The notes under the pieces were generated by a model that saw only the letters and a program-made list of their open reading frames with translations, was not told where the DNA came from and did not search any database. DNA of 64,000 nt. Origin: Vibrio sp. SS-MA-C1-2. Its GTDB lineage: Bacteria; Pseudomonadota; Gammaproteobacteria; Enterobacterales; Vibrionaceae. Within the stretch, counting starts at the first letter, position 1; each line of letters opens with the position of its first letter. Both the position numbers and the translations under genes were made by a program. This document shows, in pieces, positions 1-64,000 of this stretch. The stretch covers positions 975,958 through 1,039,957 of the forward strand of contig NZ_CP090980.1 of assembly GCF_021513135.1 (NCBI RefSeq), read 5' to 3'.

Positions 1-70
1 ATTTATGACAAGTAGTATAAAAAAAAAGCACCGTATCTTTTTTATTCACGTCAGCAAATGAGTAACACAA

Positions 71-2422
71 ATGAAACACACACTAACGAAAACGAAAATT
101 GCATCTCTCTTATCAGTTATCTTATTAGCAGGTTGTAATCCAGATAACTCTCCACCGGTAGAAGTACAGCAAAGCGATGTAAAGCTGATCTCTAAAGGTA
201 CAAATTTAAAGTTTCAATGGCAATCAACCTTAAATGAAGAAGAACGTTATACCGTTCAGATTGCAGATGAAAATAGTAATACATGGAGTGATGTTGCCGT
301 TTTTGGTGCTGTTAAAGAAGGTGTTATTTCGGAGAAGCGCTTTGCTCGTGTTTCTGGTCAATACCGTATTATGGCGGATATGCCAAATGGTACTCAGCGT
401 TTACTTGCATCTAAGAATGGCACAACGGTATTTGATTTTGATAAACAAGCAGCAGATAGTGTACAAATTGATGCACCAGCAGGAATTTACAGTGGCACAT
501 TGAATGATACGATCAATTTTAATGTTGAAGGCCCTATCGCATTAGCTAAATGGGAAATGGATAATCAAACCGTTTGTTTAGATGAAGCAAATAGTTGTGA
601 TGAACAAAGCTTAACACTATCTACTGAAGGTTATTCAGCCGGTAAGCATATTGTCTCGGTAATGGGTGAAGTTTCACCTGGTGTTTATGTTGAGAAAGAT
701 AAAGAGATCGAAATTTTTAATAACAACCCTATTGTATCTCTTGGTCTGTTAGACGAATTCTGTGGCTGTGATTTAACGACTATTCTAGCTGATGCGAGTG
801 GATTTTCTGAAGTCACTGATGTTATTTATACGATTGATGGTGAATATTTAGCTCAACAATCAACATTGAAAGAAAAAACATTAATTGATGGTCGAACTTG
901 GGGCAGTCATTTTACTAACTCTGAACACCGTCCTTTCTCTACTGGCGAACATACCTTTAAAGTAGAAATGCTTGGTGTAGAGAAAAGTGCAAGTAAAGAG
1001 ATGACAACCTACATTACTAATGCGCCTAAAATTAATATTTTACATCCTCGCAAGAATGAGATTATCACAGGCAATACTTTAGTTATTGAAGGTGAAATAC
1101 AGAATGAAGATGATGAACTAACGACAGTATTCTATTTAGGTAATGAACGTCTACCTAAGCCTGAAGGCTTTACTGGCCGTGGTAAGTTCAAAATTGAGTA
1201 CGATCTAACAGATAAAATTGCAGCCGATCACACAATAACTATTCATTCAGTGGATACACGTACTGAAGTTGAAAAGGTGATTGAAAGCCAGGAGAGTGTG
1301 GTCTTTAGTTATACACCTAAATTTGCAGAGACAAGAGATTCGGCTAATGCAGAACTTGTGCATACTTTAGATCTGGGACATAACGTTATTCAAATTAATG
1401 GCCAACATTTATTATCTGCTGATTTAGGTATTATCAATGAGTTAGATAGAACTTACAATTATACGATAACAGACCTGATTGAACAGAGTGATACAGTAAT
1501 AGAGACGCATTTAAAAAATTACCAAGCGGATATGCATAATGCTCGTATTAATGAACAAGGTCAATTAGCGGTATATTCACAAGATTTCTCTAATGGTGAA
1601 GAGGGCTTATTACTTTACACAAATGGCAAAAGCGATCTACATTCAGATATCGATGTATCAAAGAAAGCTAACTTCACATTTAAAGATAACTTATTGATTG
1701 AAATATCAGAACAGAACTTAAATATTTGGAATACTGAAACAGAAAATAACGCATTAATGCCAACTCAAGTTCCAGCTCCTGAAGGCTATACTTGGAATAG
1801 CAATAAATCAACAAGCCATAGTAACAATTGGGTTTGTGCTGTTGCGACAAGTACAACAGATTCAACTGAAGGTGTTTCGGATCTATTTTTAATCGATACA
1901 ATGGGTGAGATGACGCCAATTAAAGTAACTGGTGATCACGACGGTCAATCTGTTAGCTGTTTAGGTAACGATGAGCAGTTTGCATTCTATAAAGTGAGTG
2001 AGTATAACTCTGCAGACTACAGTATCTTTAAGTTTGACATTGCAAATAATGTATCAGAGCTGGTCACTGACAATGCCGTTGGTTTTATTAAAGGGAATAT
2101 TCTTGCATCAAATGAAGTGATTCTTGGGTCTGAAAATGTTGCTTATAAAAATGGCACCATCGCTTGGCAAGAAAATGTAGCAGGTTCTCGTACCATTAAC
2201 TTTTACCGTCCAGATGGTACTGGTGTTGAAAGTATTGAAAATGCAACATTACTAAAAATGGGTCAAAACAAAGTTAGCTATTCGACGCAACAAGGGCTAT
2301 TCGTTTTAGATTTAGAAAGCCAAGAGGCTCATAAGCTATGGAATAAAAATGTAAAACACTTCTTAAATGATCAGGGTGCTTATATCATTAATGGTAATAA
2401 AGTTTACCAAGTGAAGTTCTAA
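71..2422 (+). CDS. Large exported lipoprotein of unknown function
   Basis: 783 residues. The N-terminus is a lipoprotein signal peptide with a basic start, a hydrophobic core and the lipobox LLAG-C at about residue 22, so the mature protein should be lipid-anchored. The rest is acidic and beta-rich. Residues of about 220-420 look like Ig/cadherin-type modules, and the C-terminal half, with recurring short strands on sensor-like phrases, resembles a degenerate beta-propeller. I recognise no catalytic motif. No Shine-Dalgarno-like sequence stands out in the few bases before the ATG. The gene stands alone and is followed at once by a strong terminator, so it is probably monocistronic. Membrane localisation is well supported; function is unknown. 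Confidence 0.85.
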   Translation: MKHTLTKTKIASLLSVILLAGCNPDNSPPVEVQQSDVKLISKGTNLKFQWQSTLNEEERYTVQIADENSNTWSDVAVFGAVKEGVISEKRFARVSGQYRIMADMPNGTQRLLASKNGTTVFDFDKQAADSVQIDAPAGIYSGTLNDTINFNVEGPIALAKWEMDNQTVCLDEANSCDEQSLTLSTEGYSAGKHIVSVMGEVSPGVYVEKDKEIEIFNNNPIVSLGLLDEFCGCDLTTILADASGFSEVTDVIYTIDGEYLAQQSTLKEKTLIDGRTWGSHFTNSEHRPFSTGEHTFKVEMLGVEKSASKEMTTYITNAPKINILHPRKNEIITGNTLVIEGEIQNEDDELTTVFYLGNERLPKPEGFTGRGKFKIEYDLTDKIAADHTITIHSVDTRTEVEKVIESQESVVFSYTPKFAETRDSANAELVHTLDLGHNVIQINGQHLLSADLGIINELDRTYNYTITDLIEQSDTVIETHLKNYQADMHNARINEQGQLAVYSQDFSNGEEGLLLYTNGKSDLHSDIDVSKKANFTFKDNLLIEISEQNLNIWNTETENNALMPTQVPAPEGYTWNSNKSTSHSNNWVCAVATSTTDSTEGVSDLFLIDTMGEMTPIKVTGDHDGQSVSCLGNDEQFAFYKVSEYNSADYSIFKFDIANNVSELVTDNAVGFIKGNILASNEVILGSENVAYKNGTIAWQENVAGSRTINFYRPDGTGVESIENATLLKMGQNKVSYSTQQGLFVLDLESQEAHKLWNKNVKHFLNDQGAYIINGNKVYQVKF

Positions 2423-2451
2423 TCTTCTCATTCAATCTCACTATTCTAAAG

Positions 2452-2479
2452 ACGGCTGCGTAATGTGGCCGTTTTTTTA
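2452..2479 (+). terminator. Rho-independent terminator of the lipoprotein gene
   Basis: A 5-bp GC-rich stem (ACGGC/GCCGT) with an 11-base loop is followed by a run of seven T. It lies 30 bases after the lipoprotein stop codon. Confidence 0.8.
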
Positions 2480-2481
2480 TC

Positions 2482-2613
2482 TATACCCTTCATACTTGAA
2501 GCTGCTAGGTTGTTGGCGTCACTCGTTCACCCCAATCATATAGAGCCTCTATACTCATGGGGCCTCACTCACTCGCTTGCCGCCTACTAGCAACTCCAAT
2601 TACTTTAGGTATA
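2482..2613 (+). repeat. ERIC-like palindromic element, full length
   Basis: About 130 bp with mutually complementary ends (tatacccttcatacttgaag at the left, a tactttaggtata end at the right) and a central inverted repeat containing ccccaatca and tcatgggg. The centre matches the ERIC core used for ERIC-PCR primers. It recurs many times in intergenic DNA here. Confidence 0.85.
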
Positions 2614-2644
2614 TAAATTAACACTGCTTCCTTATCTATTCCTC

Positions 2645-2729
2645 TATACTCGTCTTACTTGAAGTTGCTAGGTTGTTGGCTGGCTCATTCACTTGCCGCC
2701 TACTAGCAACTCCAATTACTTTAGATATA
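2645..2729 (+). repeat. ERIC-like element with internal deletion
   Basis: About 85 bp. It keeps the outer arms (ttgaagttgctaggttgttgg and gccgcctactagcaactcc) but lacks the central ccccaatca/tcatgggg stem-loop. It lies directly behind a full copy. Confidence 0.8.
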
Positions 2730-2746
2730 GATTCATCATGTCTTAA

Positions 2747-2773
2747 TATACCCTTTATACTTGAAGCACTCAG
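2747..2773 (+). repeat. ERIC-like left-end remnant
   Basis: Only the first 25 or so bases of the element (tataccctttatacttgaag) remain, giving a third copy in a row downstream of the lipoprotein gene. The DNA from here to about 3020 is AT-rich and I see no gene in it. Confidence 0.55.
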
Positions 2774-3024
2774 GTATCGATGACTATTTTTTATCAGGAA
2801 CTTTACTCATTTGTTGGTAACTAATATTGTCAATGATGTTAGGTACCTAACACTAGCCTGTTCAGGCTATAACTTTATTCCAATTTGTTATATTATCTTC
2901 AGATTATTGAAATTTCGTTATTGAATGAAAATTGAAAACTATAATCATAATTTAATCAATGACTTAACAAAAAACATCATTTTTTTTCATTAATTTATTG
3001 ATATTAGCGAATTATTAAATTAAT

Positions 3025-3045
3025 GTATACGCATATCCATATATG
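3025..3045 (+). promoter_or_regulatory. Candidate ArsR operator/promoter region
   Basis: Short palindromes (gtatac, catatatg) and the direct/inverted motif gcatatccatatatg lie just before the arsR start codon, where ArsR-family repressors usually bind. This is an autoregulatory site by position; no hexamer pair is clear enough to call the promoter. Confidence 0.35.
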
Positions 3046-3055
3046 AGGTGTTGGG

Positions 3056-3394
3056 ATGTTACCCCATCAATTTTTTAAATTACTCTCGGATGAAACTCGA
3101 GTTCGTTGCTTATTAATGATTGCGCGTGAAGGGCAGTTGTGTGTGGCTGAGTTAACGGAAACCTTAAAATTAAGCCAGCCTAAAGTCTCTCGACATTTAG
3201 CGATGTTACGTTCTAGTGGGGTGGTAGTAGATAATCGTCAAGGTCAATGGGTTTTCTATAGTATCTCGGCGGATTTACCGGGTTGGATGAGAAAGCAGAT
3301 CCAAGATTTGGTGAATTCAAACTGTTTAAGAAAAGAGTATCAGCAAGATATAGATAACCTTGAACAGATGAATAATCGACCTGAAAGCAACTAG
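3056..3394 (+). CDS. arsR: ArsR/SmtB-family metalloregulatory repressor
   Basis: 112 residues, a normal length for this winged-helix family. The pattern LSDETRVRCLLMI, then LSQPKVSRHLAMLRSSG as recognition helix and GQWVFYSI as wing, is diagnostic. It should repress the downstream arsenate genes until As(III) binds. The classical CxC (ELCVCDL in E. coli) reads QLCVAEL here, so only Cys29 remains of the pair; Cys18 and Cys90 are the other cysteines. The As(III) site must therefore be built differently from E. coli ArsR. It heads a same-strand group with GAPDH, a phosphatase and ArsJ. Confidence 0.9.
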   Translation: MLPHQFFKLLSDETRVRCLLMIAREGQLCVAELTETLKLSQPKVSRHLAMLRSSGVVVDNRQGQWVFYSISADLPGWMRKQIQDLVNSNCLRKEYQQDIDNLEQMNNRPESN

Positions 3395-3506
3395 TGATAA
3401 GTCGTGAGTCGATGGTTTTTGTGCTGCATTAGTGCCTAGTTCAACGTAGAGTCAAAATTTAAAAAGTTAAGCGACACTCTATTTAAAATTATTATAGGAA
3501 GTCATC

Positions 3507-4508
3507 ATGACAATAAAAGTTGGTATTAACGGTTTTGGTCGTATCGGTCGTTTAGCTCTTCGTGCAGCTTTTGACTGGCCAGAGTTAGAATTTGTTCAGG
3601 TTAATGATGTGGCGGGTGATGCTGCAACTTTAGCTCACCTTCTTGAGTTTGATTCTATTCAAGGCCGTTGGCATCATGAAGTGTCTGCTGCAGAGAATCA
3701 GATTATTGTTGCAGGTCAAGTGATGAGAACCACCCAAGAGCGCGATATTGATGCTATTGATTGGTCAGGTTGTGATGTGGTCATCGAAGCAACGGGTGTT
3801 CATCGTGATGTTGAATTACTGAATAAATACTTAGCTCAAGGCGTTAAACGTGTTGTTGTGTCTGCACCTGTAAAGCATGACTCGGTTGCTAATATTGTTG
3901 TTGGTGTTAATGATGCAATTTTTGATCCAACAAAACATCAAATTGTGACAGCGGCTTCGTGTACGACCAACTGCCTTGCACCTGTAGTGAAAGTGATTCA
4001 AGAGAAATTAGGCATTGAGCAAGCGGCATTTACCACCATTCATGATTTAACTAATACTCAAACTATTTTAGATGCGCCACATAAAGATCTTCGTCGAGCA
4101 AGAGCGTGTGGTATGAGTTTAATACCTACGACAACGGGTTCAGCAAAAGCCATTGTTGAGATCTTCCCTGAATTAAACGGTCGTATTAACGGCCATGCGG
4201 TTCGTGTTCCTTTAGCAAATGCTTCTTTGACCGATATTATTTTTGATGTTCAGCGTGACACCACAGCAGAAGAGGTGAATGCGTTACTGAAAGAAGCGTC
4301 TGAAAATGAGCTAAAAGGCATTTTAGGCTATGAAGAGCGTCCATTGGTTTCTATTGATTACAAAGGTGATCAACGTTCAACCATCGTCGATGCGCAATCA
4401 ACCATGTTAGTTGGTAAACGTATGGTTAAAATCTATGCGTGGTATGATAATGAAATGGGCTATGCAACGCGTACCGCTGAACTTGTTCGTATCGTAGGAG
4501 AGGCATAA
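3507..4508 (+). CDS. Glyceraldehyde-3-phosphate dehydrogenase of the ArsJ arsenate pathway
   Basis: 333 residues, a full-length GAPDH. It opens with the Rossmann motif [14 protein letters not shown], has the catalytic Cys/His region [11 protein letters not shown], and ends with the conserved [11 protein letters not shown]. Glycolytic GAPDH makes 1,3-bisphosphoglycerate; with arsenate in place of phosphate it makes 1-arseno-3-phosphoglycerate. Placement between arsR and the ArsJ exporter argues that this copy is the dedicated arsenate-detoxifying enzyme. A good AGGA ribosome site precedes the ATG. Its stop codon overlaps the next start by one base (TAATG), implying translational coupling. The detoxifying role is inferred from synteny. 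Confidence 0.9.
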
Positions 4509-4996
4509 TGAGTCAGCATCCAACTTGGCAATTGCCATTACAAGAGAGTGGCGGGCTAATTCTTACTCCTTGCCCAGGGACAAAAGATGTTGCTCTGATT
4601 GAGAGTCTTCAACAGTTGAAAGAGCAGGGTGCAAGCATTGTTATTACGGCGATTAATCAACAAGAGATGGCCAAGCATCAAGTTGAAACGTTAGGGAAAG
4701 AAGTTAAAGCTTTAGGGATGCAGTGGATTCATTTACCAATCGAAGATGATTGTGCCCCTGATGAACAGTTTTTAACTCAATGGTTAGCCGTTAAAGACCA
4801 AGTGAAAGCTGATTTAGCACAAGGCAATCAAGTCGTTTTGCACTGCCTTGGTGGTTCTGGTCGTACGGGGCTGCTCGCTGCGCATATCCTGCTAGACCAC
4901 GGTTGGCAATTACAAAATATTATTGAACAAGTTCAAGCTCGTCGCCCGGGAGCATTCACCAAACCGGTACAACTTGAGTATATCAATACGCTTTAA
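4508..4996 (+). CDS. Tyrosine/dual-specificity-type protein phosphatase in ars operon
   Basis: 162 residues with the Cys-based phosphatase P-loop HCLGGSGRTG (C-x5-R-T) near residue 117 and an upstream acidic segment (IEDD) that could hold the general acid. It resembles the CDKN3-like branch of cysteine phosphatases. Its start overlaps the GAPDH stop. Such phosphatases recur in arsR-gapdh-arsJ operons, but their substrate is not settled; a small phosphorylated or arsenylated metabolite, or a phosphoprotein, are both possible. Family assignment is firm, the role in arsenic resistance is inferred. Confidence 0.85.
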   Translation: MSQHPTWQLPLQESGGLILTPCPGTKDVALIESLQQLKEQGASIVITAINQQEMAKHQVETLGKEVKALGMQWIHLPIEDDCAPDEQFLTQWLAVKDQVKADLAQGNQVVLHCLGGSGRTGLLAAHILLDHGWQLQNIIEQVQARRPGAFTKPVQLEYINTL

Positions 4997-5044
4997 GCGC
5001 CATGTGTTGGTGATTTTTATTGCTATTATTTGTGCCATAAGTAG

Positions 5045-5070
5045 AGAGCTGCGTAGGTAGCTCTTTTTTA
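5045..5070 (+). terminator. Rho-independent terminator after the ars phosphatase
   Basis: A perfect 6-bp stem AGAGCT/AGCTCT with an 8-base loop is followed by a T run. It sits between the phosphatase and arsJ, so arsJ is expressed by readthrough or its own promoter. Confidence 0.75.
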
Positions 5071-5075
5071 TTAGC

Positions 5076-5203
5076 TATACCCAAAGTAATTGGCGTTGCT
5101 AGTAGGCGGTAAGTGAATGAGGCTTCATGAGTATAGATGTACTCTATGATTGGGGCGAATGAGCGACGCCAACAACCTAGCAACTTCAAGTAAGAAAGGT
5201 ATA
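5076..5203 (-). repeat. ERIC-like palindromic element, full length, inverted
   Basis: 128 bp with both arms and the gattgggg centre, in the opposite orientation to the copy at 2482. It lies inside the ars gene group, between the phosphatase terminator and arsJ. Confidence 0.85.
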
Positions 5204-5261
5204 CATTTTTCTAGATTTAAATATCAATGCTCTTATTTCTAGGGACATTTGGACGTTAAAT

Positions 5262-6485
5262 ATGTTTTCAAACCTTAATCAAAATATCCGTCAATATATG
5301 TTGGTGACGTTTAATTACTGGAATTTTACCGTCACGGATGGCGCACTAAGAATGTTGGTGGTGCTCTATTTTCATGACCTTGGCTACTCGACGCTTGCGA
5401 TTGCTTCTCTTTTTCTATTTTACGAATTCTTTGGTGTCGTGACTAACTTGATTGGCGGTTGGTTAGGGGCAAGGTTAGGGCTGAATCGAACCATGAATAT
5501 TGGTTTAGCGATGCAAATTATTGCGCTATTAATGTTAGCACTGCCAATAGGTTGGTTGACGATTCCATGGGTGATGGCGTCTCAAGCGATCTCAGGGGTC
5601 GCCAAAGATCTTAATAAGATGAGTGCCAAAAGTGCCATTAAAACCTTAGTTCCTGATGATGCTCAAGGTGCGCTTTATAAATGGATCGCGATTCTGACGG
5701 GATCGAAAAATAGTCTCAAAGGGGCTGGGTTTTTCCTTGGTGGCCTGTTATTAACGACGATTGGCTTTCAATATGCAGTATTAGCCATGGCGGCAGTGTT
5801 AACCTTCGTTTTTATTGGCAGTGTTCTCTCGTTAAAAGCCGATATTGGAAAAGCGAAAACTAAACCGAAATTTTCGGAGATCTTTTCAAAATCAGCCAGT
5901 ATTAATATTCTATCTGCGGCGAGAATGTTTTTATTTGGCGCTCGTGATGTCTGGTTTGTGATTGCACTCCCAGTATATTTAGGATCGGTATTTGGCTGGG
6001 ATCATACGGAAGTAGGTGGATTTTTAGCGCTTTGGGTCATTGGTTACGGAGTGGTGCAGGGAATTGCGCCTAACATTACCGGTAAAGCCTCAGGAAAGTT
6101 ACCTGATGGACATGCTGCAACGCGTTGGGCTCTACTTTTAGCAATAATCACCGGCGTATTATCCCTGACGATTCAATTCAATTGGCAGCCAGAGTTCGCC
6201 ATTATTGTTGGTTTACTTATTTTTGGTGCGGCTTTTGCGGTTAACTCTTCTTTGCACTCTTACTTAATTGTCAGTTATGCAAAAGGGGATGGCGTATCTC
6301 TGGATGTTGGCTTTTATTATATGGCTAATGCGATGGGTCGCTTAATTGGTACCATTCTTTCTGGTTGGGTTTATCAAGCTGCTGGCCTCGCAGCATGTTT
6401 ATGGGTCTCATTTGGGTTTTTAGTTATCACAACGATTATTTCATTGTGGTTGCCTAAACTAGATACTTGTAAAGCTAGAATATAA
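5262..6485 (+). CDS. arsJ: ArsJ, MFS exporter of 1-arseno-3-phosphoglycerate
   Basis: 407 residues and about 12 hydrophobic segments. The opening YMLVTFNYWNFTVTDGALRM is characteristic of the ArsJ subgroup of the major facilitator superfamily. In characterised systems ArsJ exports the unstable product made by the partner GAPDH, which then breaks down outside the cell, clearing arsenate. The gene lies on the same strand as arsR, gapdh and the phosphatase, but a terminator and an ERIC-like repeat separate it by 265 bases. Identity is well supported by sequence plus context. Confidence 0.9.
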   Translation: MFSNLNQNIRQYMLVTFNYWNFTVTDGALRMLVVLYFHDLGYSTLAIASLFLFYEFFGVVTNLIGGWLGARLGLNRTMNIGLAMQIIALLMLALPIGWLTIPWVMASQAISGVAKDLNKMSAKSAIKTLVPDDAQGALYKWIAILTGSKNSLKGAGFFLGGLLLTTIGFQYAVLAMAAVLTFVFIGSVLSLKADIGKAKTKPKFSEIFSKSASINILSAARMFLFGARDVWFVIALPVYLGSVFGWDHTEVGGFLALWVIGYGVVQGIAPNITGKASGKLPDGHAATRWALLLAIITGVLSLTIQFNWQPEFAIIVGLLIFGAAFAVNSSLHSYLIVSYAKGDGVSLDVGFYYMANAMGRLIGTILSGWVYQAAGLAACLWVSFGFLVITTIISLWLPKLDTCKARI

Positions 6486-6510
6486 ATTTTAAGAGCTGAA
6501 TGAAGCGAAG

Positions 6511-6546
6511 GGAGAATAATGAATTATTATCATTATTCTCCTTTTT
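6511..6546 (+). terminator. Terminator after arsJ
   Basis: A perfect 12-bp stem (ggagaataatga/tcattattctcc) with a 7-base loop is followed by five T. It ends the ars group. Confidence 0.85.
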
Positions 6547-6599
6547 CTGTTAGGTTTATCCACATTAATAGATAAAGCTTATTAAGGTTTAGGCATATT

Positions 6600-6758
6600 A
6601 TGGCAAAGAAAAAATTTGAGTTAATTGCTCAAGACCTGTTAAGTAAAATCTATCAACATCACTTTTCTGACAAGCTTCCTTCTGAAAGAGAATTAGCCGC
6701 ATCTTATAGTGTATTTTCCCAACGCCAGTATTGTTCTTGTGTATTTGTCATATTATAG
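6600..6758 (+). pseudogene. N-terminal stump of a GntR/HutC-family regulator
   Basis: This 52-codon frame begins MAKKKFELIAQDLLSKIYQ and continues through KLPSERELAASYSV, the first winged-helix portion of a GntR-family repressor. Homology stops there, near 6713. The last 14 codons are unrelated and end in TAG. Family members are normally about 230-250 residues, so the rest of the DNA-binding domain and the whole UTRA-type ligand domain are gone. The remaining frames downstream show no continuation, so this is a recombination break and not a frameshift. The break lies beside the putative effector/immunity pair on the other strand, which probably replaced the rest of the gene. Confidence 0.7.
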
Positions 6759-6762
6759 GCTC

Positions 6763-7293
6763 CTATTCACTGCCATCGGTGGGATTAAAACGAATACCGA
6801 TCGGGTTAACGACTTCGATGGCTTGTTTTAATCGATCGCTCACTATGATTGAGGTAAAACGGTGATGCAGTCGAAAAATGTCATACCCGGCACGATCGGC
6901 TTTTTCGGTGTCCAACACCAGCTTTCTGAGAAAACGAATCTTGCCATTATTTCGTAATTTCAATGTAGACGCGTTAAAGTCGATGCAATCCACATAGGCT
7001 GACACCGTCACTTCACACCAATTAGTATTCAATGTGCCATCGGGCAGTTTTAGTGTTATGGGGTAGGTGGTCACACCTTCTGGGTTCAATTGCAACATTG
7101 CCGTTACTAGGCGATGACTAAATACCTCTTCTGATGGGCCAAAAAAGAGGGGGTAATCGTCATTTAAATTACCTTTTACTTCCCCTTCTTTTCCTGTGGT
7201 GTCGGCGAATATGGTTTGGTTAACATAATCCTTTGTTACATCAACAAAAATTTGTGCGCCTTCATTTGTCACATAAAGCTCCCAATATTTCAT
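6763..7293 (-). CDS. Imm11/DUF1629-like putative immunity protein
   Basis: 176 residues, no signal peptide, no membrane segment. The C-terminal pattern (YDIFRLHHRFTSIIVSDRLKQAIE followed by a GIRFNP ending) resembles the Imm11 (DUF1629) family of immunity proteins. It is encoded just after the 595-residue putative effector on the same strand, with a TAATG one-base overlap, so the two are translationally coupled as toxin-immunity pairs often are. It should act in the cytoplasm by binding its partner. Family is assigned by recall of the C-terminal motif and context; the residues bound are unknown. Confidence 0.6.
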   Translation of the reverse strand: MKYWELYVTNEGAQIFVDVTKDYVNQTIFADTTGKEGEVKGNLNDDYPLFFGPSEEVFSHRLVTAMLQLNPEGVTTYPITLKLPDGTLNTNWCEVTVSAYVDCIDFNASTLKLRNNGKIRFLRKLVLDTEKADRAGYDIFRLHHRFTSIIVSDRLKQAIEVVNPIGIRFNPTDGSE

Positions 7294-9080
7294 TATGTTT
7301 CCTCTTTTATTATCTGTTTAAGATCATCTCTTACGCTACTGAGTGACATGAGGGTATCTGCCATCTGTTCTGCTACGGAGCTAACTTTATATACTGTGGT
7401 TCCCGCTGACGCAGTCATCGTGGTGATGATCCCCCCAGGCCCAATGATCATGGTGCCAAGCGCGCCTGCTGTGGCCACCACCGCGAAATCCGTGCCTGTT
7501 TGGGTAGTCTGAGCCGCGGCGAGTTCCACGAGAGCGTCTGTGGGAGCCTCTTCTAAAAAGCGTTGCGGTAAGCTCAATAACGTTTCTCTGGTTTGTGGGT
7601 CTTTTAATAATATGATGATGATTTCCATTTGTGCGGAAGCTTCTTCATATCCTTCGCTGGCGCGGGCTTGCCATTGCTGAAAGACCCGCTCCAGTTCATC
7701 CACATCGCCATTCACAAGCGCTTTTATAAATATTTGTGGCTCAAGATCAAGTTGCATCTTATCCAGCAGTTCACCAAATGCCCCTAAGTCAGGCAAGTAA
7801 TTGGTGATGCCATCGGCCATGCCTCCGCCCGCCGCTAAGGTTACATCCCACAGTTGTTCGTACCATGCTTGCGCATCAAATTCGAAAGATTGCTGCTTTA
7901 ATTTGTTAATCTCTTCTTCTATTGCTTCTTTAAAATCCGCTGTGACTTGGCTTACTTTATTTTCTTCTTCATCTTGGTCTGTATGAATGGGGGCATAGTT
8001 GGCTTTAATCTCGTCTGCGGCAGCTCGGGCATACTGTGTTATGGTCTCGTCGAGGAATTGGTTCAGTTCACGCAGTATGGCATGAATCTCTTCTTCACTG
8101 TCGTGTGGGTAAAACTCAATCTCTTTTGCTGCCGCAGGAAGAGGGCCAATCACCAACGTGCCATCTGCATTGGTGGTGCCTTCGTAAGTATCCCCGTTTT
8201 CGAGGGTCACTCGATAAGGGGTTTGATGAACTGGGGTATTTTCTAAGTCGTCGTAATAATGTGTTAGCACTAAGGAATCAAGCACGATATGGCGGTAATC
8301 GTTTATTTTGATGCGTTGTTGTTTTACGTTCTCGGTTGTAAAACCTGATCTGGGGGGAAGACAATATTCCAATAAATAAGAGCCTTCTGGTGACAGATCT
8401 TGAACAAGCAAACTGCCACTTTGATCACTTGTGCCTGCGGCAATCTCCACATTGTTTTGCAGTAATCGCCAAGAGACATCAGGCACATAGATACGCTCTC
8501 CCGTCCAATTACCGTATTCCATGATCTTGCCCTGGCTACTGCGGTAGTGAAAACGGGCTTGGACTTGGTTTGTTTTGTGGTTATCTTGCTCTCGTCGTTG
8601 TTTTTTAAGTCGTTCCGCAAGGGGAAGTGGTTTTTTGTCTTGGGGGATAGAAGGCTCTGTCGCGCCGTATGCTGAAGAGTCTGCTATGTGAAAGTATGAG
8701 CCGATATTTTCTTGAGAGACGGTTTTATTTAGAGCGGTTTCATCAGACTTTCTTTTGTACGAAATGTGCCCTAGATTGAAGGCCAGTTGAGGATCGGCTT
8801 TGGGGTTGAGCAACCAATTCTGTTTGCGATGCATACCATGAGAGAATTCGCTAGATGACTCTTTAAAAGGCGCTTTAAGAAATAGAGGGATGCTAGGCTG
8901 ATCGCATAATAATAGATAATCACCACGCTTTAACTGAGCAACCATTCTTTCATAAGATTGACCCGTCGGCACAATGATATTTAACTCGAGTTGAGGAACA
9001 TTGTCGATATCTGCCTCAATCAGGGCTATTTCATGGTCAAGGATGAACTCGGGCGTTGTGATTAGCTGATAAGACATCAT
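7293..9080 (-). CDS. Putative T6SS-type effector or its delivery portion
   Basis: 595 residues. Residues 288-316 (YRVTLENGDTYEG, then TNADG) match the beta-sandwich linker common in T6SS-associated cargo and spike extensions; a second similar unit lies at about 200-240. Residues 320-530 are helical and acidic, and about 535-570 form a Gly/Ala-rich hydrophobic stretch. No PAAR, no nuclease motif and no known catalytic domain is visible. The protein ends soon after the hydrophobic segment, where polymorphic toxins usually carry their toxin domain, so it is a membrane-acting toxin or has lost the toxin end. ATG codons 1 and 2 are adjacent; AAGGA spacing favours the second (9077). Confidence 0.55.
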   Translation of the reverse strand: MMSYQLITTPEFILDHEIALIEADIDNVPQLELNIIVPTGQSYERMVAQLKRGDYLLLCDQPSIPLFLKAPFKESSSEFSHGMHRKQNWLLNPKADPQLAFNLGHISYKRKSDETALNKTVSQENIGSYFHIADSSAYGATEPSIPQDKKPLPLAERLKKQRREQDNHKTNQVQARFHYRSSQGKIMEYGNWTGERIYVPDVSWRLLQNNVEIAAGTSDQSGSLLVQDLSPEGSYLLEYCLPPRSGFTTENVKQQRIKINDYRHIVLDSLVLTHYYDDLENTPVHQTPYRVTLENGDTYEGTTNADGTLVIGPLPAAAKEIEFYPHDSEEEIHAILRELNQFLDETITQYARAAADEIKANYAPIHTDQDEEENKVSQVTADFKEAIEEEINKLKQQSFEFDAQAWYEQLWDVTLAAGGGMADGITNYLPDLGAFGELLDKMQLDLEPQIFIKALVNGDVDELERVFQQWQARASEGYEEASAQMEIIIILLKDPQTRETLLSLPQRFLEEAPTDALVELAAAQTTQTGTDFAVVATAGALGTMIIGPGGIITTMTASAGTTVYKVSSVAEQMADTLMSLSSVRDDLKQIIKEET

Positions 9081-9262
9081 AATATCCTTATGTATTGACT
9101 GTCCTTCGTTAGTGAGTTGTCTTCTATGTCATAGTGTCTATTTTTTAATCAGTCGTCAATGGCCGACCAACGTCAAGTAAGGGGATAGGTAAAACAGTTA
9201 CGTCGTTGTCCAATATTCGGGAATTAATATTGGTTAATGCAGCACTTAATCCTGATTTTTTA

Positions 9263-9390
9263 TATACCTAAAATAATTGGAATTGCGAGTAGGCGGTAAG
9301 TGAGTGAGGAGGGGATGAGTATAGGTTTTCTATATGATAGGGGGAATAAGCGACGTCAACCCTTTAGCAACTTCATGTATGAAGGGTATA
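9263..9390 (-). repeat. ERIC-like palindromic element, full length, inverted
   Basis: 128 bp between the effector gene and the FTR1 gene, with recognisable arms (tacctaaaataattgg and acttcatgtatgaagggtata) and a partly decayed centre. The flanking 9081-9262 has no recognisable gene. Confidence 0.8.
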
Positions 9391-9441
9391 AACGTCGCAT
9401 CTTCAATTATCTCATCATGTAATCTGAAATAAAGAGCAAAA

Positions 9442-10248
9442 TTACGCTTCAGTCGGTTGATGATTGACTTTCTTTGACCAACTAAAGATAACAATCAAAG
9501 CGACAATATAAGTCGCCAACTGTAAAAGGCTTGGTTTTTCGGTATAACCAAATAGCACGTGAAGTACTAATGCAAACCAGTTACTGTGGTGGTCAAAGTA
9601 TGGCGTAGTATCCCATAATTGAGGAATAATTGAAGGAAGAACGCCAGCAGAAATAAACTTAGAGACTGCCGAAGCCATCATGCCTGCCGATAAGAAAGTC
9701 ATAACCACGGCGAAGAAATTAAACACCTTGCTGATATTGACGCGAACCAGCCCTAAATACATCAATATACCGACAACAATGGCACCAGCGGCACCCATTA
9801 AACTGCCTAGGAAAATAGAGTGAACAGAGGCGTTGTCTTGTGATGCTAGCCCTAAAAGAAACAACACTATTTCCCCTCCTTCACGGACGACGGTAAGAAA
9901 TGCCACTAAGGTCAAACTTTTAAGTGGTGAGCTGCTTTCTACGGTACTTTTTAATTTCTCACTAAGCTGCTTACCTTGTGATTTCATCCAGATAACGGTC
10001 CAAGCAATCAATAAGCTAGCAAACACAAGAATGACAGCACCTGTAATTTTTGCTTCAATTAACCGATGTATCGTTTCATTTGATAATGCTAAGTAAGCTA
10101 TAAAAGCAGAGAAAATGACGCCGGCAATCCCTCCTGAGATAATCCAACGTTTAGATCCTTTTAAAGAACGTGAAGCGGCTAATAACAGTGTGATGATTAA
10201 CACCATTTCAAAACCTTCACGGAATACAATTGCCAAGCTAGCGTACAT
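9442..10248 (-). CDS. FTR1-family high-affinity iron permease
   Basis: 268 residues from the ATG at 10248. Two REGxE motifs (FREGFEMV near residue 9 and VVREGGEIV in the middle) are the iron-binding signatures of the Ftr1/EfeU family, and seven hydrophobic helices span the length. It moves iron across the inner membrane, usually with EfeO/EfeB or a ferroxidase; no partner gene lies nearby, so it is an orphan permease. A longer start at 10287 exists, but it runs through a Fur-box-like site and lacks a ribosome site, so 10248 is preferred. Regulation by Fur is likely from the promoter. Confidence 0.85.
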   Translation of the reverse strand: MYASLAIVFREGFEMVLIITLLLAASRSLKGSKRWIISGGIAGVIFSAFIAYLALSNETIHRLIEAKITGAVILVFASLLIAWTVIWMKSQGKQLSEKLKSTVESSSPLKSLTLVAFLTVVREGGEIVLFLLGLASQDNASVHSIFLGSLMGAAGAIVVGILMYLGLVRVNISKVFNFFAVVMTFLSAGMMASAVSKFISAGVLPSIIPQLWDTTPYFDHHSNWFALVLHVLFGYTEKPSLLQLATYIVALIVIFSWSKKVNHQPTEA

Positions 10249-10272
10249 AATAACCCTATTGATAATACAAGT

Positions 10273-10291
10273 GAGAATGATTGTCATTAAA
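10273..10291 (-). promoter_or_regulatory. Fur-box-like operator of the FTR1 gene
   Basis: gagaatgattgtcattaaa agrees with the 19-bp Fur consensus at 14 positions by my count. It lies 25 bases upstream of the FTR1 start, consistent with iron-dependent repression. Confidence 0.65.
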
Positions 10292-10525
10292 TCATTTATT
10301 TGTTTTTATTTATATTAGAAATTAGGTAACTTATGTTTGCATTAATGATCTATCCAGCTTTTCTTTTTGACGTTTTTTTGTTTTTAAACCTTCTTTTTCT
10401 TCGCATTACTTTGTGTTTAAATTTTTTACCCTTTAAACAGAGTGTTAAGTCACTCACTTCTCAATTTCAGCTCTGCATGATAATATTTATGTAATTTACA
10501 ATAATGATTAGAAAGTGAGAAAGAG

Positions 10526-10870
10526 ATGTCTTCTGATTTTTATGGCACTAGTGCCAGTTATGCAAAACAAGAGAGTGGATATCGTGAAAAAGCGTTAAAG
10601 CTCTACCCTTGGGTATGTGGTCATTGCGCGCGTGAATTTGTTTATTCCAATTTAAGAGAGTTAACGGTCCATCATGTCGATCATGATCATACAAATAACC
10701 CTAATGATGGAAGTAATTGGGAGTTATTGTGTTTATTTTGTCATGATCATGAACACTCAAAATATACGGAGCATGATCAATATGGCACTAATGTTGTTGC
10801 TGGTGAAGATGATCATGAAGCAGCCACGCATAACCCATTTGCTGATTTGAAAAAAATGATGAAAAAATAA
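10526..10870 (+). CDS. yajD: YajD-family HNH nuclease
   Basis: 114 residues, matching the usual length of YajD. It has CGHC near residue 32, the HHVDHDH motif near 54, and a second zinc pair CLFCHDHEH near 73, as in HNH endonucleases with a structural zinc. YajD is a conserved but poorly understood small nuclease. GAAAGTGAGAAAGAG precedes the ATG. It is followed by its own terminator and is probably monocistronic. Identity is secure, in vivo role is not known to me. Confidence 0.9.
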   Translation: MSSDFYGTSASYAKQESGYREKALKLYPWVCGHCAREFVYSNLRELTVHHVDHDHTNNPNDGSNWELLCLFCHDHEHSKYTEHDQYGTNVVAGEDDHEAATHNPFADLKKMMKK

Positions 10871-10897
10871 GCTGGAAAGTGATATTTTTCAATAAAA

Positions 10898-10944
10898 GCA
10901 GTCTTGATAAGAGCGGTTATACTCTTATTAATACTGCTTTTTTT
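10898..10944 (+). terminator. Terminator after yajD
   Basis: Two nested stems (AGCAGT/ACTGCT outside and ATAAGAG/CTCTTAT inside) are followed by a run of seven T. Confidence 0.75.
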
Positions 10945-10963
10945 ATGATATTTACGATACTTT

Positions 10964-11048
10964 TACCCTCTTCTTACTTGACGTCGCTAGGTTGTTGCTG
11001 CACTTATTCACTTGCTGTCTACTAGAAACCCAGATTACATTGGATATA
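10964..11048 (+). repeat. ERIC-like element, decayed, internally deleted
   Basis: About 85 bp with recognisable arms (gtcgctaggttgttg and a diverged tactagaaaccc end). It lacks the central stem-loop. Confidence 0.65.
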
Positions 11049-11568
11049 GATCTTATTACGGATTATTCGTATTATCAGTTGTATAAATATTAACCGAAAT
11101 ATATTCGATATTTTTCATGTAACCATTGAAATTATTAAATAAAAATATGTAGGTTAGTTCAAGTAATGCGCAAATGTTGTTCTGTTTTTTTCGTTAGCTA
11201 TTGATTTTTTGTACGCGCAAGAGAATGATATGTTTATAACAGTGACGCTAACCAATAAACAATAATAAAAATATATCTTTGATGAAAGGGGGAAATTATT
11301 AATTGATCCTATCAACTCGTCAAGGTAAGTAAGGTAAGTGATAGTACCTTGCTTTTGTCATCGTTGATTACTCAATGTAGAAAGGGCTATATGAGTTATT
11401 AATAATAGGTGATAAATTTGTCACCTTTGGGTATCACAAGTTACTAAATACCTCAGCAGAGATGCTGCAGAACCCTTCTCTTTTCAGTTCCATAGATAGA
11501 ATAATTTGAGAAAGTAAAATTAGAATATTTTAAAACAACAAGATACTAAATAGTGTCTTGGTATTTTT
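11049..11568 (+). ncRNA. Hairpin-rich leader or possible small RNA upstream of PFOR
   Basis: No credible coding frame is seen in 11049-11621. Several hairpins can be drawn: AAGGTA/TACCTT (11331-11349), AGGTGA/TCACCT (11407-11426), GGTAT/ATACC (11430-11453), CAGC/GCTG (11456-11469), then a stem with T run at 11539-11568. It may be a leader that attenuates the PFOR operon or an independent small RNA ending at 11568. This is inferred from structure alone, with no recognised RNA family. Confidence 0.3.
11539..11568 (+). terminator. Terminator-like hairpin ahead of PFOR
   Basis: caagatac pairs with gtgtcttg (8 bp, including one G-U pair) over a 6-base loop, followed by gtattttt. It stands 213 bases before the PFOR start with no gene before it. 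Confidence 0.5.
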
Positions 11569-11590
11569 ACATCTATTCAACTATTGGCGT

Positions 11591-11604
11591 GTCATTTAGA
11601 TCAA
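11591..11604 (+). promoter_or_regulatory. Weak FNR-like box upstream of PFOR
   Basis: gtcatttagatcaa matches 8 of the 10 fixed bases of the FNR consensus TTGATnnnnATCAA. The gene it precedes is for an oxygen-sensitive anaerobic enzyme. Confidence 0.35.
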
Positions 11605-11781
11605 AGCCATAAGCAAATAACATGTTGATAATCAAATATATTGTCATCATTTATTCTGCTTTTTTGCGCTTTATCAATTATGGTAGAACGTTAGTGCTCA
11701 AATTTATATGCCTTTCAATTTCAAATTATAAAGGTATCGCTATCGAATCTGCCTTTCGTCTATGTAAAGGAGATTACAATA

Positions 11782-14700
11782 ATGGTTTCAATTTTATCCT
11801 CAGAACAGAATGGTAATGCAACTCCCGCTTATCCGGGAATGAATATGGTTATGCATGGGAATGGTGCTGTTGCTCATGTGATGGAACATGTCTGCGGTGG
11901 GGTAATCGGATACCCAATCACGCCTTCGACTGAAATCGCAGAGATCTATGAAGCATTTAGAGCCCAAGGCGGGTGCAATGTATGGGATCAACACTCATTC
12001 TTTTTCGAACCTGAAGGGGAACACTCCGCGCAAAGTGGTGCATTAGGTGCCGTTTTAACGGGGGGAAATACATTTCAAATGCCTCATCAAGTCAAGGGAT
12101 TCTCTATGCCCTTGAATCTCACTATGTGACGGTAGGTAAAAAAGCCGCTGGATTTGTATTACACGTTGCTGCACGTTCTGTTTCTCGTCACTCTTTAAAT
12201 GTGATGGCCGGTCATGATGATGTTTATGCATTATTATCAGCAGGCTATACCACCTTATTTGGAAGTAATGCTCAAGAAGCGGCAGATTTAGCGGCCATCT
12301 CTTATCGTGTCAGTGCGCTTTCGTTGATCCCAGTGGCGAATACCATGGATGGTTTTGCAACCAGTCATATTCAGAGTGAAGTCAAACTTCCTGAACCTGA
12401 GTTGTTGAAAGAGTACATCGGTGATCCCGCAGAGCGTATCGTTGCACCAACAGAAGCACAGAAGATGCTGTATGGCGCAAAAGGACGAGTTTGGCACTTA
12501 ACACAATTTATTGAGAAAAATCGAGACCAGATTTGGCAGGAACAATTTGCGAATTTAGAACAGTTCTTATCAAATCAAGAAGAAAAGATTGAGAAAGACA
12601 CTCAAGGTGAATTATTAGCATCAACTTATGCAATGTTGCCTGAATTGCTCCATGGAAAGTGGCGTCGAGCTTGGTTAAACGCTTATGAAAAAGGGACGCG
12701 TCAACGAGTTCCAGCGTTAGTGGATGTAAATAACCCAGGTTTAACCGGGGGAGTTCAAAATCAACCCGATTATCAAGCGGGTATTGTCGATCATCGAACT
12801 CACTTTATGGCTGATGTGCCTCGTTTTGTTCAACAAGCTATGGATGATTATACAGAGTTAACTGGGCGTCAGTATCAACCTGTCATGGAGTTTATGTGCG
12901 ATGATGCTGAAGAGGTGGTCATCGGGTTAGGCTCTGTCACCGATGATGCAGAAGTGGTTGCGCAATACCTTCGTACTCAAGGTAAAAAAGTGGGTGTTAT
13001 CTCTATTAAGTTACTTTATCCATTCCCTGAAAAAGAGCTGGTGGAGTCATTGCAAGGCAAAAAAGTTGTCACTGTATTAGAGCGTTGTGATGAAACCCGT
13101 TTAACAGAAAAAGTGACAAGAGCATTATTTAAAGCACGAGAAAATCACTTGAAAGCAACAGAATATCACTTAGATATTCCAGCGATGCGTGATCTGCCAA
13201 TTATCTGTACGGGTGTATTTGGTTTAGGTGGCCATGATTTACAGCCTCGCCATTTAGTGGCTGCGTTCGAAAATATGAGCGATGAAAATTGTAAGCCTTT
13301 CTATTATGTTGGTACTCAATTTTTCTCGGCTGATAAACCATTAAGTGACGTTGAACAGCGTTTACAAGCAGCGTATCCAGAAACACAATTAATGGCGTTA
13401 GAAACGAAAGAGAACCCACATTTATTACCTGAAGATGCAATGAGAATTAGATTCCATTCAGTCGGTGGATATGGAACGATTGCAACAGGGAAATTATTGA
13501 CTGATATTTTATCTGGTGTGTTAAGTCTACACTCAAAATCAATGCCAAAATATGGTTCAGAGAAGAGTGGTGCGCCGACCAATTTCTTTATTACGTTATC
13601 TCCAGAGCCAATTAAACTAACCAATGCCGAGCTACAACAGGTTGAAGTGGTATTGTCTCCTGACCATAAAGTCTTTATGCATACCGATCCATTAGCGGGC
13701 TTAGAAAAAGGCGGTACGTTTATCTTACAAAGCTCTAGTAGTTCAGAAGAAGTTTGGCAAAGCTTACCAAGAGCAGCACGTGCTTATATTCGAGAAAATC
13801 AGATCAAATTCTATATTGTTGATGCCTTTAAAGTGGCGAAACAGCATGCACCAAGTCCTGAGTTAGAGATCCGTATGATGGGTATCGCCTTTATTGGAGC
13901 ATTATGCGGTAATGTGAAGCAGATTAAGAGTGAAGATAAAGATCAAGTCTTAGCAAGAATTCGTCAGCAGATTGAATATAAATTTGGTGCAAAAGGGGAG
14001 AAAGTGATTGAAGGTAATATGTCGGTTATTATTGACGGTATTGCTGCAACACAACCTGTTGATTACCTCAAGTTCCCTGCGGTTTATGCCAATGAGAGCA
14101 GTGAAAGTGCAACGATTGCGGCTAAGCCGACTTCTGCAAGTTGCGGTCTTTTTGACGCAGAATATTTTGATAATATCGCAGGACAATATTACGCAGATGG
14201 AACCATTGGTGAGGCACCGGTTATTCCAGGCTCTGGCATGTTTATTCCACCATCAAGCGCAATCACTAAGAATAAGGGAATATTCCGCTTGAATGTACCT
14301 GAGTTTGATGCCCAAAAATGTACTGGTTGTATGGAGTGTTCGCTGGCTTGTCCTGATGGTGCGATGCCAAATGCGGTTCATGACTTGACGGATATTCTTT
14401 CTACCGCCATCAAGCAAGTTAACCTACCAATGGGTATTCAAGAGCAGCTTAGTCGAATGGTTCCACAAATCAGCGATGAAGTTCGTCATATTTATCGTCA
14501 AGTCGGTAAAGGTGATGCGCCATTATTGCACCAAGCCGTCACTCAAGCTGTGGATGCCTTGCCACAAACAGAGCAAGTATTACAACAACCTTTAGCCGCA
14601 CTTTGTGTGGTGGTTGAAAACTTACCGATGAGTAAAACTAAACCGTTCTTTGACGCGATGGAGAAGCATCGCCCAGGTTCAGGTGGCCTATTCTCGGTTG

Positions 14701-16811
14701 CGGTTGATTCAACCAAATGTAGCGGTTGTATGGAGTGTGTCGAAGTCTGTGGCCCTAATGCACTGAAGAAAACGGTACAAACCAATGAATTAACTCAAAA
14801 AATGAAGTATCAGTTTGAGTTTATTAATAAAATGGAAAAAACCCCGATTCGCTTTATTGATGGCGCGATTGAATCTGCTCAAGAAGCTAAGCGAATTCTA
14901 CTTGATCGAGACCATTATAATGCAATGGGATCAGGTCATGGTGCATGTCGTGGTTGTGGTGAGGTGACTGTACTTCGTTTGGTCTCTTCGATTAACCGTG
15001 CAATTAAGCAGAACAGCTATCAAGCTCATAGTCAGCAGTTAGAAACGTTAATTGATAAGTTAAATAGTAAGTTATCTCAGCAAGATTTGGTGAACAGTGA
15101 TCCAACTAGAGCCGCGCGTATTACTCAAACGCTGGCTCAGTTAGAAAAACGCCTGTATGAATTTGAGTTTGGTCCTACGGGTGAAGGTCGTGCCAATGCG
15201 ATGATCGCCAATGCGACGGGATGTAGTAGTGTTTATGCGTCAACATTCCCTGCTAATCCATATCAAGAACCTTGGATCAACAGCCTATTCCAAGATACGC
15301 CTGCATTAGCAAAAGGTATTTTTGAAGGTGAAATGGCCAATCAATTGGTTCAGATCCGTGCTCTACATACAGCACAATTGGAAGTTGAAGATCTTTATCA
15401 GCCAGAGGCTCATGATAACCAATTACGCTATTTAGACTGGACACAATTAAGCGATAAAGAGTTATCACTGATGCCCGCTATTTTAAGTATTGGTGGTGAT
15501 GGTGCGGTTTATGATATCGGTTTTGGTGCGCTATCTCGTGTGCTTTCTACTCGTACACCCATGAAAATATTAGTCTTAAATACCGGTAGTTACTCAAATA
15601 CGGGAGGACAAGCATCGACGGCAAGTTTTACCGCACAAGACTCAGATTTAAGTCGCTTTGGTAAAGTGCATAGTGGTAAGCAAGAGGAGCGTAAAGAGTT
15701 AGGATTGATTGCAACCTTCCATCCTAAAGTGTTTGTTGCCCAAAGTACCACCGCGCTACAAGGACACTTTATGTCGAGTGTCATTGAGTACTTAAACTAT
15801 CAAGATTCACCGGCCTTACTTGATGTCTATACGCCTTGTATGGGTGAGCATGGTATTGCCGATGATATGAGTACCAAACATGCTCGTTTAGCCCTTGAAA
15901 GTAGAATGAGTCCTGTTTTTGTTCATGATCCTCGTCAAGGCGAAACCTTAACTGAGCGTTTTTCTATTGAAGGGAACCCTGAGTTGACTCAAGATTGGAC
16001 AAGCCAAACCATTAGCTTTGTTGACCAAGATGGTATGACACAACTGAAAGAATGTAGCTTTACGCCTGCTGATTTTGCGCTGTATGAGGGACGCTTTGCA
16101 AAACACTTCAAAGTTGCAACAGAGCAACAAAGCCTAATCTCGGTGCCAGAATATTTGGCAATGAGTGACAGTGATCGTTACAGCCATACGCCATTTATAT
16201 GGGCGACCAATAAGAAGAATCAACTTATTCAATTGACGGTGTCTGAGTCGATTATTGCGCTATGTGAAGAGCGCCTTAAGAATTGGCATATGTTGCAGTA
16301 TTTGAGTGGTCAAGAGAACATTGCAATGGAACGTGGTTATCAGCAGCAAATTACTGATTTAGAACAACGTTACCAAGCGTCTCAAGCTGATAAAGAGCAG
16401 ACGATTGATGATATTGCCAATGGTTTAGCTGAATTGGCATTAACATCGGATGTTTTTGCTGGTGGTGATTTTGTGAGTTCTAGTCACAATATCCCTGTCA
16501 AACAGGTTGAATCCTCAGTAACAACAAGCTCTGCGCCAATATCAACCGATACTCAACCATTAGTGAATATTGCGGAAGAAAATATCAGTCAATGTACCGA
16601 TTGTAAAACCTGCTATCAGCAATTGGGCGAGCTGTTTGAAAAAGTGACGATTGTTGATGATGGACAGCCTAAAGTTGTCAGTAAAGTGATTGAAAACGCA
16701 TTATCTACGGTATCAATAACACCTGAACTCATCGATCGAGCAGAACGAATTGCCGATGAGTGTGATGCAGAGATCATCGAATTCTGTGCACCGAAAGTCA
16801 CGGAGGCATAA
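11782..16811 (+). CDS. Pyruvate:ferredoxin (flavodoxin) oxidoreductase, frameshifted at a G run
   Basis: Oxidises pyruvate with CoA to acetyl-CoA, CO2 and reduced ferredoxin. The frame from 11782 ends in TGA at 12129, but an adjacent frame continues the same protein. One extra base at the run of six G (12060-12065) gives GGKYISNASSSQG and joins the pieces into 1676 codons. Order: POR N-terminal domain; gamma-type domain with FHSVGGYGTIATGK; two 4Fe-4S motifs, CTGCMECSLACP at about 846 and CSGCMECVEVCG at about 979; TPP domain with GHGACRGCGE and GGDGAVYDIG at about 1238; and an extra C-terminal part with CTDCKTCY at about 1604. Usual PFORs are near 1170-1200 residues. The AAAGGAGA site supports the ATG at 11782. 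It is followed by the Nfn-type gene after one base. Confidence 0.85.
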
Positions 16812-16812
16812 A

Positions 16813-19617
16813 ATGAATATGACGTTATCTCAAGCTCAGCAAGATCTGCTATTACGATCTGCAGAGCAACAATCAAGAAAATACAGCAACTTATTAGCCA
16901 AGCAGAGTATGGAGTTGATTCAAAAAACTTTGAAAAAAGGTGATTTGAGTGAAAATTTTATTACCGGTTTATGGAATGCTTTGCTAGAAGATAACCCGTT
17001 GAGTCAGGTACTTCAACGTTATCTATGGCGTGTGCCTCTAAAGCAGAAGCGTCATTTTATCCGCGGTATAGATCAGCACTTATCTGAGCGCTACCCAATG
17101 TTTAAAGGGCTATCAAAAGGGTGGCCAGGAAGTAATAATATTCCACCTTATGTCCGTCCTGCTGAAGAGCGTAATCGTGATTTCGATTTAGTGAGTCAAG
17201 GTTATTTAGGGTATATGGGGTTAGGCTATAGCCTGCGTGAGGTTGAACTGTTTGTTTGGTTAGAAGTGATTCGCGATAAGCAGTGTGAAGATCGCCCTTG
17301 TGAAATTGGTGCGCCTTTATGTAACGATAAAGGGGAAGAGACCAATGAAATGGATGGTGGGTGTCCTGTAAAAATTCATATTCCTGAAGTGCTTGATCTT
17401 ATGGGAGATGGAAAATTAAAAGAGGCGTTTGAGTTGATTCAGAGCGCAAACCCTCTTCCTAATGTGACAGGACGTGTTTGTCCTCAAGAGTTACAGTGCC
17501 AAGGTGTTTGTACTCATAACGATCGCCCGATTGAAATTGGGCAGTTAGAGTGGTTCTTGCCTCAATATGACAAACTAAGTTCGAAAGAAGAGAGTGATGC
17601 GGGTAAACAACGTCGTCTTGATAAGAAAAATTGCTTGCCTAATCCTTGGGCTGTCGCTAATAAAGCGCCGATTGCGATCGTCGGATCTGGGCCTTCTGGA
17701 TTGATCAATGCCTACTTATTAGCGAAGGAAGGTTACCCTGTCACGGTGTTTGAAGCGTTCCATGCTTTAGGTGGTGTATTACGCTATGGTATTCCTGAGT
17801 TTAGATTACCAAATAGCTTGATTGATGATGTTGTCGAGAAGATCCGCCAATTAGGTGGACGCTTTGTCACCAACTATATTGTTGGCAAAACAGCAACATT
17901 GGATGATCTTAAAAAAGCAGGCTTTGCAAAGATCTTTATCGGTACAGGGGCCGGGTTACCGCGCTTTATGAATGTACCCGGTGAACATTTAGTTAATATC
18001 ATGTCGGCTAATGAATTTTTGACGCGAGTTAACTTAATGCATGCCAACCTGCCCGATTACGAGACACCATTACCTGCAGTTAAAGGTAAGCAAGTGATGG
18101 TGATTGGTGGAGGTAATACCGCGATGGATGCCGCCCGTACCGCTTGTCGTTTAGGTGCTGAAGTGACCATCGTTTACCGTCGAACTAAGCAAGAGATGCC
18201 GGCTCGAGTTGAGGAGCTACATCATGCGTTAGAAGAAGGCATTAACGTTTGCGAGCTACGATCACCAAGTGAATTCTTAGGGGATAAAAATCATCACCTC
18301 AACGGTGTTAAAGTCGAAGTGATGGCATTGGGAGAGGCGGATAGTTCTGGCCGTCGTCGTCCCGTTGCAACTGGTGAGGTTGAACACCTTCCTGTTGACT
18401 TAGCCATTATGGCATTAGGTAATAACGCCAATCCTATTGTTAAAGATTCAGAACCCAAACTGACGACATCTAAATGGGGAACATTACTGGTTAATAATGA
18501 CTCCCAAGAAACATCGATTGATGATGTCTATAGTGGTGGTGATGCAACACGAGGTGGATCTACGGCGATTAAAGCCGCGGGAGATGGACAAGCGGCCGCA
18601 AAAGAGATCATGTCGACCCTTGATCTTAATCCAAGCCAAATTAAGCAGCTGGTGGCGAGTGCAGATAAATATACATCCATTGGTCAAACTAAGCCGACAA
18701 TTGTTAAAAGACGTCAACTTACTGATGAGATCGTAGAGTTGACTATCACTGCACCTTTAATTGCTCAGTCAGCCAAAGCTGGGCAGTTTGTTCGCGTGTT
18801 AGCAGATGAAAAAGGCGAGCTTATTCCATTGACCTTAGCGGACTGGAATGCAGAGCAAGGAACGATTGAGCTGGTTATTCAAGGTTTGGGTACGAGTTCA
18901 AAACTGATAAATCAAATGCAAGTCGGTGATGAGTTCTGTGCGATTGGTGGTCCATTGGGGCAGCAAAGTGCGGTACATAAATACCCTCAGAATACAAGGA
19001 TTGTCTTTACTGCGGGGGGTGTTGGTCTACCTGCCGTTCATCCTATTCTTTGTGCTCACTTAGCTATCGGAAACAATGTTACCTTGATTTCAGGGTTTAG
19101 AAGTCAAGAGAACAGCTTCTGGGTTGCAAAAGATGAGCGTATTGAAGCGTTAAAACAACAATACCCTGATACATTAGACGTTATCTACACCAGTAATGAT
19201 GGTTCATTGGGTATTGAGGGCTTTGTTACCACACCATTAGAGTCAATGTTAAAGTTGTCGCAACAGAAGGTGAAAGAGAGCGAAGCTCACTCTTCATTAG
19301 ATAATTCAGATATTATTGCGGAAGTGGTGACGATTGGTCCTCCATTGATGATGCGTGCCGTGAGTGACTTAACCAAAGAGTATGACACTTATTGTGTGGC
19401 AAGCTTAAACTCAATTATGGTTGACGCAACGGGTATGTGTGGAGCCTGTATGGTGCCAGTGATGGTCGATGGTAAACTGGTGCGGAAGCATGCTTGTATT
19501 GATGGCCCTGAACTAGATAGCCATTCCATTGAATGGGATAAATTTTTACCAAGATTTACTCAATTCAAACCACAAGAGTATCAAAGCCAGATTGAACATA
19601 AGTTGATTGAGGCTTGA
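16813..19617 (+). CDS. Fused NfnB-NfnA-type NAD(P)H:ferredoxin oxidoreductase
   Basis: 934 residues. About 1-130 is a helical region with no assigned function. About 130-280 carries a cysteine-rich Fer4_20-type region (CPVKIHIPEVL, VCPQELQCQGVC). An FAD motif IVGSGPSGL at about 286 and an NAD(P) motif VIGGGNTAMDAAR at about 429 match glutamate synthase small subunits. From about 640 an FNR-like module follows (GQFVRVL, TAGGVGLPAVHP), ending in GMCGACMVPV at about 873 for a 2Fe-2S centre. Two NfnAB subunits are thus in one chain, in B-then-A order. It should pass electrons between the PFOR ferredoxin and NADP. CGGAGG lies just before 16813, so the longer frame from 16750, inside PFOR, is rejected. 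Confidence 0.85.
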   Translation: MNMTLSQAQQDLLLRSAEQQSRKYSNLLAKQSMELIQKTLKKGDLSENFITGLWNALLEDNPLSQVLQRYLWRVPLKQKRHFIRGIDQHLSERYPMFKGLSKGWPGSNNIPPYVRPAEERNRDFDLVSQGYLGYMGLGYSLREVELFVWLEVIRDKQCEDRPCEIGAPLCNDKGEETNEMDGGCPVKIHIPEVLDLMGDGKLKEAFELIQSANPLPNVTGRVCPQELQCQGVCTHNDRPIEIGQLEWFLPQYDKLSSKEESDAGKQRRLDKKNCLPNPWAVANKAPIAIVGSGPSGLINAYLLAKEGYPVTVFEAFHALGGVLRYGIPEFRLPNSLIDDVVEKIRQLGGRFVTNYIVGKTATLDDLKKAGFAKIFIGTGAGLPRFMNVPGEHLVNIMSANEFLTRVNLMHANLPDYETPLPAVKGKQVMVIGGGNTAMDAARTACRLGAEVTIVYRRTKQEMPARVEELHHALEEGINVCELRSPSEFLGDKNHHLNGVKVEVMALGEADSSGRRRPVATGEVEHLPVDLAIMALGNNANPIVKDSEPKLTTSKWGTLLVNNDSQETSIDDVYSGGDATRGGSTAIKAAGDGQAAAKEIMSTLDLNPSQIKQLVASADKYTSIGQTKPTIVKRRQLTDEIVELTITAPLIAQSAKAGQFVRVLADEKGELIPLTLADWNAEQGTIELVIQGLGTSSKLINQMQVGDEFCAIGGPLGQQSAVHKYPQNTRIVFTAGGVGLPAVHPILCAHLAIGNNVTLISGFRSQENSFWVAKDERIEALKQQYPDTLDVIYTSNDGSLGIEGFVTTPLESMLKLSQQKVKESEAHSSLDNSDIIAEVVTIGPPLMMRAVSDLTKEYDTYCVASLNSIMVDATGMCGACMVPVMVDGKLVRKHACIDGPELDSHSIEWDKFLPRFTQFKPQEYQSQIEHKLIEA

Positions 19618-19670
19618 TCGATAATCTATCATTGATAGATTGGAAACATTAGTCATATATGTGATGTCAT

Positions 19671-19711
19671 CGGTGGTTTAATGCTATTTCTGAATTAAAC
19701 CACCGAATTTT
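19671..19711. terminator. Bidirectional terminator between the Nfn-type gene and the barrel gene
   Basis: An 11-bp perfect stem (cggtggtttaa/ttaaaccaccg) is followed by aatttt, between convergent genes. A second 9-bp palindrome (aatctatca/tgatagatt) lies at 19623-19641. Confidence 0.75.
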
Positions 19712-19745
19712 GTATCATTATCGAAGAGCACTGTCGTTCTATAAG

Positions 19746-20930
19746 CTATAAACCCGTCCCTACTTGGAAATAGATTGCGCTATCTTCTTCACTTGCTGCT
19801 AAATCAATACCTGCATGTAAACCATAACGTCTTGCCATTAAGTAACGGAAACCAACACCACCCGAATAGTGATTGTCAGAAAACAGCCCATTGACATCTC
19901 TGGCCGTCGAACCAACGCCACCAAATGCCGAAACTAACCAGCGATGGGTAATACTCCACATAACTTGCCCTTCAACCGTAATGGTATTTTCACCTTGATA
20001 ACGACCACGAGAAATACCACGAAGATTAACGTCAGGATAAACCGGAGGTGGCAAAAATCGCTCATCGCTAATCAAAGAATTGAATTCACTTTTCACACCT
20101 AAAATCCAATTTTTTTTCTCGTTAAGAGGAATATATTGAGTCCCTTTTAGCTGTAAAGTATCGTAATTATAATCACTGCCTATCCCTTCTCGAAAAAATT
20201 GATACTTAGCGGTGTAGTTGCCACCGTTCGTTGGGAATAAAAATGAGTTTAATGCATCATATTCGATTAATAGACCTAACCCTGAAATGGTCGGTGAGTA
20301 GTCAAAATGGTCAGATAAGGCTTCTTGTAATTTATTATTGTTTTGACTGGTAATATCGGCACCACCATATAGTTGAGTGATACCAATTAGTAAAGGTGTA
20401 TCTTTTACCCTAAATTGTAGCTTTTGCATTACGCCATAACCTTTCATCGAAAGATCAAGGCTATAATCGTGAAGTTGGCTATTTTCACTATTAAAGGGGT
20501 AGTAACTCATATTAAAGTCACCGTAAATTGCGCCACCAGTATAACGGATGTGATCGCGGTTCCAAGAGTGACGGTGTCCACCAAACACCCCCCACGTTTT
20601 ATTATCTGTACCAAAACCACCGACAACAGAAATGGCAGGCGTTAAAAGGTGAGCACCGCCGTTAAGTGATTTCTCTGCTAACTGTTTTCGTTTTTTCCTT
20701 TGCGCATCAGACTCATGTAAAAATAACCCCATAGCGCCACCCCCATACCCAATGGCAGGTTCGGTAATTAAAATAGGGACAGGCATAAATCCATATGCGT
20801 TCTCAGCCAGATACTCACCCATATCAAACTTACCATCGATAGGATCAGTAAAAGAGATTGCAGAGGAAGAAATTGGGATGGTTGCCAATACAAAGAACAG
20901 CGATCCTTGTTTGATATTTAAAAAATCCAT
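19746..20930 (-). CDS. BamA/TamA-like outer membrane beta-barrel protein (surface antigen D15 type)
   Basis: 394 residues with an N-terminal signal-like segment (SLFFVLATIPISSSAISF). The body alternates glycines and aromatics, as in an outer-membrane barrel, with the typical EPAIGYGGG opening, ALNSFLFPTNGGNY, FGGVGSTARD and a terminal strand ending QVGTGL. No POTRA domains precede the barrel, so it is a short stand-alone bacterial surface antigen family barrel and not the essential BamA. Its substrate is unknown. It is monocistronic and faces the converging Nfn-type gene. Family is solid, function is not. Confidence 0.8.
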   Translation of the reverse strand: MDFLNIKQGSLFFVLATIPISSSAISFTDPIDGKFDMGEYLAENAYGFMPVPILITEPAIGYGGGAMGLFLHESDAQRKKRKQLAEKSLNGGAHLLTPAISVVGGFGTDNKTWGVFGGHRHSWNRDHIRYTGGAIYGDFNMSYYPFNSENSQLHDYSLDLSMKGYGVMQKLQFRVKDTPLLIGITQLYGGADITSQNNNKLQEALSDHFDYSPTISGLGLLIEYDALNSFLFPTNGGNYTAKYQFFREGIGSDYNYDTLQLKGTQYIPLNEKKNWILGVKSEFNSLISDERFLPPPVYPDVNLRGISRGRYQGENTITVEGQVMWSITHRWLVSAFGGVGSTARDVNGLFSDNHYSGGVGFRYLMARRYGLHAGIDLAASEEDSAIYFQVGTGL

Positions 20931-20972
20931 ATTGATACCAATGTATAGCCGTCTAATGATGATGTTTTATTA

Positions 20973-21100
20973 TATACCCTTCTTACTTGAACTTGCTAGG
21001 TTGTTGGCGATACTCATTCGCCCCAATCATATAGAAAACCTAGACTCATGGGGCCTCATTCACTTGCCGCCTACTAGCAACTCCAATTACTTTGGGTATA
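20973..21100 (+). repeat. ERIC-like palindromic element, full length
   Basis: 128 bp with both arms and the ccccaatca/tcatgggg centre intact. It lies upstream of the barrel gene. Confidence 0.85.
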
Positions 21101-21180
21101 GGATTAAATCGTGAAAATGGATAGAACGGTAGAGATATATGATTGATACAGTAGGTTTTTTATAACAGAACGCTTGTTGT

Positions 21181-21286
21181 CTCACTCACTTACCGACGAC
21201 TAGCAATTCCAATTATTTTAGGTATATACTCATTGAGCCTTACTTACTTGCCGTCTACATAGTAACTCTAATTATTTTAGTTTATA
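21181..21286 (+). repeat. Two adjacent right-half ERIC-like remnants
   Basis: Two consecutive right halves: 21181-21226 ends ccaattattttaggtata and 21227-21286 ends in a further diverged copy. 21287-21449 is AT-rich and holds no gene that I can see. Confidence 0.65.
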
Positions 21287-21449
21287 TTTTATAATTGAGT
21301 TTATCGTTCTTTAGTTAATAATGATAATTAAATTATAGAGTTATGTTTTTATTTTATTGTTATTTATTTTATATAAACTCTTTATTTTTGTGATAATTGT
21401 AGAGACTATATTAACTCGCACTTATCAGTGGTTGAAATCTGTAGTAATA

Positions 21450-21577
21450 TATATCTTTCATACTTGAAGTTGCAAGGTTGTTGGCTGTATTCGTTCGCTC
21501 CAATCATATAATACACCTATACTCATGGGGCCTATCTCACTTGTCACCTACTAGCAACCCCAATTATTTTAGGTATA
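21450..21577 (+). repeat. ERIC-like palindromic element, full length
   Basis: 128 bp with both arms and a central catataat/tcatgggg region. It ends just before the start of the small membrane protein gene. Confidence 0.8.
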
Positions 21578-21610
21578 GTGATATCAATTAAAGGAATAAC
21601 TATAATAATA

Positions 21611-21967
21611 ATGGAAACTAAACTTTTTTTGTCAATTCTACCTCTATCAATCGGCAGTTTTTTGTATACAGAGCCTTCACTTTTGGGAGAAACAAGTATC
21701 ATCATTAATACTGTATTGATATTCGTCAGTATGGTGGTTCTTTCTTCTTATATTTGGATGCGTGGGCAATTTTATTCAATTGTTATCGGTTCGTTGATTT
21801 TAGCTAAGTTAAGCTATATATCTATTCTTCTTGTCCTCAATACTGGTATTGTTGCGACGCTGGCTACCCAATCTTTAATCGCTTTAAATCTATTAATCTT
21901 TATTGTTGCTAGTATAGAAAAAGTTAACTTCTATAAGAAGGGTAAACTAGCTTTTTGTTATAAATAG
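21611..21967 (+). CDS. Small hypothetical integral membrane protein
   Basis: 118 residues from the ATG at 21611. It is mostly hydrophobic, with about four segments: near residues 5-20, 30-50, 55-80 and 88-105. A short Lys-rich tail follows (YKKGKLAFCYK). I recognise no family. The upstream GTG at 21578 would extend it by 11 residues but has no better ribosome site; AAAGGA lies about 15 bases before 21611, a long spacing. It is between an ERIC copy and a terminator. Existence as a gene is moderately supported. Confidence 0.5.
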   Translation: METKLFLSILPLSIGSFLYTEPSLLGETSIIINTVLIFVSMVVLSSYIWMRGQFYSIVIGSLILAKLSYISILLVLNTGIVATLATQSLIALNLLIFIVASIEKVNFYKKGKLAFCYK

Positions 21968-21982
21968 ATATTTTTAAATATA

Positions 21983-22036
21983 TAAAAAAGCCCCCTTTTA
22001 AGTACCTATTACTGGTATTTAAAGGAGGGCTTTTTC
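21983..22036. terminator. Bidirectional terminator between converging genes
   Basis: A long stem (AAAAAGCCC.. with ..GGGCTTTTT) spans an internal loop, with A and T runs at both ends. It serves both the membrane protein gene and the RND pump gene. Confidence 0.85.
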
Positions 22037-22046
22037 CTGTTAGTGA

Positions 22047-25000
22047 TTAATCCATCTTAATTCGATAGAAAACTCGATACAGTACAGGAACAACAACAAG
22101 AGTTAGAATTGTTGCAAATCCCAAACCAAACATAATGGTTACCGCCATTGGTTCAAAAAAGACGTCAGTTAATAGTGGTATCATACCGAGAATAGTAGTG
22201 ATTGCCGCCATACAAACAGGTCTAACACGACTCACTGCCGCATTCATTACCGCATCGAGTTGAGATTTTCCTTCTGAAAGTTCTACCTTTATCTGATCGA
22301 GTAATACAATACCATTCTTTAAGATCATGCCTGATAAGCTTAATAAACCAAGTAACGCCATAAAACTAAATGGAGAGTTTAAGCTTAATAAACCGACCGT
22401 CACGCCGATTAATGCTAATGGCACGGTACACCATACGATTAGCGGTTCTCTAATTGAGTTAAACAAGAATACTGTAATTAAAAACATAAATAGATAACCC
22501 ATTGGCATCGATGAGAATAACGCTTTACGAGATTTTTGCGATGACTCATATTCGCCACCCCATTCAAGAGAATAACCATCAGGTAAATCGACGGCTTCAA
22601 TTAATGGTTGAATACGCTTTTGTAGTGTTGCGGCTGTTTCTTCACCTAAAATATCAGGATCGCTCATGACTGTAAGTACACGTTTTCGATCTTTACGTAC
22701 CACAAGAGGGTCCTCCCAAATAATATCGTAGCCGTTAACGACCTGCCCTAAAGGCACGTAGTCACTGATCACCGGACTCCAAATCTGAATACGATCCATC
22801 TGTTCAATATTGGCTCGTTCTTGTTGAGGCAAACGAGCGACAATTGGGAGTAGGGATGTACCATCGCGGTAGATACCGACATTTAATCCTGAATAAGACA
22901 TTTTTAATGCTTCATCAATATCAGGCTTTGTGACGCCGTAACGTCTAGCTTGGTTCTCGTTGAACTTCGGTTCGATAACTTTGGTCCTAGATCGCCAATC
23001 ATGTCTGATACTTTTCGCGTTGGGATCCTGATTGAGGATAGTGGTGTATTGTTTAGCAATTTTTCTTAATATATCTGGATCTGGGCCAATAATTCTCGCT
23101 TCAATCTTCGCACCACCACCAGGACCAAATAACAGTTTATCTTGCTTTGCACTGATATCTGGGTAATAAGTTGCAATATGAGTACGTAGTTTTTTAATTA
23201 AAGGATCAAGGGCTTCGTAATCATCTGCTCGAACGACAATTTGTCCATAAGCGGGATAACTCTTCTCTTTTGCGTAAGTCAGCATAAAGCGTTCTAACCC
23301 TTGACCTGCTGTCGTCGCAACGTACTCAACATGATCTTGCTGTTGTAGCCATGATTCAATGTGATCAAGTTTTTTATTGGTGGTGCGAATATCTGTCCCT
23401 TCAGGTAACCAGACATCGGTTAAGAACATCGGGGTCATTGAATAAGGGAAGAAAGCTTGTTTCACGTGACCAAAGCCCCAAATACTGCCGCCTAAACTTA
23501 AGACTAAAACGAGAATAGTCAGCCACGCACGTTTCATACAGAAAGTGAGTAAAGATTTATATACAGTAAAGAAAATACCTTTATATGGATCTTGTTCTGA
23601 TGCTTGGTTATCTTTAGTTACAGACTCTTTAAAGAGTAGATCTGCAAAAAATGGCGTAATGGAGATAGCAGTAAACCAACTCAACATTAATGAGATTAAT
23701 AGAACATAAAATAACGAACCAACAAATTCACCCGTAGAGTCTTGAGATAGACCAATTGGAGCAAATGCAGTAATAGCAATGACGGTTGCTCCCAATAGTG
23801 GCCATTTAGTTTGTTTAACTACGTCAGTAGCCGCTTGTAGTTTAGTTCGACCCTTTTGAGTACCGATCAAAATCCCTTCAACCACCACAATGGCATTATC
23901 AACCAACATACCAAGGGCAATAACCAGTGCACCGAGAGAGATACGTTGTAGTTCTATTCCTTGAATCTTCATAAAGATAAAAGTACCAAGGACGGTCAAT
24001 AATAGAATTAAACCAATTAATAACCCTGATCGTAAGCCCATAAAGAACAGTAAAACGACAATAACAATGGCGACGGCTTGAGCAAGACTGACAACAAACC
24101 CAGAGACAGATTTATCAACTTCTTTAGGTTGGTTGTATAGTTGGTTTATTTTTATTCCAATCGGCTGTTGGCCTAATAATTGGTTAAGTTTACTGTCTAA
24201 TACATTGCCCACGTTGACAACATTAATACCTGATTGAAATGAAACTCCGACATTGAGCGCTAAATCACCGTTGTATTTTAATATATTGGTTGGGACTTCA
24301 ACATAATCACGACTGATGGTTGCGACATCTCCTAAACGAATAAGGTTGTCGTTGCCACCCGAAATAATCAGATTATTTAATTCTGAAACGTTGGCAAAGT
24401 TTCCAGTCGGATGAATACGGATATATTCATTTCCGACTTTTAAACCGCCTGCATCATTAACAATATTTTGTGTAGAAAGTAAGTTATAAATATTATCTAA
24501 TGATAAGCCAAGTTGACTGAGCTTATTCATTGATATTTCGATAATAACTTGCTCTTGCTGCATTCCTGAAACAGAGACTTTTCCAACGCCATCAATTAAC
24601 TCAAGTTCTCGTCGTAAATAGTCGACATAATCTTGTAGTTCTTTGTAAGAGTAACTATTACCGGTCACTGAAAGCAACACGCCATAAACATCACCAAAAT
24701 CATCAATGACTTTAGGAGGCTTTACCCCCGGTGCTAATGAGGGAGTAAGATCATTGATTTTTCGACGCAGTTCATCCCAAATTTGAGGGAGTACTTCAGC
24801 AGTAAAGTGGCTTTCTACCTCGATGCTTACTTGAGATAGTCCACGACTTGAGGTTGATGTTACCTCTTTAATATATGGTAGTTGACCAATGGCTTTTTCT
24901 ATCGGGTAAGTAACTTCTTCCTCAACTTGTTGAGGGGTTGCTCCCGGATACTGGGTCACAACCATAGCTTGTTTAATGGTAAATGCCGGATCTTCTAATC

Positions 25001-25139
25001 GACCCAACCCTAAAAAGGCTTGAATACCGCCAATTAGCAGGATTAATGAAATCATCCAACTAATAACTCGATTTTTAATAAAGTAAGCCGCAATTCCGCG
25101 TTCTGAGTTGGGTTTACTTTGAGGGTTATTATTTATCAT
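22047..25139 (-). CDS. RND-family multidrug efflux permease
   Basis: 1030 residues, of HAE1 (AcrB-like) length. It has the N-terminal ...NRVISWMISLILLIGGI segment, the conserved periplasmic YPGATPQQVEEEVTYPIE pattern, and transmembrane helix 4 with GMLVDNAIVVVEGIL, whose Asp residue lies in the proton relay. It would pump substrates out of the periplasm with the adaptors next door and an outer membrane channel encoded elsewhere. The ATG at 25139 is preferred over 25154 because GGAGG lies 8 bases before it. It overlaps the adaptor gene by 11 bases, so the genes are coupled. Confidence 0.9.
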   Translation of the reverse strand: MINNNPQSKPNSERGIAAYFIKNRVISWMISLILLIGGIQAFLGLGRLEDPAFTIKQAMVVTQYPGATPQQVEEEVTYPIEKAIGQLPYIKEVTSTSSRGLSQVSIEVESHFTAEVLPQIWDELRRKINDLTPSLAPGVKPPKVIDDFGDVYGVLLSVTGNSYSYKELQDYVDYLRRELELIDGVGKVSVSGMQQEQVIIEISMNKLSQLGLSLDNIYNLLSTQNIVNDAGGLKVGNEYIRIHPTGNFANVSELNNLIISGGNDNLIRLGDVATISRDYVEVPTNILKYNGDLALNVGVSFQSGINVVNVGNVLDSKLNQLLGQQPIGIKINQLYNQPKEVDKSVSGFVVSLAQAVAIVIVVLLFFMGLRSGLLIGLILLLTVLGTFIFMKIQGIELQRISLGALVIALGMLVDNAIVVVEGILIGTQKGRTKLQAATDVVKQTKWPLLGATVIAITAFAPIGLSQDSTGEFVGSLFYVLLISLMLSWFTAISITPFFADLLFKESVTKDNQASEQDPYKGIFFTVYKSLLTFCMKRAWLTILVLVLSLGGSIWGFGHVKQAFFPYSMTPMFLTDVWLPEGTDIRTTNKKLDHIESWLQQQDHVEYVATTAGQGLERFMLTYAKEKSYPAYGQIVVRADDYEALDPLIKKLRTHIATYYPDISAKQDKLLFGPGGGAKIEARIIGPDPDILRKIAKQYTTILNQDPNAKSIRHDWRSRTKVIEPKFNENQARRYGVTKPDIDEALKMSYSGLNVGIYRDGTSLLPIVARLPQQERANIEQMDRIQIWSPVISDYVPLGQVVNGYDIIWEDPLVVRKDRKRVLTVMSDPDILGEETAATLQKRIQPLIEAVDLPDGYSLEWGGEYESSQKSRKALFSSMPMGYLFMFLITVFLFNSIREPLIVWCTVPLALIGVTVGLLSLNSPFSFMALLGLLSLSGMILKNGIVLLDQIKVELSEGKSQLDAVMNAAVSRVRPVCMAAITTILGMIPLLTDVFFEPMAVTIMFGLGFATILTLVVVPVLYRVFYRIKMD

Positions 25140-26196
25140 TATTATAACCTCCATTCATAATGGTGATTTCCATTCCATCTATTAACTTATCAATACCTGC
25201 TGTCACGACTCTTTGGTTATGGGTAACACCGGCAATAATTTGAACTTTATCCGCATAAATTGCAGCAATTTCCACTTTGGTTTTATGCACTCGATTTTGC
25301 TTATCAACAACCCATACATTTGAGTTTTCTACTGATAAAGTCTCACCATCTTGAGTAAACACAGCTTCGATGGGAAGGTAGATAATGGGAGCGAATTGCT
25401 TATTGTCTTTAGCTGAAACTTCAACGCCAATCCCTTCGGTTAATGATTTTCCATTTGGCATTGGCATTTCAAAGGTAGCCGTATAAACAGCCAGATCAGG
25501 GTCTTTTTGCGTTGTGTACTCTTTCAATCTTGCGCTATATTTTTCACCGGAGGATAAGCTAATCCAAGCTTCTAAATTATCTAAGCTTGTTTGATTTGAG
25601 TTGATAAATAAGGCATCAGAGATAGGCAGTTTTATCTCAATCATTTCAGGATTGTAGATAGACAAGATAGGTTGGCCGATATTTACAGATTCATAATTTT
25701 CAACATTAATAATTGAGATAATACCATCATAAGGTGCGGATAATTGGCTATATTGCAACCTCAATTCTGCTAGCTGATAAGCATCAAAACTGATATCTCG
25801 CTTTGCTTTTAATTCATCAAATTCTGATTGAGCTAATGAGCCACTATGATAGATATACTCAGCGCGTTTAAGATTATTTTCAGCAACCTGCAATTTTGAT
25901 TTTGCATTTTCAAGAACAATATCAAGTTCGGTGGTATTTAAGGTTGCTAATAACTGACCTTTGTGAACTTTTTGCCCCTCTTTGACTAGAAGTGTTGTGA
26001 TATCGCCTTTTAATTGAAAACTTAATTGGGCTTTATCTGCGACTTGAGTCATCGCAGGAAGACTTTTATTATTATTGGTCTCTGTTGTGACACTGATAAC
26101 CTTGACAACCGGTGGCGTGATGTCATGAGTCTCGACCTCTTGCTGACAACCAGAAAGAAAGAGTAACGCAGAGGCGATAGGTAACAATTTCATCAT
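25129..26196 (-). CDS. RND periplasmic adaptor lipoprotein (second adaptor)
   Basis: 355 residues from the ATG at 26196. LLFLSGCQQ is a lipobox, so it is a membrane-anchored membrane-fusion protein. The rest has the lipoyl/barrel-sandwich half (TLLVKEGQKVHKGQLLATL) and the helical hairpin around LENAKSKLQVAENNLKRAE, then QLSAPYDGIISI closing the barrel. The start is one base after the stop of the previous adaptor; GCGAGGG precedes it. A longer frame from 26241 would lack a ribosome site and is rejected. Two adaptors encoded ahead of one RND permease is unusual. Confidence 0.9.
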   Translation of the reverse strand: MMKLLPIASALLFLSGCQQEVETHDITPPVVKVISVTTETNNNKSLPAMTQVADKAQLSFQLKGDITTLLVKEGQKVHKGQLLATLNTTELDIVLENAKSKLQVAENNLKRAEYIYHSGSLAQSEFDELKAKRDISFDAYQLAELRLQYSQLSAPYDGIISIINVENYESVNIGQPILSIYNPEMIEIKLPISDALFINSNQTSLDNLEAWISLSSGEKYSARLKEYTTQKDPDLAVYTATFEMPMPNGKSLTEGIGVEVSAKDNKQFAPIIYLPIEAVFTQDGETLSVENSNVWVVDKQNRVHKTKVEIAAIYADKVQIIAGVTHNQRVVTAGIDKLIDGMEITIMNGGYNNDK

Positions 26197-26197
26197 T

Positions 26198-27240
26198 TTA
26201 TAACCCTCGCTCTTTAATCCATTCTTTAACATGCATTCCATCTTTTAATTCTTCAATACCTGCTGTAACAATAACAGTGCCATTTTCGACACCACTAATA
26301 ATGTTATTTTGGTCATTTAATTTAACTTCTACCTGTTTTACCTTGTTATCTGTTACTGTCCAAAGGTAGGTTTTATTGTCGATAGAAAGAACACTTTCCT
26401 TGTTCAATTGTATTGATTCAGAAGGTTTTCCTTTGAGCGTAATATGCCCAGTTAATCCTGATAGGATGCGTTTTCCTTTGGGTTTTGGCATTACAAAAGT
26501 AATATCATAAGTCCCTGTTTTTGGATTGATATTACTACTTAACTCTTGAAATTTAAGTGAGAACTCTTCATCTGGATAGGTATCAAATATTGCGGTTGCT
26601 TGCCATGAGTCATCATCTTGGTATTGAGATAATAAATTACTCGGCATAGAAAGAATAACTTGAACCATCTGGTGATTTTGAAGGTTTAAAATTGGATCGT
26701 TAGCAAAAATATACTCTTGCTGATTCAGGTAGGTATAAGAGATCACACCATCAAAAGGGGCATAAATCTTGGTTTCTTCAAAATCATTTTTTGCTTGTTC
26801 ATAGTCAGATTTCGCACTGCTTAATGCTTCGACCATCTGATCGAAATCGCTTTCAGAGACAACTTGTACATGTTGGAGCTTTTTGACTCGTTCAAACTGC
26901 AGCTGAGTTAATGTTAGTTGTGCTTTTTTTGTTGCATTTTAAGCGCAAATTCTTTGTTATCAATTTCTGCTAGCAGCGTTCCTTTGCTCACTTTTTCTCC
27001 ACTGTTAACATGGAGATGAGTAAGTAGACCTGGAACTTGAAAGGTGAGTGTTGCTCGATTCAATGCTTCTGCTCGGGCAGGAAAAGTACGTTCGCTTTGT
27101 TGATCCGCAAGAGAGATAGTCATTAACTTTGCTGGCCGTGTCACTACTGTGTTTAATTCAGTTGTTGAATTAAATACTGGGTCAGCAAACAAGGGAAAAC
27201 TTATTATTGTTGAGAGTAGATAGGGCGCTAATTTATACAT
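26198..27240 (-). CDS. RND periplasmic adaptor (first adaptor), frameshifted at an A run
   Basis: Split into two frames: an N-terminal part with a signal peptide (LAPYLLSTIISFPLFA), the barrel-sandwich half (HLHVNSGEKVSKGTLLAEI) and stop after KMQQKKHN, and a C-terminal part from 26836 with IYAPFDGVISYTY. The join is at seven T on the plus strand (26924-26930), i.e. an A run on the coding strand. An eighth A makes one uninterrupted frame of 347 codons, rebuilding the missing hairpin KKAQLTLTQLQFERVKK. No lipobox is visible, unlike the second adaptor. A GTG at 27249 is an alternative start. Role as in the neighbouring adaptor; whether it is functional in the organism depends on the frameshift. 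Confidence 0.75.
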
Positions 27241-27473
27241 CCATTTCACTTATCTTATATACCTATAATGAGGAGGATATTAACCTAGTGAAATTAATAA
27301 TTCTTATGTAAATATCTTATTTTGTAGGGCGTTATGCGATTCAGTTCACAAAGGAACAAGCTGAATAAAAGCTGTTAACCAAATAACTTATAATTATTTA
27401 TTTGGTTAACAAATATCTATTGTTTGGTTTTTACATTTGCTTACATTCACTAAATTGATCACACTAAAAATTA

Positions 27474-27590
27474 TTGATGTTGCTAGTCAGTCGGCAACAA
27501 GAGTGATACTCCATGCACATAGTTGTGTGTAATTGGGGAGAACGACCGCAACCAACAACCTACCGACTTCAAGTAAGAAACAGATAGAGG
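27474..27590 (-). repeat. ERIC-like element, decayed, inverted
   Basis: About 115 bp upstream of the RND genes and downstream of the ABC cluster. Its arms (ttgctagtcagtcggc and caacaacctaccgacttcaag) and the attggggagaa centre are recognisable but diverged. The rest of 27250-27473 is AT-rich with no gene. Confidence 0.65.
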
Positions 27591-27604
27591 TGAATGACTT
27601 ATTT

Positions 27605-28612
27605 TTATACGTATAAATGACAACGAACAAAGTGATTATCAGCTAGCTTAGTCACATTTGGTAATACTACTGAACAGATCTCAGTAGCTTGTAAACAGCG
27701 TTGCGAGAAAGGGCAGCCGATACTCTCTGGTGTCCATAATGGAATTTCACCTTGATTACCTTTCAATGGCGTATGGATCGATTTGTCTGGATCAGGAACG
27801 GCAGAAATTAACAATTGGGTATAAGGGTGATGTGGCTGATGAATAATGGTTTCAATCTCTCCCCACTCTACCATATGTCCAACATACATCACCGCCAAAT
27901 CCTCCGCTATATAACGGGCGGTTGCAATATCATGAGTGATATAAAGCAACGCCATATTTTGTTTGGTTTTCATCTCTTCCATGAGATTAAGGACGCCTGC
28001 CCGAATGGATACATCAAGCATCGAGGTGGGTTCATCAGCTAAAACAACCTTTGCACCGACGGCGATATTTCTTGCGAGATTTACACGTTGTCGTTGTCCG
28101 CCAGAAAGTTGATGAGGAAATTTTCTGGCGGTCTCTTTTGCGGGAATTAATCCGACTTGCTCTAATAGCTGATGTACCTTATTTTCTAATCTTTTTTTTG
28201 TTTCGGATCGTGAAAGAGACTCACCCTGATCAAAAAGTTTGTTATGAATTAATAAAGGGCGCGCAATATGGTGATAAATCGTATGGGTTGGATTAAGAGA
28301 GCCAAAGGGATCTTGCCACACCATCTGAACCGATTGTCGATAGGTTAATAATCGCTTTCTCCCTTTGATCTCTTCAATGTTAATACCATTAAAGCGTACT
28401 TCGCCTGAGGTCGTTTGGTACATTTTGGCAATAATTTTTGCAATGGTCGACTTTCCTGAACCTGACTCACCGACAACCGCTAAGCCTCTTCCTTGATAGA
28501 GTTGAAAAGAGACATCATTAAGTGCTCGCATCATCGACTTTTGGATTGAATTACTATTCACTTGAAAGTCTTTACAAATGTTAACACCTTCTACGATCGG
28601 CTTATTTTCCAT
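27605..28612 (-). CDS. Chitooligosaccharide ABC transporter ATP-binding protein (OppF/DppF-like)
   Basis: 335 residues: Walker A GESGSGKST, signature LSGGQRQRVNLAR, Walker B VVLADEPTS, then a switch His in ITHDIATA. C-terminal CPFSQRC with the later cysteine is the oligopeptide-ATPase CxxxxxxC motif. It powers the transporter together with the adjacent DppD-like ATPase. It is the last gene of a minus-strand group led by a chitooligosaccharide-binding protein. The start overlaps the previous gene by 11 bases. Substrate is inferred from the binding protein. Confidence 0.9.
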   Translation of the reverse strand: MENKPIVEGVNICKDFQVNSNSIQKSMMRALNDVSFQLYQGRGLAVVGESGSGKSTIAKIIAKMYQTTSGEVRFNGINIEEIKGRKRLLTYRQSVQMVWQDPFGSLNPTHTIYHHIARPLLIHNKLFDQGESLSRSETKKRLENKVHQLLEQVGLIPAKETARKFPHQLSGGQRQRVNLARNIAVGAKVVLADEPTSMLDVSIRAGVLNLMEEMKTKQNMALLYITHDIATARYIAEDLAVMYVGHMVEWGEIETIIHQPHHPYTQLLISAVPDPDKSIHTPLKGNQGEIPLWTPESIGCPFSQRCLQATEICSVVLPNVTKLADNHFVRCHLYV

Positions 28613-29606
28613 CTATCGCTCCTTTCGCTGATTGGCTGAGGTTTAATTGGGTATAAAGATGACAATTAGAGAAACGGTTCTCTTGAATTTGTTGTAAATG
28701 GGTTGTCGATTCAAAACAGCATGCAATGGCTTTCGGGCAACGGGCTTGAAAGCGACAACCTGGTGGAATATCGAGTAAATTGAGTGGTGAACCAGGAATG
28801 CCTGTTAATTTGGGCTTTTCACCCGTTAAAGGAGGGAAGGAGCTAGTAAGTCCTTCGGTGTAAGGATGATACGGGTTCTTTAAAATCGCTTTTGCAGGGG
28901 CGACTTCCACCAGTTCACCAGAATACATTATTCCAATTCGATCAGAAAACTCCATCATTAAAGAGAGATCGTGAGTGATAAAGAGAATGGAAAAACCAAA
29001 CTCTTCTTTTAATGCATAAATTTTCTGTAATATCTCTCTCTGTACGACAACATCAAGAGCGGTTGTTGGCTCATCCATAATGATCATTTTAGGATTAAGC
29101 GCGAGGGCAATCGCGATCACTAAACGTTGTCGCATACCACCAGAAAATTGATGAGGATAATCACGCAATCGATTTGGATGAATATCGACAATCTTCAGTA
29201 ACTCTTGTGCTCTTAAGATAGCTTGTTTTCGACTCATGGTAGTGTGGGTCATGATGACATCGCAAAACTGCTCTTCCATCGTTAAAACGGGGTTTAACGC
29301 ATTCATTGCACTTTGGAACACCATTGACATCTCTTTCCAACGAAAGCTAGCCATTTGAGACTCTGAGTATTTGAGAAGATCACCAAAGCCTTCGAAGAGA
29401 ATCTCACCTTGAGAAATATAGGCGGGTGGCTTATGCAACCCCATCAATGAGAAAGCAACGGTAGATTTCCCACAACCTGACTCGCCAGCTAGCCCAAAAA
29501 TTTCACCTTTGCCAATATCAAAGCTCACATCACTGACTGCACGCACATCGCCATCATCAATAATGTAATCGACACATAAATTACGAATAGAAACCTGATT
29601 TTGCAT
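28602..29606 (-). CDS. Chitooligosaccharide ABC transporter ATP-binding protein (OppD/DppD-like)
   Basis: 334 residues with Walker A GESGCGKST, signature FSGGMRQRLVIA, Walker B MIIMDEPTTALD and the ITHDLSLM switch. The tail PGCRFQARCPKA carries the typical cysteine pair. It pairs with the downstream OppF-like ATPase. The gap to the upstream permease is three bases, so the operon is tight. Confidence 0.9.
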   Translation of the reverse strand: MQNQVSIRNLCVDYIIDDGDVRAVSDVSFDIGKGEIFGLAGESGCGKSTVAFSLMGLHKPPAYISQGEILFEGFGDLLKYSESQMASFRWKEMSMVFQSAMNALNPVLTMEEQFCDVIMTHTTMSRKQAILRAQELLKIVDIHPNRLRDYPHQFSGGMRQRLVIAIALALNPKMIIMDEPTTALDVVVQREILQKIYALKEEFGFSILFITHDLSLMMEFSDRIGIMYSGELVEVAPAKAILKNPYHPYTEGLTSSFPPLTGEKPKLTGIPGSPLNLLDIPPGCRFQARCPKAIACCFESTTHLQQIQENRFSNCHLYTQLNLSQSAKGAIDGK

Positions 29607-29609
29607 AAG

Positions 29610-30590
29610 TTATCCTTTTTGGTTCTCAATCATCATCTTGTTCCAGCGTTTCATTCCTTTATGAGAACGAAGTTGTGGGTTAGCAATTTCATCGACAGCA
29701 AAGTTGAGTAGGGCTAAACCAATAGCAACAAAGGTTAACGCCAAACAAGGGGCTAATAACTCCCACCAAGCTCCGACTAACATTGAAGAGGATGTTTGCA
29801 CGTTGTAGAGCATAATTCCCCAACTGATTGAGTTTGGATCACCTAAACCTAAGAAGGAGAGGGTCGCTTCGGTCATAATGGCAAGCATCACAGAACCAAT
29901 AAAGCTAGCACCAACGATAGAGATTAAATTCGGCAAAATTTCCACTAAGATAATGCGCCAAGCGGGTTCACCTAAGACTTCAGCCGCTTTAATAAACTCT
30001 TTTTCTCGTATCGATAAGGTTTGCGCTCTCACGACCCTTGCACCCCACGCCCAAGAGGTGAGCGCAATCACCAGAGCAATAGTAAATGGCCCTGCTTGAC
30101 CAATAAACGCGGCGATAACAAAAAGTAAAGGAAGCTGAGGGATCACTAACATAATATTCATTGCCGCAGTGAGGAAATCGTCAATTCGACCACCAAAATA
30201 ACCCGAAGAGACACCGATAATAGTGGCAAGGAAACAGACCATGATGCCAGCTCCAAATCCAACGGCTAATGAGGTTCTTGTTCCATAAACCAGTTGTGAC
30301 CAAATATCACGCCCCATTCTTGAGGTTCCCATTGAATGTTCTGCTTTTTTAGACATTAACAAGGTACGTCGATTGTCGGCTAACTGGGTAGCAATAAACC
30401 CATCAGGATTATTTTGACTCGCTTTAACAATAAACGCTGGATATTCATGAGGATTACCTGTCCGTTTGTCTGGAGGATATTTAGTTAATAAAGGGGCGAA
30501 AATAGCAATAAATAGAAAGATTGAAATAATAACAATTCCCGTCATCGCTTTAGGGTTACCTTTTAGTAGGCGCCATAGTGCTGAAAACAT
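29610..30590 (-). CDS. Chitooligosaccharide ABC transporter permease (OppC/DppC-like)
   Basis: 326 residues. An N-terminal membrane segment (GIVIISIFLFIAIFAPLL) and four or five further helices surround the EAA loop RAQTLSIREKEFIKAAEVLGEP, where the coupling helix meets the ATPases. Its start overlaps the upstream permease stop by one base (TAATG), so translation is coupled. It forms the channel with the OppB-like protein. Confidence 0.9.
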   Translation of the reverse strand: MFSALWRLLKGNPKAMTGIVIISIFLFIAIFAPLLTKYPPDKRTGNPHEYPAFIVKASQNNPDGFIATQLADNRRTLLMSKKAEHSMGTSRMGRDIWSQLVYGTRTSLAVGFGAGIMVCFLATIIGVSSGYFGGRIDDFLTAAMNIMLVIPQLPLLFVIAAFIGQAGPFTIALVIALTSWAWGARVVRAQTLSIREKEFIKAAEVLGEPAWRIILVEILPNLISIVGASFIGSVMLAIMTEATLSFLGLGDPNSISWGIMLYNVQTSSSMLVGAWWELLAPCLALTFVAIGLALLNFAVDEIANPQLRSHKGMKRWNKMMIENQKG

Positions 30591-31576
30591 TATTGACCTC
30601 CTTTACGAAGACGAGGATCAAGGATCACAATTAATATATCGGCTAAGAAGTTAAAGAACAGCATAAACAAGGTCATAATAATCAATTGCCCTTGAAGAAC
30701 TTGATAATCACGAGATTGAATTGCATTAAGTAATACGGTGCCAAGACCGGGGTAATTGAAGATGATTTCGATAATTAATTGACCGCCAATGGCCATTCCT
30801 AACGCCATAGAGAGAGAGGTCACACTCGGTAACAATGCATTTCGAGCCGCATAGTTAAAGACGATCCGTTTTTCATTCAATCCTTTGCCTTTTGCCATGG
30901 TGATGTAATCTTCATTTAGCAGGTTAATCATGTTATTGCGCATGTTAATTAAGAATCCTCCAATTTGAATCAGAGTGGCACAAAATAGGGGCAGAGCAGC
31001 ATGATAAAGTAGGTCGAGATAAAAAGCGGGGCTACTCCAATCGGGAAGTTCGCCTGGCGTATAAGCATAACTGGTCGGAAACCAGCGTAAACCGATAGCA
31101 AAGGTAAATAACATTAACATGGCGACGACAACAGGAGGAATGGCTTGGATCATTAGCATACCGGGAGAGACAATAGAGTCATAACGACTTCCTCGTTTCC
31201 AAGCGGCAAAAATGCCTAAAACTGAACCGATACAGAAAGCAACAATCACTGCAGTTCCTGCTAAAAAGAGTGACCAACCGACAGCATTGCCTAACAATTG
31301 ATTGACGGTTTGTGGATAGAATTGTATCGACGTCCCGAGATCCCAGCTAAGAATACTTTTAATATAGATATAATACTGTTGATACCATGGACCATCGACA
31401 AAACCTAATAGTTGGCGCATTGCTTCGATTCTTTCTGGTGTCACTTGGACGCTGGCATTGGCAAACATCATGGTGACGGGATCGCCCGGCATGGCACGAG
31501 GAATGATAAAATTGATAGTAGCAGCAACCAAAAGGGCAATAAAATAAAAGAGTAAACGACGTAAGAAAAATCCCAT
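30590..31576 (-). CDS. Chitooligosaccharide ABC transporter permease (OppB/DppB-like)
   Basis: 328 residues starting MGFFLRRLLFYFIALL with the family's FxxxRxxx opening, PRAMPGDPV, and the EAA loop LNEDYITMAKGKGLNEKR. It is the first permease gene after the porin, from which a hairpin separates it. It sits in the inner membrane as half of the channel. Confidence 0.9.
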   Translation of the reverse strand: MGFFLRRLLFYFIALLVAATINFIIPRAMPGDPVTMMFANASVQVTPERIEAMRQLLGFVDGPWYQQYYIYIKSILSWDLGTSIQFYPQTVNQLLGNAVGWSLFLAGTAVIVAFCIGSVLGIFAAWKRGSRYDSIVSPGMLMIQAIPPVVVAMLMLFTFAIGLRWFPTSYAYTPGELPDWSSPAFYLDLLYHAALPLFCATLIQIGGFLINMRNNMINLLNEDYITMAKGKGLNEKRIVFNYAARNALLPSVTSLSMALGMAIGGQLIIEIIFNYPGLGTVLLNAIQSRDYQVLQGQLIIMTLFMLFFNFLADILIVILDPRLRKGGQ

Positions 31577-31632
31577 ATGAGTTCCTTAATGGGGAATTGA
31601 ATATCTATGAAGTTATAGCCTTTTTATAGAAA

Positions 31633-31671
31633 GAAACGACATAATCGTGGACTTAAGTATCATGTCGCTTC
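31633..31671 (-). terminator. Intra-operon hairpin between porin and permease genes
   Basis: gaaacgacataat pairs with atcatgtcgcttc over 13 bases with two G-U pairs. In minus-strand RNA the tract after it is only weakly U-rich, so it may be a partial terminator or an RNA-stabilising hairpin that separates porin from transporter expression. Confidence 0.45.
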
Positions 31672-31697
31672 TTTTTCATATTAGGCTAATTTATGGC

Positions 31698-33101
31698 CTA
31701 TTTTACGGTAAATGGAATAATCACTGTTGCGATCAAATCATTTTGGTTTTGAAATGCATTAGTATACGCACCATAGGTAGGAGAATCGGAACTATTGACA
31801 TAGCTTGTATAATGAAGACCTAGCTTAGCGCCTTCCAATGCACCGCCTTGAATATCATAATTGACAAATACACTACCTGCATATTCAATTAGCTCATCAT
31901 AACCTTCTGCTTTGGCGCCAAATCCGTAAGCGCCACTAAAGCCAGCACTTAACCCTGGCGCATTAAGGTCTGAGAAATCACGACTAATTGAACTGAATAA
32001 GGCCATTTCTCCATCATGGTTGTAATCTGATGAGTTTTTCCATGAAACTTCATATGGACCATTAGCACCGCCATATTGCTTAGTTAATCGATAAGCAATC
32101 CAGCCCACTTTTCCGCTATCACCAGAGTCAGCAGATGAGTAAGTACCGTCAGCTCTAAAGGTAAATTGACCAAACTTCTTAGACGTGATTAATGCTAGCT
32201 GAAATGCATTATCTTCATATTGCTTGTCATCAGCGACAAAGTAAAATTGAGGAGAAAGCTTCCAACCGTTTGCTAATTGAGTCTTATATTTAAGATGGAA
32301 TGTTGAACGATTGCCATCGGTTAAACCTGAATATGCACCATCTAAGGTTGAGTTATTGGCAAATTTATAAATGGCACCTAAAGAGTAGAGCATTCCTGCA
32401 TCTTCTCCATTTGTTGTTCTAAAGTCATAACGATTTTTGATCCAAGGTGCACGATACTTATCCGCTAAAACTAAACCAAGGTCTAAATTATTAAATGTAG
32501 CCCCAATTTCACCACCGGTATAAGTACCCGCAGCAAAAGACCAGTTAGGTGCTACACCACTCGGTACCGAAGGTTGGAATAAACCTAATTTAGCTCTGAC
32601 ATTATCACCAAATTTAAATTTTAGTGCCGCTGTTTGCACCGCGGCACTATTATCTGTGCAGTCTGAGTTCCATTCAGCATATTCTCCTTCAATTTCGGAA
32701 CAACCACTTGAGTCAGTTGGATCCCAATCATATGGATTATTGACACCCCAAAAATTCATTTCATGGTCAGGGGAGGCGTTATTCCACATATCAAAGGTGC
32801 CATAAATACTAACATCGGCACCAACCACATCGTTGATGTAACCAGAGTTAAAACCTAAACCTAGATAGATGGAACCATGATCTAAATTTGGTACTTTAGC
32901 ACCACCATCAGTGGCGGCTCTGATTCTGTCCCTCATAAAGAAGTTTAAGCCACCACTAATGGTTGATTCATTAAAAAAAGCGGTCGCAGCATTCGCGTAT
33001 TCTGGACCAATTGGATCTTGCTGAGCCATTGTTTGATAAGAGAATAGTGCTGATGTAATGGCAACACTGATCAGTGTTAATTTTACTTTTTGAATTCTCA
33101 T
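31698..33101 (-). CDS. OprD-family outer membrane porin, chitoporin-like
   Basis: 467 residues. Signal peptide: KLTLISVAITSALFSYQTMAQQ. The mature region has the FFNESTISGGLNFFMRDR opening and repeated amphipathic strands with Gly/Tyr turns, and ends in a terminal strand FTVK, as in barrel porins. OprD-type porins admit specific small solutes; its place directly after a chitooligosaccharide-binding protein and before the permeases argues that it admits chitooligosaccharides. Known Vibrio chitoporins are often unlinked to this operon, so the arrangement is noteworthy. Family is well supported, substrate inferred. Confidence 0.75.
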   Translation of the reverse strand: MRIQKVKLTLISVAITSALFSYQTMAQQDPIGPEYANAATAFFNESTISGGLNFFMRDRIRAATDGGAKVPNLDHGSIYLGLGFNSGYINDVVGADVSIYGTFDMWNNASPDHEMNFWGVNNPYDWDPTDSSGCSEIEGEYAEWNSDCTDNSAAVQTAALKFKFGDNVRAKLGLFQPSVPSGVAPNWSFAAGTYTGGEIGATFNNLDLGLVLADKYRAPWIKNRYDFRTTNGEDAGMLYSLGAIYKFANNSTLDGAYSGLTDGNRSTFHLKYKTQLANGWKLSPQFYFVADDKQYEDNAFQLALITSKKFGQFTFRADGTYSSADSGDSGKVGWIAYRLTKQYGGANGPYEVSWKNSSDYNHDGEMALFSSISRDFSDLNAPGLSAGFSGAYGFGAKAEGYDELIEYAGSVFVNYDIQGGALEGAKLGLHYTSYVNSSDSPTYGAYTNAFQNQNDLIATVIIPFTVK

Positions 33102-33199
33102 ATGAACTCCAAATTTATAGTTATAATTTAAATGATATTTGTGAGTGTAAAATTACGTTTAAAGTTTTGCTGTCTAAGTGTATCTTTCTGAATTTGAAC

Positions 33200-34888
33200 T
33201 CATTTTTTAATGACAGGTTCTAAATCTAATACCTGTAATAAACGTTCTGGAATCCCCGCCCAAACCATCGGACGACCTTTTGGCTTGTCGGCATTCCACC
33301 AGCCAGTGAAGCGAGTTTCGTTGTACTGGAACATGCTGGCTGCAGACATCATGGGAACCGTGACTTGATTCTCTGCGATGATTTTTTGGATTTGATGAGC
33401 AATGGAGAGCTGCTCTTCTTTATCGGCAGTTTTGTAAAAGCTATCTAGTAAGGTGTCTAGTTCTGCATTACTAAAGAAGTGCATTGAAAAACGAGGCATC
33501 CCTTCACCTTTTTGTAGATGAGAGTTGAAAGCACTGTTCCAATAGAGATGCGGGTCTGCACCATGTAGATAATTGGTGTACGAGACATCGTAGCTGCCAT
33601 CTAACATTGAAGAGTTATAAACAGAAAAGTCTGGGGTTTTAGCTTTGGCGTTAATGCCAGCATCATTGAGCTGCTCAACTGCTAGCTGGACGGTGTTATT
33701 AAAGTCACTCCAGCCATTTGGCGATTGAATTTCTAACTCAATTTTTTCACCACTAGGGGTTTCGACAAATTTGTCATTATCGATATCTTTAAAGCCTGTT
33801 TTTTTCAATAACGCTTTTGCGCCCTCTAAATCAAAGGTATTAAATTTTTTATATTGATTATATACCGCGTTATCAGACCAAGATTTAAAGCTGTCACCTA
33901 AGCCAGAGGCATAGTCATTTGGGATGCCGCTGCCATAAAATGCAATATCAATAATGGTTTGACGATCGATTGCCATTGAGAATGCACGACGGAAATCGAT
34001 ATTATTTATTGCCTCATTGTTACCTTTTTTCGGGGTTTTAAAGTTGAGCATAAAGGATTGAGTACCAGAAGCAGGATACCAATACTTGTGGTTAGGGTTT
34101 TTAGCCGCGTAAGTACTATCAATGTCTGGAACAAATGAAGAACTCCAGTCTAGTTCAGAGTTAATAATCTTATTGAGCAGTTGATCATTATTAGCAATTT
34201 GTGGCACACGTAAACAATCGACTTTGAGATTATCATTATCCCAATAGTTAGGATTACGACACTGAATATAAAGTTGTGGTGTGAATGTTGCTATTTCCGT
34301 GAATGGACCAGTTCCAACGGGGTTATCATTGGTAAAGCTGGCTGGTTTTTCAACATCTTGCCAAATATGTTTAGGTACAATGGGGATGAAAGAGAGTTCA
34401 AAAGGTACATTTGAGTTACCTTCTGTAAGGGTGAAGATGACTTTATTGTCTGACTTTTTGACCTCCTTAAGCCACTTATTAATCCCTCGCTGATCAAGTT
34501 CTGGATTCTCCTTGATCAAGTTAAAACTAAAGATCACATCATCAACAGAGAAAGGTTTACCATCAGACCATTTGACATCATCTCGGAGTGTAAAGGTGAC
34601 AGTGAGAAGATCATCACTCATTGAGAAGTTTTCAGCTAACCGCATCACAGGTTCATTACCGTGCATTTGGTTGAAAATCACTAACGGCTCAAAGATGAAA
34701 TCCGTTGTCGTCTTAAGATGGGTATTAAGATAAGGGTTAAAGTTTTTGACCATTGTTGGATAGAAATCGGGAACTATCGTCAGTTGGTTTTGGTCTGCAC
34801 TAGGAGCTGCAAGGGTTGAGAGGCTGATTAAAGAGGCCGCTGCGATAATTGCGCCACTGATAAATGTCCGTTTGAAATTAATTAACAT
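33200..34888 (-). CDS. Chitooligosaccharide-binding protein (CBP) of the chitobiose ABC transporter
   Basis: 562 residues of the SBP_bac_5 (peptide/nickel binding) fold with an N-terminal signal peptide (SGAIIAAASLISLSTLAAPS). The sequence closely follows my memory of Vibrio CBP: VPDFYPTMVKNFNPYL, FIFEPLVIFNQM, YIQCRNPNYW, FRRAFSMAIDRQTIIDIAFYG and WWNADKPKGRP. CBP binds GlcNAc oligomers in the periplasm, feeds the ABC transporter, and in Vibrio holds the ChiS sensor inactive when unliganded. AAGGATA precedes the ATG. It starts the operon; chitinolytic enzymes that often follow in Vibrio are not present here. Confidence 0.85.
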   Translation of the reverse strand: MLINFKRTFISGAIIAAASLISLSTLAAPSADQNQLTIVPDFYPTMVKNFNPYLNTHLKTTTDFIFEPLVIFNQMHGNEPVMRLAENFSMSDDLLTVTFTLRDDVKWSDGKPFSVDDVIFSFNLIKENPELDQRGINKWLKEVKKSDNKVIFTLTEGNSNVPFELSFIPIVPKHIWQDVEKPASFTNDNPVGTGPFTEIATFTPQLYIQCRNPNYWDNDNLKVDCLRVPQIANNDQLLNKIINSELDWSSSFVPDIDSTYAAKNPNHKYWYPASGTQSFMLNFKTPKKGNNEAINNIDFRRAFSMAIDRQTIIDIAFYGSGIPNDYASGLGDSFKSWSDNAVYNQYKKFNTFDLEGAKALLKKTGFKDIDNDKFVETPSGEKIELEIQSPNGWSDFNNTVQLAVEQLNDAGINAKAKTPDFSVYNSSMLDGSYDVSYTNYLHGADPHLYWNSAFNSHLQKGEGMPRFSMHFFSNAELDTLLDSFYKTADKEEQLSIAHQIQKIIAENQVTVPMMSAASMFQYNETRFTGWWNADKPKGRPMVWAGIPERLLQVLDLEPVIKK

Positions 34889-35417
34889 GAGTTATCCTTA
34901 TTTAAATAGTATTTAACTCTTATATCTAAAGTTTAATTTTTACATTTTCAAAGTAAGGTTGATAAAAGTGTTTATCTTTAATATGAAGTTATTTATTACT
35001 AATCTTTAATAACTATTTTTAATTATCGTTGAATTATTTCTAGTTGTTTTTTCGGTGTTATTAATAAAGTAAAAATAGAGGTTGTGCAACAGGGCAAATT
35101 AATGGCTTATTTTTTGTTAACGTGAATTTCTGTTTAACTCGTTGTTTTTAAGTTATTGTTTGTTTGTCTGGTCGTTTTTTAAGGTGTTTTAAATATATCT
35201 ATATTGTGTGTTTTGTTATATTTCCAACTTATTTAAAGATAATTAATTTATATTTTAATTTTCAGTCTCTATATTTTTTTGTTAGAGGTTTTATTTGAGG
35301 TTTTTATTATTTAATAAGAATGATTAATAAAATTGGTGCGATTTATTTCGTGATTTCTGTATTTTAACATTTGTGGTCTATGCTTAAATTGATACTAGTA
35401 AATTTGAGGAGAATAAA
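34889..35417. other. AT-rich promoter region between CBP and a small gene
   Basis: 529 bases with divergent genes at both ends. I see no gene or hairpin of note. It should hold the CBP operon promoter; no clear CRP or other operator is visible. Confidence 0.5.
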
Positions 35418-35642
35418 ATGGATTCATGGTTACCAACATTAATTACGGATACACCTGAAGAAGGGTATGAGTTAGCGATTAAATTGAGTCGAATGGGAGT
35501 AAAAAAAACACAGCCTAATATGGATGTGTTACATAAATTGAGACCGATGTACTCAGAGGATCCTGCGCTTTTGATTGAATCATCAAAAGTAATTGCAATG
35601 AACTTTCAAACTATTTCAGCAGCAAATAACTATTGGAAGTGA
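35418..35642 (+). CDS. Small hypothetical protein
   Basis: 74 residues, no signal peptide or membrane segment. A strong GAGGAG precedes the ATG by seven bases, and the composition is normal for a protein (MDSWLPTLITDTPEEGYEL). No family is recognised. It stands alone, divergent from CBP and next to the PI-PLC-like gene, from which an ERIC fragment separates it. Confidence 0.6.
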   Translation: MDSWLPTLITDTPEEGYELAIKLSRMGVKKTQPNMDVLHKLRPMYSEDPALLIESSKVIAMNFQTISAANNYWK

Positions 35643-35677
35643 TAGGTGTACTTTATTTGTCAAAATGAATGATGAAT

Positions 35678-35759
35678 AATACCTTGATTCCTATGACTTG
35701 AAGTTGCTAGGTAGGTGACCTATTACATCTACTAGCAACTCCAATTATGATGGGGATAT
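35678..35759 (+). repeat. ERIC-like element with internal deletion
   Basis: About 80 bp. Arms (cttgaagttgctaggt, ctactagcaactccaatta) remain, and the centre is missing. It lies between a small gene and the PI-PLC-like gene. Confidence 0.6.
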
Positions 35760-35764
35760 TAAGG

Positions 35765-36951
35765 TTAAAAATCGCGATTATTCACTTCAATTAAGTTTAA
35801 AATCATCTGCCTTTTTTGTCCTACAAAATCCATTCCAACGACACCAGAAACCATACCTGAGACTTTATTACCATGTTTAACAACTAAGCGTGTACTGGTA
35901 CCAGACATAGCTAGGTCATACCATGAATCTACATACCTATTCATTTTTAGAACAAAACCTTCATTTAATTTTCTTACTAAACTTAAGTTTTCGATATTTT
36001 CTACACTTTTATATACACCAACCCAACTTGGCCAGGGATTGATGACCATTGGCGTACCAATATTTCCTAGTAGATAAACTAACCCCGCTCCCACATCACC
36101 TAAGAGTCGAGTTTTCTTGGTAGAGACACAAGGGATATTGAGAGAGATGACTTTTAACTTATGCTCTGTTGGTGGAATAACTTTATCAATATTTTTATTG
36201 ACATATCTTTTATGTTTTCTTAACCAATGAGTATTCGAAAAACCACCGGACTTGTGATCTTTATAACTCATAAATAGATCTTCATCGATCTCTAATGAAG
36301 ATTCTTTGGCTTTTTTGCATTGATAAAAAAAGCAAAGAATTTATCTCTTTTGACTAGGTTATAAAGTGGTTCTTCCCAATATTCGTTGTGAGAAATAAGA
36401 TTTGAAGCATAACCTGAGGCGATATTTCTTAATATGGGGTAGGCTTTTACATTATGTTTGAATTTTATCACTATGGGTTCTTCGTTGAGTCTTGCAAGTA
36501 ATAAAAGATCGCGTATTTCACGAGCCGCATCGACATGAGTAAACTTTATTTTTCCATGGACGCCGTATAAAAATCCTTTGCTATTCGCTTTAACTCGAAT
36601 GTCAAAATAACGAATTCCGATTTTAAACTGTTCGACTAACCGTAAACTTTGAGTCTTAGTTCCTCCTTTTATGGCTGTATGACGAGTGAAAAAATTACCA
36701 GAGTATGCATAGGTCATTGCATCATGGGAACCTGGTAGAGTGAAGGATGCAAATGGTCTTAATCTTATACAACCTTTCTTTTTATTAACTAAGTCGTTAA
36801 TCCATCGGTCAAATTTTCTAATATCGACAGCTTTAGAGCGATTTAAAAAATGAAAACCTTTAAAGCCACTGTTCATATTTGTGACAGTTGTTAACTTTTT
36901 TAAATCATTACCATATATCCTTTTTGCTGTATTAATATTTACATCATCCAT
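35765..36951 (-). CDS. Phosphatidylinositol-specific phospholipase C-like protein, frameshifted at an A run
   Basis: The N-terminal frame has a PI-PLC X domain: first catalytic His in FTLPGSHDAMTYAYSG, IRYFDIRV, second His in YGVHGKIKFTHVD. It stops after KKPKNLH; the C-terminal frame from 36271 has no start context. At six T on the plus strand (36311-36316, A on the coding strand) one more base joins them through AKKAKESSLEIDEDLF, giving 395 codons. No signal peptide is seen. GGAG supports the start at 36951 over the ATG at 36963. PI-PLC enzymes cleave phosphatidylinositol or related lipids. A secreted, T6SS or housekeeping role is not resolved. Family is fairly secure, the frameshift is likely sequencing-derived. 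Confidence 0.75.
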
Positions 36952-36963
36952 TTTATTCTCCAT

Positions 36964-37469
36964 GCGAATAATCGGTTACTTTATTTAAAACTAGCATTAG
37001 AGATAATTAACCTCAAAGAATTAACATAACTCTGACAAAAATATAATTGATAAATAGAGGTGGGGTTTAGTGTTATTATTCTATACGCATTCAATGATTC
37101 ATTTAAACTGTAAATAAAGTGTTGAATGATAGGTGTTAATAATTAAATGCGTAAAATTGATATTCCACTTATTAATTTTTGGATATATTAACTATCACTA
37201 ATCATGTAGAAATAACCAAAGATCAATTATATAGTACATCTATACTCATGGGGTCTCACTCATTTTCCTCCTATTAGCAACTCCAATTATTTTAGGTATC
37301 TGAGCTAAATTTTTAGAAATGGATTCATTAATCATGGTTGAATTGAAAGCTTAGCTTCAATGCTAATGTATACGGTTAAATTAATTGGTTATAATCTTCA
37401 TATTGCTACTTGTATTTATTGAGATCACTTACTATCTTGTTTGAACTAATTTAAACATGAGATTCACAA
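36964..37469. other. AT-rich intergenic region containing a right-half ERIC remnant
   Basis: About 500 bases with no convincing gene. Bases 37222-37300 are the right half of the ERIC-like element (tatactcatggggtctcac to ctccaattattttaggta). The remainder shows nothing recognisable. Confidence 0.5.
37222..37300 (+). repeat. ERIC-like right-half remnant
   Basis: 79 bp. It contains the central tcatgggg and the right arm, and lacks the left arm. Confidence 0.65.
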
Positions 37470-37673
37470 ATGGCAATGTTAACAACAAATATGATAGTAA
37501 ATCGTGAAGAGAATGAGATGGAGATTAAAGCCTACTCCCCATTACAACAGATAAAAAGAGGTTATCGACTACAACGACTTCAAGAATCACTTAAAGAGTC
37601 CGATGAAGAGGGTGGTTATCATTTAATTAATCGTTGGAAAACGCGTTTTGCTACTGATTTTAATTGGCTCTAA
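37470..37673 (+). CDS. Small hypothetical protein
   Basis: 67 residues, basic and polar, with ending WKTRFATDFNWL. A second ATG at residue 17 (MEIKAYSPLQQIKRGYRL) follows a better purine stretch and may be the true start. No family recognised; low complexity is not high. It lies in a run of small genes at 35.4-38.7 kb. Moderate support only. Confidence 0.45.
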   Translation: MAMLTTNMIVNREENEMEIKAYSPLQQIKRGYRLQRLQESLKESDEEGGYHLINRWKTRFATDFNWL

Positions 37674-37831
37674 TCGTTATAAATGATGAAAAATGAACGA
37701 ACCATTTTAGTTAACTATTTATAGTTCATTGAAATTTAATCTAACTATTTTTAAATTGATACAGAATACGACTTGTAAATATTTTATTGTATTCCTATCC
37801 TATTTACACTTAATTCTAAAAGGAAAATAAG

Positions 37832-38181
37832 ATGTCAAACTTATCCGAGTATACGAAAGAGTTGTCTGATAAATTAGAACCAAAAAAAGAGAGATCGAGA
37901 GTTACTTTAAAAGCCAAGATTGGCAGGGAAAAGTCGATAAAATTGAAGACCTATATGATGATAAATCTCAAGAAGTGAAAGAGTTTTTTAAATCTATCGG
38001 TGAATCGGTACCGGATAGTCTTCATACAGAGGCGTATAATTCATTGTTTAAAAAATGGAATTTACTAAAAGCAGATATTGCTGATAAAGTTGAAGATGTT
38101 AAACACACTGAGTCTTTAAATAATACGTTGAATAATTTGAAAGGTAACTTGTTAGATATTGAAGATAAAGTGATAAAATAA
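37832..38181 (+). CDS. Small hypothetical protein, frameshifted at an A run
   Basis: AAAGGAAAATAAG precedes the ATG at 37832. The first frame MSNLSEYTKELSDKLEPKK then reads into an alternative with a stop in the second piece. At seven A (37882-37888) one extra base restores KKREIESYFKSQDWQGKVDKIE and joins to the frame that ends at 38181, for 116 residues. The protein is highly charged and helical, likely coiled-coil, and has no signal or membrane segment. It resembles a stress-type or phasin-like helical protein by composition only; no family is assigned. Confidence 0.55.
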
Positions 38182-38274
38182 TTATCACCATAAAAATGAC
38201 TTTTATTATAATAATGATTTACAAGTGAAAAGTATTAATTTTTGTTAAGTACTTTTCATTTTCTTGGAAAACAG

Positions 38275-38676
38275 ATGACAATTGAGAATTATACTGAAGC
38301 TGAACTCTCAGTACAGGAGATCGCTTTAAAACAATACATAAATGAATTAAATAAGTCTAAAAATGAATTAAAGGCATTGAAACTACCGAAGGCGAGAGAG
38401 ACACTAAATAGTGTAAATAATGCAATTTACGTTCTGGTTGGATTTATTATATTCTCAATCTGCTTATACCTTCTTTCACCTCTTCAATTCTCAACACATG
38501 ATGTCGCTGTTTTAGAGTTCATTGTTATGGTTAGTTTAACCTGTTGGATGCTCGTTACTTTTAGTAATCTGAGGAAAAGAGCAAGAAGAGAAGAGTTAGA
38601 AGAGTTAATTGGGACTTTAAGTGGATATATCGTTGCTTTGGAAGATAAAATTAATCAAATAAAGTCTCATTTATAA
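38275..38676 (+). CDS. Small hypothetical membrane protein with coiled coils
   Basis: 133 residues from the ATG at 38275. A Lys/Glu-rich helix (QEIALKQYINELNKSKNELKA) precedes two hydrophobic segments (AIYVLVGFIIFSICLYLL and AVLEFIVMVSLTCWMLV) and a charged C-terminal helix (RRARREELEELIG). The frame extends up to a TTG at 38242, but the ATG follows a purine-rich GGAAAACAG. No family recognised; it follows the 37832 gene after about 90 bases. Confidence 0.5.
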   Translation: MTIENYTEAELSVQEIALKQYINELNKSKNELKALKLPKARETLNSVNNAIYVLVGFIIFSICLYLLSPLQFSTHDVAVLEFIVMVSLTCWMLVTFSNLRKRARREELEELIGTLSGYIVALEDKINQIKSHL

Positions 38677-38695
38677 TACAGAGATATTGCTTCAG

Positions 38696-38814
38696 TATAC
38701 GCCCTTCATACTTGAAGTCGCTAGGTTGCTAGCGCCCCAATCATATAGTACACCTATACTCATGGGGCCTCACTCATTTACCGCCTACTAGCAACACCAA
38801 TGACTTTGGGTATA
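38696..38814 (+). repeat. ERIC-like palindromic element, near full length
   Basis: 119 bp. It has both arms (cttcatacttgaagtcgctagg and accgcctactagcaac) and the ccccaatcatatag/tcatgggg centre. Confidence 0.8.
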
Positions 38815-38858
38815 GAAGGATTGAAAGTTGCAGACAGAAATAATTTATTGGGTAAGGA

Positions 38859-39248
38859 CTACTTGCGACCCCAAACAGTAACGACAGATGTGCCGCGACC
38901 ATCTTTTGCAGAGCGGTAATATAGCGTTACTTTTTTAATAGCACGTTTACCACCACGTAAATCCATTACACGACTTTCACCTTTTGGTGCGATTAACGCA
39001 CGAATAGGTAAGCTATCATGTGCGCCATTACTGTATTCAACAACAACTTTATTGATATGCACTGCGCTCTTACGAACGGTTAGTTTTAACTTGGTAAATC
39101 CACCTTTATACACAGTCACAGGAATAATATCCATGTCGCCATTCATTCTGACACTTTTGGTTCCTAATTGTTGCCACGTTGCTGCATAAGAGGTTGTACT
39201 AACTAATAAAACTGAAAATGCAAAAACAAGACTAATAATTTTTTTCAT
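38859..39248 (-). CDS. Exported conserved hypothetical protein (DUF2541-like)
   Basis: 129 residues from the ATG at 39248. A signal peptide KKIISLVFAFSVLLVSTTSYAA is followed by a beta-rich domain with the pattern WQQLGTKSVRMNGDMDIIPV and TVRKSAVHINKVVVEYSNG. Alternation of strand-length hydrophobic segments suggests a small jelly-roll-type fold. A DUF2541-like assignment is from weak resemblance and is not firm. The ORF continues upstream to 39275, but AGAGAATCTT before 39248 and the signal peptide fit the shorter start. Presumed periplasmic, function unknown. Confidence 0.65.
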   Translation of the reverse strand: MKKIISLVFAFSVLLVSTTSYAATWQQLGTKSVRMNGDMDIIPVTVYKGGFTKLKLTVRKSAVHINKVVVEYSNGAHDSLPIRALIAPKGESRVMDLRGGKRAIKKVTLYYRSAKDGRGTSVVTVWGRK

Positions 39249-39479
39249 AAGATTCTCTGATAGTGATAAACCCAAATGACTTCAATGAAGGTGGGTATAA
39301 AAAGTAATACTGAGATAGTAATTATAGTTAGATTTTAAGAGTTGAAAAATTAATTTGTCAACTCTGACAAAAATATGACCTTTGTTAATATTAGGTTCTG
39401 ACTTATAAGATCAATCGTAAAAAAAGAGTAGAAATGATACCTACTATTTTACATTAAACGTAAAATTAAATGACTTTCC

Positions 39480-40094
39480 TCATGGGTGAATTTGTCTAAA
39501 AGTGAGATTAATTCTAGGCCCTACTGATTTCTTGGTTTTTGCAACTGCGTGTTTCCATCTATGCTGTAACATCCCTGACATTAATATCAGATCATTGTGT
39601 TTTAGATCGAGCCTTAAGCTTTGAAATTGATTGTCATTATGCTTAACTAAAAAGCGTCTTGTTGCCCCCAAACTATAAGAGGCAATTGCAGGACAGGAAC
39701 CTAGAATTGATTCATCATCAGCATGGTAGCCAACACCATCCTCTCCATCTCGATAAAGGTTCAATAGCAAACTGTTATATTGGTAGCCCGTTATTTGTTC
39801 AATTTTCGTTTTTAACTGTAATAAAAGCGGGGAGAATGGTATCGCGGTTGTCAATTTTTGATAACCTTTATCTGCTTTAACACCAAAGTCACCATACCAA
39901 CAGGTTAATCTTGGCTGTTGGTGAGTTTGGTTAAATAAGGTAATGGATTCCTGTTGCCATTGGCTTTGATAATATAACTCTTGCCACAATTGATCCGTGA
40001 ATTCTGTAGATAAAACGTTCTCCCAACAGGTCACTCGACCTTCATTATTGAGTAACTTTAATGGTTGATCACCAAAATCTAAAGGGAGTAGCAT
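39480..40094 (-). CDS. alkB: AlkB-like Fe(II)/2-oxoglutarate dioxygenase
   Basis: 204 residues. The iron-binding HxD is at His124-Asp126 (GYHADDE), with His182 (QHRWKHAV) as the third ligand; RINLTFRQ at the end is the 2-oxoglutarate/Arg motif. AlkB enzymes remove methyl groups from damaged DNA or RNA bases by oxidation. The protein is a little shorter than E. coli AlkB and more like the short bacterial AlkB homologues. It is monocistronic, and no ada or repair gene is adjacent. The substrate, DNA or RNA, cannot be told from sequence. Confidence 0.85.
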   Translation of the reverse strand: MLLPLDFGDQPLKLLNNEGRVTCWENVLSTEFTDQLWQELYYQSQWQQESITLFNQTHQQPRLTCWYGDFGVKADKGYQKLTTAIPFSPLLLQLKTKIEQITGYQYNSLLLNLYRDGEDGVGYHADDESILGSCPAIASYSLGATRRFLVKHNDNQFQSLRLDLKHNDLILMSGMLQHRWKHAVAKTKKSVGPRINLTFRQIHP

Positions 40095-40478
40095 AATTAA
40101 AGCCTATAAAATGAAGATGAGGCTTAGATGATAACGGAAATTGATTATTCAAGCTATGAGTGGATAGTCAGTTAAAATGATATTTATTTCATTATTAACG
40201 TTAGGGCGCGTCTTTTTCTTTATGAAGGTATCCACCTCAATAACCATTTTTAATATAAGGCCTTTTTGAGTTCTTAACCCTTATTTAAATAAGGATAATT
40301 AACAATTTACCCTTTATTTTAATATGGTTTATATTTTAATGTTAATAAATATACCTCTTTAGTGTTAGTTGGGTGCATAAATAAATAATCCTCAATTTGA
40401 TCTATCCTATTTTAATTAATTTCTTATTAAATAATTACTTAAAGAAAGAAAGAAAATTAAACACCAGAATTGAAATAT

Positions 40479-40492
40479 ATGATTTAGATCAA
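40479..40492 (+). promoter_or_regulatory. FNR-like box, upstream of nirB
   Basis: atgatttagatcaa matches 9 of the 10 fixed bases of TTGATnnnnATCAA. It lies 26 bases upstream of a second, perfect copy. Confidence 0.55.
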
Positions 40493-40504
40493 CAAAGATA
40501 AAGA

Positions 40505-40518
40505 TTGATTTGGATCAA
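40505..40518 (+). promoter_or_regulatory. Perfect FNR box, upstream of nirB
   Basis: ttgatttggatcaa matches TTGATnnnnATCAA at all ten fixed positions, 94 bases before the nirB ATG. The pair of boxes argues for anaerobic activation. The rest of 40095-40470 is AT-rich, with a short GAAA tandem run at about 40440-40455, and no gene. Confidence 0.75.
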
Positions 40519-40612
40519 TATTACAATATGAACCTAAATCTATAATCCGCGTAATTTCTTTTTAACATTTCTTTTTCTTTTTTATTTTTATTTCAAATTA
40601 ATTGGGCACCCT

Positions 40613-43174
40613 ATGAGTAAAACAAACATTGTAATTGTCGGCAATGGTATGGTTGGACACCGTTATGTTGAAGAACTCGTTGAAAAAACAGGTTTAGATA
40701 ACTTCAATATTACTATCTTCTGTGAAGAACCACGAATCGCTTATGATCGTGTTCATTTATCATCATATTTTTCACACCACACTGCAGATGAACTTTCTTT
40801 AGTTAAAGAGAATTTCTACCAAAAGCATGGTGTTGAAGTTCTGTTAAAAGAGCGTGCAATTAACATTGACCGTGAAAAACAAATTGTTTATTCAAACTCA
40901 GGGCGCGAAGTGAGTTACGACACGTTAATTATGGCAACGGGGTCTTATCCTTGGATTCCGCCAATTAAAGGTCGTGAGTCTCAAGACTGTTTTGTATATC
41001 GTACAATTGAAGATCTAAAAGCCATTGAAGCGACAGCAAAACGCAGTAAAAGTGGTGTTGTTATCGGTGGTGGTCTTCTTGGTTTAGAAGCCGCTGGTGC
41101 ATTAAAAGCATTGGGTGTTGATACTCACGTTATTGAGTTTGCCCCTGTACTGATGGCTGAACAGCTAGATGCTCAAGGCGGTGCTCAACTTCGCGCTAAA
41201 ATTGAAAAACTTGGTGTGCAAGTTCACACAAGTAAAAGTGCGCAAGAGATTACTGCAAATGGTGAAACTGCTCGCAACAAGATCAGTTTCCAAGATGGTA
41301 CATCGTTGGATGTTGACTTTATCGTTTTCTCAACAGGTATTCGTCCACAAGATAAACTAGCCCGCCAAGCAGGTTTAGGTATTGCGCCTCGTGGCGGCAT
41401 TGAAGTGAATGATTATTGTCAAACTACCGATCAAAATATTTACGCTGTTGGTGAATGTGCCGCTTGGGAACACAAGTGCTATGGCTTAGTGGCTCCGGGT
41501 TACAAAATGGCACAGGTTGCTGTTAGTCATATTACTGGTGGTGATGCGAAGTTTGCCGGTGCAGACATGAGTGCAAAACTAAAACTACTGGGTGTTAAAG
41601 TCGGTAGTATTGGTGATGCGCACGGTCGTACACCGGGATCTAAAAGCTTTGTTTACCAAAACGATGAGCAAGAAGTTTATAAGCGCATTATTGTTTCAGA
41701 AGATGGTAAGAAGCTACTCGGTGCTGTTCTTGTTGGTGACACCTCTGATTATGGCAACTTGTTACAGTTAGAGTTAAATGCAATTGAACTTCCTGAACAC
41801 CCAGATACACTAATTCTTCCTGCTCATGCGGGTGGTGATAAGCCAGCAATGGGTGCAGACTCTTTGCCTGATACCGCAGTAATTTGTTCTTGCTTTGATG
41901 TGACTAAAGGAAAGATTGCGAGTGCAATTGCTGACGGACACACAACGCTAGCAAGTATTAAAGAAGTGACTGGTGCAGGTACAGGTTGTGGTGGTTGTTT
42001 GCCGCTTGTGACTCAAGTACTCAATGCAGAACTTGCGAAATCTGGCTTAGAAGTGAATCATTCGCTTTGTGAGCACTTTGCTTATTCTCGTCAAGAGCTA
42101 TTACACCTGATTCGTATCGAGAAAATCAAAAACTTTGAAGATCTTCTGAAAAAGTATGGTACAGGTTATGGTTGTGAAATTTGTAAGCCAACGGTGGCAT
42201 CAATTTTAGCATCTTGCTGGGGTGAGCATATTCTTAGCGATAATACCGTTAAGCTACAAGACTCAAATGATAGTTACTTAGGTAATATCCAGCGTGATGG
42301 TACTTATTCTGTTATTCCTCGTATGGCGGGTGGTGAAGTAACACCTGCAGGTCTATTAGCGCTTGCTGAAATTGCGCGTGACTTCTCGCTGTATACTAAA
42401 GTGACAGGTGCTCAACGTATCGGTCTATTTGGTGTTCAGAAAGGTGATCTGCCAATCGTATGGACTCGTTTAATTGATGCGGGCTTTGAGACTGGTCAAG
42501 CATACGGTAAATCATTACGTATGGTGAAAACCTGTCTAGGTAGCAGCTGGTGTCGTTTTGGTGTTCAAGATTCATCTTCATTAGGCGCGATTCTTGAAAA
42601 CCGTTATAAAGGTATTCGTTCACCACACAAAATGAAGTTTGGTGTATCAGGCTGTACCCGTGAATGTTCTGAAGCACAAGGTAAAGATTTAGGTATTATC
42701 GCTACGGATAGTGGCTGGAACATGTATGTTGGTGGCAATGGCGGTATGACCCCTCGTCACGGTGATCTATTTGCGAGTGATTTAGATCAAGAGACACTAA
42801 TTAAATATATTGACCGTTACCTGATGTTCTATATCCGTACCGCTGACAAACTACAGCGTACATCAGTATGGCTTGAAAGCTTATCAGGTGGTGTTGATTA
42901 CCTACGTGAAGTTGTGATTAATGACAAACTGGGTATCAATGATCAATTAGAACATGATATCGAAGAACTGATCAGCAACTATAGTTGTGAATGGAAAGAT
43001 ACCATTAACGATTCAGAGAAACTTAAACGTTTCCCTAACTTCATCAACTGTGATGAAAATGATCCAAGTGTTGCTTTTGAAGCGGTTCGTGACCAACATC
43101 AACCAGCACTTATCACCCCAAGCCAAGAGAAAAGAACTGGCGATATCTTACACGTTGAATTAGGAGACGCATAA
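40613..43174 (+). CDS. nirB: NADH-dependent nitrite reductase large subunit
   Basis: 853 residues, the normal length for NirB. FAD motif IVGNGMVGHRYVEEL at the N-terminus, second nucleotide motif GGGLLGLEAA at about 150, a BFD-type 2Fe-2S region with CSCFDVTKGKI and GTGCGGC around 420-460, then the sirohaem/4Fe-4S signature KTCLGSSWCRFG and FGVSGCTRECSEA near 640-690. It reduces nitrite to ammonium in the cytoplasm with NADH, in detoxifying product from Nap. It is coupled to nirD by a one-base stop/start overlap. Confidence 0.95.
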   Translation: MSKTNIVIVGNGMVGHRYVEELVEKTGLDNFNITIFCEEPRIAYDRVHLSSYFSHHTADELSLVKENFYQKHGVEVLLKERAINIDREKQIVYSNSGREVSYDTLIMATGSYPWIPPIKGRESQDCFVYRTIEDLKAIEATAKRSKSGVVIGGGLLGLEAAGALKALGVDTHVIEFAPVLMAEQLDAQGGAQLRAKIEKLGVQVHTSKSAQEITANGETARNKISFQDGTSLDVDFIVFSTGIRPQDKLARQAGLGIAPRGGIEVNDYCQTTDQNIYAVGECAAWEHKCYGLVAPGYKMAQVAVSHITGGDAKFAGADMSAKLKLLGVKVGSIGDAHGRTPGSKSFVYQNDEQEVYKRIIVSEDGKKLLGAVLVGDTSDYGNLLQLELNAIELPEHPDTLILPAHAGGDKPAMGADSLPDTAVICSCFDVTKGKIASAIADGHTTLASIKEVTGAGTGCGGCLPLVTQVLNAELAKSGLEVNHSLCEHFAYSRQELLHLIRIEKIKNFEDLLKKYGTGYGCEICKPTVASILASCWGEHILSDNTVKLQDSNDSYLGNIQRDGTYSVIPRMAGGEVTPAGLLALAEIARDFSLYTKVTGAQRIGLFGVQKGDLPIVWTRLIDAGFETGQAYGKSLRMVKTCLGSSWCRFGVQDSSSLGAILENRYKGIRSPHKMKFGVSGCTRECSEAQGKDLGIIATDSGWNMYVGGNGGMTPRHGDLFASDLDQETLIKYIDRYLMFYIRTADKLQRTSVWLESLSGGVDYLREVVINDKLGINDQLEHDIEELISNYSCEWKDTINDSEKLKRFPNFINCDENDPSVAFEAVRDQHQPALITPSQEKRTGDILHVELGDA

Positions 43175-43503
43175 TGAGTGCATGGACTAAAGTTTGTCAG
43201 CTAGATGACATTATCCCAGGTTTGGCGGTTTGTGCTCTGATTGAAGGTAAGCAAGTCGCTATCTTCCGTCCAAATAGTGACGATGCACTATTCGCTATCG
43301 ATAACTGTGACCCGTTCTCAGGCGCAAACGTATTATCTCGTGGCCTTATTTGTGAACATAAAGATGATTTATGGGTAGCAAGCCCATTGAAGAAGCAACG
43401 TTTTCGTCTAACCGATGGACTGTGTTATGAAGACCAAAATAAAAGCGTAGCAAGTTATCCGATTCGTGTTGTTGATAATAACGTTGAAGTGAGTATCGCT
43501 TAG
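43174..43503 (+). CDS. nirD: Nitrite reductase small subunit
   Basis: 109 residues, a Rieske-fold small subunit. The iron-sulfur ligands of true Rieske proteins are not present, as is usual for NirD of this type, which has a structural or assembly role. The ATG overlaps the nirB stop. Its conserved CDPFSGANVLSRGL and YPIRVVDNNVEV match NirD. Confidence 0.9.
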   Translation: MSAWTKVCQLDDIIPGLAVCALIEGKQVAIFRPNSDDALFAIDNCDPFSGANVLSRGLICEHKDDLWVASPLKKQRFRLTDGLCYEDQNKSVASYPIRVVDNNVEVSIA

Positions 43504-43661
43504 TAAAAAATATTTTAAAGTAATCGCTAGTTTGAGAATAGCTGATTCCTCATTCACGATATTAATGATGTGACGCCCAATCACATAAATATGTATCGTG
43601 GGTGAGTTAGAAGCTAAGACAGATTACTGACAAAGTGATACAAAGTTAAAGAAGAGCTAAT

Positions 43662-43710
43662 GGCCGCTACCTTTTCTAGAAATAGATAAGTAGCCGTCGT
43701 TGGCTTTTTT
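43662..43710 (+). terminator. Possible terminator after nirD
   Basis: gctac pairs with gtagc with less perfect outer pairing, followed by ggctttttt. It lies 160 bases after nirD and before the SUMT gene. The hairpin is imperfect. Confidence 0.35.
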
Positions 43711-43792
43711 ATTATCTAAAATATAAGAATTGACACTATAGTTAAGATTGAGAATAAAAATATAATTAAAATTGCAGTGAATAGAGTGTTTA

Positions 43793-44560
43793 ATGACGAA
43801 TTCAAAAAAAGAAAAAACAGAAGAAAATAGCCACTATGGAATGATCTCATTAGTTGGAGCTGGGCCCGGTGATCCCGAATTATTAACGCTTAAAGCTTAT
43901 CGTTTAATTCAGAATGCTGATGTTATCTTCTATGACCGTCTCGTTTCTGAACCGATCATGGCGATGGCAAATTCGGAAGCGGAATTAATCTATGTTGGGA
44001 AAAAAAGGGATCAACACTGCGTTCCCCAAGACCAAATCAATCTGTCTTTAATTGAGTGGGCTAAAACGGGGGTTGATGTCGTGCGTTTAAAAGGTGGTGA
44101 TCCTTTCATCTTTGGTCGTGGCGGTGAAGAGTTAGAAGAGATTGTTGAAGAGGGAATTAGTTATCAAGTTGTCCCAGGCGTCACCGCGGCTTCTGGGTGT
44201 GCTTCTTACTCTGGAATACCTTTAACGCATCGAGATTACGCACAAAGTGTTCAGTTTGTCACTGGTCATCTCAAGCGAGATGGTGAAGAGTTAGATTGGT
44301 CATCATTGGCAAGAGTGAACCATACATTAGTCTTTTATATGGGGTTAACTCAGTGCGAAGAGATTGTTGCTAATTTAATGAGTCATGGATTACCAGAAAC
44401 GACATCTTGCGCCATTGTAGAAAAAGGAACAACCCCAGAGCAAAGAGTATTAACTTGTCAGCTTGTTGATTTAGTCAAAACCTCATTTCAGGTGGAGAGT
44501 CCGTCACTCATCATTGTTGGTCGAGTGACAGAACTGCATCATAAGCTAAAGTGGCGTTAA
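43793..44560 (+). CDS. cobA: Uroporphyrinogen-III C-methyltransferase (SUMT)
   Basis: 255 residues. SAM methyltransferase of the tetrapyrrole family: [15 protein letters not shown] at the start, then [38 protein letters not shown]. It converts uroporphyrinogen III to precorrin-2, on the way to sirohaem, the cofactor that NirB uses. Close linkage to nirBD, common in Vibrio, fits that role. A CysG-type dehydrogenase/chelatase part is absent, so another enzyme completes sirohaem. Confidence 0.9.
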
Positions 44561-44609
44561 AGGTGACTGCTTACTGAAGTTACTTTATTGGGGTTAGCGC
44601 TGTAACGGC

Positions 44610-44651
44610 TGTGATTTTTCGCCTACTAGAACTCCCATTCTTCTAGGTATA
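44610..44651 (+). repeat. ERIC-like right-end remnant
   Basis: Only the right arm (cgcctactagaactcccatt, tctaggtata) remains. Confidence 0.45.
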
Positions 44652-44674
44652 AGCAGTGGTAGGTATCAACAAGA

Positions 44675-45364
44675 TTAATTATTTAATTCGGTAGCAACGT
44701 GTTTGATAAATGCATACCCATCATTGGCCGCACGTTGATTATCCTTTTTCTTGAGATCTTTTAACGTTAATACACTGTGATTATTATCTAAGACCCCATT
44801 GCCATTATAGACAGCGACTCGTTCTGCAATTAATTGATCAGTTTCACTGTCGACAAGTTTCAATACAGCAAAGAGTCGTACACTTTCATCTCTAAATCCC
44901 GCCGCTTCTCCTACAAGGCCTATTAATGCACCTACCGGAATAATCTCAGTGGGTTTCATATTCTCTCCATGCGTATTGGCTTTAGCTATTGTCACCACTA
45001 ATTTTGCAACATCCTGTCCTTTTTTCTGTACAACAGGCATTGTCGTTGACTCTACCTGAGCGGTGAGTGAAAGATTGACTTGATTTGTTAATTCTAACAA
45101 CACGTTATCTGGTATACGGTTAGTTTGAATATTCGCGCTATCTAATATGACAGGGGCAATCATTAACTTCTCATATTGATTATGTTTTGCCGCTGGAGAG
45201 ATCCATTCTAATCCATGATTGCCTTTATCATAGTTCATCGGTTGTAATTGCAAGTCTTGTTTATCAACCATGGCCATTTCATCTTTAGTTGGCATCTTAC
45301 TTGCACACCCAAATAAAAATAATACTGTTACGATTACAATGTGTTTTTGAAGAAAGATTCTCAT
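44675..45364 (-). CDS. DUF3313-family lipoprotein
   Basis: 229 residues. The N-terminus has a hydrophobic segment and the lipobox LFGC, so it is a lipoprotein. The body carries the DUF3313 pattern: WISPAAKHNQYEKLMIAPVI, LLELTNQVNLSLTAQV and VVTIAKANTHGENMKPTEIIPVG. These are widespread small periplasmic lipoproteins of unknown function. It is followed by ERIC-like remnants and is not linked to neighbours by spacing. Confidence 0.8.
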   Translation of the reverse strand: MRIFLQKHIVIVTVLFLFGCASKMPTKDEMAMVDKQDLQLQPMNYDKGNHGLEWISPAAKHNQYEKLMIAPVILDSANIQTNRIPDNVLLELTNQVNLSLTAQVESTTMPVVQKKGQDVAKLVVTIAKANTHGENMKPTEIIPVGALIGLVGEAAGFRDESVRLFAVLKLVDSETDQLIAERVAVYNGNGVLDNNHSVLTLKDLKKKDNQRAANDGYAFIKHVATELNN

Positions 45365-45437
45365 GATTTTAGATACTTACTGAAGTTAAAGAATAGTGGA
45401 GTTCCATCAGGGTTAGCTTGAACGTTAAATAGAAAGC

Positions 45438-45564
45438 ATATTCCGTTTTCTTATTTGACGTTGCTAGGTTGTTGGCTGCGTTAGCTCCAATCATATAGAA
45501 CACCTATGATTATAGAGCCTCATTCTCTTGAAGCCTACGAATAACACCAATGACTCTGGGCATA
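45438..45564 (+). repeat. ERIC-like element, diverged
   Basis: About 127 bp with tatttgacgttgctaggttg and the tccaatcatatagaacacc centre, ending in accaatgactctgggcata. Confidence 0.7.
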
Positions 45565-45777
45565 GACTTATCAACAACCGATGACTTAAATCGTCCATTT
45601 AAGTCAAAATATTATATAACGTAGGTGATATATTAACCATGTTGATATTTGGATATCATATTTTCAAATTTGATGGTGTTGATGTGGCGTTCTTGAGCTG
45701 GCAATTGGCTAGCCAGTCCGATTATTTTAGGTAGGGTTTTAATAAAAGAGAGGAGTTAGTATTGTGTTAATGCTGAC

Positions 45778-45856
45778 TATCTCCATCTTACTTGAAGTTG
45801 CTAAGTTGTTGACTACATTCGTTCGCCTACTAGCAACTCCCGTTAATTTAAGTCTG
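45778..45856 (+). repeat. ERIC-like element with internal deletion
   Basis: Arms remain (tacttgaagttgctaagttg, cgcctactagcaactccc), with a deleted centre. A further right-end scrap may lie at about 45690-45735. The gap 45565-45775 has no gene. Confidence 0.55.
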
Positions 45857-45875
45857 AATTAACTTTGATAGGGCT

Positions 45876-46514
45876 TTAGCTTGTTAATGTTTCGCCATAT
45901 CGCTCTAGATAGAGGATCGTGACTTCTGTCCGCGAGGAGACATTCAGTTTTTTAAAAAGGCTCTTCAGATGAACTTTGACCGTCGCTTCAGAGATGAATA
46001 GATTAGTCGCAATATCTCGATTACGGTATCCTTTTGAGACTTCTTTTAATATTTGTGCTTCTCTTTCTGTTAGTTGATTAAAGGGATCATTTTCATCATT
46101 CAAGCTATCTAAAATATTTAAGACTTTAGCGCTATATCCTTTCTGGCCAGCAAGAACTTGACGAATAATGGCTAATAGCTCATCAAGCTCAGTATCCTTA
46201 AGGATATAACCATCCGCACCGGCTTTAAATAGAGTTTCAATATCAATGGCACTATCTGAAACGGTCAAGATGACAACCTTAGCTGATGAGTTATCAACTT
46301 GTAATGCTTTTAAGGTATCTAAGCCTGACATACCTTCCATATTAAGATCTAATAAAATAAGGTCTGGTTGTAGGATTTTTGCTTGAGCAATCGCTTCAGC
46401 CCCATTACTAATATCGGCAATGACATCAAAATCTTCTTCAAAACTAAGTAGCTGGTGGATCCCTTTACGCATTAAAGGGTGATCGTCAACAAGCATTATT
46501 TGATGTTTTTTCAC
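45876..46514 (-). CDS. narP: Nitrate/nitrite response regulator NarP
   Basis: 212 residues from a GTG at 46514. Receiver domain IMLVDDHPLMRKGIHQLL, phosphoacceptor in PDLILLDLNMEGMSG, then the LuxR-type HTH LTEREAQILKEVSKGYRNRDIATNLF. It activates nap and other nitrate/nitrite genes on phosphorylation by NarQ. The GTG has GAGG five bases before it and falls 19 bases after the narQ stop; the longer ATG frame from 46574 would overlap narQ and lacks a ribosome site. The length matches E. coli NarP. Confidence 0.9.
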   Translation of the reverse strand: MKKHQIMLVDDHPLMRKGIHQLLSFEEDFDVIADISNGAEAIAQAKILQPDLILLDLNMEGMSGLDTLKALQVDNSSAKVVILTVSDSAIDIETLFKAGADGYILKDTELDELLAIIRQVLAGQKGYSAKVLNILDSLNDENDPFNQLTEREAQILKEVSKGYRNRDIATNLFISEATVKVHLKSLFKKLNVSSRTEVTILYLERYGETLTS

Positions 46515-46533
46515 ATAAACCTCGGAGCTGTTA

Positions 46534-48234
46534 TTATTTTTTAAAAGAAACTGATACTTTACTTCCATTGCCAACAGAAGATTGGATCGTTAAATGACTG
46601 TCTAAACGAGAAGCACGCTCTTTCATAATAGACAGACCAAAATGCCCATCTTTTAAGATATTTTGATCAAAGCCAATCCCGTTATCTTCGATGGTAACCA
46701 TTATTGTATCATCATTTTCATTGCAATTAATTGAGATGTGATTCGGTTTTGCGTGTTTTATTGCATTGATGACCGCTTCTCTAATTAATTGTATTAAATG
46801 GACTTGTTGATTACTAGATAGATCAATGGTATTAATTTGATTGTTTAATGTGATTATAGCCTGACTCTGTTTTTGCAATAGGGTAACGACTTCAGTAAGA
46901 GCATCACTAAAATTCCCCTCTTTAAGCGATAATCTAAAGGTTGTGATCAATTCTCTTAATTGTGCATAAGCGGTATTCAAACCGGTTGCGAGCTCTTCCA
47001 TGCAAGTATCACGCTGCTTAGCTACTTTTTCACTGGGTTCCATCGACATGGTGCGTTTTAAAATAGAGCTTTGAATTTTTAAATATGAGAGGGATTGTGC
47101 TAAAGAGTCATGAAGTTCTCTCGCTATCGTGGCGCGCTCTTCCATAATGAGAACATGATCAGATTGTTTTTGCACATGGATAAAATAGATTGATTTAGTG
47201 AAAATATCACGAATATTGGTCATAAATTCACGTTGTTGATCTGTTAGATCATCGACAGGTTGCCAATAAAGGTGTCCGTGTAGATTACCTTCGACCTCTA
47301 ACGGAATTACCTTTATATTTTCTTCATCCAGTTTGCCGGATAGGAAGTGACGTGTTTGACCTTCTCTATCATTAATTTCCAGCTCAATACCTTGTAACCA
47401 AGTTAACTCTTGTAAATAGGATAAAACTAACTCAAATTCGACTTTACCTACCTTGGTCGAGGAGAGAGCTTGAGATGAGCGGTATAAGGTATTAATTAAC
47501 TCATTTGCTTCCCTTAGGCTTTGATTCTTTTTATGTACGGTGAGTTCTAATCCTTTGTAGACGCGCTCTAATTCTGATGCCATTTTATTAAACGTACCAT
47601 TTAAAACGCCGAGTTCAGAAAGTTCATTTTCATTTAATCGAATAGAAAAATTACGATTATGGATCTGTTCACTGGCTAACATTAATTCTTTCAGCGGTGC
47701 AATAATTCGTCGTCTTAAAAGATAAATAATATAAATGGAGATGAATAAGATACTTCCGAGGCCAAGACTTCCTAAATAAGCAAGTTGATTTAATGTGGTG
47801 ACGGAATATCTTTCTAAACTATTAACAAAAGTATCAATTTGATTAACAAAGTGGGGGACTTGATTAATAAAAGGGTTTGGTTGATTAATATCTATTTGAG
47901 GCTTTAATTTTTTCCACTTAACAATGATTGCATTATATTCATTTTTTACATGGTCTGGCACCCACCATTCATTGAGTCCTTTCATTGCTGGAGAATATAA
48001 GGAATCTTCAAAGTGACGAATATGCTGATTTATTTTATCTGGGTTTTGAGTAAGCTCTAATCCTAGACGATAGCTTTGCATTCTCATTGATCCTGAGACA
48101 TTAATCACTTTTCCATCATCTAAAATTAATGCAAATGAGATAAAAGAAAAGCTCGTTGTCACAACGGCTAAGAGCAAAATAGCTAATAAACTGGAGGCTA
48201 TTTTAGCGGTAACGGAATGCATTGTTTTTTTCAT
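46534..48234 (-). CDS. narQ: Nitrate/nitrite sensor histidine kinase NarQ
   Basis: 566 residues. Two membrane segments (about 10-33 and 145-165) flank a periplasmic P-box-type ligand sensor beginning VINVSGSMRMQSYRLG. HAMP (RIIAPLKELMLASEQI), a GAF-like region and HisKA_3 with phospho-His in RELHDSLAQSLSYLKIQ follow, then the HATPase N/G motifs (EDNGIGFD). It senses nitrate and nitrite and phosphorylates NarP. It is divergent from the nap operon, as in many Vibrio. Confidence 0.9.
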   Translation of the reverse strand: MKKTMHSVTAKIASSLLAILLLAVVTTSFSFISFALILDDGKVINVSGSMRMQSYRLGLELTQNPDKINQHIRHFEDSLYSPAMKGLNEWWVPDHVKNEYNAIIVKWKKLKPQIDINQPNPFINQVPHFVNQIDTFVNSLERYSVTTLNQLAYLGSLGLGSILFISIYIIYLLRRRIIAPLKELMLASEQIHNRNFSIRLNENELSELGVLNGTFNKMASELERVYKGLELTVHKKNQSLREANELINTLYRSSQALSSTKVGKVEFELVLSYLQELTWLQGIELEINDREGQTRHFLSGKLDEENIKVIPLEVEGNLHGHLYWQPVDDLTDQQREFMTNIRDIFTKSIYFIHVQKQSDHVLIMEERATIARELHDSLAQSLSYLKIQSSILKRTMSMEPSEKVAKQRDTCMEELATGLNTAYAQLRELITTFRLSLKEGNFSDALTEVVTLLQKQSQAIITLNNQINTIDLSSNQQVHLIQLIREAVINAIKHAKPNHISINCNENDDTIMVTIEDNGIGFDQNILKDGHFGLSIMKERASRLDSHLTIQSSVGNGSKVSVSFKK

Positions 48235-48612
48235 TATGTAACCAATAAGTGGAATTCGAAGTCGGTATTAAAACTGAAATCTAAGTTAATGACAATATTT
48301 ATTGATCTAGAACAATTTTAATCTTGTTTAACCCTTTTGGATTATATCAGTTAAAAAAGAGAAACTTATAATATTGTTATTCTATTTATTAGAAATAATA
48401 AAGTTTAAATTGATGGCTAATAGAGTAAGTTATTCACATAAATAAATGATTGACAAGATGATGAGATAACAAGTTCTGTGGTTATGGGTAACAAGTTTTT
48501 AACCTTTTGGTTGCTTTTTACTTAATTCGTTCATTTCTGAATATCATGATCGAAATAAATAATAATAAAATTAGAACAAACTTAGTTTAACTCAATGTGA
48601 TTAGAGTGAAGT
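48235..48612. promoter_or_regulatory. Divergent narQ / napF promoter region with FNR-like and NarP-like motifs
   Basis: 378 AT-rich bases. ttgatctagaacaa (48302-48315) matches nine of ten FNR consensus bases on the narQ side. atgggta (48484-48490) is a NarP-type heptamer (TACCCAT on the other strand) on the napF side. No second heptamer at the 7-2-7 spacing is visible. Confidence 0.45.
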
Positions 48613-49107
48613 ATGGAAAACCCATCTCGACGACGATTTTTTTCTCAGTTAGTTAAACCCAGTAGGCAAGCAGAATCTAAGCATACGACGATTCACCAAT
48701 TACCGTGGTTGAAAAGCGATAATGGTTTTACGGATATTTGCACACGTTGTGAAAAGTGTATTCAATCGTGTGAAAGCAACATTATTGTCAAAGGTGTGGG
48801 AGGATTTCCAACGGTAGAGTTTTCAGTGGGGGAATGTACTTTCTGCTATCAATGCGCTGAAAATTGCCCTGAATCACTGTTTGACGAAAAAACAACGTTA
48901 CCTTGGCAAATTAAAGCAGATATCTCTTCGGCATGTCTTGCTAAAAACAATATAGAGTGTCGAAGCTGTGCTGAACAGTGCGACCAAAATTCGATTCAAT
49001 TTAAATTACAAATTGGCAAGGTAGCCCAACCTCAGGTGGATATAACAAGTTGTAATGGCTGTGGTGCATGTGTTGCTGGATGCCCCGTTTCAGCCATCTC
49101 CCTTTAA
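48613..49107 (+). CDS. napF: Ferredoxin-type protein NapF
   Basis: 164 residues with four cysteine clusters: CTRCEKCIQSC, CTFCYQCAENCP, CRSCAEQC and CNGCGACVAGCP, for three or four 4Fe-4S centres. The N-terminus (RRRFFSQLVKPS) is a typical twin-arginine-like opening, although NapF is cytoplasmic and aids NapA maturation. It starts the nap operon, 40 bases before napD. Confidence 0.9.
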   Translation: MENPSRRRFFSQLVKPSRQAESKHTTIHQLPWLKSDNGFTDICTRCEKCIQSCESNIIVKGVGGFPTVEFSVGECTFCYQCAENCPESLFDEKTTLPWQIKADISSACLAKNNIECRSCAEQCDQNSIQFKLQIGKVAQPQVDITSCNGCGACVAGCPVSAISL

Positions 49108-49147
49108 AGTACAAGTCAATATCTCAATGATCAGGTAAGGAATTCTG

Positions 49148-49420
49148 ATGTTATTAAATGAAGTTCATATTTCAAGTTTAGTTGTTCATACCAATCCTGT
49201 TCATTTAGCTGTAATTGAACAACAAATTGCCCAATTTAACAATGCTGAAATTTATGGTTCGAATCCAGATGGCAAAATTGTGGTGGTATTAGAAACCGAA
49301 AATCAAGGCTTTGTGACAGAAACTATCGATGCGATAAACAATTTGCCAAATGTGTTAAGTACGGCGTTAGTTTATCACCAGATTGAAACGAATCTCGATG
49401 GCGATATCGTGAGTCAATAA
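49148..49420 (+). CDS. napD: NapD, Tat-chaperone for NapA
   Basis: 90 residues, with EVHISSLVVHTNPVHLAV and a beta-alpha-beta ferredoxin-like fold. NapD binds the NapA signal peptide and prevents early export. Gap to napA is 81 bases. Confidence 0.9.
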   Translation: MLLNEVHISSLVVHTNPVHLAVIEQQIAQFNNAEIYGSNPDGKIVVVLETENQGFVTETIDAINNLPNVLSTALVYHQIETNLDGDIVSQ

Positions 49421-49501
49421 ATAGATTAAGTTAAAAATTATATTTCTTCATCAAGCATGAAGGAATGAATATTTTCACATCAACTGGAGTGAAGAATAAC
49501 A

Positions 49502-51991
49502 ATGAAAATGACACGTAGAGCATTTGTTAAAGCAAATGCAGCCGCCTCAGCATCTGCTGTTGCAGGTGTAACTCTGCCAGCATCGGCAACGAACTTAATT
49601 GCAAGTACAGATAAAACCAAAATCACATGGGATAAAGCACCTTGCCGTTTTTGTGGTACGGGTTGTTCGGTACTCATTGGTACTCAAAATGGTAAAGTTG
49701 TAGCGACTCAAGGTGATCCAGAGGCACCTGTTAATAAAGGCTTAAACTGTATCAAAGGATACTTCTTATCTAAGATCATGTACGGTCAAGATCGTTTGCA
49801 ACAACCTCTTCTTCGCATGAAAGATGGTCAATATCATAAAGATGGTGATTTTCAGCCAGTTTCTTGGGATGTGGCATTTGATACCATGGCTGATAAGTGG
49901 AAACAAGCACTGAAAACTAAAGGTCCTGATGCCGTTGGTATGTTCGGTTCTGGCCAGTGGACAGTCATGGAAGGTTATGCCGCTGCTAAAATGATGAAAG
50001 CAGGTTTCCGTACCAATAATATCGATCCAAACGCTCGTCATTGTATGGCGTCTGCAGTAGGTGCATTTATGCGTACCTTCGGTATTGATGAACCAATGGG
50101 TTGTTATGATGACTTCGAGAATGCGGATGTGTTCGTACTTTGGGGTTCAAATATGGCGGAGATGCACCCAGTATTATGGACGCGAATTACTGACCGTCGA
50201 TTAAGTCACCCGCACGTTAAAGTCAATGTGCTTTCTACTTATCATCACCGCTCTTTTGAACTGGCTGATCATGGGTATATTTTTACGCCACAATCTGATT
50301 TAGCGATTGCTAACTATATTGCTAATTACATTATTCAAAATGATGCAGTAAATTGGGATTTTGTTAACAAGCACACCAATTTCAAGCAAGCGACAACAGA
50401 TATTGGTTATGGTCTGCGCGATTCTGATCCACTGCAGCAAGCAGCAAAGAACCCGAATTCAGGAAAAATGAGTAGTATCTCATTTGAAGAGTATAAAGCG
50501 TCAGTTGCCCCTTATACTGCTGAAAAAGCGTCTGAAATGTCTGGTGTTCCTGCAAAAGACCTTGAGGTTTTAGCTAAGCAGTATGCGGATCCAAATACGA
50601 AAGTGATGTCACTTTGGACCATGGGCATGAACCAACATACTCGTGGTGTTTGGATGAATAGCCTTGTTTATAACATTCACTTGCTAACGGGTAAAATCGC
50701 AACACCAGGAAATAGCCCATTCTCATTAACGGGTCAACCTTCTGCCTGTGGTACCGCTCGTGAAGTAGGGACATTCTCACACCGTCTACCTGCTGACATG
50801 GTTGTTGCGAATCCAAAGCACAGAAAGATTGCAGAGAAGATCTGGCAGCTTCCTGAAGGAACGATTCCACCAAAACCAGGTAAACATGCAGTAGCACAAG
50901 ATCGTGCACTTCATGATGGTGAAATTAATGCCTATTGGGTAATGTGTAACAACAATATGCAAGCTGGGCCGAACATTAATGGTGAACGTTTACCGGGCTA
51001 CCGTAACCCTGAAAACTTTGTCGTTTGTTCTGACCCATACCCAACGGTAACCGCACAAGCGTCAGATCTTATCCTTCCAACAGCAATGTGGATTGAGAAA
51101 GAGGGGGCTTATGGTAATGCAGAGCGTCGTACACAAGCTTGGTATCAACAAGTTAAATCAGTGGGCGAATCAAAATCTGACTTATGGCAGATTATGGAGT
51201 TCGCTAAACGCTTCAAGATGGAAGAGATTTGGGGTGAAGAGTTATTAGCTCAAGCACCTGAGTACAGAGGTAAAACAATGTACGACATGCTGTTTAAAAA
51301 CGGCCAAGTTGATAAGTTCCCAATTGAAGAAGCAAAAGAGCTAAATGATGATGCACATGATCAAGGCTTTTATGTTCAAAAAGGTCTGTTCGAAGAGTAC
51401 GCAGAATTTGGTCGTGGACACGGACACGATTTAGCCCCTTACGATGTTTATCACCAAACTCGCGGTCTTCGTTGGCCTGTTGTCGATGGTAAAGAAACCA
51501 AATGGCGTTATAAAGAAGGTTCAGATCCTTATGCCAAAGCAGGAACAGATTGGGACTTCTATGGTAAACCCGATGGTAAAGCATTAATTATCTCAGCACC
51601 TTATGAAGCGCCACCAGAAGTGCCAAACAGTGAATTCGATCTTTGGTTATGTACGGGGCGAGTACTAGAGCATTGGCACACAGGAACAATGACGCGTCGT
51701 GTCCCTGAACTGTATAAAGCAGTGCCTGATGCGCTATGTTACATCAACCCTGAAGATGCCAAACAACGTGGCTTACGTCGTGGTGAAGAAGTGTTAATTC
51801 AGAACAGTCGTGGTGAAGTGAGAGCGCGTGTTGAAACTCGTGGTCGTAACCGTCCACCAAAAGGGTTAGTTTTTGTTCCGTTCTTCGATGCGAAAATTTT
51901 GGTTAATAAGCTGATTTTAGATGCCACTGATCCGTTATCTAAACAGACAGATTTTAAAAAGTGTCCAGTGAAGATTACCAAGATTGCTTAA
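49502..51991 (+). CDS. napA: Periplasmic nitrate reductase catalytic subunit
   Basis: 829 residues. A Tat signal with [20 protein letters not shown] precedes a 4Fe-4S motif ([13 protein letters not shown], then LNCIKG) and the active-site Cys in [13 protein letters not shown] that ligates molybdenum at the bis-MGD cofactor. It reduces nitrate to nitrite in the periplasm. It lies between napD and napB, and NapB/NapC deliver its electrons. The size is normal. Confidence 0.95.
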
Positions 51992-52118
51992 TGACTCTTA
52001 TCTCTATTTAAGATTATAAGAATAGTTAAATACTTTAATAAAAGACGGTGCTGTTAATTGCCTATCTGTTCATTGACGGATACAAATTAACAGCCCATCA
52101 AAATAGCGAATTAATAAC

Positions 52119-52574
52119 ATGAAAAAATTATTAGTAACTGTAATGACTTTTGTTGCGCTTCTTTCTGGTTCAGTGATGGCTGAAATTGAAAATACCGGCG
52201 GAATTGGTGGTGTTGAGTCACTTCGTGGTGCTTCAGAGTTAGAAACAACACGTCCAGCTGATGAGATGAAACGAGTTCCACGTTTTCAAGAACTAGAGAG
52301 TGATTTTGTTTATCAGCCACCACTTGTGCCACATACCGTACGTAATTATGAAGTTTCATTAAACTCTAACAAGTGTTTAGCCTGTCATAGCTGGAAAAAT
52401 GCCAAAGAGATGAATGCGACGAAGATCAGTGTGACTCACTTTGTTAATCGTGAAGATGCTGTTCTCGCTGATGTTTCTCCTCGCCGCTATTTTTGTCTAC
52501 AGTGTCACGTTACTCAATCTAGTGCTAAACCATTAGTGGAAAATGAGTTCGTACCTGTTGATGCATTGCGCTAA
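52119..52574 (+). CDS. napB: Dihaem cytochrome c NapB
   Basis: 151 residues, with a cleavable signal (LLVTVMTFVALLSGSVMA) and two CxxCH haem sites (CLACH and CLQCH). It passes electrons from NapC to NapA in the periplasm. Confidence 0.95.
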   Translation: MKKLLVTVMTFVALLSGSVMAEIENTGGIGGVESLRGASELETTRPADEMKRVPRFQELESDFVYQPPLVPHTVRNYEVSLNSNKCLACHSWKNAKEMNATKISVTHFVNREDAVLADVSPRRYFCLQCHVTQSSAKPLVENEFVPVDALR

Positions 52575-52599
52575 TTAGCCATTTAAAGAGAGGCTATTT

Positions 52600-53175
52600 A
52601 TGAAATTACTAAAAAACTTGTGGAAACGCGCAAGTACACCGAGTAAAGCGGCGGCAGGTATTGTCCTTTTTATGGGCTTTATGGGCGGCTTACTATTCTG
52701 GGGGGCATTTAATACTGGAATGGAAGCCACCAATACAGAAGAGTTTTGTTCTGATTGTCATGCGCCTTTAGTGAAAGAGATTCAAGAGACGATCCACTAC
52801 TCAAACCGTTCAGGTGTTCGTGCGATCTGTTCAGATTGTCATGTACCGCATGAGTGGTCAGATAAAATCGTTCGTAAAGTTCAAGCATCAAAAGAACTGT
52901 TTGCTCACTACGTGTTAGATACGATTGGTACGCAAGAGAAGTTTGAAGAGCGTCGAGAATATCTCGCCAATCGAGAATGGTCTAGAATGAAAGAGAATGA
53001 CTCATTAGAGTGTCGTAACTGTCACCAATTTGAGTACATGGATTTTTCAGAACAAGATCCACGTAGCCGTCAACAACACTCGACGTCGTTAGCTTCAGGT
53101 GAGAAGACCTGTATTGATTGTCATAAAGGGATTGCCCATAAATTACCTGATATGCATAACGTTGAAGGTTGGTAA
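52600..53175 (+). CDS. napC: Tetrahaem cytochrome c NapC
   Basis: 191 residues: an N-terminal membrane anchor (AAAGIVLFMGFMGGLLFWGAF) and four CxxCH sites (CSDCH twice, CRNCH, CIDCH). It is a NapC/NirT-family quinol dehydrogenase, feeding electrons from the quinone pool to NapB. NapG and NapH are absent, so NapC is probably the only quinol route. Confidence 0.95.
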   Translation: MKLLKNLWKRASTPSKAAAGIVLFMGFMGGLLFWGAFNTGMEATNTEEFCSDCHAPLVKEIQETIHYSNRSGVRAICSDCHVPHEWSDKIVRKVQASKELFAHYVLDTIGTQEKFEERREYLANREWSRMKENDSLECRNCHQFEYMDFSEQDPRSRQQHSTSLASGEKTCIDCHKGIAHKLPDMHNVEGW

Positions 53176-53184
53176 GGAGTAGAT

Positions 53185-53313
53185 ATGAGTCAACTAGAAT
53201 CATTTATTTGGCATCTGTTAGGTTATAGTGCAATGCCAGTGATTATCTTAGGAGGATTTGTGGTCGTCGCCATTTTTTCCCTCTGGATCCTGTCAATGAC
53301 CAGTGATAAATAA
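53185..53313 (+). CDS. Short TIGR02808-like membrane peptide, last gene of the nap operon
   Basis: 42 residues, one hydrophobic span (AMPVIILGGFVVVAIFSLWIL), opening MSQLESFIWHLLGYS. This matches the short TIGR02808 family that sits at the end of nap operons in Vibrio, from memory. AAGGAG precedes the ATG by five bases, and it starts 10 bases after napC. Its function is unknown; an assembly or stabilising role for membrane-bound Nap parts is a guess. Confidence 0.75.
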   Translation: MSQLESFIWHLLGYSAMPVIILGGFVVVAIFSLWILSMTSDK

Positions 53314-53365
53314 TATGACATTTTGTCAAAGGTAATGGCCGTTAATCTGGCAATTACCGAATAAG

Positions 53366-53416
53366 AAACCGCCGTTTGGTTAACTAAAAATAGTTTAATC
53401 AAGCGGCGGTTTTTTT
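53366..53416 (+). terminator. Terminator of the nap operon
   Basis: A GC-rich stem (AAACCGCCG/CGGCGGTTT) and an internal AT stem are followed by seven T. Confidence 0.85.
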
Positions 53417-53475
53417 GTTATGTTCTCGATAATTCATAGTCTTCCAACTTCTTCTATTGACATTAAAAATGAAAG

Positions 53476-53508
53476 ATGTAAACTTTTTAAATGTTATAAG
53501 GTTTACAT
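53476..53508 (+). promoter_or_regulatory. BirA-type operator upstream of bioY
   Basis: atgtaaac and gtttacat form an inverted repeat with 17 bases between them, as in the BirA operator family (TTGTAAACC N15 GGTTTACAA). It lies 55 bases before the bioY ATG, indicating biotin-dependent repression. Confidence 0.8.
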
Positions 53509-53562
53509 GATTTCTGTGTACCAAATCTAAAATAGTTAATTAACTTATGGATAAGCTGTTCT

Positions 53563-54105
53563 ATGAATATTAAAGATATAGTATTGATCTCTCTTTTCGC
53601 TGCCATCATAGCAATATTGGCTATCTTTCCGCCAATAACATTACCCATTATCCCTGCACCGATTACCGCTCAAACCTTGGGGGTTCTATTGGCGGGTGGA
53701 ATTTTAGGATGGAAGCGTGGGTTTTTATCTATTTCGTTGTTTCTATTCTTAGTGTTTATCGGTTTACCTTTATTACCTGGGGGCAATGGTGGCATTGGCG
53801 TTTTCTTTGGCCTAACTGGCGGTTTCTTAATTAGCTGGCCTTTTGCTGCGTTACTGATGGGATGGCTGGTAGAAAAAAATTGGGATTCATTAAATGCAAC
53901 CAAAGTGTTTATTAGTTGCTTAATCAGTGGTATTGGTTTGATTAACGCAATTGGCGTCCCCTGGTTAGCTTATATGGCTAATATATCATTAGTTGAAGCG
54001 TTTACGGGTTCAATGGTGTTTATTATTGGTGGTGTGATTAAATGCATCATTGCCACTAGTGTCATCATGACAGTTTCACGATCTTATCCTGTTTTATGCC
54101 GTTAG
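53563..54105 (+). CDS. bioY: Biotin transporter S component BioY
   Basis: 180 residues and about six hydrophobic segments. The family pattern PPITLPIIPAPITAQTLGVLLAG and LPLLPGGNGGIGVFFGLTGG is distinctive of BioY, which binds biotin at the membrane. It heads bioYMN. Confidence 0.9.
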   Translation: MNIKDIVLISLFAAIIAILAIFPPITLPIIPAPITAQTLGVLLAGGILGWKRGFLSISLFLFLVFIGLPLLPGGNGGIGVFFGLTGGFLISWPFAALLMGWLVEKNWDSLNATKVFISCLISGIGLINAIGVPWLAYMANISLVEAFTGSMVFIIGGVIKCIIATSVIMTVSRSYPVLCR

Positions 54106-54134
54106 TTTAAAAGAATAAGTTTAAAAGAATAAAA

Positions 54135-54806
54135 ATGATAACTTGTAAAAACGTCACATTAATAAAAGATAATCACACTATTCTTTCTGATATTTCAGTT
54201 AATTTAACTGCAAAAAGAATAGGTATTATTGGCCACAATGGCAGTGGAAAAACTACGTTTAGTAAACTGTTAAATGGATTAGAAATACCAACGTCCGGAG
54301 AGGTGTCACTATTTAATCAAGAGATGGAGCCGATTGAAAAACAGCAACATGTGGGTTTTGTATTTCAAAATCCAGATAACCAAATTATCTTTCCCATTGT
54401 AGAGGAAGACATTGGATTTGGGCTGACTCAACTGGGCTTACCCAAAAAAGAGATTCAACAGCGAGTCGAAGATTTTCTTAATAAGTTTAATTTAGGTCAT
54501 TTAAAACAACGTTTAACTCATCAATTAAGTGGTGGGGAAAAGCAGTTAATTGCACTGATTGGTGTGTTAATTATGCAACCTGAATACATTATTCTTGATG
54601 AACCGACGACATTGTTGGATTTAAAGAATCGCTTAGCATTGATTGAAATACTAAATGATCTTCAACAAAAACTGATTATTGTGAGCCATGATTTAGAATT
54701 GATGTCACAGATGGATCAATTAATTCTTTTTCATAGTGGATCGATTGTTGATAGCGGTGAACCGACCCGTATTCTTACTAAATATCAGGAACTATCAAGG
54801 TGTTAA
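54135..54806 (+). CDS. bioM: Biotin ECF transporter ATPase BioM
   Basis: 223 residues: Walker A GHNGSGKTT, Q-loop region FQNPDNQIIFPIVEEDIGFG, signature LSGGEKQLIALIG, Walker B IILDEPTT and switch SHDLE. The ATPase of the BioYMN energy-coupling-factor transporter. It overlaps bioN by seven bases. Confidence 0.9.
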   Translation: MITCKNVTLIKDNHTILSDISVNLTAKRIGIIGHNGSGKTTFSKLLNGLEIPTSGEVSLFNQEMEPIEKQQHVGFVFQNPDNQIIFPIVEEDIGFGLTQLGLPKKEIQQRVEDFLNKFNLGHLKQRLTHQLSGGEKQLIALIGVLIMQPEYIILDEPTTLLDLKNRLALIEILNDLQQKLIIVSHDLELMSQMDQLILFHSGSIVDSGEPTRILTKYQELSRC

Positions 54807-55429
54807 TTTCAATTTATAGCCAGCGTCAAAGCTGTATTCATCGTTTATCTGCAGCGATAAAATTAATGGCTTTAACTATAATTTGTACAATGGTATTTAT
54901 TTTTGGTGGCTGGAAAATTTTAACCATAACAACCTTTATGACTCTTTTGATGTATAGGTTGGCAAAAATAGAAATTAACACTCTTTTTAAGGCATTAAAG
55001 CCGGCATTGTGGCCTGTTTTATTCATTTTTGTTGCTCAATGTGTCATTAATAATTACACGATAGCGATATATACCATTATAAGATTGCTCGTTATTCTCT
55101 CTTTAGCTTCATTAGTGACATTCACAACGACCACTAACCAAATGCTCGGTTCGATTGAAAAAGGGTTAAGTTATGTTGTTAACACTGAAAGAGCGAAGAA
55201 AATTAGTTTAGCTATTTCATTAACTATCCGTTTTATTCCTAAAGTACGAGAAACCTATTTAGAGATTCAAGATGCTCAAAAGGCGCGAGGAGTTAAAAAT
55301 AATTGGTGGGCTTTAGCAACGGTGACCATAATTCGAGTATTAAAATCAGCAGATGACATTTCAGATGCTATTAATACTCGAAGTCGATTATTGAGCCAGA
55401 ATGACAAGTCAGTGGTAATGAGCAAGTAG
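54800..55429 (+). CDS. bioN: Biotin ECF transporter transmembrane component BioN
   Basis: 209 residues, hydrophobic, with EAxxxR-type coupling motif KARGVKN and RVLKSADDISDAINTRS towards the C-terminus. It forms the T component that couples the BioM ATPase to BioY. Confidence 0.85.
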   Translation: MLISIYSQRQSCIHRLSAAIKLMALTIICTMVFIFGGWKILTITTFMTLLMYRLAKIEINTLFKALKPALWPVLFIFVAQCVINNYTIAIYTIIRLLVILSLASLVTFTTTTNQMLGSIEKGLSYVVNTERAKKISLAISLTIRFIPKVRETYLEIQDAQKARGVKNNWWALATVTIIRVLKSADDISDAINTRSRLLSQNDKSVVMSK

Positions 55430-55430
55430 A

Positions 55431-55512
55431 TATAAGCCTTATACTTGACGCTGCTAGGTTGTTGGCGTCGCTCGTTTGCAGCCTACTAGCAAATCCAATT
55501 ATTTTAAGTATA
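55431..55512 (+). repeat. ERIC-like element with internal deletion
   Basis: 82 bp with arms tacttgacgctgctaggttg and ctactagcaaatccaattat and no central stem-loop. Confidence 0.7.
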
Positions 55513-55582
55513 AGTAAAAGAAAAGAATCTATTCAGCTTTCTTTGTAAATAGAGAGCAAGTCAAAGAGAATTAAGGAAAGTT

Positions 55583-56011
55583 GTGATAAAGCTACGTCCA
55601 CACCATTTACTTTGTTGTTTAACATTTTCAGGAAAAGGGTATACCCAAGCATTTATTGATAATTACTATCAAATTATTGGGCGGTTAAAAAAGCAAGAAA
55701 AAGTCAAAATTGTGGCCAGCCCAGACGATATTTGTTCACCCGTTTGCCAAGATAAATCACATCACTGTTTTGAATCAAGAATTACAGCACGAGACCAAGC
55801 GGTGCTAGAAGACTTTGAGCGATATACTGACTTACATTTAAAAGTAGATTCAATCATCGAACCAAACTTATTATTTAACGACGAAATTCAAAAATTCTTT
55901 AAGCAAGATCTTATCCGAACCGGTTGTATTGATTGTCAGTGGAAAGATCTTTGTGATCTAGAGGCTGAGAATAACTTTAGTTCCGCTGTTTTAAATAGAA
56001 AAGAGGTTTAA
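55583..56011 (+). CDS. DUF1284-family putative iron-sulfur protein
   Basis: 142 residues, started by GTG behind AAGGAAAG. LRPHHLLCCLTFSGKGY is the family opening. Clustered cysteines (LCC, DICSPVCQ, HHCF, CIDCQWKDLC) suggest an iron-sulfur or metal site. Function is unknown. It lies alone between ERIC copies, on the strand of bioYMN but separated by 150 bases. Confidence 0.8.
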   Translation: MIKLRPHHLLCCLTFSGKGYTQAFIDNYYQIIGRLKKQEKVKIVASPDDICSPVCQDKSHHCFESRITARDQAVLEDFERYTDLHLKVDSIIEPNLLFNDEIQKFFKQDLIRTGCIDCQWKDLCDLEAENNFSSAVLNRKEV

Positions 56012-56098
56012 TTTCTTGTTTTCTTAATTAATTGTTATTAAAGTTATATAACAATGGAACGATAAAGGTGGATATTTAGGGATGAATAAAGGGATGGT

Positions 56099-56218
56099 TT
56101 ATCCCTTCATACTTGAAGTCGTTAGGTTGTTAGCTGCATTCATTTGCCCCAATCATAGAGTACTCATGGGGCCTCACTCAATTTCCGCCGATTAGCAACG
56201 CCAAATATTTTAGATATA
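56099..56218 (+). repeat. ERIC-like palindromic element, near full length
   Basis: 120 bp with cttcatacttgaagtcgttagg, ccccaatcat/tcatgggg and ccgattagcaacgccaa. Confidence 0.75.
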
Positions 56219-56320
56219 GCAGGGACTGTTAGCTGATTTAACGTTAATTCATTTTAATTAGGTGACAGTCTCTTGCGTGCTGTTTTATCTTTAGTATTTT
56301 TTTATCTTCAGTACCGCTGA

Positions 56321-56809
56321 TTACTCATCTTCTAACACATGGGCTTCCATCTCTTCACCAATCTGTTTTCTCATCTCCATTAAACGAAGTGCTGACTGAT
56401 GAAGTTTAATATCTCTGGCAGACTCTGGAATCCACTGAGGGACTTTGGTTGGCTTACCATTTTCATCAACAGCCACCATGATGACAATACAGTGCGTCGT
56501 TAAAGTTTTATTATTAACTGACGTTGGATCACTGGCTTTAACCGTCAATCCCACATGCATAGAAGAGGAGCCGGTGTGTATGATTTGAGCTTTTACTTCG
56601 ACTAATTGGCCAACTTGAACGGGGGCAACAAAGCGAATTCCTCCAGCATAAACCGTAACACAATATTTACCACTCCAACCGGCTGCACAAGCGTAGGCGG
56701 CTAAATCGATCCACTTCATGACAACACCACCATGAACTTTGCCACCAAAATTAACATCTGTCGGTTCTGCTAAAAATTTAAGGGTGATTTCTCTTTGCTC
56801 TGATGACAT
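56321..56809 (-). CDS. Acyl-CoA thioesterase, hotdog fold (YciA-like)
   Basis: 162 residues from the ATG at 56809, with AAAGGA before it. FLAEPTDVNFGGKVHGGVVMKWID contains the hotdog active-site helix; RFVAPVQVGQLVEVKAQI and the GSSSMHVG strand follow. It hydrolyses acyl-CoA; chain-length preference cannot be read from sequence. A longer start at 56866 is rejected on ribosome-site grounds. It is convergent with the DUF1284 gene. Confidence 0.85.
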   Translation of the reverse strand: MSSEQREITLKFLAEPTDVNFGGKVHGGVVMKWIDLAAYACAAGWSGKYCVTVYAGGIRFVAPVQVGQLVEVKAQIIHTGSSSMHVGLTVKASDPTSVNNKTLTTHCIVIMVAVDENGKPTKVPQWIPESARDIKLHQSALRLMEMRKQIGEEMEAHVLEDE

Positions 56810-56866
56810 GTCAATTCCTTTTATGTCAATTTGTTTAATGATTAATGAAGCTGCTAAGTAAAGCAT

Positions 56867-57186
56867 GAAAAATAAGATAAAAATAGAGAGTAATGGTAAA
56901 AGTAGAAATACTCAACAGGGTTTTATTTATCACTAGATATATTAATTATATCAAGATATCCCTGCCATCCTTGTTATTGTTAGGCCAATCAAGGTTAGGT
57001 TGATCGTTGTAACTGTTGTATTCATTTGCCTACTCGTAATGACGATTATTTTAGACATCAGTCATTAAGTAAAAAACTCCATTATGCAAACAGTTGAACT
57101 TTTTTGTGTGCTAGCTCACAAAAATGTTAAATGAATGTTATATTTTATTTATGGGTTAAAAATTATTGATAAATGGAGTGTGATTA
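56867..57186. other. Intergenic region upstream of the sensor gene
   Basis: 320 bases. A decayed ERIC-type trace lies at about 57000-57062. The CRP site and promoter at 57105-57144 are listed separately. Nothing else is seen. Confidence 0.4.
57105..57120 (+). promoter_or_regulatory. CRP site upstream of the sensor/MFS/binding-protein module
   Basis: tgtgtgctagctcaca matches TGTGA N6 TCACA at nine of ten fixed positions, embedded in a longer palindrome (TTTTTGTG..CACAAAAA). A TATATT-like -10 follows at 57139-57144, so CRP would act at or near class II position. It lies 67 bases before the first gene. Confidence 0.7.
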
Positions 57187-57987
57187 TTGAGAGCTTTTTT
57201 AGATGTTCATTTTAAGCTAGTCGTAGCGGTTTGGTTTATCCTATTTTCAGTATTAAGCCTGCTCTGTTTAATTAATTTTATTAAGTTTGATAACTTAATG
57301 TCTCAGGTTATTTCATCAAAACTAGATGTCGTGGTGACCTCTTTAAATAGTTCAATTAAGCGTGTTGAGCGCTTAGGAATGTCATTAGATTCTTCACAAA
57401 ATTTATTAACATCTATGGAGTCAGCACTGAATCGAAACCCTAATATTAAATCGATTATTGTGACAGACAGTCAAGGAAAAATTGTTCTATCAAGCGCTAG
57501 CCTTTCAAATCTTAATAATGCAGATACGAACTCCGTCAGCATAGACAGTAAAGTGATAAAAAAGTCCGTCACTACACAAGATGAAACTTGGCTTGTTACT
57601 CAGGGCGAACAGATCATTATAGGAAAAACATTATTTAATAATTTTTCTGAAAAAAGTGGCTCAATCATTATTGATTATGATAAATCGTCGCTCTTTTCGC
57701 TCTTTTCTTTAGTTAAATATCACTTGATACAGATGACATTAGCGATCTTTTTAGCCATTTCTCTTTTAGCTTTTTTAGTTATTCGTATTTCATTTAATGA
57801 CATTACTCAAGTTATTCGCTTTATCCAAACGTATACGATTAACCGAAAAAATCATCATAAAATGGAGTTGAATAATAGCCAATCAAGCTATATCGCTGAA
57901 AAAATAACCCACAGTGAACAGATGAGAATAAAAGCAAAAACTGAATTAAAAAATATAAAACATCAAATCAGTCAAACATCAAAATAG
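57187..57987 (+). CDS. Membrane sensor-like protein without an output domain
   Basis: 266 residues, started by TTG behind TGGAG. Transmembrane segment about 10-32 (LVVAVWFILFSVLSLLCLINF), a periplasmic part about 33-175 with a PAS/Cache-like pattern (SIIVTDSQGKIVLSS), a second span about 178-200 (MTLAIFLAISLLAFLVI), and a short polar, Lys-rich tail of about 65 residues. No kinase, GGDEF or methyl-accepting part follows, so it seems to sense and pass the signal to a partner, most likely the MFS fusion just downstream (12 bases). The periplasmic-domain call is from topology and pattern. Confidence 0.7.
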   Translation: MRAFLDVHFKLVVAVWFILFSVLSLLCLINFIKFDNLMSQVISSKLDVVVTSLNSSIKRVERLGMSLDSSQNLLTSMESALNRNPNIKSIIVTDSQGKIVLSSASLSNLNNADTNSVSIDSKVIKKSVTTQDETWLVTQGEQIIIGKTLFNNFSEKSGSIIIDYDKSSLFSLFSLVKYHLIQMTLAIFLAISLLAFLVIRISFNDITQVIRFIQTYTINRKNHHKMELNNSQSSYIAEKITHSEQMRIKAKTELKNIKHQISQTSK

Positions 57988-57999
57988 TCATGGTATTGA

Positions 58000-60123
58000 A
58001 TGAGCAAATTAAAAAGTCTTTCAAAAGTTATTAATAAGCGCCTCATCACAATCACGGTGATAAGTACACTATTAGCAACCATTTTAAGTTCACTTTACAC
58101 ACTAGTAGAGTTCAATTATGCGATTAAACCTGAATTGGTTCGTAAAACTGATGCTATTGGACAAGTGATTGTTGATGATCTCAATATCGCCTTAGAGGCG
58201 GGAATACCTCTGAATAAAATTAGAGGGATGGATATATATCTTCAAGAAAATTTGGATAAGTACCCTGAATTAAATTTTATAGCAGTGAGTTCGAATCGTG
58301 AAGTATTGTTCCATGCAGGCATAGTAGAAGATCTTACTGTGCCGGTAATTAATAGTCATTCGTTGCACAGTGAACCTTTTCTTCATGATACGTTATGGCA
58401 GCGTATTGAGCAGTCGGTTAGTACCCTCTATCATTTAATTGAGAGTAATTATGACAGCAATGCAAATAGAAGTGACATTTTAAAGATAGATATACCATCT
58501 AGCCTACAGCTTGGTAGTGCAGTCTATTTAGGGCTTGATAAACAATTTATACAACTTCAACTCACTGATATTTTCTTCGATATTGGTGTTATTTTAATTG
58601 CCGTTTTATTGATTTGCTTTGAAGTGATATTAGTGCTCATTATGCTCTATATCTCTAAACCTTTAGAGGAGTCGGAGCAAACATTAGAGCGGCATGCCAA
58701 TGGTGATTTTTCTGTTTCAGATACCCCGCATCAACATGGCATCATCGGTCGCTTTTCTGCCAGTTTAAATAAAGATTCACAAAAATTACAGAATGAGTTT
58801 CAACAAATTGAATCTGCGCAACATGGCTTAAGTGAAAAGAGTCAGCAACAATTACATGCGATTTCATCAAAATATCATTTAAATCAGAAGATTAAACATG
58901 TGGGGGAAGTGATAGACGTTCGGATCCCATTATTTATTTTTTCATTTGCAGAAGAATTACAGAAATCATTTATGCCTCTTTATATTGATGAACTTTATAC
59001 GCCAATCTGGGGGTTATCTCGTGATGTTATTTTAGGGTTACCTATTTCTATCTTTATGTTGGTTATTGCTTTAATAACTCCCTTTTCTGCTAAATGGGTT
59101 GATCGCCTAGGTCAACGACAATGTTTTATATGGGGATTAATTCCAGCGATCTTAGGCTATTTAGGGTGTGCTTTTGCCACCAATAGCACAGATATTATTA
59201 TCTCTAGAGGCATTACGGCTATTGGGTACGCGATTATATTAATGAGTAGCCAAAGTTATATTGCGGCGGTTATTACTGCGGATAATCGGGCCAAAGGGAT
59301 GTCTATCTTTGTTGGAATATTAATGACGGCAACGATGTGTGGAACCGCATTGGGTGGCATTATCGCTGACAGAATAGGGTATTCACCGGTATTTCTGATC
59401 TCGACTGGATTAGCTGTTGTAGCGGGGATTTTAACTTGGTTTATGTTTTCGAAAGATCTTAATAATCAGTCTGGAAAACAGTCGAATAACAAAAGTAATC
59501 AACGTAGCAATACCTTGACTCAAATTCTAAAAAATCGTCGCTTTGTCACCATCGTGCTTTGTGGCGCAATTCCAACCAAAATTGTATTAACCGGCTTTCT
59601 CTATTTTATGGTTCCATTATTTTTAGTCTCGTTAGATTCCAGTCAAGCTGAGATTGGACGTGTAATGATGGTCTATTCTCTGCTAATCATTCCATTTAGC
59701 CCTATTGCTTCAGGAATCGCCGATAGGTTAAACAAATCACGTGAGCTGGTGGTTTTAGGAACAATTTTATCTGGTGCTGTCCTTATCTCTCTTTATGGTG
59801 AAGCATCGATATTAAAAGTCACATTGGCCGTAGGTTTAATGGGGGTCGCGCATGCTATTTTGAAAGCCCCCCTAATCGCTTGTGCTTTGGAAGCGGCAGA
59901 AAAAAGTCCAGAAGTACCGAGAACAGAAGTTTTAGCTCTTTTGAGAACAGCCGAAAGAGCAGGCAGTGTTTTTGGACCGATTATTGTGGCAGGACTAATA
60001 TCAGTTTATAGCTATGGGGTCTCGATGGCCATCATGGGGATGGGGATCATGCTTTCTGGTATTGTAATGTTGTTATTATTGAATAGACGTAAAATTCCAC
60101 AGCATCAAGGAGAGCGATCATGA
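58000..60123 (+). CDS. Sensor-HAMP-MFS fusion transporter
   Basis: 707 residues. One hydrophobic span about 14-36, a periplasmic domain about 37-185 (DLNIALEAGIPLNKI, FIAVSSNREVLFH), a second span about 190-218 and a HAMP-like helix after it (KPLEESEQTLERHANGDF). After a polar linker, about 300-700 is a 12-helix major facilitator region: the motif AKWVDRLGQRQCF at about 364 matches MFS motif A, and a second copy occurs as ASGIADRLNKSRELV. A signal-sensing head joined to a transporter is unusual. The stop overlaps the binding-protein start (ATGA). Function unknown; a regulated importer or exporter is inferred. Confidence 0.75.
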   Translation: MSKLKSLSKVINKRLITITVISTLLATILSSLYTLVEFNYAIKPELVRKTDAIGQVIVDDLNIALEAGIPLNKIRGMDIYLQENLDKYPELNFIAVSSNREVLFHAGIVEDLTVPVINSHSLHSEPFLHDTLWQRIEQSVSTLYHLIESNYDSNANRSDILKIDIPSSLQLGSAVYLGLDKQFIQLQLTDIFFDIGVILIAVLLICFEVILVLIMLYISKPLEESEQTLERHANGDFSVSDTPHQHGIIGRFSASLNKDSQKLQNEFQQIESAQHGLSEKSQQQLHAISSKYHLNQKIKHVGEVIDVRIPLFIFSFAEELQKSFMPLYIDELYTPIWGLSRDVILGLPISIFMLVIALITPFSAKWVDRLGQRQCFIWGLIPAILGYLGCAFATNSTDIIISRGITAIGYAIILMSSQSYIAAVITADNRAKGMSIFVGILMTATMCGTALGGIIADRIGYSPVFLISTGLAVVAGILTWFMFSKDLNNQSGKQSNNKSNQRSNTLTQILKNRRFVTIVLCGAIPTKIVLTGFLYFMVPLFLVSLDSSQAEIGRVMMVYSLLIIPFSPIASGIADRLNKSRELVVLGTILSGAVLISLYGEASILKVTLAVGLMGVAHAILKAPLIACALEAAEKSPEVPRTEVLALLRTAERAGSVFGPIIVAGLISVYSYGVSMAIMGMGIMLSGIVMLLLLNRRKIPQHQGERS

Positions 60124-61181
60124 GTATTATCTCTAATTATTTGCGAATATTAATCTATAACTCTCTTCTTTTTCTGTCTATGTTGAGTTTCAACTCGATA
60201 GCCGAAAACTCGTCTTTTTATTCCGTTGAACACAACCTGAATGGAGAAGCTCGGCAACAGGTTATTATGGTGACGTGGCGAGGTTGTGAAGAGGCGTGTT
60301 TAGGTTTCAAGTCTTACCTACAGAAGAGAGGTTATCCTATTGATGTGTCTGTTATTGATGTCGCTCGAGATAAACGTCGATTAAAGACATTGCCCAACCA
60401 ACTAAAACGGTTAAACCCTGATCTTGTCGTGACTTGGGGCACCAGTGTCAGTAAAGCGTTAATTGGCAGTGTTGATCAATATGGCAAAAGTAGTGTATTG
60501 GGCGATATACCCACCTTATTTATGATTGTCGCTGATCCATTAGGTGCAGGAATTATTACTGATGGTGCAGCCTCAGGGCGTGACAACGTCACAGGCGTTC
60601 GAAATCGTATCAGTGAAGATGTCCAGATTCGGGCGATGCGTGAATATATTCCTGTTCATAAAATTGGTGTTATCTATTCTGATGCCGAGCTTAACTCAGT
60701 CCTAAATGCAAAACGGTTGAAAAACCTTGCTAGCAAAATGAAGTTTGATCTTGTAGAGCTACATTATCAACTAGATAGCACGGGTAAACCTATAGCGAAT
60801 CAATTTGATCTTAAAATTAGAGAATTAGCCGATCGTGGTGTAGATTTTATTTATGTGGGATCAAGTTCATATAATTTAGCTCATCGAGATCAGTTTACAC
60901 AAACGGCCTTAACATATGGGATCCCTGTAGCCAGTGCTTATGAGGCGATGGTATCGAAATCATCAGCATTAATGTCTGTTTCCAATAAATATTTTCAAGT
61001 TGGAGAGTTGGCGGCAAATCAAGCTGTAAAAATATTGATCGAAAAAGAGCAACCAGGTTCTCTGAATATTGCAGAGTTAGGCAGCTATTCAGTATCTATT
61101 AACATGTCTGTTGCACAATCACTCTCACTCTACCCACCCATACAGCTAATTAGAATAGCCAATTTAATTAAGGTGAAATAG
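60120..61181 (+). CDS. ABC-type periplasmic substrate-binding protein (PF04392-like)
   Basis: 353 residues. The N-terminus includes a signal-like hydrophobic segment (ILIYNSLLFLSMLSFNSIAE). The body has the type I bilobed pattern with PDLVVTWGTSVSKALIG, HKIGVIYSDAELNSVLNAKRL and VDFIYVGSSSYNLAHR, near TrpX/ABC_sub_bind proteins. Its partner transporter is not an ABC but the MFS fusion directly upstream, with which it overlaps by four bases. It is probably the ligand receptor of the module. The ligand is unknown. Confidence 0.8.
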   Translation: MSIISNYLRILIYNSLLFLSMLSFNSIAENSSFYSVEHNLNGEARQQVIMVTWRGCEEACLGFKSYLQKRGYPIDVSVIDVARDKRRLKTLPNQLKRLNPDLVVTWGTSVSKALIGSVDQYGKSSVLGDIPTLFMIVADPLGAGIITDGAASGRDNVTGVRNRISEDVQIRAMREYIPVHKIGVIYSDAELNSVLNAKRLKNLASKMKFDLVELHYQLDSTGKPIANQFDLKIRELADRGVDFIYVGSSSYNLAHRDQFTQTALTYGIPVASAYEAMVSKSSALMSVSNKYFQVGELAANQAVKILIEKEQPGSLNIAELGSYSVSINMSVAQSLSLYPPIQLIRIANLIKVK

Positions 61182-61244
61182 CGTCATTATAAGGTAGATA
61201 AAAAGGGATTGGATCAGAGGTGAGTAGGAAAAAAGAGGCAAATT

Positions 61245-63308
61245 ATGAATGAGTTATTAGAGTTAAGTGGTAGTTACTTAACGGTCAAGGATGCAAATAA
61301 CAAAGAGTATGTTGCATCAAAATTAAAGGTGATGGAAGCATTAAACGGTGACTATCAATGGACTGTCTCTGCAATGAGTTCCTCAGCCAGTGCTGCCGAT
61401 TGGATAGGTCAACAAATTACCACGGATGTTTATGATCTTTTGGGTGATGATCGGAAAGGTTGCCGCCAATACTCTGGTTATGTCGTCAAAGCGGAACGAG
61501 AATCTGACCATACAGAGAAAGGCTACTATTCTATTAGGTTAACCGTAAAGCCATGGTTCTATCTATTAAAATATTCTAAGTCCTCAAGGGTTTTTCAAGA
61601 ATTAAGTGTACAGTCCATTGTTACTTCTATTTTTGATGATTTGGGTTTTAAAGGGTGCTATCAAGTTTCAAGCATGCCAACAACGAAAAGAACCTATTGT
61701 ATTCAATTTAACGAGAGTGATTTTGATTTTGTGACTCGATTATTGTCAGAAGAAGGTGTTCACTTTTACTTTGGCAAAAATGATAAAAATGAGACGTTAT
61801 ACCTACAGACAGCAACCAACCCTTTCTCTAAGGATGGACTGACGACATTAGACTCTATTACTTCTCCGACTGGAGAGTATGAAATCTTAGATAGTTGGGA
61901 ACCTCAACATCAATTTCATACCGCTTCTGTGGAGTTAACAGCCTATGATTATAATCAAAGTAAATTGGTAACCAGTAAAACTCAGAAGTCTAAATATAGT
62001 TTATCAGGGAATAGCAAGCTCACTCAAACACATTACCCCGTTGCCAGTTTATCTCAAAGTTATGATGATTTAGCAAAACCGTTAGCACAGACTGCCATTG
62101 GACAAAATGATTCTAACTACAGCTTAATTAATGCAACTACACAAAGTTATCAATTGGTTGCGGGCGCTTATATTACCTTGAATAGCCATTTTAATTCAGC
62201 AGATAAGGGGAATTATATCGTCATCGCGGTGCAGTATGAATTTTCCTCTGACTCTGATAATCAATTTACGACTTCAGCCTCTCTTACTGCTATCCCAGAA
62301 GATCAAGTTTTCTATCCTGATCCTAAAAGTAAACCCACTTTGCATGGGCTTCAATCAGCTGTTGTCGCAGGCACGACGGCAGGTGAACCCGCAAGTGACA
62401 AAATGGGCAGAGTTCGAATTAAATTTCATTGGGATAGTGAAACCGGCGATAAAACGAGTTGTTGGGTAAGGGTGGCACAAGGAATGTCAGGAAAAAGCTA
62501 CGGTTCTCAATTTTTACCTAGGGCGGGGCAAGAAGTGTTAGTGAGCTTTATTGATGGTGATCCAGATAGACCTGTCGTCGTGTCTTCACTTTATAATAGT
62601 CAAAATCCGCCTCCTTATGTGACTGAAAATACGACCCAAAGCGGGATAAAAACCAAATTAAGTGGTGAATCGAATGAGTTGAGGTTCGATGACAAGAAAG
62701 ACAATGAAGAACTGTATCTCAAAGCCGCAAAAGATTTTAATACTGAAGTGTTAAATAATGAAACCAAGACTGTCGCCGGTGATTCTACCGTTGCGATAAC
62801 CAAAAACCTCACACATACCATTGATGAGACCTGTAATTTAACTGCAAAAAAAGACATTACTATTGCGACTGATACGAATCACACCTTAACCGCGACCGAG
62901 TCTATAACAGAAAAAACCAAAACTGTGTTGGTTGAAGGGAGTGAAACCATTACTTTAAAAGTTGGAGACAGTAAATTGGTGATTTCATCATCGAAAATAG
63001 AACTTTCGAGTTCTGAAATAGCCATCTCAGGAAGCTCTAAAATATCCCTTGATGGAGGTTCGATATCACAATCAGGTTCATCGATTAGCCTCTCTTCTGA
63101 CGGCTCATTAAGTGCGAAAGCAGGTTCATCGATGTCACTTTCTGCTTCAAGTAGTTTTAGCGCAAAAGGAACCAGTGGAGCAACGATAAAAGGGTTGAAT
63201 GTCACGGTTCAAGGCGATGTTGGTGCGACTCTAAAGGGAAGTGCTACTGCAGAAGTGAGTGCCAGTGGTCAAACCACAGTGAAAGGCGCGATTGTAATGG
63301 TGAATTAA
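61245..63308 (+). CDS. vgrG: Type VI secretion spike protein VgrG
   Basis: 687 residues. N-terminal gp27-like region (ELSVQSIVTSIFDDLGF, YCIQFNESDFDFVTRLLSEEG), then the gp5/OB region (GRVRIKFHWD, SCWVRVAQGMSGKSYGSQF, GQEVLVSFIDGDPDRPVV). The end of about 150 residues is a Ser/Gly-rich beta-helix with short repeats (ISGSSKISLDGG, SISLSSDG), forming the spike needle. No extra effector domain follows. It is contiguous with the DUF6931-like gene (no gap) and a PAAR gene. Confidence 0.95.
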   Translation: MNELLELSGSYLTVKDANNKEYVASKLKVMEALNGDYQWTVSAMSSSASAADWIGQQITTDVYDLLGDDRKGCRQYSGYVVKAERESDHTEKGYYSIRLTVKPWFYLLKYSKSSRVFQELSVQSIVTSIFDDLGFKGCYQVSSMPTTKRTYCIQFNESDFDFVTRLLSEEGVHFYFGKNDKNETLYLQTATNPFSKDGLTTLDSITSPTGEYEILDSWEPQHQFHTASVELTAYDYNQSKLVTSKTQKSKYSLSGNSKLTQTHYPVASLSQSYDDLAKPLAQTAIGQNDSNYSLINATTQSYQLVAGAYITLNSHFNSADKGNYIVIAVQYEFSSDSDNQFTTSASLTAIPEDQVFYPDPKSKPTLHGLQSAVVAGTTAGEPASDKMGRVRIKFHWDSETGDKTSCWVRVAQGMSGKSYGSQFLPRAGQEVLVSFIDGDPDRPVVVSSLYNSQNPPPYVTENTTQSGIKTKLSGESNELRFDDKKDNEELYLKAAKDFNTEVLNNETKTVAGDSTVAITKNLTHTIDETCNLTAKKDITIATDTNHTLTATESITEKTKTVLVEGSETITLKVGDSKLVISSSKIELSSSEIAISGSSKISLDGGSISQSGSSISLSSDGSLSAKAGSSMSLSASSSFSAKGTSGATIKGLNVTVQGDVGATLKGSATAEVSASGQTTVKGAIVMVN

Positions 63309-63872
63309 ATGAAAAAAATGCCTTATAAAAATAGTGTGTCAATTTGTTCTCGATTTGAATTTTCAGAGGATGCGGCAATGGTTGTCGATGTTGAATCTTT
63401 ACCAGAAGCCGTAATGAAAAAACTTTTTGAAAGCCAGCAATATATTGATTTAATGCACTTTATTGCACATGCATTACCAATGAGAGAGTCAATTTGGTTT
63501 GCAGCAAAAGCCTTGAAATTAAGAGAGAATGATTGGTCTCAACAAGAAGTTAATACCTTAAATCAAGTCATGCAATGGATTATGGAACCGAATGAAACCT
63601 TGCGACGTCAGATCGAGTCTCAAATTTTAGTCTATGCTGAAACTAGTGCCGCAAAATGGCTAGGACAAGCTGTTGTTTGGAGTGGAACTGGAAGCATTGC
63701 ACCGATAGATAGCCCAATGGTTATGCCCGCTGACTTTCTTTATGCGAAAGCTGTCGCGGGAGCTGTTAATACCGCCGCTGTATTACCCGAGTGGCAAGGG
63801 CGAGAAAAATATTATACATCGACCTTCGATATCGCGTTAGATATCTCAAAGGGTGGATCAGGAAATATTTAA
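63309..63872 (+). CDS. DUF6931-family T6SS-associated protein
   Basis: 187 residues, start directly after the vgrG stop. The pattern SAAKWLGQAVVWSGTGSIAP then KAVAGAVNTAAVLP matches DUF6931, small proteins encoded between VgrG and PAAR genes. It has no signal or membrane segment. A role in loading cargo or stabilising the VgrG-PAAR complex is a guess from position. Confidence 0.75.
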   Translation: MKKMPYKNSVSICSRFEFSEDAAMVVDVESLPEAVMKKLFESQQYIDLMHFIAHALPMRESIWFAAKALKLRENDWSQQEVNTLNQVMQWIMEPNETLRRQIESQILVYAETSAAKWLGQAVVWSGTGSIAPIDSPMVMPADFLYAKAVAGAVNTAAVLPEWQGREKYYTSTFDIALDISKGGSGNI

Positions 63873-63883
63873 AAGGAGCCGCT

Positions 63884-64000
63884 ATGCCATGTGCTGCGAG
63901 ATTAACTGATATGCATACTTGTCCGATGCAAACCCCGGGCACACCTCCCATCCCTCATGTTGGCGGCCCGATTGTTGGTCCTGGCGCTGTGACGGTTTTA
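63884..64000 (+). CDS. PAAR-domain T6SS spike tip protein, partial at window end
   Basis: The first 39 codons. MPCAARLTDMHTCPMQTPGTP and PHVGGPIVGPG are the PAAR opening. AAAGGAG precedes the ATG. PAAR proteins cap the VgrG spike. Whether it carries a toxin extension cannot be seen here. Confidence 0.85.
   Translation, partial: MPCAARLTDMHTCPMQTPGTPPIPHVGGPIVGPGAVTVL

What the first reader, a model, noticed from the sequence alone, without database searches (positions are those of the whole stretch)
57105..61181. Sensor, sensor-HAMP-MFS fusion and PF04392 binding protein as one CRP-controlled module
Three overlapping or near-touching genes encode a two-span membrane sensor with no output domain, a 707-residue protein that joins a periplasmic sensor and HAMP-like helix to a 12-helix MFS transporter, and a periplasmic binding protein of ABC type but with no ABC genes. 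An excellent CRP site precedes them. The combination suggests a transporter whose activity is gated by a sensed ligand, handed over by the binding protein. I know of no characterised system of this form.
Basis: partly seen in the sequence, partly recalled or inferred. Interest (0 to 1): 0.78.

Follow-up and report, generated by a model that had tools for sequence, protein, structure and literature searches.

The report
Sensor–transporter trigger for type VI secretion
Next to the genes for a bacterial injection machine (the type VI secretion system) sits a conserved unit made of a free-standing sensor, a second sensor welded to a membrane transporter, and a binding protein; it likely senses something outside the cell and would tell the machine when to assemble.

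Summary
The window stops at the end of a circular contig; read across that end, the genes head a type VI secretion (T6SS) cluster. In 150 Vibrionaceae genomes, 36 of 37 relatives of the 707-residue protein lie within 19 kb of TssK; the 37th is at a contig edge. They accompany one TssK class only: 0 of 81 high-scoring TssK rows, 39 of 56 low-scoring ones. Of 67 sampled occurrences, 63 have a PF04392-like gene within 3 kb. Fusions join sensor 1 to the MFS protein, and the MFS protein to the binding protein. Both sensors are predicted Cache-like; the transporter has a VMAT/NorA-type fold. Outside Vibrionaceae, 14 of 26 genomes have SpoIIE/STAS/HATPase genes nearby, five have T6SS genes and one a T3SS. 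Best reading: a binding-protein, Cache and MFS receptor that gates secretion-system assembly. Linkage is shown; gating, ligand and output are inferred. CRP control is not supported. In this genome six T6SS genes are split, so the machine may be decaying. Single annotations are in print; eight searches found no description of the module.

The parts
57105..57120 (+). CRP-like palindrome (one core mismatch); not conserved, not beyond chance
57187..57987 (+). S1: free-standing two-span sensor, predicted TM - single Cache domain - TM - cytoplasmic helix, no output domain found, 266 aa, TTG start
58000..58698 (+). N-terminal sensor of the 707-aa protein (residues 1-233): TM helix, Cache-like domain, TM helix; related to S1
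   Evidence: AF2 model; an S1 profile matches 117 of the 120 listed MFS homologues (this protein is one of the three misses), 0 of 120 after shuffling or reversing the N-terminus
58645..58815 (+). HAMP-like helix pair (residues about 216-272) between sensor and transporter
   Evidence: predicted helices only; Pfam HAMP weak in relatives, absent here
58912..60084 (+). 12-helix MFS domain (residues 305-695), VMAT/NorA/MdfA-like fold
58000..60123 (+). Whole sensor-MFS fusion gene, 707 aa
60120..61181 (+). PF04392 (ABC_sub_bind) binding protein with an apparent signal peptide (by eye), 353 aa
   Evidence: 94.6 bits, cut-off 25.9; closest solved relatives 3lkv, 6hni, 3lft
61245..63308 (+). T6SS VgrG/TssI
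   Evidence: NCBIfam TIGR03361 1.3e-119
63309..63872 (+). DUF6931-like gene of the T6SS cluster (50% identical to the relative that matches PF22011)
63884..64000 (+). First part of the PAAR gene; its remainder is at the start of the same circular contig (L032)

Best explanation
The three genes stand at the head of a type VI secretion gene cluster and likely form one envelope receptor for it, in which the periplasmic binding protein would dock on Cache sensor domains that are predicted to switch the fused transporter and so set when the secretion machine assembles. Shown here: T6SS linkage, co-occurrence of the parts, two kinds of fusion, and relatedness of the two sensor types in the family. 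Predicted: the Cache and MFS folds. Inferred: (1) the PF04392 protein, perhaps with the SBP_bac_3-like protein encoded between clpV and fha, captures a small ligand from outside or from a damaged envelope; (2) the loaded protein docks on the Cache domains of S1 and of the MFS fusion, as LuxP does on LuxQ; (3) TM2 and the HAMP-like helices pass the change to the MFS domain, which works as a transceptor (a transporter fold used to signal) and may or may not still move the ligand; (4) in Vibrionaceae the output is the mostly soluble Ser/Thr kinase and FHA protein of the same operon, where other T6SSs use a membrane-spanning PpkA fed by TagQRST; (5) in many genomes outside Vibrionaceae the same receptor feeds SpoIIE/HATPase/STAS partner switches instead.
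For: T6SS linkage: 36 of 37 Vibrionaceae hits (39 of 40 with three clade-iii hits found later) within 19 kb of TssK; the one miss is at a contig edge. TssK class: 0 of 81 rows at 400 bits or more, 39 of 56 rows below. Unit: 63 of 67 sampled occurrences have a PF04392-like gene within 3 kb; three misses are contig edges, one is an MFS protein of about 500 aa, too short for the sensor. Fusions: MFS+PF04392 in P0087 and P0113; S1+MFS in clade ii, where residues 13-200 match S1. Sensors: S1 model closest among crystal structures to WalK, and LuxQ, DcuS, DctB and CitA periplasmic domains also appear. Operon partners: FHA and protein kinases in all 7 clusters tested, 6 without a hydrophobic span. 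Other outputs: SpoIIE/HATPase_c_2/STAS hits near the module in 14 of 26 non-Vibrionaceae genomes and 1 of 8 plasmid records (families checked by Pfam in two loci); G782 and G551 have partner-switch and T6SS genes at one locus; G391 has SpoIIE and HATPase genes and a T3SS. T6SSs of the same TssK class without the module exist and look unbroken in the stretch fetched (L118, L119), which fits a regulator rather than a structural part.
Against: No expression, binding or secretion data. The MFS domain keeps motif A and buried charges in clade i, so it may simply transport. The same T6SS class persists without the module. In this genome TssC, the second TssC, TssF, FHA, TssL and TssM are split in several frames, so the machine may be dying while the module is intact. 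In clade i the module sits beside VgrG, not beside fha. HAMP is not recognised by Pfam in this protein. The S1 profile does not reach E 0.01 on this protein's own N-terminus. S1 was not detected by tblastn beside clade iii, nor in 11 of 26 other genomes, some of them at contig edges or in GC-rich loci. Several relatives have neither secretion nor partner-switch genes in the stretch fetched (G497, G440, G629, G668 and two Azospirillum plasmids). One kinase of seven has a hydrophobic span. The V. fluvialis homologous cluster was barely transcribed under the conditions tested (PMC5371669, passages).
Confidence: 0.55

Rival explanations
1. A true transport system in the service of the T6SS: the binding protein captures a compound released by lysed prey or host cells and the sensor-gated MFS moves it; linkage reflects shared expression, not signalling.
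For: The MFS fold is complete and its top fold neighbours are H+-coupled antiporters. Motif A is kept in clades i and ii, and charged residues E318, R403, K527, D575 and R649-E652-R653 are invariant or nearly so over 30 proteins. Two binding proteins of different families accompany it.
Against: Motif A is degenerate in clade iii although the linkage persists. Partner-switching genes near the module outside Vibrionaceae point to signalling. Fused Cache domains are not needed for transport. The top fold neighbours are mainly exporters, which do not use binding proteins.
Confidence: 0.22
2. An autocrine loop: an ATP-grasp or glutamate-cysteine-ligase-like enzyme makes a small amide, the MFS exports it, and the binding proteins and Cache domains read it back to judge crowding or enclosure.
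For: A Dala_Dala_lig_C/ATP-grasp gene directly precedes the clade-iii MFS gene (Pfam; 17 of 17 clade-iii Vibrionaceae genomes sampled, and G440 and G668). A GCS2-like gene adjoins it in G551, G679 and Aureimonas AU20. The MFS fold resembles exporters.
Against: No such ligase hit in clade i (the window's clade) or clade ii in the stretches examined, many of which are only about 4 kb.
Confidence: 0.1
3. A neighbour without function in secretion: a mobile sensor-transporter operon that happens to sit beside T6SS genes.
For: Some T6SS clusters of the same class lack it, one with only a remnant left. Relatives occur without T6SS or partner-switch genes in the stretch fetched (G497, G440, G629, G668, two Azospirillum plasmids).
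Against: 36 of 37 linkage, at two different positions inside the T6SS operon, in three diverged clades.
Confidence: 0.07
4. One reading: a CRP-controlled, ligand-gated transporter unrelated to secretion.
For: A CRP-like palindrome ends 66 bases before the first start codon.
Against: Site frequency is at chance level and the site is not conserved; T6SS linkage.
Confidence: 0.04

Closest known systems
LuxP-LuxQ (Vibrio quorum sensing; also NspS-MbaA, recalled)
   Same: A periplasmic binding protein paired with a membrane Cache-type sensor; LuxQ periplasmic-domain entries are among the fold neighbours of S1.
   Different: LuxQ carries its own kinase (recalled); here one sensor has no output domain and the other is fused to an MFS transporter. 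Docking is not shown.
TagQRST-PpkA-PppA-Fha threonine phosphorylation pathway of T6SS (PMC10482370, passages)
   Same: Envelope input in a T6SS operon that also holds a Ser/Thr kinase and an FHA protein.
   Different: The kinases of the seven clusters checked are short and six have no predicted span. TagQRST and PppA were not searched for by profile.
MFS transceptors and sensors (UhpC, yeast Snf3/Rgt2; recalled)
   Same: An MFS fold used, or proposed here to be used, as a receptor.
   Different: None recalled with a fused periplasmic Cache-HAMP unit and a dedicated binding protein.
RsbU/RsbV/RsbW-type partner switching; Bordetella BtrUVW control of T3SS (recalled)
   Same: Outside Vibrionaceae the module often adjoins SpoIIE, STAS or HATPase_c_2 genes, in G391 beside a T3SS.
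   Different: None of 33 sampled Vibrionaceae loci showed these genes, many of those stretches being only about 4 kb.
TrpX/PF04392 binding proteins with ABC partners
   Same: Same Pfam family.
   Different: No ABC partner seen here; the TrpX equivalog cut-off is not reached (92.2 of 390 bits).
VflT6SS1 of V. fluvialis (PMC5371669, passages) and Vibrio sp. J383 Table 5 (PMC10385127, passages)
   Same: Both papers list an MFS transporter and an ABC-type gene next to or inside such a T6SS cluster.
   Different: In the passages seen they are treated as flanking or unexplained genes; no module or function is proposed there.

Membership tests
Major facilitator superfamily | PF07690 over its curated cut-off and 12-helix fold | tested here: met
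PF04392 ABC_sub_bind | Profile over cut-off | tested here: met
   94.6 bits against 25.9
TrpX tryptophan binding protein (NF041285) | Equivalog cut-off | tested here: not met
   92.2 bits against 390
ABC importer | Permease and ATPase genes with the binding protein | tested here: not met
   None from 57187 to 63872 or in the T6SS cluster as read by eye; the ECF genes at 54135-55429 are a separate operon
Cache sensor domain | PAS-like alpha/beta fold between two TM helices | tested here: met
Cache sensor domain | Pfam Cache profile over cut-off | tested here: not met
   dCache_1 20.7 bits against 45 in S1
HAMP domain | Pfam HAMP or a parallel helix pair after TM2 | tested here: inconclusive
   No Pfam hit in this protein; 3 of 34 relatives weak; predicted helices at 181-233 and 247-272
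T6SS threonine phosphorylation pathway | FHA protein in the operon | tested here: met
   PF00498 in L042; the own copy is split
T6SS threonine phosphorylation pathway | PpkA-type kinase with TM and periplasmic part | tested here: not met
   Pkinase present in 7 of 7, but 6 of 7, this genome's included, lack a predicted span
T6SS threonine phosphorylation pathway | TagQ, TagR, TagS, TagT and PppA | not tested
   No profile searches were run for these
LuxPQ-type receptor | Binding protein docks on the Cache sensor | not testable with these tools
   No complex prediction available
LuxPQ-type receptor | Sensor carries a kinase domain | tested here: not met
   No kinase domain found in S1 or the MFS fusion

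The most novel reading that the evidence does not exclude
A new class of receptor: an MFS transporter turned into a signalling switch by a fused Cache-HAMP unit and fed by its own binding proteins, used across Proteobacteria as an interchangeable trigger for contact-dependent weapons, wired to kinase/FHA control in T6SS clusters of Vibrionaceae and to SpoIIE partner switches beside T6SS and T3SS clusters elsewhere.
Probability: 0.35. Interest if true: 0.88.

Novelty: new variant of a known kind. Interest (0 to 1): 0.72.

Why it matters
What makes many T6SSs fire is unknown. Here is a compact set of periplasmic and membrane proteins genetically tied to one T6SS lineage of marine bacteria. It is present in plasmid-borne T6SS clusters of V. 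crassostreae and V. europaeus, presumably the systems of which PMC12824646 (passage) says that the V. crassostreae one triggers cytotoxicity in oyster haemocytes. Its ligand can be sought with purified binding proteins. If the gating reading holds, it would show how a transporter fold can be turned into a signal receptor and swapped between a kinase/FHA output and a partner-switching output.

Tried and rejected
CRP control: tested by pattern search and by looking upstream of five relatives; rejected as unsupported.

ABC importer with missing partners: no ABC genes seen in the module or T6SS cluster; rejected.

Simple HAMP call: Pfam does not support it for this protein; kept only as a predicted helix pair.

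A close-relative scan of genome contigs with the MFS protein gave 26 pattern matches and no confirmed relative. A protein search with S1 found only itself; S1 relatives came from genome neighbourhoods instead.

The first S1 profile held wrong-frame reads; I dropped four rows (L101, L106, L107 and the second L056 row) and redid it with 13.

A survey of 321 Gammaproteobacteria-level (own class) genomes found 3 beyond this genome at 1e-40 (G908, G994, G1063): one beside VgrG, two on short contigs.

Whether the split T6SS genes are decay or assembly error was not settled: ORF statistics on five control stretches of the same genome were uninformative, while the two longest window ORFs (1561 and 955 aa) match long families over much of their length. 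The VIA-align list for the MFS model covers residues 295-701 only, so it does not test the sensor part. The clade-iii query was run only in 18 chosen genomes, so clade-iii copies elsewhere may be under-counted.

Literature: eight searches found no paper that describes the module; subscription papers are not in the library. Papers were seen as search listings and passages only, none read whole.

Full report
1. What is there. Three genes on the + strand: S1 (57187-57987, 266 aa, TTG start), a 707-residue sensor-MFS fusion (58000-60123), and a 353-residue binding protein with an apparent signal peptide (60120-61181), with a 12-base gap and a 4-base overlap. Pfam finds MFS_1 at 3e-48 and PF04392 at 8.5e-27. 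S1 has only a sub-threshold Cache match, and NCBIfam adds a sub-threshold ZraS sensor match.

2. The window is the last 64 kb of contig C1 (1,039,957 bases). VgrG and a DUF6931-like gene follow the module, then the first part of a PAAR gene. The rest of that PAAR gene begins at base 2 of the same contig, so the contig is circular. From there follow a 338-aa gene, TssA, Hcp, TssB, TssC, a second TssC-like gene, TssE, TssF, TssG, ClpV, an SBP_bac_3-like binding protein, FHA, TssJ, TssK, TssL, TssM and a protein kinase. The three genes are the head of a T6SS cluster.

3. Conservation in Vibrionaceae. Of 150 genomes, 36 have a relative of the MFS fusion at 1e-20, 37 hits in all, this genome included. 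TssK (PF05936) was searched in the same 150 genomes and found in 94. 36 of 37 hits lie within 19 kb of a TssK; the exception sits at a contig edge. With three further clade-iii hits (18 chosen genomes) it is 39 of 40. TssK rows of 400 bits or more: 0 of 81 near the module; below 400 bits: 39 of 56, some of those rows being fragments of one gene or at contig edges. By a rough estimate of mine, a random gene would lie this close to a TssK in about one or two genomes in a hundred. Three clades exist. Clade i, as here: S1, MFS and PF04392 before VgrG. Clade ii: an MFS protein of about 855 aa, PF04392 and SBP_bac_3-like genes between clpV and fha. Clade iii: an ATP-grasp ligase-like gene, an MFS protein of about 735 aa, a PF04392-like and an SBP_bac_3-like gene at the same place. 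Annotated plasmid records of V. tubiashii, V. crassostreae and V. europaeus show the clade-iii order independently.

4. Loss of the module. In T6SS clusters of the same TssK class, L118 and L119 go straight from clpV to fha (no MFS fusion was found elsewhere in those two genomes), L120 keeps only a remnant of the ligase and SBP genes, and L123 and L124 keep only the SBP_bac_3-like gene. The module is therefore an accessory, not a part of the machine.

5. The parts belong together. In 63 of 67 sampled occurrences (33 Vibrionaceae genomes, 26 other genomes, 8 plasmid records) a PF04392-like gene lies within 3 kb of the MFS gene. Three misses are contig edges; one is an Azospirillum MFS gene of about 500 aa, too short to hold the sensor. 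Seven of the 40 Vibrionaceae hits had no locus and were not sampled. MFS and PF04392 are fused in P0087 and P0113. S1 and MFS are fused in clade ii: a profile of 13 S1 proteins matches residues 13-120 (E 5.6e-21) and 126-200 (E 6e-4) of the 850-aa protein and, weakly, its second sensor (E 6e-4). The same profile matches 117 of the 120 listed MFS homologues, and none of 120 after shuffling or reversing their N-terminal 300 residues. The window protein is one of the three misses.

7. Other contexts. Of 398 drawn from the phylum, 10 have it at 1e-20; of 321 of the window's class, 4 at 1e-40; this genome is counted in the last two. In 14 of 26 sampled genomes outside Vibrionaceae, and in Aureimonas AU20 (an alphaproteobacterium), SpoIIE, HATPase_c_2 or STAS hits lie in the stretch examined (families checked by Pfam for two loci). 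Five of the 26 have T6SS genes in the neighbourhood: G305, G782, G551 and G908 (G908 a VgrG only), and G572, where VgrG lies about 12 kb away. G782 and G551 have both partner-switch and T6SS genes. G391 adjoins a T3SS: SctU, SctT, SctR, SctN, SctV, SctC and SctQ each pass an NCBIfam T3SS cut-off. In Nitratidesulfovibrio vulgaris the module follows a gene annotated as a T3SS chaperone. Others with long stretches show neither (G497, G440, G629, G668 and two Azospirillum plasmids); five more lie on short contigs.

8. Mechanism. The best fit is a receptor: binding protein(s), Cache domains, HAMP-like helices, MFS domain, then a phosphorylation output. For T6SS the output is inferred to be the kinase (Pfam Pkinase in all 7 clusters tested; 6 without a hydrophobic span) and the FHA protein. 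The review PMC10482370 (passages) describes the corresponding step elsewhere as TagQRST to PpkA to Fha. None of the signalling steps is shown here.

9. Literature. PMC5371669 (passages) mentions an ABC-type periplasmic component and an MFS transporter at the left junction of VflT6SS1 as flanking genes, and reports very low mRNA for that cluster. PMC10385127 (passages) lists MFS transporter, ABC transporter protein, transporter protein and FHA between tssH and tssJ in Table 5. PMC12824646 (passage) relates the V. europaeus plasmid T6SS2 to the V. crassostreae plasmid T6SS that triggers cytotoxicity in oyster haemocytes. PMC9545535, PMC11371242 and PMC13098142 (passages) discuss other T6SSs; the words MFS and transporter do not occur in their text. 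No paper found describes the module.

10. Caveats. In this genome TssC, the second TssC, TssF, FHA, TssL and TssM appear in several frames. The module and VgrG are intact. The cause is unresolved. The CRP claim is not supported.

Noticed in passing
L032 3745-8862 and 13454-14453; L041 1913-6598: Six T6SS genes of this genome (TssC, second TssC, TssF, FHA, TssL, TssM) are each split over several frames while the upstream module and VgrG are intact; decay or assembly error not settled.
   Followed up: partly
L040 5458-6606 and other clade-iii loci; L077 11223-12794; L112 6686-8110: An ATP-grasp (Dala_Dala_lig_C) or glutamate-cysteine-ligase-like gene adjoins the MFS gene in clade iii and in some genomes outside Vibrionaceae, hinting at a small amide product linked to the module.
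   Followed up: partly
L056 12359-17299; L102, L103, L104, L111: A second S1-like gene and/or a weak second MFS-like stretch beside the SpoIIE phosphatase gene suggests a paired second sensor-MFS unit.
   Followed up: no
L075 (Nitratidesulfovibrio vulgaris plasmid) 10812-18876: CesT-family T3SS chaperone, PF04392 protein, MFS fusion and an SBP-type protein in one neighbourhood outside Pseudomonadota.
   Followed up: partly
L032 213-1229: A 338-aa gene after PAAR; its relative L034 16400-17461 has no Pfam family above cut-off; conserved in clade i, a possible cargo or adaptor.
   Followed up: no
L141 7870-17444: A genome of the same class (G908) with S1, MFS and PF04392 followed within 3 kb by a VgrG gene.
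   Followed up: partly
window 53563-55429: A BioY-like S component (by eye) with ECF ATPase and T-component genes, a separate operon upstream.
   Followed up: partly
window 12126-19617: A 1561-aa protein related to pyruvate:ferredoxin oxidoreductase overlaps a 955-aa glutamate-synthase-beta-type protein.
   Followed up: partly
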